Shown here piece by piece: positions 1-21,702 of a stretch of 21,702 nucleotides of DNA. The stretch lies in the IMG/VR virus record IMGVR_UViG_3300006870_000111, positions 1 to 21,702 of that record. One strand, written 5' to 3'. The stretch is from a virus. Below the pieces are notes generated by a model, which searched no databases, was not told the DNA's origin, and was given only the letters and a program-made list of their open reading frames with translations. The position numbers and the translations under genes are program-made. How positions within the stretch are numbered: position 1 is the first letter of the stretch; the number at the start of each line of letters is the position of its first letter.

Positions 1-9
1 CGGAGTAAA

Positions 10-138
10 ATGCGATTATTTGATGTTGATCAAAACGACTCACCCCTAAATAAAGAAGTAGATAATGGACCAGCATTTGATAACTCCACATCCGGTCAGC
101 GAATAGATAGTGAAAAGTTTGCTGGCTTCAAAATATAA
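10..138 (+). CDS. Small hypothetical protein (42 aa)
   Basis: A complete 42-residue reading frame starting with MRLFDVDQND and ending FAGFKI. A purine-rich ribosome site (CGGAG, bases 1-5) sits just upstream, and the stop lies 10 bases before the next start, so it looks like part of a + strand cluster of tiny phage genes. The protein is acidic and polar, with no membrane segment or recognisable motif. Function unknown; called from the ribosome site and tight packing only. Confidence 0.5.
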   Translation: MRLFDVDQNDSPLNKEVDNGPAFDNSTSGQRIDSEKFAGFKI

Positions 139-148
139 GGAGTCCACA

Positions 149-331
149 ATGGATCCGTACTTGCACACTTTTTTAGCCGTCGCACTAATGTTCGTTACAT
201 ATACAGTGGGACGAATCATGGGTACACAAAAGGGTATTACTTCGACAGTTTCATTCCTACTACATATGGGTGTATGTACTGAAGAAGACATTCAAAAAGC
301 AAATGAAAAATTCGAACAAGATAACTTCTAG
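149..331 (+). CDS. Small single-pass membrane protein (60 aa)
   Basis: Begins MDPYLHTFLA after AAGGAG (137-142), which decides this start over an in-frame ATG at 110 that has no ribosome site. Residues about 5-25 form one hydrophobic, probably membrane-spanning segment; the C-terminal third is charged (TEEDIQKANEKFEQDNF), so a short N-terminal anchor with a cytosolic tail is likely. The 3' end overlaps the next gene by 29 bases. Function unknown. Confidence 0.6.
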   Translation: MDPYLHTFLAVALMFVTYTVGRIMGTQKGITSTVSFLLHMGVCTEEDIQKANEKFEQDNF

Positions 332-494
332 TTCTTGGACTTGTCCGGTCGTTGATGTTGAAGGCGGCGAGCTCGCCTTTGAACTAAGTGATGATTTGAT
401 GGATCAACTAAATTTAAAATCTGGTGATACGATTGTATTTAAAAGTACATTAAAAGATCGTTATTCTATGGTGATTATTCGTAACAATGACTGA
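303..494 (+). CDS. AbrB/MazE-like small beta protein (63 aa)
   Basis: The core, about residues 21-60, has the SpoVT-AbrB swapped-hairpin layout: a strand (ELAFELSDDL), a short helix, then LNLKSGDTIVF and a last strand. The LxLKxGDTI motif is the most recognisable part. Many T4-like phages carry short proteins of this type; whether they bind DNA, act as antitoxins or do something else is not known from sequence. The start at 303 is preferred to an ATG at 270 because neither has a good ribosome site and 303 avoids an extra basic extension; this choice is uncertain. It overlaps the next gene by 8 bases. Confidence 0.55.
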   Translation: MKNSNKITSSSWTCPVVDVEGGELAFELSDDLMDQLNLKSGDTIVFKSTLKDRYSMVIIRNND

Positions 495-1161
495 AGTAGT
501 TATTCGTAATAAAGAGTTGTTAAATACCCTCAACAGTTTCTCCGACGAGATGCTGTCTAAACCGTCGTATAACGACGAAAAGTATTGGACATATCACGAA
601 CGCAAGGATGTTGACTTGGGGTCTTATTACACCTCAAGTGAGTATCTGTTAGAATGTTTATCTCGTGATAGTCTGGTTGGCCCGCCCGATAGATACTTCG
701 CACAACCGATTTCCAAGATGGTTCGTGAAGACAAAGAGATGTGGGGTGGATTTATGCAGAAAGTCAAATATGACTTTGCGTCAGAACTTGGCGCACATAC
801 TTCCGCCCTACTATCTTACTATCCGCCAGGCGGGTTTGTGGGTTGGCACACCAACTATGATGCCAACGCATATCAGGTTCTATTTACATGGTCAGAGTCC
901 GGAGAAGGATTCTTTGAGTACTATGATAAACAGAACGACGAAATCATTAAAATCGACGATGTGCCCGGCTGGCAGTGTCGTCACTACTACTTTGGCGCAG
1001 AACAAGAAGAAGACTTGCACTGCTGGCACGCTGCATACACAGAGTGCCAACGCATCACACTCGCATACAAGTTTGTGAATGGTGGTAGTGTAAATAACCC
1101 AGAAGACGCACAGGCACGTGCCATGCGCGACATGTTGATTGAAGATATAGAGACTGAGTAA
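487..1161 (+). CDS. 2-oxoglutarate/Fe(II)-dependent oxygenase-like protein (224 aa)
   Basis: The jelly-roll oxygenase core lies at about residues 105-195. GWHTNYD (119-125) supplies the first metal histidine H121, W180-H181 the second, and R189 the arginine that normally binds the 2-oxoglutarate carboxylate. The family couples oxidation of 2-oxoglutarate to succinate with hydroxylation of a protein, nucleobase or small molecule; the substrate here is unknown. Oxygenases of this size are frequent in marine T4-like phages. Oddity: the position two after H121 is Asn123 rather than the usual Asp/Glu of HxD, with Asp125 two further on. The stop overlaps the iscU start (TAATG), so the two are translationally coupled. 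Confidence 0.8.
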   Translation: MTEVVIRNKELLNTLNSFSDEMLSKPSYNDEKYWTYHERKDVDLGSYYTSSEYLLECLSRDSLVGPPDRYFAQPISKMVREDKEMWGGFMQKVKYDFASELGAHTSALLSYYPPGGFVGWHTNYDANAYQVLFTWSESGEGFFEYYDKQNDEIIKIDDVPGWQCRHYYFGAEQEEDLHCWHAAYTECQRITLAYKFVNGGSVNNPEDAQARAMRDMLIEDIETE

Positions 1162-1535
1162 TGTATTCGGACAAGGTTTTAGACCACTACGAGAACCCAC
1201 GCAACGTGGGTAAGATGGACAGGGAAGACGATAATGTCGGAACTGGTATGGTGGGTGCACCCGCGTGTGGCGATGTGATGCAACTACAAATCCTTGTTGA
1301 CGAAATTGGAATCATCCAAGATGCGAAATTTAAAACTTATGGTTGTGGTAGTGCTATCGCTTCTAGTTCTCTACTCACTGAGTGGGTCAAAGGTAAAAGT
1401 CTCGAAGAAGCCGGGAATATCCGTAATACAGACATTGCAAAAGAACTCTCATTACCACCAGTAAAAATCCATTGTAGTGTACTCGCAGAGGATGCGATCA
1501 AAGCTGCTATCAAAGACTATAAAGAGAAACACTAA
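1161..1535 (+). CDS. iscU: Iron-sulfur cluster assembly scaffold IscU
   Basis: Near full-length match to bacterial IscU over all 124 residues. It has the three cluster-ligand cysteines C36 (ACGD), C62 (GCGSA) and C105 (IHCS), the conserved Asp38, and the LPPVK motif (98-102) that the HscA chaperone recognises. The scaffold receives sulfur from IscS and iron in the cytosol and hands 2Fe-2S or 4Fe-4S clusters to apoproteins. No iscS, hscA, hscB or fdx is seen here, so it would have to work with host partners. It is sandwiched between the oxygenase and the SGNH gene with one-base overlaps on both sides, so it is expressed as part of this trio. Gene identity is very secure; its benefit to the phage is inference. 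Confidence 0.97.
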   Translation: MYSDKVLDHYENPRNVGKMDREDDNVGTGMVGAPACGDVMQLQILVDEIGIIQDAKFKTYGCGSAIASSSLLTEWVKGKSLEEAGNIRNTDIAKELSLPPVKIHCSVLAEDAIKAAIKDYKEKH

Positions 1536-2305
1536 TGTTATTAACCGCTGGTTGCAGTTTCGTCTGGGGAGACGAACTGAAGGGTTTTGATGATAATCCG
1601 CCGACACATTGGCCTTTTACTTTTACGCATCTTCTTGCAGGTAAAATGGCAATGCCCTATATTAACTTGGGAAGTTGTGGTGCGGGTAATGATAAGATAT
1701 TTCGTGAAGTTACGGATTATCTTCACAACCCAAGACATGAAACTCCGGTCACGCACATCGTCGTCATGTGGTCTGCATTCCAACGAGCGGAGGTAGTAGA
1801 GTATATGCCCAAAGAGAGAGAAATAAAAATACAAAGACATGACGATGTTACTCAATTTTCTCCACTACGAACATCTGGGATATACAATCGTAACAAGCGT
1901 CGTGTCATGAATGATTGGTTTGATAATGCTTATGATTCACGCACCGATGTGATGCACACTCTTACCAAAATGAAAACCTTAGAACTTTTATGTGACAGTA
2001 TGGGCATTAAGCTCGTGCAGGGATTTTTTCATAAACGTTGTTGGTCAAACATTATGTCAATTTTGCGAGACAATGGTCCAGACGAAGATGATACATTAGT
2101 GGCGGGAAGTATGCCCTTATACACATCTTGGTTAAAGAACTCTATCATAGACCTTAAACCTACAAGCCGTGTGGGTGCAGGTAAAGGTAAAGATCTATAC
2201 ACCATCGCAATTGAAAACGACGACCTTAGACCTCACGGACATCCCGGCGAAAAAACACAAGTCATTTTCTCCGATTTCCTATACAAAAAATTCATTGACA
2301 TGTGA
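1535..2305 (+). CDS. SGNH/GDSL-like hydrolase family phage protein (256 aa)
   Basis: Starts with MLLTAGCSFVWGDEL, in which GCSF (6-9) matches SGNH block I with Ser8 as nucleophile. SCGAGND (47-53) supplies the oxyanion-type Gly/Asn residues, and RPHGHPGEKTQ (232-242) resembles block V with its catalytic His. Such proteins hydrolyse esters on sugars, lipids or peptidoglycan; in marine phages the substrate is usually unknown. There is no signal peptide, so it acts in the cytosol or in the virion. The start overlaps the iscU stop by one base. A perfect promoter begins in its last codons. Confidence 0.65.
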   Translation: MLLTAGCSFVWGDELKGFDDNPPTHWPFTFTHLLAGKMAMPYINLGSCGAGNDKIFREVTDYLHNPRHETPVTHIVVMWSAFQRAEVVEYMPKEREIKIQRHDDVTQFSPLRTSGIYNRNKRRVMNDWFDNAYDSRTDVMHTLTKMKTLELLCDSMGIKLVQGFFHKRCWSNIMSILRDNGPDEDDTLVAGSMPLYTSWLKNSIIDLKPTSRVGAGKGKDLYTIAIENDDLRPHGHPGEKTQVIFSDFLYKKFIDM

Positions 2306-2323
2306 TTCGTATTGTAGTATAAT
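2295..2323 (+). promoter_or_regulatory. Sigma70-type promoter, perfect consensus
   Basis: TTGACA (2295-2300), 17-base spacer, TATAAT (2318-2323). It overlaps the end of the SGNH gene and lies 34 bases before the start at 2357. Likely read by the unmodified host RNA polymerase. Confidence 0.85.
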
Positions 2324-2356
2324 ATCTCCCATAATTAACCAAAGTGGAGTAGTACT

Positions 2357-2590
2357 ATGCCTTACATAAACGTTTATGTTGAAGATGATGAATTCGACAA
2401 CATAGTTGTAGAAGAACTAGATTTCGCTATCCTAGAAGATAAAGAACTTAATGACGACCCTGAATTGCTTAGAGCGTTCATGATGGTTAGAAACTATTTT
2501 AGTTCTCAACCCAGTATGGTCCAAAGTTCATTTGGATTTATGTACAGTGAAGAGGAAATGCAAAATGGTCTATCAAGCCAACCTAACTAG
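2357..2590 (+). CDS. Acidic hypothetical protein (77 aa)
   Basis: First gene behind the perfect promoter at 2295-2323, with ribosome site GTGGAG about 8 bases before the ATG. The protein is strongly acidic (VEDDEFDNIVVEELDF near the N terminus, EEEM near the end), has no membrane segment or cysteine, and looks like a small helical/beta cytosolic protein. I do not recognise the family. Expression from a consensus promoter suggests an early role, and acidic small early proteins are often inhibitors or DNA mimics; that last point is speculation. The end overlaps the next small gene. Confidence 0.65.
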   Translation: MPYINVYVEDDEFDNIVVEELDFAILEDKELNDDPELLRAFMMVRNYFSSQPSMVQSSFGFMYSEEEMQNGLSSQPN

Positions 2591-2690
2591 AGAGTATGCA
2601 TATTTGCGTCGTAAGGCGGGTGATAATCCTACCCCCAAACAACTAAAGAGACTTAAGAAGTTAGAGAAACTTCTGAGGATGACTCTATGA
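2565..2690 (+). CDS. Basic, helical hypothetical protein (41 aa)
   Basis: Starts inside the end of the previous gene after AGAGGAAA and ends in an ATGA overlap with the hydrolase start at 2687. The C-terminal half is rich in Lys, Arg and Leu (KQLKRLKKLEKLLRM), as in a short amphipathic helix or coiled coil. Function unknown; called from the ribosome site and the coupled stop/start. Confidence 0.5.
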   Translation: MVYQANLTREYAYLRRKAGDNPTPKQLKRLKKLEKLLRMTL

Positions 2691-3214
2691 ATATCTTTCG
2701 TGGTGTGTGTGTCTTAACCCTGTTGTCAATTTTCGGATATGTCGGATATGTTAATGCAGAGAATGTCAAGATCAACGCCACGGACGAACTTGAGTGTCTC
2801 GCCTTAAACATTTACCACGAAGCTCGTAGTGAAAGTCTCGCAGGACAATATGCGGTTGCAGATGTAACTCTTAATCGTGTAAAGGATACTCGTTACCCTT
2901 CCACAATATGTGGTGTTGTGAAACAGGCAGTGATGTCCGAGTGGGCAGTTCAACAAGGACTGTTTATTCCCAAGAGAAACCAATGTCAGTTTAGTTGGTA
3001 TTGTGACGGTCGGTCAGACGCGCCAGTTGAACAGTATGCGTGGTTACGTGCAAAGGGTGTAGCAGAAGACATTCTCTCCTATCGTAAGTTTAGGGGGATT
3101 ACAGAGGGCGCTACCCACTACCATGCGAGTTATGTTGAACCAGAGTGGAGCTTCCACAGAAAGATGAAACTCATTGGTCGCATTGGTGACCATATATTTT
3201 ACGTCGAGGAATAA
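2687..3214 (+). CDS. SleB-type cell-wall hydrolase with signal/anchor sequence (175 aa)
   Basis: Residues 1-24 are a hydrophobic signal peptide or signal-anchor ending VNA. The rest matches the SleB/CwlJ hydrolase domain (Hydrolase_2): the IYHEARSE motif (42-49) with catalytic Glu45, QFSWYCDG (101-108) and ATHYHASYVEPEW (142-154). The family cuts the glycan strands of peptidoglycan. With the N-terminal segment this fits a secreted endolysin that reaches the periplasm by the host export machinery. No holin is obvious next to it. It is coupled to the 41-residue gene by ATGA and followed after one base by the next gene. Family identity is clear; its role in lysis rather than infection is inferred. 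Confidence 0.88.
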   Translation: MNIFRGVCVLTLLSIFGYVGYVNAENVKINATDELECLALNIYHEARSESLAGQYAVADVTLNRVKDTRYPSTICGVVKQAVMSEWAVQQGLFIPKRNQCQFSWYCDGRSDAPVEQYAWLRAKGVAEDILSYRKFRGITEGATHYHASYVEPEWSFHRKMKLIGRIGDHIFYVEE

Positions 3215-3215
3215 A

Positions 3216-3449
3216 ATGTTACTAGATGTTGCGATTGCGGTTTCTCTAAATACAAGTGCTCCAAAAGATTTTGTGCCTAAGGAGATAGACACAAGGAAAA
3301 TCGCAGAGGAGATATTTGAGTCGTACGAAGAAAAACGATCGATTCTCAGGACAAGAAAAGTAGTAATCCCTATAGAGGACCGTACAGATTTTGTCGTGAG
3401 ATTTAAGAACGAACAGTTTTTATCGGTTGTATATTACTTCGATATATGA
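3216..3449 (+). CDS. Hypothetical protein (77 aa)
   Basis: The ATG at 3216 has GAGGA seven bases upstream, one base after the hydrolase stop; this start is preferred to an upstream in-frame ATG at 3174 inside the hydrolase gene. The N terminus (MLLDVAIAVSLNTSAP) is mildly hydrophobic, the middle is a charged helix, and the end is beta-rich. No known family recognised. A promoter overlaps its stop codon. Confidence 0.6.
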   Translation: MLLDVAIAVSLNTSAPKDFVPKEIDTRKIAEEIFESYEEKRSILRTRKVVIPIEDRTDFVVRFKNEQFLSVVYYFDI

Positions 3450-3455
3450 TATAAT
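3427..3455 (+). promoter_or_regulatory. Sigma70-type promoter
   Basis: TTGTAT (3427-3432), 17-base spacer, perfect TATAAT (3450-3455), 24 bases before the ATG at 3480. Weaker -35 than the other promoters here. Confidence 0.65.
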
Positions 3456-3479
3456 AACAACATCCAAGAGGTAAGGACA

Positions 3480-3731
3480 ATGGAAGGGTTAGCATATCCA
3501 TCTACATATTTTAATGATGGTAAGCTGAGTACTCAACAGGTCTATGTCGCGTTTGATTCTATGGGAACGATCATCGGCGTATACCAGTGCATTGAGACGG
3601 CTATCGACAAGTGCGCAGGAGAGGTGTCCAAACACTTCTGTGAGCAAGTTCATGTCGAAGTCTCCGACGTTGCTATTTTCGTAGAAGGGGAAAAGGGAAA
3701 AGTTACTATACTGATTGAACAGTTAAAGTAA
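3480..3731 (+). CDS. Hypothetical protein (83 aa)
   Basis: Own promoter (3427-3455) and a clear ribosome site (AAGAGGTAAGGA). The protein is a mixed alpha/beta cytosolic polypeptide without membrane segments; it has an FDSMGTIIGVYQCIETAIDK stretch, in which strand, turn and helix resemble the start of many small phage early proteins, and ends in alternating hydrophobic strands. Family and function unknown. Confidence 0.65.
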   Translation: MEGLAYPSTYFNDGKLSTQQVYVAFDSMGTIIGVYQCIETAIDKCAGEVSKHFCEQVHVEVSDVAIFVEGEKGKVTILIEQLK

Positions 3732-3742
3732 TACTATATAAT
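3715..3742 (+). promoter_or_regulatory. Sigma70-type promoter before tRNA-Glu and isocitrate lyase
   Basis: TTGAAC (3715-3720), 16-base spacer, TATAAT (3737-3742), 10 bases before the tRNA-Glu gene. It probably drives the tRNA and the isocitrate lyase gene, which starts 19 bases after the tRNA. Confidence 0.65.
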
Positions 3743-3752
3743 ACAGTGAAAC

Positions 3753-3828
3753 GTCCGGTTCGTCTAGTGGTCTAGGACACCGCCCTTTCACGGCGGGAAC
3801 AGGGGTTCGAACCCCCTACTGGATACCA
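3753..3828 (+). tRNA. tRNA-Glu (anticodon TTC)
   Basis: Complete cloverleaf with seven-pair acceptor stem (two G-U pairs), anticodon stem CCGCC/GGCGG around loop CTTTCAC (anticodon TTC), GTTCGAA T-loop, and encoded CCA. It lies directly upstream of the isocitrate lyase gene. Confidence 0.95.
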
Positions 3829-3847
3829 TATTATTACAGGATTTGTT

Positions 3848-5089
3848 ATGAAAAAAAGAGATTACTCACCCGAAGACGTTCGCCGTCTTCAAGGCACCGT
3901 ACAGATTGATCACACCCTCGCAAAGATGGGTGCGACTAAGCTACGTCAACTTTTTGAAGAAAATGAATACATCAACACGTTTGGAGCATATAATGGCCAA
4001 CAAGCAGTCCAACACGTCAAAGCAGGACTCAAAGCAATCTATCTCTCCGGATGGCAAGTTGCCGCATCCGCCAACTCTCATAACGAGGTTTACCCAGATC
4101 AGTCTCTTTACGCTGTTGATAGCGTCCCTAATGTTGTCCGGTCTATCAATAATGCATTTAGACGACAAGACCAGATCGAATATCTGGAAACTGGAAACGG
4201 GTTTGAATTTGCCCCTATTATTGCCGATGCTGAAGCAGGATTCGGAGGTGTTCTAAATGCGTATGAACTTGCAAGAAATCTTATCGAAGCAGGTGCTGCC
4301 GCTGTTCACTTCGAAGACCAAGTTGCTGCCGAAAAGAAGTGCGGACACTTGGGAGGAAAGGTTCTCATACCAACTGGTCAAGCTATACGCAACCTTAATG
4401 CCGCTCGCCTTGCTAGTGACGTTGCTGGCACTGATACAGTCGTTATTGCTCGTACCGATGCTGAGTCTGCTAAGTTAATCTCCAGTAACATCTCCGACAC
4501 CGACAAACCATTCATTAAGAGAGTCGCTCAAGGATCGGGTGGTTCTATGCAATGTCGCACATCCGAAGGATTCTACATGCTCGAAGAGGGCAAGGGACTA
4601 GAGTTCGGTTGTGTGCGCGGTCAGGCCTACGCAGAATACGCAGACCTCGTTTGGTGCGAAACATCGACACCAGACTTGAAGGATGCGAAGCGTTTCGCCG
4701 ACGCAGTCAAAGGTGCAGTTCCAGACGCGATGCTCGCGTATAACTGTTCACCATCATTTAACTGGCGCAAGTCAATTCCAGGCGATCAAGAACTAAAAGA
4801 GTTCCAGAGAGAACTAGGTCGCATGGGATTCAAGTTCCAGTTTATTACACTTGCTGGTTTTCACCAGACTAACTATGCAGTCTTTGATTTTGCAAACCGA
4901 TACAAAGATGAGGGGATGTATGCTTACAGTTTACTACAAGAGGCAGAATTCGATGCAGAAGCGCGTGGATACACGGGAGCGAGACACCAAAGGGAGGTCG
5001 GCGTCGGGTATTTCGATGCGATCACGACTACTCTTGGGTCTAAGTCGACCGCGGCTATGGCAGGGTCAACCGAAGAACAGCAGTTTTAA
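3848..5089 (+). CDS. aceA: Isocitrate lyase
   Basis: Matches bacterial isocitrate lyase along its full length. Landmarks: YLSGWQVAA (65-73), YPDQSLY (82-88), ADAEAGFGG (126-134), the catalytic signature KKCGH (163-167) with Cys165, ADLVWCETSTPDL (265-277), YNCSPSFNW (298-306), GYFDAITT (387-394) and the typical C-terminal STEEQQF. The enzyme is a cytosolic Mg-dependent tetramer that splits isocitrate into succinate and glyoxylate, the first step of the glyoxylate shunt. At 413 residues it lacks about 20 N-terminal residues of the E. coli enzyme, but every active-site element is present, so it should be active. No malate synthase or kinase/phosphatase is in the window. It sits between tRNA-Glu and a fibre gene, and is followed by a hairpin. 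Phage context makes it an auxiliary metabolic gene. Confidence 0.97.
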   Translation: MKKRDYSPEDVRRLQGTVQIDHTLAKMGATKLRQLFEENEYINTFGAYNGQQAVQHVKAGLKAIYLSGWQVAASANSHNEVYPDQSLYAVDSVPNVVRSINNAFRRQDQIEYLETGNGFEFAPIIADAEAGFGGVLNAYELARNLIEAGAAAVHFEDQVAAEKKCGHLGGKVLIPTGQAIRNLNAARLASDVAGTDTVVIARTDAESAKLISSNISDTDKPFIKRVAQGSGGSMQCRTSEGFYMLEEGKGLEFGCVRGQAYAEYADLVWCETSTPDLKDAKRFADAVKGAVPDAMLAYNCSPSFNWRKSIPGDQELKEFQRELGRMGFKFQFITLAGFHQTNYAVFDFANRYKDEGMYAYSLLQEAEFDAEARGYTGARHQREVGVGYFDAITTTLGSKSTAAMAGSTEEQQF

Positions 5090-5094
5090 AGCAC

Positions 5095-5116
5095 TCCCAA
5101 ACAAATGCGTTTGGGA
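5095..5116 (+). terminator. Hairpin after isocitrate lyase, possible terminator
   Basis: Perfect 8-bp inverted repeat TCCCAAAC / GTTTGGGA around loop AAATGC, starting 5 bases after the lyase stop and followed by only a short T run. It may act as a weak terminator or protect the mRNA 3' end. Confidence 0.5.
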
Positions 5117-5139
5117 TTTAGAAAACGAAGGATAATAAA

Positions 5140-7122
5140 ATGTCAAATGTAGAAGCTCCTAATGTAAATGCAGATGGAGAAATAACTAATCAAGAACTCT
5201 TATCTGAACAAAGTGGGATGCCTAATATGTCAAGCACAAAAACATTTACTGTAGATACTAACATGCAGGTCAATGGAGATCTGGATGTAACTGGTACCGT
5301 CACCGCAACTTCATTCATCGGAGACGGTTCTCAACTTACAGGAATCTCTGGCGGTGGTCCGCAATCAGAGATTATCGACGGCAATGCGTTTGTTAGGATT
5401 GAAGACGGAGATCCTGACGGTGACAGTGCAGCACCAGTCAACCTTAAAATGGTTTCTATTGGCGGTACCGATTTATGGGACGTAGATGTTTCAGCTCTTA
5501 ACGATATCAATATCAGTTCCGGTGATGATATTACTATCTCAGCCGGTGATTGGATGGAACTCCAAACTCAGAATGAATTCTACATTACTTCTGGTGATAA
5601 AATCGATCTAGAAACAGATGAGTACATCGAGTTGAATGGTGATGTTTATCTCAGAGACGGTCACCCTCTACGGTTACAAGATGATTTTGCTGGTGTTAAT
5701 CCAGGCATGGAGTCGTTTGTTCAAGATTTATCTGCAGCGTCTTCTACCCAAGTGCCTTCTTCTATTGCAGTGAAATCTGTTACAGACGACCTTCAATCTC
5801 AAATCAATAATTTTTCTGGTGGCGGCGGACTAGACTCTGCTGGTGTTACTGCATTAATCAACGAACCATATCTCAGGGATACGTTGTACGATGTTGCGAC
5901 AGCTCAAACAAATATCGGATTAGACGCTGGTTTCGCATCAACTTCTAACTTCAGTATTGCAATCGGTAAAGAGTCTGGTATCAATAGCGGAAACGCAACC
6001 AATAGTATCGCTCTAGGATTTAAAGCGGGACAAAGTATCAGCGATAATTCTATCATGATCGGTAGAGAAACTGGTGAGGTGGGTGCAAGTTCTTACTCTG
6101 TCGGTATCGGTACAGAAGCATTAGGTATTAATGCTGGGGCAGGATCTGTTGCAATCGGATATTTTGCATCTAAAAGTTCTGCTGGATCAAATTCAGTTGC
6201 GGTCGGACGACAAACGTCTGCAACCGGCGATAACGCTATCGCCATTGGTAATACTGTCACCGCAACTACTGCCGATGCAGTAACTATCGGATCGTCTGTT
6301 GCTGGAAGAATGACATACGACACTACAAACGATTGGACGTTTGGTGCTGCAGTGACTGCGCCAGCATTCGTTGGTGATGGTTCTGGTTTGACTGGTCTTC
6401 CGTCCGGTGGCGGTCTAGACTCTGCGGCAACAATCGATCTAATCGGAATGCAGAATAAACCTGCAGGCGACAACTCTATTCAGATAACTCCAGACACGTC
6501 AACATTGAACGGAGACAATAACAATATCATCATCGGTACTCAGATCAGCGACATGGCGGGTATCGGACCACAATCAGTTGCTATGGGTTATGATATTGGT
6601 GCACAGGCAAACGGTGTCTCAATTGGGTATCAGGCAGGTGCTGGTTCGCAGTCTACTAATTCCGGCGGCGTATTCATTGGTTCACGTACAAACTACTTTG
6701 GAAACTCAAATCCGGCAGATTATGCGATTGCAATTGGTCATGAAGCAGGTGCGGTTTATCCTGGCGTAGGTTCGATTGCATTAGGTAAGGACGCTGGTAA
6801 AGGAAGTTCTGGTGACTATACAGTTGCGATAGGATATAACGCAAACAACACGTCCAATTTTAATAACACCATTATGATTAAAGCTGATGGTACTAGTGCA
6901 TACAATTCTACTGCTCAGTATGATATTGATATCCGCACTTCTGCTGCTGGTTCGTTGTCATACAACACTACAAACGATTGGACGTTTGGTGCTGGTGTCA
7001 CGATGACAGATCTTACTGCGAGCGGCGCAACAGTCGTATTCAGTAACTTACCTACAACCGACCCAGTAAATGCGGGTCAACTTTGGAATGATAACGGGAC
7101 ATTGAAAGTCTCTGCAGGATAA
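5140..7122 (+). CDS. Tail-fibre-like protein with YadA-head-type repeats (660 aa)
   Basis: The N-terminal 60 residues are polar; then GDGSQLTGISGGG (61-73) marks a fibre hinge seen again as GDGSGLTGLPSGGG near residue 414. Two blocks of about eight short repeats of the type SIAIG / SVAVG / NAIAIG, roughly residues 272-385 and 460-580, match the left-handed beta-roll head of trimeric autotransporters (YadA/Hep_Hag). Both blocks end in a YxTTNDWTFGA module. The C terminus (DPVNAGQLWNDNGTLKVSAG) is a common phage fibre ending. It is likely a homotrimeric virion fibre or appendage that contacts the host surface. The ribosome site AAGGA is 8 bases upstream. No chaperone domain is seen. Confidence 0.75.
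   Translation: MSNVEAPNVNADGEITNQELLSEQSGMPNMSSTKTFTVDTNMQVNGDLDVTGTVTATSFIGDGSQLTGISGGGPQSEIIDGNAFVRIEDGDPDGDSAAPVNLKMVSIGGTDLWDVDVSALNDINISSGDDITISAGDWMELQTQNEFYITSGDKIDLETDEYIELNGDVYLRDGHPLRLQDDFAGVNPGMESFVQDLSAASSTQVPSSIAVKSVTDDLQSQINNFSGGGGLDSAGVTALINEPYLRDTLYDVATAQTNIGLDAGFASTSNFSIAIGKESGINSGNATNSIALGFKAGQSISDNSIMIGRETGEVGASSYSVGIGTEALGINAGAGSVAIGYFASKSSAGSNSVAVGRQTSATGDNAIAIGNTVTATTADAVTIGSSVAGRMTYDTTNDWTFGAAVTAPAFVGDGSGLTGLPSGGGLDSAATIDLIGMQNKPAGDNSIQITPDTSTLNGDNNNIIIGTQISDMAGIGPQSVAMGYDIGAQANGVSIGYQAGAGSQSTNSGGVFIGSRTNYFGNSNPADYAIAIGHEAGAVYPGVGSIALGKDAGKGSSGDYTVAIGYNANNTSNFNNTIMIKADGTSAYNSTAQYDIDIRTSAAGSLSYNTTNDWTFGAGVTMTDLTASGATVVFSNLPTTDPVNAGQLWNDNGTLKVSAG
6321..6349 (+). repeat. 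29-bp direct repeat, copy 1 (in fibre gene)
   Basis: Identical to bases 6966-6994. It encodes the TTNDWTFGA module closing the first beta-roll block. Confidence 0.85.
6966..6994 (+). repeat. 29-bp direct repeat, copy 2 (in fibre gene)
   Basis: Identical to bases 6321-6349 and in the same frame, 645 bases downstream, so recombination between the copies would delete 215 codons in frame. Confidence 0.85.
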
Positions 7123-7137
7123 GAAGGAACTTATATT

Positions 7138-7356
7138 ATGCCAGTAAAGTACAAAGCAAGTCAAGTTTACAAGAGTGCGATCGCACGTTCACGTAACACC
7201 GATAAGCATTACTATATGCACACACTCGACAACACACAATTGTGGAACGAGTTCTTCAGTACAAGTAACAAGAAACAAAAAAGAAAGATGCGCAACGAAC
7301 TTGCGATGCGTGGTTTCAGTCAGGAGGCAATCGCAGAGCGAGAGGCCGCAAGATGA
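7138..7356 (+). CDS. Basic hypothetical protein (72 aa)
   Basis: Follows the fibre gene by 15 bases with ribosome site AGAAGGAA. It is rich in Lys and Arg (NKKQKRKMRNELAMRG) with an aromatic patch DKHYYMHTLDN, and is probably helical and nucleic-acid or protein binding. Family not recognised. Its stop overlaps the next start (ATGA). Confidence 0.6.
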   Translation: MPVKYKASQVYKSAIARSRNTDKHYYMHTLDNTQLWNEFFSTSNKKQKRKMRNELAMRGFSQEAIAEREAAR

Positions 7357-7607
7357 GCAAACTGATACAGATCGCTGAGTCACCTATTTCAAGAACAGGC
7401 AACGAAGTTTGGGACAAAACCTTTAACGATTGTTTTTGGCAAAACATGTCGACCGTAGTTTGGAATCATAGTTGCATGTTTGAAGGCGATGTTTGGGTAG
7501 GCAAGGACGAAGAGTGTTCTTGGTGCGGTGGTACTGAAGACACTGAAGGACGCGAAGTTGTCCACCATAGAATAATGGGGACACTGTACGGAAAGCTTTA
7601 TAAATGA
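7353..7607 (+). CDS. Hypothetical protein with one CxxC pair (84 aa)
   Basis: ATGA overlaps on both sides place it in a coupled row. It is rich in Trp (WDKTF, FWQNM, VVWNH, VWVG, SWCGG) and has a single CSWCGG motif at about residues 52-57 plus a His pair (VVHHR), possibly a small metal site. Function unknown. Confidence 0.6.
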   Translation: MSKLIQIAESPISRTGNEVWDKTFNDCFWQNMSTVVWNHSCMFEGDVWVGKDEECSWCGGTEDTEGREVVHHRIMGTLYGKLYK

Positions 7608-7735
7608 GTATAGGAATGCTAGGTCTCCTCGCAATCTTTCTGTGCCCTATGGTATTCGGCGGTATCACCATGTACTACTCGCACAAGTCTATACATAAAG
7701 ACACACTAAAAAGGTGGGGGAAGGATGAAGTTTAA
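7604..7735 (+). CDS. Small single-pass membrane protein (43 aa)
   Basis: Begins MSIGMLGLLAIFLCPMVFGG, a strongly hydrophobic segment (about residues 3-25), followed by a basic tail (HKSIHKDTLKRW). It starts in the stop codon of the previous gene (ATGA) and overlaps the next gene by 11 bases. An anchor or holin-like helper are both possible; nothing decides. Confidence 0.6.
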   Translation: MSIGMLGLLAIFLCPMVFGGITMYYSHKSIHKDTLKRWGKDEV

Positions 7736-8102
7736 GATAGTCTATAGGGAAGAATCTCAATCAATCTTTCCTTGGAAGTCTCATTTTCGTGGTGTTGTAT
7801 TGTGGCCGTATGTGATCATGCGACCAAAGAAATATGCAACAGGATCAGTCGCACAGTCTGAGTTAATGACACGACGTTCACTCGTAAAGTTATATCGACA
7901 CGAGTTGCAACACTGCTATCAGATTAAACGAATGGGTATAATCAAGTTCTATGTACGATATGTCTGGTTGAACTTTCTGAAGGGTTATAAAAATCATCCC
8001 GACGAATTAGAAGCGAGACAGTACGAGAACGAGAAGTTGACTCAACTTGAAGAAAAATGGCTCCATGATGGGGTCATAGATTTGTCAGAGATGGAGGATT
8101 AA
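7725..8102 (+). CDS. HExxH putative zinc metallopeptidase-like protein (125 aa)
   Basis: A zinc-binding HELQH motif (59-63) lies in a helix (LVKLYRHELQHCYQIKRMG), and a PDELEARQYE stretch (92-101) supplies a likely third ligand Glu. This spacing resembles small SprT-like or gluzincin metallopeptidase domains, and short phage proteins of this kind are common. There is no signal peptide, so it is cytosolic or virion-borne. A strong ribosome site (GGGGGAAGG) precedes the ATG, and its stop overlaps the peroxiredoxin start (TAATG). Proteolytic activity is not shown; the protein lacks most of a full peptidase fold. Confidence 0.55.
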   Translation: MKFKIVYREESQSIFPWKSHFRGVVLWPYVIMRPKKYATGSVAQSELMTRRSLVKLYRHELQHCYQIKRMGIIKFYVRYVWLNFLKGYKNHPDELEARQYENEKLTQLEEKWLHDGVIDLSEMED

Positions 8103-8695
8103 TGACAGATAATGATGATCGGTGGATGAAAATCACCGGAGCGAAAGTGGGCGACACGTTGCCCGAAGCAACATTTCAGACACGAGTGCGTGATGAAAGT
8201 ATTGAGGGACCTAACCCATATCGTTGGGAAGAGACTACGATGGCAGACTATACGGCAGGTCGTCGTGTTGTAATCTTCTCACTGCCAGGCGCATTCACGC
8301 CAACATGTTCTACGATGCAGTTACCAACATTCGAAGAGAAGTTTGATCAGTTTGTTGATCTAGGTATTGACGACATCTATTGCATGTCGGTAAACGATTC
8401 TTTCGTGATGAACGCATGGGCGCGAGATCAAGAACTCAAGCGAGTCAAGGTGATTCCAGACGGATCTGGTCACTTCACACGTTCGATGGGAATGCTTGTC
8501 GATAAAGACAATCTAGGGTTCGGACACCGTTCTTGGCGTTATGCGATGGTCGTCACCGATGGTGTGATCGAGGCATTGTTCCGTGAAGCAAGTATCCGAG
8601 ATAATGCGGAAGATGATCCGTATGAGATGACCACCCCTGAAAACATACTTGGGTATTTGCGCAACGCAATCCCACAAGAAGAAGAGGTGGCCTAA
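8102..8695 (+). CDS. Peroxiredoxin, Prx5-like (197 aa)
   Basis: Thioredoxin-fold peroxidase. PGAFTPTCS (62-70) carries the peroxidatic Cys69 with the Pro/Thr residues of the PxxxTxxC signature; SVNDSFVMNAWA (96-107) and GHRSWRYAMVV (141-151), with the conserved Arg146, match the Prx5/AHP subfamily. It reduces hydrogen peroxide or organic peroxides in the cytosol using host thioredoxin, glutaredoxin or glutathione. Cys94 is another cysteine that might resolve, though its position is not the standard one. An N-terminal insert of about 20 residues (28-48) is longer than usual. It starts on the stop of the HExxH gene and ends at a strong terminator. An auxiliary metabolic gene in this phage setting. 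Confidence 0.92.
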   Translation: MTDNDDRWMKITGAKVGDTLPEATFQTRVRDESIEGPNPYRWEETTMADYTAGRRVVIFSLPGAFTPTCSTMQLPTFEEKFDQFVDLGIDDIYCMSVNDSFVMNAWARDQELKRVKVIPDGSGHFTRSMGMLVDKDNLGFGHRSWRYAMVVTDGVIEALFREASIRDNAEDDPYEMTTPENILGYLRNAIPQEEEVA

Positions 8696-8698
8696 TAA

Positions 8699-8986
8699 CT
8701 AAGAAAGGATCTGCTGCACTTCGCAGTAGGTCTTTTTTTTGTCCACGATAATAGCGATCATAGATTCTTCGACGATTCGACGACCGTTATTCTTCACCAC
8801 GACCTTTGAGTCGGGGGAAAGTTTTAGATCACAATTGTGAGATAACTTGACAGTCTCGTGATCTTTTGATATAATATGCACACTATCAGACGATATAAGT
8901 AGTTTATCATCTTTACAGATAGTGACTGAGTTTGCAAGTGCCGCTGGTGTTGCTACCAACAGCAATAAAGTTAGTACTAGTTTCAT
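8699..8986 (-). CDS. Secreted hypothetical protein (95 aa), only minus-strand gene
   Basis: Residues 1-18 form a textbook signal peptide (MKLVLTLLLLVATPAALA), and the ribosome site AGGAG is well placed before the ATG, so the gene looks genuine despite its orientation. The mature part is beta-rich and charged with three cysteines (ICKDD, HNCDL, TYCEV) and no recognised domain; a small periplasmic protein is likely. It converges on the peroxiredoxin gene, sharing its terminator region. A 6-bp hairpin (8999-9015) sits directly upstream of the ribosome site. A + strand promoter sequence lies inside the gene. Confidence 0.7.
   Translation of the reverse strand: MKLVLTLLLLVATPAALANSVTICKDDKLLISSDSVHIISKDHETVKLSHNCDLKLSPDSKVVVKNNGRRIVEESMIAIIVDKKKTYCEVQQILS
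8704..8740 (+). terminator. Strong rho-independent terminator after peroxiredoxin
   Basis: A 10-bp stem (8708-8717 with 8723-8732, two G-U pairs) and 5-base loop, followed by eight T. It begins 13 bases after the peroxiredoxin stop and lies inside the 3' end of the converging minus-strand gene. The A-rich run before the stem may also give weak function on the other strand. Confidence 0.9.
8847..8875 (+). promoter_or_regulatory. Sigma70-type promoter, perfect consensus, antisense to the secreted gene
   Basis: TTGACA (8847-8852), 17-base spacer, TATAAT (8870-8875). It points away from the minus-strand gene toward the tRNA-Asn/tRNA-Leu pair about 210 bases downstream, and could also give antisense RNA over the gene's 5' half. 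Confidence 0.65.
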
Positions 8987-8998
8987 TTGCTTTCTCCT

Positions 8999-9019
8999 GT
9001 CGTCATCACGACGACTTTT
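8999..9019. promoter_or_regulatory. Hairpin next to ribosome site of minus-strand gene
   Basis: GTCGTC / GACGAC with a 5-base loop. On the minus strand it abuts the AGGAG site; on the + strand it is followed by TTTT and might be a weak terminator. Confidence 0.4.
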
Positions 9020-9045
9020 GTTGCCTCACGGCATTAATTGTAATG

Positions 9046-9065
9046 TTACAGTTTTGTTACTGTAA
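9046..9065. promoter_or_regulatory. Perfect inverted repeat TTACAGT-N6-ACTGTAA
   Basis: 7-bp arms with a 6-base centre, between the minus-strand gene and tRNA-Asn, next to a TATATATA stretch. The size and symmetry fit a repressor operator; there is no T run to make it a terminator. Confidence 0.45.
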
Positions 9066-9083
9066 TAGTATATATAAGTTTTT

Positions 9084-9159
9084 TGGCGCGTAGCTCAGTT
9101 GGTAGAGCCGATGACTGTTAATCATCTGGTCGCAGGTTCGAGCCCTGCCGCGCCAGCCA
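9084..9159 (+). tRNA. tRNA-Asn (anticodon GTT)
   Basis: Seven-pair acceptor stem TGGCGCG/CGCGCCA, anticodon stem GATGA/TCATC with loop CTGTTAA, T-arm GCAGG-TTCGAGC-CCTGC, discriminator G and encoded CCA. Confidence 0.95.
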
Positions 9160-9163
9160 CATT

Positions 9164-9248
9164 GCGAGAGTGGTGGAATTGGTAGACACGCTGGTTTTAG
9201 GTACCAGTGCCGCAAGGCGTGAGAGTTCGAGTCTCTCCTTTCGCACCA
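9164..9248 (+). tRNA. tRNA-Leu (anticodon TAG)
   Basis: Class II tRNA with long variable arm, acceptor GCGAGAG/CTTTCGC, anticodon stem CTGGT/ACCAG with loop TTTAGGT, and encoded CCA. Four bases after tRNA-Asn, so probably one transcript. Confidence 0.95.
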
Positions 9249-9297
9249 ATATTATGATCCTGTGAAAAATTTACATAAAAAAGTTTCCAAAAAAGTG

Positions 9298-9326
9298 TTG
9301 ACACATGTCTCTAAAACAAGTATAAT
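9298..9326 (+). promoter_or_regulatory. Sigma70-type promoter, perfect consensus, for restriction-modification pair
   Basis: TTGACA (9298-9303), 17-base spacer, TATAAT (9321-9326), 30 bases before the start at 9357. Confidence 0.85.
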
Positions 9327-9356
9327 TACCCTGTAATTTGATGATAGGAAATTGAT

Positions 9357-10163
9357 ATGTCTTATATAAATGATGGATCTATGGATCGTGAGGGTCGAAA
9401 GTTCGAATGTCAAGTGGAAGACCGTTTGAATACGTGTGTTGAAAGTCAAAAACAATGGCTTGGTCGCGAATTGAAAGAAAATGAAATCGCACAACATGTT
9501 GGCGGTTCAAATGGTCATTCTGATGTAAACATCATCAAACAGGATACTAGAGAGGTCGTCTCCCAGATTTCGGTGAAACGTAAAAAGAAAATCGGAAAAG
9601 GTGATGGCGGTATAACATACAAAAATTTTATGTTTGGTAATCACATTACAGATGATAAATCGTTGAAACAGTCTTTTGAGGATTGTGTTACTTGGGCTAA
9701 GTATGCTCGGGATCGATTCGAAAATGGCACACCTAAATCCAAAATCCAAAATGAACAAAAACAATTATCAAATCATATCCTACGTCAAATTTCCAACAAA
9801 ACACTAAAGGAATTGATTCAATCGACAATCGTAGATCGCGATTCTGATACTGATACCTACTTTGTGTTCGGAAATGAAGATTGGTCTGTAGAAGAATCTA
9901 TCGCGTATTCTAATATTCCTATCGTGCGTGATTGGAACAAAGTTCGTAGAGTAGAATTGAAACTCGGCAAATCGAATACTGCGCAATCATGCAAGGTCAA
10001 CTTCATTATGGAAGACGGCCGTGTTGTGGATTACGGTTTGCGTATTCGTGTCCACACTAACAATGGTATCGGTGCATTAGTAGGTATTTCGAAATCTAAT
10101 AAATCATCATATTGGTGTATGAAGTTTCAGCAAGATACTGTTTATTCTATGTTAACTATGTAA
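9357..10163 (+). CDS. Putative type II restriction endonuclease, PD-(D/E)XK-like (268 aa)
   Basis: No family match is certain, but residues 50-76 hold a nuclease-like core: HSDVNI (54-59, Asp56), a turn, then the strand QISVKRKKK (70-78) giving the D-x(n)-SxK pattern of PD-(D/E)XK enzymes; a helix with Glu17 and Glu21 precedes it, as these folds often show. The C-terminal half (VELKLGKSNTA, then a beta-rich region) may recognise DNA. It lies 11 bases before a DNA methyltransferase under one perfect promoter, the usual layout of a restriction-modification pair. Both genes are clearly AT-richer than their neighbours, which suggests acquisition as a unit. It could instead be a non-cleaving DNA-binding partner. 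Confidence 0.55.
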   Translation: MSYINDGSMDREGRKFECQVEDRLNTCVESQKQWLGRELKENEIAQHVGGSNGHSDVNIIKQDTREVVSQISVKRKKKIGKGDGGITYKNFMFGNHITDDKSLKQSFEDCVTWAKYARDRFENGTPKSKIQNEQKQLSNHILRQISNKTLKELIQSTIVDRDSDTDTYFVFGNEDWSVEESIAYSNIPIVRDWNKVRRVELKLGKSNTAQSCKVNFIMEDGRVVDYGLRIRVHTNNGIGALVGISKSNKSSYWCMKFQQDTVYSMLTM

Positions 10164-10174
10164 TAAGGTTTTGA

Positions 10175-11227
10175 ATGTCTAACTACTATTATGTACTGGA
10201 ACGCGATGCGTCCGATATGTGCAACCTTAAAGTTGCACCTAAACTGATTTACATTGACCCGCCTTTTGGGCTGAACAAAAATTTCAAGATGAAAGAAGAC
10301 AATGGTTCAGAAAAAGGGTTTGGTGATAATTGGGACAGTCAAGAAGATTTTTTGAATTGGTATTCTGACATCATTGAAAAATGTTACATGGTGTTGGACA
10401 AAAATGGGTTTCTGTACTGCCATAACAACTTCATTATGAATGCTTTGGTATTGTCCAAACTGTCTATCAGTTCAAAATTAGATACTAACATATCATGGAG
10501 ACGTTCACATCCTCACAATAATATTAAGAATGGGTGGGGCAACATTGTAGATAGTATTCTAGTTTTTAAAAAGGGATCTCCTAGATTCAATGTACAATAT
10601 TCAGAATTAGATGAGACGTACAAGAACAATAGTTTTGGTAATATTGACGAACGAGGGAATTATTCTCTTGCACCAATTACGGGAGAGAAAAGTAGACCCG
10701 GCCATATGTTTGAATTCGGCGGCTTCAATCCAAAGTTTGGTTGGAGGAAACCGATGAAAGAGATTCAAAAACTAGATGAACAAAATCTTATACACTATGG
10801 TAAAAATAAACCATACAAAAAGATGTATCTCGAAGACTCGAAAGGACCACCGATTCAAAATTTCTGGGACGACATACACTCAGTCACTAGGACCGAAAAA
10901 CAAAAAAGGGAGTACCCAACACAAAAACCGATTGGATTGCTAGAGAGGATTATAGAATCTAGTTCTCAAGTAGGCGATTTGGTATTCGATCCATTTTGTG
11001 GTTCGGGTACTACATTATTAGCAAGCAATAATCTAAGAAGGTCTTGTATTACTTCAGACTTAAACTTAGATGCTCTCGACATTGCTGTAGGGCGTCTTAA
11101 TGCTCAAGGCGCGGCCGTAAATACGGATGTTAAAAACATCTGGGAAGACGATAACAGATCATTTGTAGACAACAAGATTTTGTCCAAACCAAAATCTAAT
11201 CTTGAGGAGTTTATGTATGTCTCCTAA
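10175..11227 (+). CDS. DNA methyltransferase, N4-cytosine/N6-adenine beta class (350 aa)
   Basis: Catalytic motif IV DPPFG (28-32) comes first and the AdoMet-binding motif DPFCGSGTT (272-280) comes last, preceded by YPTQKP (247-252). This is the order of the beta class, which methylates adenine N6 or cytosine N4 in duplex DNA. The middle (about 110-245) is the target-recognition part, so specificity cannot be read from sequence. Close spacing after the putative nuclease and shared AT-rich composition suggest a restriction-modification pair; alternatively it protects phage DNA from host restriction. The final codons contain the ribosome site for the next gene, which overlaps by 11 bases. Confidence 0.93.
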   Translation: MSNYYYVLERDASDMCNLKVAPKLIYIDPPFGLNKNFKMKEDNGSEKGFGDNWDSQEDFLNWYSDIIEKCYMVLDKNGFLYCHNNFIMNALVLSKLSISSKLDTNISWRRSHPHNNIKNGWGNIVDSILVFKKGSPRFNVQYSELDETYKNNSFGNIDERGNYSLAPITGEKSRPGHMFEFGGFNPKFGWRKPMKEIQKLDEQNLIHYGKNKPYKKMYLEDSKGPPIQNFWDDIHSVTRTEKQKREYPTQKPIGLLERIIESSSQVGDLVFDPFCGSGTTLLASNNLRRSCITSDLNLDALDIAVGRLNAQGAAVNTDVKNIWEDDNRSFVDNKILSKPKSNLEEFMYVS

Positions 11228-11519
11228 GACAGGACGTGGCGATCCGATGGTAAGAGCAGACGGTCGCACTAAACCAGATCGCAACTGGTATCCCGAAGAC
11301 TTTGATTGGTACCTGAAGTGGGCTGCATCAATTCTTATTCTTGCTTCTTTGGCAATGCGTTCCGCAGGCCCAGAGTTTCGCATGTATGACTTGACAATCG
11401 GGTTCGCGGGTATTATACTATGGACTTGGGTATCTGTTATCTGGAAAGACCGCGCACTCATCATGTTGAATGCGGTTTCTGGGTTTATGATTGCAACAAC
11501 TATTTTGAGGGAGTGGTAA
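11217..11519 (+). CDS. Multi-pass membrane protein (100 aa)
   Basis: The start at 11217 is chosen because GAGGAG (11204-11209) is correctly spaced. A polar N terminus (MSPKTGRGDPMVRADGRTKPDRNW) is followed by WYLKWAASILILASLAM, then two more hydrophobic stretches (about 58-75 and 80-97): probably three membrane spans. Proteins with this layout recur in marine T4-like phages; function is unknown. An internal sigma70-type promoter lies in its second half. Confidence 0.7.
   Translation: MSPKTGRGDPMVRADGRTKPDRNWYPEDFDWYLKWAASILILASLAMRSAGPEFRMYDLTIGFAGIILWTWVSVIWKDRALIMLNAVSGFMIATTILREW
11391..11419 (+). promoter_or_regulatory. Sigma70-type promoter inside membrane protein gene
   Basis: TTGACA (11391-11396), 17-base spacer, TATACT (11414-11419), 100 bases before the DUF3310-like gene. 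Confidence 0.6.
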
Positions 11520-11863
11520 TGGAAAACGTAAAAGATCTGAGAGCCGAAGGTTATGTTACTGAGGAAGAGATTCCTAAGTTCACACTAGACCTTCCGCCCA
11601 ACTACAAGTTCAACGAAGATAAGTTGATCGCAGAATTTTCGAGTTATATTGACTCTACATATAATCAACACTACGCCAAAGAGAAGTTTCAGGCGACCGA
11701 ATTTATTATTGATGGGGGGCACGGTACAGGATTCTGTATCGGTAATGTTTTAAAATACGCACAGCGTTACGGGAAAAAGGGAACCCGCGACGATGCGCGA
11801 AAAGACTTACTAAAGGTACTTCATTATGCGCTTATTCAATTACACGTTCACGATAGCGATTAG
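11519..11863 (+). CDS. DUF3310-like protein (114 aa)
   Basis: The ATG overlaps the previous stop by one base (TAATG). The second half matches the DUF3310 (SaV-like) pattern: a QHY near the start, then FIIDGGHGTGFCIGNVLKY (residues 61-79), the AQRYGKKGT turn, and a final DLLKVLHYALIQL helix. This small helical family is widespread in phages, often near nucleotide metabolism genes, but its activity is not established. Its end overlaps the lipoprotein gene by 38 bases. Confidence 0.7.
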   Translation: MENVKDLRAEGYVTEEEIPKFTLDLPPNYKFNEDKLIAEFSSYIDSTYNQHYAKEKFQATEFIIDGGHGTGFCIGNVLKYAQRYGKKGTRDDARKDLLKVLHYALIQLHVHDSD

Positions 11864-12206
11864 TCTATTCATCACCGGATGCGCATCGTCCGGTATCACC
11901 AATGCGTACCGTTACGGTGCGGATGATTATAAGTTCCTAGAAAAGGAATACGAGAACCTACATCCAAAGGTTCATTTTGTTTTACTCAAAAACGAAGCCG
12001 AGTATAATTCAGCCAGACGACAGAATCTAGGCGTACAATGGGACACAGTGAGTGCATTCACTCTCTGGATTCCGGAAACCGGCGAGTGCACCGTGTACAT
12101 AAAGGACCCACAGTGGCAGTGGGAACCTGAGTTGATTGGACACGAAGTGGCACACTGTATATGGGGGAGATACCATAGAGGCAAAGAAGGCCTCAGACCA
12201 TATTAG
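11826..12206 (+). CDS. Lipoprotein with HExxH motif (126 aa)
   Basis: Type II signal peptide: basic start MRLFNY, hydrophobic core, and lipobox ITGC at residues 16-19 followed by ASS, so a lipid-anchored periplasmic protein. Near the C terminus IGHEVAHCIWGRYHRG has an HEVAH zinc motif. The middle region (FTLWIPETGECTVYIKDPQWQWEPE) fits the strand preceding such motifs in small metallopeptidases. Likely a membrane-bound zinc protein acting in the periplasm, substrate unknown. The last base of its TAG stop is the first base of the tRNA-Asp gene. Confidence 0.7.
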   Translation: MRLFNYTFTIAISLFITGCASSGITNAYRYGADDYKFLEKEYENLHPKVHFVLLKNEAEYNSARRQNLGVQWDTVSAFTLWIPETGECTVYIKDPQWQWEPELIGHEVAHCIWGRYHRGKEGLRPY

Positions 12207-12282
12207 GAGCGGTAGTTCAGTTGGTTAGAATATCGGCCTGTCACGCCGAGGGTCGCGGGTTCGAGTCCCGTCCGCTCCGCCA
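12206..12282 (+). tRNA. tRNA-Asp (anticodon GTC)
   Basis: Acceptor GGAGCGG/CCGCTCC, anticodon stem TCGGC/GCCGA with loop CTGTCAC, standard T-arm, encoded CCA. The first base overlaps the upstream stop codon. Confidence 0.95.
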
Positions 12283-12298
12283 ACTTTGAGGAAAACTT

Positions 12299-12541
12299 AT
12301 GAGGTTTTTATTAGTTGCACTGTTGACAACAGTGACCAGTTGTAGTACAATGAGTGAACAAATTGATAAAGGACTTTGTCTCAAGTGGGCAACCTTTATT
12401 CAAGAGGAACAAGAATGTGTTGGTGGTCGCGGTGTTGCGCAACAAATTTGCGTCGTGCGATATGTACCAAAAGCAAAGTGTTTAGTCTGGGAATGGCCAG
12501 AAGGAAGACCCGAAAATGGATCCGATACAAGTTTGGAATGA
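12299..12541 (+). CDS. Small lipoprotein (80 aa)
   Basis: MRFLLVALLTTVTSCS is a lipoprotein signal with TVTSC as lipobox (Cys15), following TTGAGGAAA as ribosome site. The mature part has four further cysteines (GLCLKW, QECVGG, QICVVRY, AKCLVW), enough for two disulfides in the periplasm. Not recognised beyond that; a spanin-type lysis role is conceivable but it lacks the Pro-rich or coiled-coil look of Rz1/Rz. Overlaps the next small gene by 26 bases. Confidence 0.65.
   Translation: MRFLLVALLTTVTSCSTMSEQIDKGLCLKWATFIQEEQECVGGRGVAQQICVVRYVPKAKCLVWEWPEGRPENGSDTSLE
12323..12351 (+). promoter_or_regulatory. Possible internal sigma70-type promoter
   Basis: TTGACA (12323-12328), 17-base spacer, TACAAT (12346-12351), inside the lipoprotein signal-peptide codons; it may be fortuitous, or drive the small genes from 12516 and tRNA-Pro. 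Confidence 0.4.
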
Positions 12542-12632
12542 GCTGGGATATATCGATGGTATTATGTTTACCATCTGGTTAGGTATCCTGTACTATGGGA
12601 AATGCTGGATTGACAGCAGATTTAAGGATTGA
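12516..12632 (+). CDS. Tiny membrane protein (38 aa)
   Basis: Frame beginning MDPIQVWNELGYIDG with ribosome site AAGGAAG about 10 bases upstream; residues 15-29 are hydrophobic (GIMFTIWLGILYYG) and the end is basic (SRFKD). It overlaps the lipoprotein gene by 26 bases and ends one base before the next start. Small single-pass protein of unknown role. Confidence 0.55.
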   Translation: MDPIQVWNELGYIDGIMFTIWLGILYYGKCWIDSRFKD

Positions 12633-12633
12633 T

Positions 12634-12831
12634 ATGCGAGGAAAGCATGTAGTCAAGCGCCGACGCGAAGGCGCACTCGATCGTCTTCAGGCGTCAACGT
12701 TCTTTGAGAAGAACGGACGCACTGAACAACAGTGGCAGAAGCGTAAGGACAAGGAGATCGAGAGACTTGAGATCGCACTTGGTCTGAAGCAACCTGCCAA
12801 GAAGAAGCGAGAAGAAATCACTCTCGACTAA
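12634..12831 (+). CDS. Basic helical hypothetical protein (65 aa)
   Basis: The ATG at 12634 is preferred to an upstream in-frame ATG at 12595 because AAGGA (12624-12628) is well spaced and the longer form would read through the 38-aa gene. The protein is dense in Arg/Lys (KHVVKRRREGALDRLQ; KRKDKEIERLEIALGLKQ), with a heptad-like C-terminal helix. It probably binds nucleic acid or a partner protein. No family recognised. Confidence 0.6.
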   Translation: MRGKHVVKRRREGALDRLQASTFFEKNGRTEQQWQKRKDKEIERLEIALGLKQPAKKKREEITLD

Positions 12832-12938
12832 TGAATAGTCCTGAGATGACTCTAAACTCACTCTGGTCGTTACGCCCGTCACCTGAGTATGTGGAAAACT
12901 GCTCTTTTATTATTGCGGAGATTAGCTCAGCTTGGTAG
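12831..12938 (+). CDS. Possible tiny gene running into tRNA-Pro (35 aa)
   Basis: TAATG overlap with the preceding gene opens a 35-codon frame (MNSPEMTLNSLWSLRPSPEY...) whose stop lies in the D-arm of tRNA-Pro. The N-terminal part resembles short phage proteins with an LWSLRP stretch, so this may be a remnant cut off by tRNA insertion, or chance. Low confidence. Confidence 0.25.
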   Translation: MNSPEMTLNSLWSLRPSPEYVENCSFIIAEISSAW

Positions 12939-12992
12939 AGCACTGCATTTGGGATGCAGGGGCCGTTGGTTCGAATCCAGCATCTCCGACCA
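12916..12992 (+). tRNA. tRNA-Pro (anticodon TGG)
   Basis: Acceptor CGGAGAT/ATCTCCG, anticodon stem CTGCA/TGCAG with loop TTTGGGA, standard D- and T-arms and encoded CCA. Confidence 0.95.
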
Positions 12993-13006
12993 GTTGAGGA
13001 AATGTT

Positions 13007-13168
13007 ATGATACATGAGTGGAAGATTTTTTATAAAGGTATGCAAGTAGGTCTAACCTACTCAATGACAGAGTACGGCGCACGAGAACGGTGGTACAATA
13101 ACCAGAGTTCGAGTGCATCTAAATATTCCGGTCTGAACTTCTCAGACATCTTTGCAAAAAGGGTCTGA
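13007..13168 (+). CDS. Small hypothetical protein (53 aa)
   Basis: GAGGAAA precedes the ATG by a good distance, 14 bases after tRNA-Pro. The sequence MIHEWKIFYKGMQVGLTYSM followed by TEYGARERWYNNQSSSAS looks like a compact beta-hairpin plus charged turn, and similar short proteins occur in marine phages. It is followed by a strong terminator at 13212. Function unknown. Confidence 0.65.
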   Translation: MIHEWKIFYKGMQVGLTYSMTEYGARERWYNNQSSSASKYSGLNFSDIFAKRV

Positions 13169-13211
13169 TTCCCCTTTACAAATAACTGAATCAGTGGTGC
13201 CCAGTTGAGGC

Positions 13212-13239
13212 GGGGGAGGAAACTCCCCCTTTTTATTTT
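13212..13239 (+). terminator. Strong rho-independent terminator
   Basis: Perfect 7-bp GC stem GGGGGAG/CTCCCCC with GAAA tetraloop, followed by TTTTTATTTT. It ends transcription of the 11-13 kb cluster, just before tRNA-Ser. Confidence 0.93.
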
Positions 13240-13246
13240 AAAAATA

Positions 13247-13334
13247 GGTGGGCTGGCTGAGTGGTCGAAAGCGGCGGTCTTGAAAACCGTTGAACCGAGA
13301 GGTTCCGTAGGTTCGAATCCTACGCCCACCGCCA
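13247..13334 (+). tRNA. tRNA-Ser (anticodon TGA)
   Basis: Class II tRNA: acceptor GGTGGGC/GCCCACC, anticodon loop CTTGAAA, long variable arm, encoded CCA. It follows a terminator, so it needs read-through or its own promoter. Confidence 0.95.
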
Positions 13335-13341
13335 CAATTTG

Positions 13342-13349
13342 TATAAATA
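13342..13349 (+). promoter_or_regulatory. T4-late-type promoter (TATAAATA)
   Basis: Exact match to the T4 late -10 element read by the gp55 sigma factor, 31 bases before the start at 13381, and with no sigma70 -35 element. Best-placed late element in the window. Confidence 0.75.
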
Positions 13350-13380
13350 AATACATCTATCACCAACAGACTGTATTACA

Positions 13381-14067
13381 ATGAAATCTTTTAAAACATT
13401 CTTAGACGAAGGTGTCAACGATCCAGCAATCTTCAAGGCGATCTTTCTTGCGGGTGGGCCAGGCTCTGGTAAGTCATTCATCGTCGGCAAAACTGGTTTG
13501 ACTTCTATGGGTTACAAGGTCGTTAACTCTGACGACGCATTTGAAGCTGCTATGAAGAAAGTTGATATGGATATGACTCCGGACAATATCTTCTCACCGA
13601 AGGGTCAAGAACTTCGTGGCAAGGCAAAGAAACTAACCGGCAAGAAAGAAGAACGATATCTGAAAGGCCGTCTTGGTCTTGTCGTAGACGGTACTGGTAA
13701 AGATCCAGACAAAATCGCAGCGCAGGCACAAAAGGTTAAAGATCTAGGTTACGATGTTGCAATGATATTCGTCAATACAGATCTTGACACTGCAATTAAC
13801 CGTGATGCAAAACGAGCTCGTACACTAGGTGCGAAGGGTGTTACTGAATACTGGAAAGCGGTTCAACGCAATGTTGGTAAGTTCCAGCGTATGTTCGGTA
13901 AAGAGAACTTCTTGGTAGTTGATAACTCAGAAGGCAAGAACTACGAAAAAGAAACACTGACTGCATATCGTGATGCAAAGAAGTTTACGGATAAACCTGT
14001 TGGTGCGAAGGCGAAACGTTGGATTGAAGTAGAGAAGCAAGCAATCAAGCGCGTCAAAAAAAGATAA
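13381..14067 (+). CDS. P-loop kinase (zeta-toxin/PNK-like) with capsid-targeting-like N terminus (228 aa)
   Basis: The first ten residues MKSFKTFLDE match the T4 internal-protein targeting pattern (family recall: MKTYQEFIAE in T4), with a predicted prohead-protease cut after L-D-E. Then IFLAGGPGSGKS (21-32) is a Walker A loop; VNSDDAFE (48-55) and LVVDGTGKDPDK (100-111) match the substrate and second-strand elements of zeta-toxin/polynucleotide-kinase-like enzymes; a lid with Arg residues (DAKRARTLGAKG, 142-153) follows. It probably phosphorylates a small molecule or nucleic-acid end; substrate unknown. It lies behind a TATAAATA late promoter and has no clear ribosome site, consistent with late expression as a virion component (inference). 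Confidence 0.8.
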   Translation: MKSFKTFLDEGVNDPAIFKAIFLAGGPGSGKSFIVGKTGLTSMGYKVVNSDDAFEAAMKKVDMDMTPDNIFSPKGQELRGKAKKLTGKKEERYLKGRLGLVVDGTGKDPDKIAAQAQKVKDLGYDVAMIFVNTDLDTAINRDAKRARTLGAKGVTEYWKAVQRNVGKFQRMFGKENFLVVDNSEGKNYEKETLTAYRDAKKFTDKPVGAKAKRWIEVEKQAIKRVKKR

Positions 14068-14077
14068 CTATTCACAC

Positions 14078-14107
14078 TTGACACCTGTCTATAAACTGTA
14101 GTATACT
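14078..14107 (+). promoter_or_regulatory. Sigma70-type promoter for cytochrome c peroxidase
   Basis: TTGACA (14078-14083), 18-base spacer, TATACT (14102-14107). The leader then contains a hairpin carrying the ribosome site. Confidence 0.75.
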
Positions 14108-14126
14108 TACTCTCGTAACTTGAAAT

Positions 14127-14145
14127 AGAGTATTGAGAGGACTCT
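14127..14145 (+). promoter_or_regulatory. Hairpin exposing the ribosome site of the peroxidase gene
   Basis: AGAGT/ACTCT pair around a 9-base loop that contains GAGAGG, the ribosome site for the ATG at 14152. A possible site of translational control. Confidence 0.35.
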
Positions 14146-14151
14146 TATATT

Positions 14152-15564
14152 ATGAAGAAACTACTAACTGTAGCTGTGTCTACGGCACTCCTGAGTGCAT
14201 GTTCTGGCGGAGCAGATAACGCATCCGCCCCCGACCCTGTGGTCGTAACTCCCCCAACCGTAACCCCTGTTGATCCTGCAGTCGAGGCACGTGACAATCT
14301 ACTCACGTTACTTGACTCAACATCAACGACAGGTTCATACGAAGAATACATCCTGCCCGACAGCGATGACTTCGACAACATTCCGCAAGATCCAAGCAAC
14401 CCTATTACTGCAGAGAAAGTTGCGCTCGGTCAGTTAGTCTATCATGAGACTGGCATCACCGATGGCAATATCTCTGGCATGGACGGGACATTCTCGTGCG
14501 CATCATGTCACAACGCACAGAACGGATTCAAGTCTGGTATTCGTCAGGGTATTGGTGAAGGTGGTATCGGTTTTGATCATCGTATGATTGCTGAGGGTGT
14601 CAATCCCGAAGACATCGATGTGCAACCCGTCACATCACCCACTGTACTCAACACGGCATTCCAAGAAGTAATGTTGTGGAATGGTCAGTTCGGTAATGTC
14701 ATAGGTGGTGTTGTCAATGTCGGCATTGACGAAGATCGTCACTTCACAGAAGGCACTCCCAAAGAAGCAAATCTGCGTAACTTCGCTGGTCTAGAGACAC
14801 AAGCAGTTGCGGGTCTAGGTGTGCATCGTATGGGCGACACCGATAATTCTATTCTGCGCACCAACGAAACTTATCGTGAGATGTATGAAGCTGCGTACGG
14901 TGTTGCAGAACCCGACGATATGTTAGAGGCAACTGCACTTGCGATTGCCGCATACGAACGAACCATTCTTGCGAACCAAGCACCCTTCCAAGCATACTTG
15001 AAAGGCGACGAAACTGCGATGACTGAATCTGAAGTCGCTGGTGCAGAAGTGTTCTTCGGTAAGGGTAACTGTTATGCTTGTCATAACGGACCTGCGTTGT
15101 CGTCTCCGGTTGGTGCCATGGCAGACGAAGTGTTCATGACTGTCGGTTTCCACGATCTAGACATCTGGGAAGACACGGTCGGTGAAGTCAACGATGCGAC
15201 TAGAGAGGGTCGCGGCGGATTCACTGGCGACGAACTTGACCGATTCAAGTTCAAAGTTCCACCTCTTTACAACCTTATAGATACTACTGTATTCGGTCAC
15301 GGTGCGTCATTCTCTAGTGTAGAAGATGTCGTGCGATACAAGGTGGCTGCGGTTCCACAACACCCACAAGTGGAAACGTATGACCTTGACTATCGGTTCA
15401 CTCCGTTAGACTTGACCGAAGACGAGATCACAAACCTTGTTGCTTTTCTTGAGAACAGTTTGTATGATCCAGAGTTGATGCGATATGTGCCAGAGTCGTT
15501 ACCAAGCGGCAACTGTCCTGTCAACAATGATGAGGTGTCACGCCAAGAACTTGGGTGTGACTGA
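14152..15564 (+). CDS. Di-heme cytochrome c peroxidase (CcpA/MauG family) lipoprotein (470 aa)
   Basis: Lipoprotein signal with lipobox LSAC (Cys17), then a Pro/Val-rich linker to about residue 45. Two heme c sites: CASCH (116-120) and CYACH (307-311). Between them TALAIAAYERTILANQAPFQ (261-280) and after them KVPPLYNL plus FGHGASFSS (368-389) and LTEDEITNLVAFL (421-433) are the usual CCP_MauG landmarks. The family reduces hydrogen peroxide in the periplasm with electrons from host cytochrome c or cupredoxin; some members oxidise other targets. Both hemes need the host Ccm system. At 470 residues it is longer than classical enzymes (about 320-350), mainly from the linker and loops. It has its own strong promoter. 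Highly unexpected cargo for a phage; the family is certain, the substrate is not. Confidence 0.93.
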   Translation: MKKLLTVAVSTALLSACSGGADNASAPDPVVVTPPTVTPVDPAVEARDNLLTLLDSTSTTGSYEEYILPDSDDFDNIPQDPSNPITAEKVALGQLVYHETGITDGNISGMDGTFSCASCHNAQNGFKSGIRQGIGEGGIGFDHRMIAEGVNPEDIDVQPVTSPTVLNTAFQEVMLWNGQFGNVIGGVVNVGIDEDRHFTEGTPKEANLRNFAGLETQAVAGLGVHRMGDTDNSILRTNETYREMYEAAYGVAEPDDMLEATALAIAAYERTILANQAPFQAYLKGDETAMTESEVAGAEVFFGKGNCYACHNGPALSSPVGAMADEVFMTVGFHDLDIWEDTVGEVNDATREGRGGFTGDELDRFKFKVPPLYNLIDTTVFGHGASFSSVEDVVRYKVAAVPQHPQVETYDLDYRFTPLDLTEDEITNLVAFLENSLYDPELMRYVPESLPSGNCPVNNDEVSRQELGCD

Positions 15565-15566
15565 AG

Positions 15567-15574
15567 TATAAATA
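15567..15574 (+). promoter_or_regulatory. T4-late-type element (TATAAATA) before tRNA-Ala
   Basis: Exact TATAAATA 10 bases upstream of tRNA-Ala. A start about 12 bases further on would fall just inside the tRNA, so it may instead serve the genes after it. Confidence 0.5.
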
Positions 15575-15583
15575 GGAACTATA

Positions 15584-15659
15584 GGGGCTATAGCTCAGTT
15601 GGGAGAGCGCTTGATTTGCATTCAAGAGGTCGTGGGTTCGACTCCCTCTAGCTCCACCA
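15584..15659 (+). tRNA. tRNA-Ala (anticodon TGC)
   Basis: Acceptor GGGGCTA/TAGCTCC, anticodon stem CTTGA/TCAAG with loop TTTGCAT, encoded CCA. Confidence 0.95.
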
Positions 15660-15663
15660 GTTC

Positions 15664-15823
15664 CCCCACACAGTACGGTAGTTTGACATAAGAGTGAATT
15701 TTGCGCACGGGCGCACTGATAAGATCTGCAGATCTCTCAATACGTGCATGTAAAAATGCCAAGCAGAGTTATATCAAGTTTCACCTATACCAAATATGTC
15801 TTTAGAACGCCGTACTTGTGGGG
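15664..15823 (+). ncRNA. Candidate structured RNA in a 190-base gene-free stretch
   Basis: No reading frame is convincing between tRNA-Ala and 15854. Instead the ends pair: bases 15664-15678 with 15810-15823 form 14 pairs interrupted by one bulged C (CCCCACA, C, AGTACGG). Inside are a TGCGC-ACGG-GCGCA hairpin (15702-15715), the 14-base palindrome AGATCTGCAGATCT (15722-15735) and GCAT-N6-ATGC (15746-15759). It may be processed from the tRNA-Ala transcript. Structure is seen by eye only. Confidence 0.35.
15722..15735. repeat. 14-bp perfect palindrome
   Basis: AGATCTGCAGATCT, within the candidate structured stretch. It can act as a hairpin in RNA only with a strained loop, so a DNA-binding site or dimerisation site is also possible. 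Confidence 0.6.
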
Positions 15824-15834
15824 ATCTTTTGCTA

Positions 15835-15863
15835 TTGACAAGTGATCTTTTTTATGTTAGAAT
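15835..15863 (+). promoter_or_regulatory. Sigma70-type promoter overlapping a small gene start
   Basis: TTGACA (15835-15840), 17-base spacer, TAGAAT (15858-15863). Transcription from it would start inside the 43-residue frame at 15854, so it serves mainly the exonuclease gene at 15985. Confidence 0.6.
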
Positions 15864-15985
15864 TCTTATTATATTTCTTCGCAACGATTGGCGTTATCAC
15901 ATTCGCTAGTCTAGTCTTTTTTTCATATCTTGTGAAAAGAGAACGAAGATCCATTGATGAAAGTGACTTGGACAACTATAGATAA
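15854..15985 (+). CDS. Small single-pass membrane protein (43 aa)
   Basis: MLEFLLYFFATIGVITFASL and following residues form one long membrane segment (about 3-26), then a charged tail (KRERRSIDESDLDNY). No ribosome site is visible, and the promoter -10 element overlaps codons 2-4, so translation would depend on an upstream transcript. The stop overlaps the next ATG (TAATG), which supports it as a real gene. Confidence 0.5.
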   Translation: MLEFLLYFFATIGVITFASLVFFSYLVKRERRSIDESDLDNYR

Positions 15986-16662
15986 TGTTTGAACATGTGC
16001 CTGTCGAGTTGACAGAAATGAAAACGGAGAACCGCAATGGTCGCCGTGAGTATAAAACGCCCGAAGGAATTAATCTTCCTTCTATAACCACCGTACTCTC
16101 TATCCTATCACGCGAGTCTATCGCAAAGTGGCGTAAAAAGGTCGGTAACGAAGAAGCAAACCGTATCTCTCACCGTGCATCTACACGCGGTACTGCAGTT
16201 CACGCGATCATTGAGAAATACATCAACAATGAAGAGAATTTTAAAGATGGATACACTCCAGATATTATTGGCAGTTTTCTTGATCTCAAACCCATTCTTG
16301 ATGGCCGCATTGGCAGAGTATATGCACAGGAAGCACCACTCTACTCAAACCATCTGGGTGTCGCTGGTCGTGTGGACTGTGTCGCTGATTTTGATGGTAA
16401 ATTGTCTATCATTGATTTTAAGACCTCAATGAAACCCAAGCGGAAGGATTGGATCACCAATTACTTCATGCAAGAATCCGCCTACGCAATCATGTGGGAA
16501 GAACGCACAGGTCGTCCCATTACTCAGCTCGTCACCATTATCTCTGTAGATAACCACGATCCGCAGATTTTTGTCGAACACAGAGATACATGGGTAAGAC
16601 CTCTTCGCGAAACTATCGCAAAATATAACGCAGAAAACGCCGAAAATCCCCTTGACATATAA
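15985..16662 (+). CDS. PD-(D/E)XK exonuclease, RecB/Cas4-like (225 aa)
   Basis: Motifs of the RecB-nuclease class in order: GTAVH (69-73) helix histidine, GRVD (128-131) with metal Asp131, IIDFKT (142-147) with Asp144 and Lys146, and QESAYA (163-168). These are the residues expected for a metal-dependent single-strand exonuclease of the type found in many marine T4-like phages, where it is thought to act in recombination or host-DNA degradation. An N-terminal wHTH-like piece (LPSITTVLSILS) leads in. Coupled to the 43-residue gene by TAATG. The enzyme family is secure, the pathway is inferred. Confidence 0.85.
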   Translation: MFEHVPVELTEMKTENRNGRREYKTPEGINLPSITTVLSILSRESIAKWRKKVGNEEANRISHRASTRGTAVHAIIEKYINNEENFKDGYTPDIIGSFLDLKPILDGRIGRVYAQEAPLYSNHLGVAGRVDCVADFDGKLSIIDFKTSMKPKRKDWITNYFMQESAYAIMWEERTGRPITQLVTIISVDNHDPQIFVEHRDTWVRPLRETIAKYNAENAENPLDI

Positions 16663-16679
16663 ATAGTGTCTGTTATACT
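16652..16679 (+). promoter_or_regulatory. Composite promoter: sigma70-type plus T4-late-type
   Basis: TTGACA (16652-16657), 16-base spacer, TATACT (16674-16679); the late element TATAAATA (16658-16665) begins directly after TTGACA. It precedes the GTG start at 16705 and could be used by both early and late polymerase forms. Confidence 0.7.
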
Positions 16680-16704
16680 CAATAAAGAGTAAGAGGATCA
16701 CTAA

Positions 16705-18084
16705 GTGGCAAATTTTAACGGAGACGACGGTAAGTTCGATAAAGGATACCTTGACATGATTGTCAGGGACATTGAAGCGGGCAAGAAAATAAAATTTGGT
16801 GATGGTGAGTCTCAGAAAATAAATGTTACTGACGACATAAAGGCATTTATAAAAGCGGTAAAAGAAAGGAACGAGAGAAATTTAAATAAGGCGATGCGTG
16901 TAGGCACCACTGTCAAATTCTCTCCTATTTTCAACGGATACCCTTGGACAAAAATTGATAAATCACCATACAGTGGTCAAGGTGGTTCTGGGGCCGGTGC
17001 TAAGATCACTGCATTGGGTGAATGTTTTCAGGCATATATGTGCGCTGCAAGACAGAAGAAGGGCAGTGACTTAAACAGTTGGTTAGAAGGGTTGGATCTG
17101 CTGGACAGCACTACCATATCAACTTATACTGATTGTGATAGAACTTTAAAACAATGTCTTGCCGATCTAGATGAGGATTGGAAAAATTCTGGATGCGTCG
17201 TAGCTAATAAGATTTTTAAAAGATTGGATGCTGTTAAGTATGTGTTTCATCGGGGCGGTCGTACTGTCGGCAAGATAGAAGACACTTATAAAAAACTGAA
17301 GAAAACTGCGGGCATCACATTCGACGTGAACAAATGGAACCCTGCTGATATATGGGTAATGAAAAAATCTTTCACTCTTGACACTAACCATGATACTCTA
17401 GATGAGTTCAACGAATATATTCTAAAGGAACATAGAAGCAATAACTTGTTAGGAATCTCTCTCAAGAAACTTGATTCTGGTGCAACCTCATGTACCGAAG
17501 AAGTATTCAACGATGGAACGCCCAGACCAAAGGCGACATTTCTCAGGCACGCTGTTTCTGGTATCGGTAAGAACTCTGATTGGTTAACTTCGTATCGAAA
17601 GGCAGGTGATGCAAGTAAAGACGTATACTTCACCTACAGAGTCGGTAGAAAAGAAGTCAATATGCAGATCCGAACATTCGATAGTGGAATGACAGGATGG
17701 CAGGGAGAGATTAAAGGAAAATCTGCCGCTGGGGGAAAAATCGGTGGCGGCAATCTTCAATCAGCCATGGTTCTCGCCGGAATACCAGAGAGAAAATTTA
17801 AAAATCAAAGTGAGTTTAAAAGATTATCTAAGATAGACAATAAGTCTACGATTGCAGAATTCACTAAGATGTACAATGAACTCTCTGACTCTACTATGAC
17901 AGAAGACGAAATGTCTTTGTTCTTACAAGACTACACGAATAACTGGTTGTACAGTAAATACTTATCGATGCAATTCATATACTTACTAGTGACGGAAAGA
18001 AAGGCTGACGAAGTCGTCTCTATGGTTGTTAGTATTGCCGAGTCTGCAACACCTAAATCATCCATCTTTATAAAGTATAGTTAA
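16705..18084 (+). CDS. Unassigned protein, possibly PD-(D/E)XK nuclease-like (459 aa)
   Basis: GTG start behind AAGAGGA. The N-terminal 60 residues are charged; at 102-112 TALGECFQAYM is a helix with Glu106; at 208-219 VNKWNPADIWVM places Asp215 in a strand, followed at 249-255 by LGISLKK. The order E - D - SxK resembles a restriction-type nuclease core, and the NPADIW plus ISLKK pair recurs in phage proteins I cannot name. C-terminal part (about 395-459) is helical. No targeting decapeptide at the N terminus, unlike the genes after it. It is AT-rich (about 35% G+C by hand counts in 16801-16860), well below its downstream neighbour. Nuclease activity is a guess; existence of the gene is secure. 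Confidence 0.75.
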   Translation: MANFNGDDGKFDKGYLDMIVRDIEAGKKIKFGDGESQKINVTDDIKAFIKAVKERNERNLNKAMRVGTTVKFSPIFNGYPWTKIDKSPYSGQGGSGAGAKITALGECFQAYMCAARQKKGSDLNSWLEGLDLLDSTTISTYTDCDRTLKQCLADLDEDWKNSGCVVANKIFKRLDAVKYVFHRGGRTVGKIEDTYKKLKKTAGITFDVNKWNPADIWVMKKSFTLDTNHDTLDEFNEYILKEHRSNNLLGISLKKLDSGATSCTEEVFNDGTPRPKATFLRHAVSGIGKNSDWLTSYRKAGDASKDVYFTYRVGRKEVNMQIRTFDSGMTGWQGEIKGKSAAGGKIGGGNLQSAMVLAGIPERKFKNQSEFKRLSKIDNKSTIAEFTKMYNELSDSTMTEDEMSLFLQDYTNNWLYSKYLSMQFIYLLVTERKADEVVSMVVSIAESATPKSSIFIKYS

Positions 18085-18085
18085 C

Positions 18086-19306
18086 ATGGAAAATTTCAGT
18101 AACTTCATCACAGAACAGAAGAACACTCACATGACTCACATCGAGGACAAGGTCCTGTATGGTGGAGTTGACGGTACACGTCAGGCGATCAATGCACTGC
18201 GTGGTCTACGGGACATGTTGGCGGGATCTGGTGGTGGTCGCGTATCGGTCAAGTGGGACGGTGCGCCTGCTATCTTCGCTGGACAAGATCCACGTGACGG
18301 TCAGTTCTTTGTCGCGAAGAAAGGCATCTTCAATAAGAACCCAAAGGTCTACAAGACCGACGCGGATATCGATGCAGACACCAAGGGTGATCTTAACACT
18401 AAACTCAAGGCTGCACTCAAGTATCTCCCCGACCTAAACATCAAGGGTGTCGTTCAGGGAGACTTCCTATTCAGTCGCGCAGATCTACAAGGTAAAAAGA
18501 TCGGTGGTCAGAAGTATGTCGTCTTTCACCCGAACACAATCGCGTATGCAGTGCCGTGGGATCAGGCGGCAGACATTCGTGCAGCGAAAATCGGAATCGT
18601 CTGGCACACAACCTACACGGGCGATTCTTTTGAAAACATGACTGCATCTTACGGTGTGGATGTCTCCAAGTTTCGCAAGTCTCGCAATGTATGGTCACAG
18701 GACGCGATGCTTCGCGACGTGACTAACGCAACGATGAGTGAAAGTGAGACAACCGAAGTAAATGGTTTGTTGACGCAGATCGGTCGTTTGTTCCGACAAA
18801 CCTCTTCGTCTACACTAAAATCTGTTGGTGATAATCCTAAGTTTGCACAGGCGATCGAAACATACAACAACACATTCGTTCGTGCGGGTACGCTGATACC
18901 AGACTCTAAAAAACATGTTGAAGGCCTCATTAAACATCGTCAAGCATACTATAAGAAAGAGATAGATAGTAAGAAGTCTCAACGTGGTAAGGACGCTTGG
19001 GTCGCTAAGATGAAGGACGAAATGGACTTTTTCTCTGCAACTAACAGGGCAAACCTCATAAAAATGTTTGAGTTACAACGATTAATTGTATTAGTGAAAT
19101 TAAAACTTATAAATAGTTTGGACAAATTAAAATCAATTGATACTTTCGTAAAAACTTCGAATGGTTACAAAGTGACTGGCGAAGAAGGATATGTTGCAAT
19201 TGATACACTTGGTGGTGACGCGGTGAAATTGGTTGATCGTATGGAGTTCTCCTACAACAACTTTTCATCTGATATATTAAAGGGTTGGGATTCGGCCCGT
19301 AGATAA
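18086..19306 (+). CDS. DUF6267-like protein with ligase-type KxDG motif and capsid-targeting-like N terminus (406 aa)
   Basis: The start MENFSNFITE fits the targeting decapeptide, with a possible cut after I-T-E. Then VKWDGAPAIF (55-64) matches motif I (KxDG, Lys56 as nucleotidyl-accepting lysine) of ATP-dependent ligases; FVAKKG (75-80) and GVVQGDFLFS (121-130) resemble later nucleotidyltransferase motifs, and VVFHPNTIAY follows. I recall this as DUF6267, found next to head genes in marine T4-like phages. It may be a ligase or a nucleotidyltransferase relative; activity unproven. The end (about 19040-19306) is far more AT-rich than the first 900 bases, hinting at a mosaic C terminus. It starts two bases after the previous stop. 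Confidence 0.75.
   Translation: MENFSNFITEQKNTHMTHIEDKVLYGGVDGTRQAINALRGLRDMLAGSGGGRVSVKWDGAPAIFAGQDPRDGQFFVAKKGIFNKNPKVYKTDADIDADTKGDLNTKLKAALKYLPDLNIKGVVQGDFLFSRADLQGKKIGGQKYVVFHPNTIAYAVPWDQAADIRAAKIGIVWHTTYTGDSFENMTASYGVDVSKFRKSRNVWSQDAMLRDVTNATMSESETTEVNGLLTQIGRLFRQTSSSTLKSVGDNPKFAQAIETYNNTFVRAGTLIPDSKKHVEGLIKHRQAYYKKEIDSKKSQRGKDAWVAKMKDEMDFFSATNRANLIKMFELQRLIVLVKLKLINSLDKLKSIDTFVKTSNGYKVTGEEGYVAIDTLGGDAVKLVDRMEFSYNNFSSDILKGWDSARR
19108..19115 (+). promoter_or_regulatory. T4-late-type element (TATAAATA) inside the KxDG gene
   Basis: Exact match, in the AT-rich end of the gene, about 220 bases before the start at 19339. It could supply late transcription of the basic-protein gene, or be chance within AT-rich sequence. 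Confidence 0.4.
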
Positions 19307-19338
19307 TATGGAATAAACCAATAAAGGATTAGGTAGTT

Positions 19339-19710
19339 ATGCTATCATTTAAGCAGTTCGTGAGTGAAGTGTTAGACGCAACTCAGCGCCGTAAACTCGC
19401 GATGAAAATGAAGAAGAATAAAACTCGCATTGCAATGGGTCGCAAACGCGCAGAACGTAAGATGGCCTCAAAAGAGGTTCTTCAGAAACGTGCACGTCGT
19501 CAAGCAAGAAAGGCGATGATTTCGAAGATCACCAAAGGTCAAGACAAAGGTGATATGTCGATTGCACGTAAGAAGGAGATCGAGAAGCGTTTAGAGAGAC
19601 CAGCAGTGCAAGCAAGAATAGACCGTCAGTCACGCAAGTTGATGAAAACGGTTCGTCGCCAAGAGATAGATAGAAAGAGAGCTAGACGACAAGGCGGCGC
19701 AGAGAAGTGA
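19339..19710 (+). CDS. Very basic protein with capsid-targeting-like N terminus (123 aa)
   Basis: Starts MLSFKQFVSE, the targeting pattern, with a possible cut after V-S-E. The remaining body is extremely basic: 43 of 123 residues are Lys or Arg by hand count, in helical arrays (RKRAERKM, RARRQARKAM, RKKEIEKRLERP). That composition fits a DNA-condensing or DNA-coating protein, comparable in idea to T4 internal proteins or histone-like proteins. It follows AAAGGATTAGG as ribosome site and overlaps the next gene by four bases (GTGA). Function is inferred from composition and N terminus only. Confidence 0.7.
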   Translation: MLSFKQFVSEVLDATQRRKLAMKMKKNKTRIAMGRKRAERKMASKEVLQKRARRQARKAMISKITKGQDKGDMSIARKKEIEKRLERPAVQARIDRQSRKLMKTVRRQEIDRKRARRQGGAEK

Positions 19711-21467
19711 TTAAGAATTTTAGTCAGTACCTCGTGGAGGAAGAACGCGAGGTCTACTTTACATTCGGACGTATGAATCCACCTACCATCGGACATGGTA
19801 AGGTGATGGATACGTTAGCTCAAAAGTCAGGCAAAGCCGACTATAAAGTCTTCGTGTCACAATCTCAAGACGCGAAAAAGAATCCCCTGTCGTATACCGA
19901 CAAAATCAAACACACACGTAAGATGTTTCCAAAACATGCACGGAACGTCATGGTTGATAAGACTGTGAAAACAGCGATCAACGCAATGGTCACATTGTAC
20001 AATCAAGGTTACAAGTCAGTTACTATGGTTGTCGGTGCAGACCGTATTACAGAATTCGAAGTCCTGTTGAACAAGTACAACGGACAAAAAGCAAGACATG
20101 GTTTTTACAATTTTAAGAGTATTAAAGTAGTATCTGCAGGTGAGAGAGATCCAGACGCTAGCGGCGTAGAGGGTATGTCTGCCTCCAAACAACGAGAGAA
20201 CGCACAGAAAAATGATTTTGTTTCATTCTCTCAAGGTGTTCCTAAGTCCATGTCAAATCCCGACACACGCAAATTGTTTAATGATGTGCGTAAGGGTATG
20301 GGACTCAAGGAAGCCAACGAATTCCGTAATCATCTAGAACTAGAAACAGTATCAGAAACTCGTGAACAGTATGTTTCGGGTGAACTGTTTGAAGTTGGTG
20401 ATACGGTAGTTATTAAAGAATCTGAAGAGATCGCTACCGTATCCGTTCTAGGTGCGAACTATGTTATCGTAGAAACATCTGACGGTAAGAAAATGCGCAA
20501 GTGGTTGGATGCAGTTGAGCCAATCGTAGAAGACGTATCGCAACGTCAAATTGATGACCTAGAGAAGTTCGGTGATCGTTTGTTGAAGAAGTTCGACATC
20601 GACATCGAGTTCACCCGTCATTTTGCAGATCGCATGAACGACAAGCGTAATGACCCAGAGATCAAGGTCGCAGAGATTCAGCGCTTGTTCAAGAAGATTG
20701 CAAAGAACAAGGGCAAAGACATTAAGAAACACGGAGATGCGGAGGCGGTCCTCAAGGACATGCAGTCAGATCTGAATCTTCCGATTGTCGTGAACTACAA
20801 GAACGGTGAGTTCGAAGTAGTCAACAAGACCATCATGCGCAAGAAAGGGTTCAAGACAACGAGTCCAGAGATCAAGTACGAGAGTGTACAAGATCCAGAC
20901 ATCAAAGATCGTGAGGGTACACAACCAGCACGATACCACAAAGGTCTTGCGAAGTCAACCAAGGCAAAACGTGACGCCCACTTCAAGAAGCATGGCAAGA
21001 AGGCAGACGACGATTCATCTGCATACAAACCAGCGCCAGGCGACAAAGACGCCAAGACTAAACCATCCAAGTACACCAAGTCGTTCAAAGATATGTATGA
21101 CGAAGATTGTTGGGATGGTTACAAGCAAGTCGGTATGAAAAAGAAGGGTGGTAAGATGGTCCCTAACTGTGTCGCAGAAGACGGCGGTGCAGGTGAAGAG
21201 GGCACCGACAAGTTACGCAAAAAGTATTTTAAGGACACACCAGGCCAAGATGATATCTTAGAGAACTGGGTGACTGATTTGATGCATCGTGTCGGATCAA
21301 AAACTATAAATAAAGACAAATATCGTAAAGTGGCGCAACACATCAAACGTGAGATGGGTAAAGGTAAATACACTTCTCCAGAGTTTGCCGCTGCTGATAC
21401 TATTCGCAGGTTTAACCTAGATGTAGATGCTAAGGTACTTGCAGGAATGATTAGGAAACTGGCATGA
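19707..21467 (+). CDS. Multidomain cytidylyltransferase-like protein with capsid-targeting-like N terminus (586 aa)
   Basis: GTG start in a GTGA overlap. N terminus MIKNFSQYLVEEE fits the targeting pattern shifted by one residue. Residues 17-165 are a nucleotidyltransferase fold: FGRMNPPTIGHGKV (20-33) holds the TIGH form of the HxGH motif, VVGADR (108-113) the second loop, and SASKQREN (158-165) a form of the ISSTxxR motif. Such enzymes transfer AMP or CMP (NMN adenylyl-, glycerol-phosphate cytidylyl-transferases). Residues 225-275 are an SH3/KOW-like barrel. Residues 280-390 (FTRHFADRMNDKRN ... KTIMRKKGF) form a module I know only as recurrent in marine phages. Residues 400-490 contain a Lys-rich linker and CWDGYKQVGMKKKGG, another recurrent phage motif. 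The final 75 residues are helical. Overlaps the next gene by ATGA. Confidence 0.75.
   Translation: MIKNFSQYLVEEEREVYFTFGRMNPPTIGHGKVMDTLAQKSGKADYKVFVSQSQDAKKNPLSYTDKIKHTRKMFPKHARNVMVDKTVKTAINAMVTLYNQGYKSVTMVVGADRITEFEVLLNKYNGQKARHGFYNFKSIKVVSAGERDPDASGVEGMSASKQRENAQKNDFVSFSQGVPKSMSNPDTRKLFNDVRKGMGLKEANEFRNHLELETVSETREQYVSGELFEVGDTVVIKESEEIATVSVLGANYVIVETSDGKKMRKWLDAVEPIVEDVSQRQIDDLEKFGDRLLKKFDIDIEFTRHFADRMNDKRNDPEIKVAEIQRLFKKIAKNKGKDIKKHGDAEAVLKDMQSDLNLPIVVNYKNGEFEVVNKTIMRKKGFKTTSPEIKYESVQDPDIKDREGTQPARYHKGLAKSTKAKRDAHFKKHGKKADDDSSAYKPAPGDKDAKTKPSKYTKSFKDMYDEDCWDGYKQVGMKKKGGKMVPNCVAEDGGAGEEGTDKLRKKYFKDTPGQDDILENWVTDLMHRVGSKTINKDKYRKVAQHIKREMGKGKYTSPEFAAADTIRRFNLDVDAKVLAGMIRKLA
21305..21312 (+). 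promoter_or_regulatory. T4-late-type element (TATAAATA)
   Basis: Exact match inside the multidomain gene, about 150 bases before the start at 21464. Lower confidence because it is within coding sequence. Confidence 0.4.
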
Positions 21468-21702
21468 TTTCTTTTAAGAACTATCTTGAAGAAAAACGAT
21501 ACTCGATGTATGATAGTATCGACCTAGAAGAAGGACCGGACGGTATCGCTGCGAAGGCGAAGAAGTCTGGTATTTCACCAGAGACCTTAAAGAAAGTTTA
21601 TAATCGTGGAGTTGCCGCGTGGAAGACAGGTCATCGGCCGGGAACTACACCGCAACAATGGGGAATGGCGCGAGTTAACGCGTTCATTGTTAAAAAGAAA
21701 AA
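21464..21702 (+). CDS. DUF5824-like phage protein, cut by window end
   Basis: Starts in an ATGA overlap with the multidomain gene, and the window ends before its stop (79 codons seen). MISFKNYLEE fits the targeting pattern with a cut site after L-E-E. Residues about 29-75 match the DUF5824 signature of T4-like phages: KAKKSGISPETLKKVYNRG, then AAWKTGHRPGTTPQQWGMAR. This family is common near head genes of marine T4-like phages; its activity is unknown. Confidence 0.7.
   Translation, partial: MISFKNYLEEKRYSMYDSIDLEEGPDGIAAKAKKSGISPETLKKVYNRGVAAWKTGHRPGTTPQQWGMARVNAFIVKKK

Follow-up and report, generated by a model that had tools for sequence, protein, structure and literature searches.

Among described systems, the closest to the locus analysed here are the internal proteins IPI, IPII and IPIII of phage T4, whose targeting sequence comprises ten residues with critical positions 4, 7, 8 and 10 and ends in (L/I)-x-E; these proteins have diverse bodies, are expressed late and are encoded alongside an S77 protease (PMC9026906, PMC3012670). 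In IPIII, residues 4 and 7 are important for targeting, residues 8 and 10 for processing (PMC9026906), and it has already been stated that T-even phages place a single targeting sequence on a variety of internal proteins (PMC3012670). T4 also packages an enzyme in its head, the ADP-ribosyltransferase Alt, which undergoes processing by gp21 and enters the host. Head proteins with propeptides are likewise known from the giant phages phiKZ and SPN3US, where an S77-related protease cuts after Glu and many of the proteins are ejected. A further parallel is offered by polyvalent proteins, a multi-enzyme cargo that travels with the DNA and includes zeta-like kinases among its domains (PMC5512222). 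Finally, a cytidylyltransferase/NMNAT has repeatedly been found in purified cyanophage virions, and the available parts of the respective papers propose no packaging signal for it.

Five tagged genes in a T4-superfamily phage

The analysed stretch of DNA (21,702 nucleotides, hereafter the window) represents a fragment of the genome of a T4-superfamily phage; among annotated phages, Phage C48C1 (Kyanoviridae, 156 kb) is closest to it. A preliminary description had claimed that five genes in this window start with a common decapeptide, and all five starts are indeed present in the sequence (Table 1). Four of them, all at ATG codons (13381, 18086, 19339 and 21464), fit the pattern M..[FY]..[FY][LIV].E exactly; the gene at 19707 starts with GTG and reads M-IKNFSQYLVE, with an identical core located one residue farther from the start. 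All five tags show aromatics at positions 4 and 7 of the core, an aliphatic residue at position 8 and Glu at position 10, the latter two being conserved in homologues.

Four of the five tags are kept in C48C1 on matching bodies, while a different tagged gene (57302) lies at roughly the position of the window kinase and an additional one (68091) is found downstream. UvsW of C48C1 was rejected as a tagged protein, as it matches a looser pattern only, probably by chance. The same sort of tagged genes is present in a near-complete metagenomic genome of 160 kb (G004), whose kinase is 98% identical to that of the window; a whole-genome pattern scan located five exact tags inside one 12-kb stretch of it.

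Table 1. Coordinates of tags, bodies, promoter cores and the untagged neighbour in the window.
Feature	Position	Strand	Basis or remark
Late promoter core TATAAATA	13342..13349	+	31 nt upstream of kinase start; distance typical in relatives
Tag MKSFKTFLDE on kinase	13381..13410	+	Sequence; kinase alignment
P-loop kinase body (AAA_33 / zeta-toxin / polynucleotide-kinase type)	13411..14067	+	Pfam; Foldseek
Late promoter core TATAAATA	16658..16665	+	39 nt upstream of 16705 ORF
Untagged neighbour, phrog_1462	16705..18084	+	Homologues tagged in some relatives
Tag MENFSNFITE on DUF6267	18086..18115	+	Sequence; homologue alignment; model
DUF6267 body, KxDG ligase-like	18116..19306	+	DUF6267, 344.7 bits
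Tag MLSFKQFVSE on Arg/Lys-rich protein	19339..19368	+	Sequence
Arg/Lys-rich body	19369..19710	+	Contained in cytidylyltransferase protein of phage DLP_6
Tag IKNFSQYLVE after GTG (one extra residue)	19707..19739	+	Sequence; C48C1 counterpart VIKNFSQYLLE
Cytidylyltransferase/NMNAT-like body and C-terminal regions	19740..21467	+	CTP_transf_like over cut-off; phrog_3041, phrog_395
Tag MISFKNYLEE on DUF5824 protein	21464..21493	+	Sequence
DUF5824 body, truncated by window end	21494..21702	+	DUF5824, 67.7 bits

The tagged bodies

The kinase body scored over the Pfam cut-off for both AAA_33 (43.3 bits) and Zeta_toxin (40.5 bits). Using Foldseek, its model matched polynucleotide, adenylate and zeta kinases alike by E-value, with the best target-normalised TM (0.69) for polynucleotide kinases; residues 4-11 were modelled as a helix with moderate confidence. 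PDB sequence searches with the kinase and with DUF6267 returned no match. In the DUF6267 alignment, K56, D58 and G59 of the KxDG motif are invariant, as are QGD 124-126, E367, G368 and K381; by our own assignment, QGD 124-126, EG 367-368 and K381 may represent further ligase motifs. Comparisons of the predicted DUF6267 fold gave weak likenesses, namely to a DNA ligase as the best hit in the PDB (E = 0.4) and to a viral RNA ligase (E = 2.6e-3 but a TM-score of 0.25-0.30). In the AlphaFold2 model, only residues 1-11, the tag region, fall below pLDDT 50 and the fold starts after the Glu, so that the tag is disordered in the predicted structure. The alignments used for modelling contained window and viral-contig rows only. 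The 21464 ORF leaves the window after 79 aa; its C48C1 counterpart has 90 aa. No name was assigned to any of the five tagged bodies by NCBIfam, and PADLOC yielded no defence match worth keeping.

The five bodies had been described as unrelated, which holds for their sequences, but other phages carry several of them as fusions within a single polypeptide (PHROG 455, 3041, 23027). Of the at least three enzyme folds that had been proposed, the P-loop kinase and the nucleotidylyltransferase are secure, whereas a ligase-like third is only tentative. Inside fused ORFs, none of 28 DUF5824 junctions and none of 34 basic-protein junctions carries a tag, as would be expected if each chain needs a single tag. 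A kinase-DUF6267 fusion (L314) retains the tag at its junction, and an apparent internal tag in another locus (L114) may be a start-call artefact; as most junctions lack a tag, we rejected the rule that fusions keep internal tags. At the front of the fused ORFs as called, the tag is missing in some.

Tagged bodies in relatives comprise a HAD-type phosphatase, a weak match to Tpt1/KptA and an AAA ATPase. Judged by eye, several further bodies are possible nucleases, and one (L130) looks ART-like by eye only.

Motif statistics

Given how short the motif is and how often genes are shuffled in these phages, the tags might reflect a chance likeness or a functionless 5' gene segment spread by recombination. 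The chance rate amounts to 1.14e-4 per start, giving a probability of 6e-12 to 9e-11 for at least four exact matches among 30-60 genes. Across 304 related viral loci, the exact spacing ranked first among 1,512 permuted patterns built from these residue classes, with 220 matches compared to a mean of 1.1. Because these loci had been fetched using tagged proteins, the spacing count was rerun outside the five families, where the exact spacing again ranked first (84 matches vs a mean of 0.77). Also outside the five families, 71 genes had the core at offset 3 from their start, compared to 0.24 per other offset. A marine podovirus control contained one match in 1,478 starts. A chance origin of the tag was rejected on the basis of the spacing, per-start and outside-family counts. 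The tagged bodies of the 304 loci form 30 BLAST-level clusters, some of which may be distantly related to one another, and 26 of these lie beyond the set of the preliminary description. Spread of a single segment, like chance, is further at odds with the 174 distinct tag sequences counted, with third-codon-position changes at conserved residues and with the drift of positions 2, 3, 5 and 6 whereas positions 4, 8 and 10 hold. We therefore assign next to no probability to an explanation that this positional conservation already contradicts.

Residues shared with the T4 signal, and the prohead protease in relatives

The residues that matter in T4 are those conserved here. Across 44 DUF6267 homologues, conservation is strong at positions 4, 8 and 10 and moderate at position 7; among 80 cyanophage cytidylyltransferases, positions 4, 7, 8 and 10 are invariant and position 9 is the most variable. 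L8 and E10 are invariant in the kinase alignment. In the whole T4 genome, the pattern matches three genes, ipII, ipIII and gp61.1, the last of which is, to our knowledge, not known as an internal protein.

Neither the pattern nor an S77 Pfam match was found in the whole genomes of T7, phiKZ, SPO1 and HTVC010P, and S77 is present in every tag-bearing genome among those tested. The genomes of G011 and phiM12 encode S77, with no exact match to the pattern, and the homologues of HTVC008M carry degenerate tags. The check for a gp21-type prohead protease suggested in the preliminary description located a T4-type S77 protease in two relatives, C48C1, which also encodes a T4-type scaffold and gp23, and G004. 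The window, a 21.7-kb fragment, contains neither S77 nor T4-type core genes. The N-terminal region of C48C1 gp23 contains FLTE, which would fit the cut motif of the tag.

A T4-type late promoter core, TATAAATA, occurs at five sites in the window compared to 0.8 expected, and none of 100 shuffles reached five. In the related loci, it lies within 100 nt upstream of 69/218 tagged compared to 235/2,990 untagged genes (p = 7e-22), nearly always 29-61 nt ahead of the tagged starts. The cyanophage-type late promoter CTAAATA showed no enrichment, with 3 sites in the window vs 3.1 expected.

A tagged family in cyanophage virions

Published proteomes place the cytidylyltransferase family, which includes the 19707 protein as an orthologue, in the purified virions of four cyanophages, namely S-SM1 (PMC3037559), S-SCSM1 (where it is named NMNAT; PMC9602691), S-CREM2 (PMC10665884) and S-SZBM1 (PMC9146016). 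The detected orthologues start with MKKFSAFLNE (S-SM1), MKSFLQFLKE (S-SCSM1), MKNFSSFLTE (S-CREM2) and MRFRQFIIE (S-SZBM1), the last with a tag one residue shorter. In both S-SM1 and syn9, the cytidylyltransferase gene is the sole exact pattern match genome-wide. The authors of two of these proteomes consider that abundant proteins may have been carried over (PMC10665884, PMC9602691). Packaging of this tagged family, one of the five bodies, is well supported, and the tag supplies a packaging signal that the accessible text of the papers does not propose.

Conservation of a body without its tag had been named in the preliminary description as evidence against the claim, and this situation occurs in cyanophage DUF6267. 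In S-SZBM1, the untagged DUF6267 gene is located next to the tagged cytidylyltransferase gene and, based on length and order, should be ORF 141; it seems to be absent from the reported virion proteins, ORF 141 appearing nowhere in the text (PMC9146016). Because this DUF6267 was apparently not reported in virions there, untagged cyanophage DUF6267 does not conflict with packaging being predicted by the tag. In S-SCSM1, untagged neighbours are also annotated as virion proteins, including gp282, a homologue of the 16705 protein; therefore, other virion routes exist besides the tag.

Discussion

We conclude, with a probability of roughly 0.8, that the decapeptide acts as a capsid-targeting propeptide of the T4 type, used modularly in marine T4-superfamily phages. 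The capsid targeting claimed at the outset is strongly supported by the conservation of T4-mapped residues, by S77 in relatives, by the enrichment of late promoters and by one family found in virions. With its aromatics at positions 4 and 7, aliphatic residue at 8 and Glu at 10, the short tag at the N terminus would dock its protein in the prohead core late in infection. The S77 prohead protease would cut behind the Glu and release the body inside the maturing head, and the bodies would exit together with the DNA. It may thus act as a portable address label for the kinase, DUF6267, the basic protein, the cytidylyltransferase/NMNAT-like protein and DUF5824, usually with one label per polypeptide, even where several domains are fused. 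Packaging of the four bodies other than the cytidylyltransferase is likely, cleavage after the Glu is probable, and ejection into the host is the somewhat favoured outcome; the effector role proposed in the preliminary description is putative.

Alternatively, the tag could deliver proteins into the prohead core where they act themselves, in core assembly, DNA packaging or end processing, with ejection being incidental or absent. The effect of T4 IPIII on head assembly (PMC9026906) is in line with such a role, as is the composition of the set, with bodies resembling nucleic-acid enzymes and one basic protein. However, tagged proteins of T4 do enter the host (PMC9026906), and cargo is swapped between close relatives, as seen for the window kinase and the other tagged body of C48C1, which is unlike conserved assembly parts; we consider a function confined to the core unlikely. 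Peptide docking motifs are common and virion detection covers one of the five bodies, so that docking to another phage or host machine, with no involvement of the capsid, also deserves mention. This is very improbable considering that the critical residues are identical to those of the T4 signal, that ipII and ipIII of T4 are matched and that the tagged family was detected in virions of four phages.

Compared to the T4 internal proteins, the capsid-targeting propeptide described here belongs to another phage branch. Recognisable enzymes are part of the marine cargo, as are at least 26 additional clusters of bodies, and no coliphage internal-protein body was seen among the marine tagged bodies. 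In contrast to the Alt system, the window contains no Alt homologue. The propeptide motif of phiKZ and SPN3US is different and less specific, and unlike in polyvalent proteins (PMC5512222), the domains are mostly carried by separate proteins with one tag each. A full-text literature search combining the name of the targeting signal with 'cyanophage' returned only the T4 review. Within the literature searched, three points appear to be new: the marine T4-superfamily extension, enzymes as cargo and the connection with virion enzymes that had lacked an explanation.

As to the purpose of the cargo, a speculative and rather doubtful reading is that the tagged set forms a packaged kit for repair and counter-defence in the first minute, which would mend NAD and nucleic-acid damage inflicted by host defences before phage expression. 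It could draw on the polynucleotide-kinase-like, ligase-like and NMNAT-like enzymes of the window and, in relatives, on the HAD-type phosphatase, the body weakly matching Tpt1/KptA, a putative ADP-ribosyltransferase and bodies resembling nucleases. Phages would exchange this cargo as bodies move under one address tag.

Enzymes have repeatedly turned up in cyanophage virions, where they might also stem from carry-over, and the tag offers a mechanism for their presence. About 26 further candidate-cargo clusters, with mostly unassigned function, are now listed as candidates for injected proteins. With these findings, the principle of T4 targeting reaches abundant marine phages, and a simple rule emerges by which the first ten residues would help to predict head cargo that is probably injected.

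Tagged proteins in T4 and related loci

The N-terminal capsid-targeting pattern M..[FY]..[FY][LIV].E is matched by T4 gp61.1 (54 aa), which starts MKTFKEFIKE and, on the basis of this sequence, is a candidate further head-targeted T4 protein. Among the tagged proteins of related viral loci, one in L124 gave a weak Tpt1/KptA match, and one in L130, which has no Pfam match, looks ADP-ribosyltransferase-like, as judged by eye only.

Further genes of the window

The phage encodes an isocitrate lyase (Pfam ICL, 309 bits), and C48C1, the nearest annotated relative (Kyanoviridae, 156 kb), carries an ORF of equal length annotated as hypothetical. The window also encodes a di-haem cytochrome c peroxidase/MauG-like lipoprotein, an unusual gene product for a phage to carry, and C48C1 encodes a protein resembling it. 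C48C1 further has genes annotated like the window's NifU-like Fe-S scaffold and peroxiredoxin-type redoxin. The coding genes are interspersed with seven tRNA genes, for Glu, Asn, Leu, Asp, Pro, Ser and Ala. A 268-aa gene is directly followed by an N6/N4 DNA methylase gene, and the two possibly form a restriction-modification pair.

Coordinates of the genes described, with the C48C1 ORFs mentioned
Feature	Sequence	Positions	C48C1
NifU-like Fe-S scaffold	window	1161-1535	
tRNA genes	window	3753-15659	
Isocitrate lyase	window	3848-5089	44175-45416
Peroxiredoxin-type redoxin	window	8102-8695	
268-aa gene (from 9357) and methylase gene (from 10175)	window	9357-11227	
MauG-like lipoprotein	window	14152-15564	57990-59411
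gp61.1	T4 (NC_000866, L330)	18966-19130	
Tagged, weak Tpt1/KptA match	L124	16824-17540	
Tagged, ADP-ribosyltransferase-like (by eye)	L130	3111-4022

Follow-up and report, generated by a model that had tools for sequence, protein, structure and literature searches.

The closest described relatives of the protein reported here are the classical bCCPs, such as 6fu3, 2vhd, 2c1v, 1iqc and 3o5c, and the enzymes MauG, MbnH and BthA. In bCCP, MauG and BthA alike, the distal pocket contains conserved Gln, Pro and Glu residues, of which the Glu is needed for activity (PMC6405878, PMC10094543). The E277Q substitution in BthA abolished peroxidase activity (PMC6405878), and the equivalent variants of bCCP are inactive (PMC10094543). 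The N. gonorrhoeae bCCP carries a lipid-modified N-terminal Cys (PMC10094543), as is predicted for the protein described here. Phage auxiliary metabolic genes, for example viral isocitrate lyase and malate synthase (PMC4053976), are likewise host-derived and kept by marine phages.

The fold and the superfamily are already known, and the viral member is new within PHROGs, BFVD and the open-access papers searched. PHROGs lacks any viral protein with a di-heme c-type peroxidase fold, a BFVD search at E 0.001 found none, and the open-access papers searched describe no such protein and contain nothing on the related phage C48C1. In one study, on sulfate reducers, the terms cytochrome c peroxidase, auxiliary metabolic gene and phage all occur, a single time each.

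Results

The window, meaning the whole stretch of DNA that was analysed (21,702 nucleotides), is IMG/VR virus record IMGVR_UViG_3300006870_000111. An open reading frame with an ATG start at 14152-15564 on the plus strand encodes a protein of 470 aa that matches Pfam PF03150 (CCP_MauG) with 83 bits (cut-off 25.6, E 4e-23). The features of the locus are as follows.

14078..14107, plus strand: predicted sigma70-type promoter, TTGACA (14078-14083), 18 bp spacer, TATACT (14102-14107)
14152..15564, plus strand: gene for a di-heme CCP_MauG-fold lipoprotein, 470 aa (Pfam PF03150, AlphaFold2 model, VIA structural matches)
14152..14202, plus strand: signal peptide and lipobox LLSAC, with Cys17 predicted to be lipidated and Ser at +2
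14497..14511, plus strand: heme 1 (peroxidatic) motif CASCH, residues 116-120
14677..14679, plus strand: inter-heme Trp176, equivalent of the charge-hopping Trp98 in N. gonorrhoeae bCCP
14695..14787, plus strand: insert specific to the subfamily (about residues 182-212), lying after Trp176 and before the distal helix; not in canonical bCCPs in the alignment
14800..14832, plus strand: altered distal pocket QAVAGLGVHRM, residues 217-227, by bridged alignment
15070..15084, plus strand: heme 2 (electron-transfer) motif CYACH, residues 307-311
15337..15342, plus strand: Tyr396-Lys397 at the axial-ligand column of the alignment
15508..15561, plus strand: subfamily C-terminal tail with Cys455 and Cys469
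15584..15659, plus strand: tRNA-Ala directly 3' of the gene, as in phage C48C1

The initial annotation read this gene as a phage-encoded di-heme cytochrome c peroxidase lipoprotein with two CxxCH motifs, a lipobox, CCP_MauG landmarks and its own promoter. The two motifs and the lipobox were both confirmed. Shuffling the protein 20,000 times never produced two CxxCH motifs (0/20,000), which excludes chance from composition. The lipobox is present in 50/50 viral sequences examined, and is followed by Ser (37) or Gly (13). In gammaproteobacteria, Ser at +2 predicts sorting to the outer membrane. The cysteines of the window protein are Cys17, the four heme cysteines, Cys455 and Cys469, with no others, and each has an apparent role: Cys17 in lipid attachment, four in heme binding, and the last two in what is probably a disulfide. 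PADLOC gave no match for the protein.

The promoter stood up as well. TTGACA-TATAaT elements are kept in 14 of 16 aligned viral upstream regions, while the spacer sequence is variable; loci L029 and L032 have an upstream tRNA gene in place of the promoter. This conservation suggests early transcription by the host sigma70 RNA polymerase. When the window copy was compared in pairs with other viral copies, dN/dS was 0.07-0.14; the gene is therefore under purifying selection and maintained in phages.

The AlphaFold2 (AF2) model of the window protein (pLDDT 88.8, pTM 0.87) has the two-domain di-heme fold of the bCCPs, and the structural match spans residues 45-453, covering two cytochrome domains. 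VIA scores were Z 28.7-30.3 against the five classical bCCPs named above, with 6fu3, an active form, at 30.3. Among bCCP states, the active mixed-valence forms scored about 30 and the oxidised forms 24-25. The MauG-like structure 6e1c scored 30.2, MauG 27.4 and BthA 22.9.

Conservation was assessed in a 118-sequence set from Bacteroidota, Gammaproteobacteria, Cyanobacteria and phages; these are not 118 independent observations, since near-identical viral copies are included. Both CxxCH motifs, with every Cys and His, are present in 118/118, Trp176 in 117/118 and Gln217 in 111/118. The two tail cysteines are nearly as constant (Cys455 in 111/118, Cys469 in 112/118).

The distal pocket was aligned with the help of Porticoccaceae bCCP-type paralogues as bridging sequences. 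In this bridged alignment, the canonical LEEQAxxPxxxxxEM pairs with LETQAVAGLGVHRM of the window protein. Gln217 is kept, the Pro has become Gly221, and the Glu column is occupied by Arg226 (112/118, Lys in 4), adjoining His225 (118/118). A first MAFFT register had placed the catalytic Glu at Glu215; it was replaced because the bridging bCCPs match LEEQA with LETQA. At the axial column, where bCCP has Met and MauG and BthA have Tyr, 103/118 sequences have Lys (Lys397) and the others Phe or Leu. The adjacent Tyr396 was set aside as an axial ligand, since the ungapped alignment places Lys397 in that column and Tyr396 is Phe in three sequences. On the P-heme loop, 114/118 sequences have Glu or Asp (E136 in the window protein) where the classical distal His would lie.

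The CCP_MauG landmarks of the initial annotation thus stand in part: the heme motifs, Trp176 and Gln217 are present, and the catalytic Glu and the Met or Tyr axial ligand are missing. Compared with classical bCCP, which shares both CxxCH motifs, the inter-heme Trp and the distal Gln, the phage protein lacks the distal Glu that accompanies the Gln at the peroxidatic heme, the Met of His/Met ligation at the electron-transfer heme and the P-heme loop His; it also has two inserts and a Cys-bearing tail. MauG, MbnH and BthA share the fold and an axial residue other than Met. The phage protein differs from these enzymes in having Lys397, preceded by Tyr396, in the Tyr column, in two of the three distal Gln-Pro-Glu residues, and in lacking a recurrent partner gene. 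The best NCBIfam matches are the MauG/MbnH-like models TIGR03981, TIGR04039 and TIGR03791, each far below its cut-off; the MbnH model TIGR04039 scored 109 bits (equivalog cut-off 362.85) and the MauG model TIGR03791 scored 88 bits (443.85). Because the protein fails defining features that were tested for classical bCCP, MauG and MbnH, it is filed only as a member of the CCP_MauG superfamily. As for the name cytochrome c peroxidase, the di-heme CCP_MauG fold holds and peroxidase activity is not settled; without the distal Glu and a Met or Tyr sixth ligand, peroxide turnover cannot be read from the family name.

A viral scan found 32 loci with the gene; another scan, which used DUF6267, contributed eight further contigs, some just 51-53% identical. 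In the resulting set of about 40 IMG/VR contigs, phage genes and tRNAs flank the gene. The complete 156 kb phage C48C1 has it at the matching place with 80% identity, annotated as "hypothetical". The more distant phages with the gene include L212, L216-L218 and L222-L224. The neighbours in the window (exonuclease, DUF6267, peroxiredoxin, IscU and tRNAs) fit T4-like marine phages. All 21 contigs in the comparison set with an exonuclease identity of at least 83% carry the gene. It is also present at five further loci where this identity is 70-71%, and missing from four neighbours at 67-79%. Within one clade of marine T4-like phages it is therefore a core gene, gained or lost at the margin of that clade. 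It lies in genuine phage genomes and is maintained by selection, as an auxiliary gene should be. The heme motifs, the lipobox, the PF03150 match and these independent genomes together support a virus-encoded di-heme CCP_MauG-fold lipoprotein.

The window contains other genes of note. A full-length isocitrate lyase is encoded at 3848-5089 (plus strand; NF011645, 618 bits versus a cut-off of 562; KKCGH signature); it is 91-99% identical among phages that carry the peroxidase-fold gene and so is more conserved than that gene. No malate synthase is annotated in C48C1. Adjoining the isocitrate lyase, 5140-7122 (plus strand) encodes a 660 aa protein with YadA-head repeats, a possible tail or adhesin protein, with only partial similarity between relatives. 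An IscU Fe-S scaffold lies at 1161-1535 (plus strand; TIGR01999 above cut-off, 90% identical in C48C1), and a peroxiredoxin (phrog_2281) at 8102-8695 (plus strand). At 9357-11227 (plus strand) lie two low-GC (37%) genes: the first is a 268 aa ORF that matches no family, and the second encodes an N6/N4 DNA methyltransferase. They may form a restriction-modification pair; C48C1 has other genes at this site.

In a scan of bacterial genomes, relatives were found mostly in Bacteroidota, with a few in Gammaproteobacteria and Cyanobacteria. Those from Porticoccaceae, Alteromonadaceae, Granulosicoccaceae, Bacteroidota and Cyanobacteria are 40-56% identical to the phage protein and have the inserts, the tail, His225/Arg226 and Tyr396 in common with it over the full length; they differ in being chromosomal or plasmid genes without phage context. 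A quick tree placed 18 viral copies in one clade. In a careful tree that included the more distant phages, viral monophyly had a support of 92/64, and the viral proteins grouped with a homologue from Porticoccaceae (Gammaproteobacteria) with a support of 99/98, the whole nested inside the mainly Bacteroidota subfamily. The phylogeny, which the initial annotation had proposed for finding the donor clade, thus points to a donor that was probably gammaproteobacterial. The homologue is rare in Porticoccaceae (2/112 genomes) and in the order (3/390 at E 1e-60).

The initial annotation also held that the enzyme depends on heme maturation by the host. This is supported indirectly, in that the genomes with the closest cellular homologues encode cytochrome c assembly genes. 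DUF6267, a marker of the phage group, is absent from 389/390 genomes of the Porticoccaceae order, the remaining one giving a trivial match. The identity of the isocitrate lyase to gammaproteobacterial sequences is flat (54-62%) and gives no pointer to a host. No recurrent partner gene was found beside the cellular homologues apart from plain Flavobacteriaceae synteny, as expected for a stand-alone enzyme. The Flavobacteriaceae homologues concerned (L044, L050-L052, L060, L069, L082 and L083) lie in a conserved block with 2-oxoglutarate dehydrogenase and ExbB/ExbD-like genes.

Discussion

The likeliest role of the protein is the removal of peroxide in the cell envelope during infection, by an early-expressed redox enzyme that would use heme and electrons of the host. 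We hold this proposal with middling confidence, and no higher, since without the Glu the substrate is uncertain. It is favoured by the CCP_MauG match, by the well-kept heme motifs, Trp176 and Gln217, by the AF2 model, which is closest to the mixed-valence active bCCPs, and by the peroxiredoxin (phrog_2281) that many of these phages also encode. Against it count the absence of the catalytic Glu, best NCBIfam scores that are MauG/MbnH-like, and the absence of the peroxiredoxin from some of the contigs that carry the gene and cover that area. Such a role agrees with a redox theme among other genes of these phages (peroxiredoxin, IscU, isocitrate lyase).

The following sequence of events is proposed for peroxide removal. 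The gene would have been acquired from a gammaproteobacterium as an auxiliary gene and retained by one clade of marine T4-like phages. It would probably be transcribed early by the host sigma70 RNA polymerase. The product would be exported by Sec, lipidated and sorted to the outer membrane, facing the periplasm; outer-membrane sorting is expected since Ser or Gly follows the Cys in every viral copy examined. There the protein would receive two c-type hemes from the Ccm machinery of the host. Electrons from a periplasmic donor of the host would enter at heme 2, and peroxide would be reduced at heme 1, where His225/Arg226 may serve the distal chemistry in place of the usual Glu. Heme 1 may have no need for reductive activation, because Glu or Asp (Glu136 here) stands at the loop position where the classical His ligand lies. 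The envelope of the infected cell would thereby be protected, alongside the phage's cytosolic peroxiredoxin.

It is unlikely, yet deserves serious weight, that the protein is a di-heme enzyme with chemistry so far undescribed. It departs from characterised members in its distal pocket, at the axial position, and through two inserts and the C-terminal tail, and the swaps hold throughout the subfamily, from Bacteroidota, Gammaproteobacteria and Cyanobacteria to phages. However, Gln217, Trp176, both heme motifs and the overall fold are retained.

A slightly less probable reading is a MauG/MbnH-like enzyme: with peroxide or O2 it would oxidise residues in a receptor or an envelope protein and so alter the host surface, for example to exclude later phages. 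The identity of the best NCBIfam models, an axial ligand other than Met, a match to 6e1c equal to that to bCCPs, the predicted lipid anchor at the outer membrane and the early-type promoter are all consistent with such a role. However, all three models score far under their cut-offs, a substrate-like partner gene was not found beside the phage or cellular genes, the Tyr ligand of MauG and BthA is replaced by Lys397, and dependence on the distal Glu holds for MauG too. More speculative again is the idea that new oxidation chemistry on the host envelope arises from a distal His/Arg pair of the kind found in plant-type heme peroxidases, standing in for Glu, together with Lys for the axial Met or Tyr.

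It is rather improbable that the protein is chiefly an electron sink that draws electrons from periplasmic cytochromes and changes respiration during infection, with reduction of peroxide or O2 secondary. The two-heme electron-transfer layout with its nearly invariant Trp176 would suit this function, and the isocitrate lyase and IscU of the same phages touch central and respiratory metabolism; but one heme protein is a minor sink compared with the respiratory chain, and the link to isocitrate lyase is co-occurrence only. Finally, an artefact in which bacterial sequence was misassembled or misbinned with a virus, the assembly chimerism of which the initial annotation had warned, can be dismissed: the closest cellular relative does come from a bacterial genome bin, but the viral copies form their own clade and independent phage genomes, C48C1 and about 40 contigs, share the gene among phage genes and tRNAs.

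The di-heme subfamily is widespread in Bacteroidota, Gammaproteobacteria and Cyanobacteria; a characterised member was not found in this analysis. By alignment, its distal pocket departs from the pattern described for bCCP, MauG and BthA. The presence of a member in marine T4-like phages widens the range of phage auxiliary genes to include envelope-anchored redox enzymes with covalent heme, as this one is predicted to be, that would depend on cytochrome c maturation by the host.
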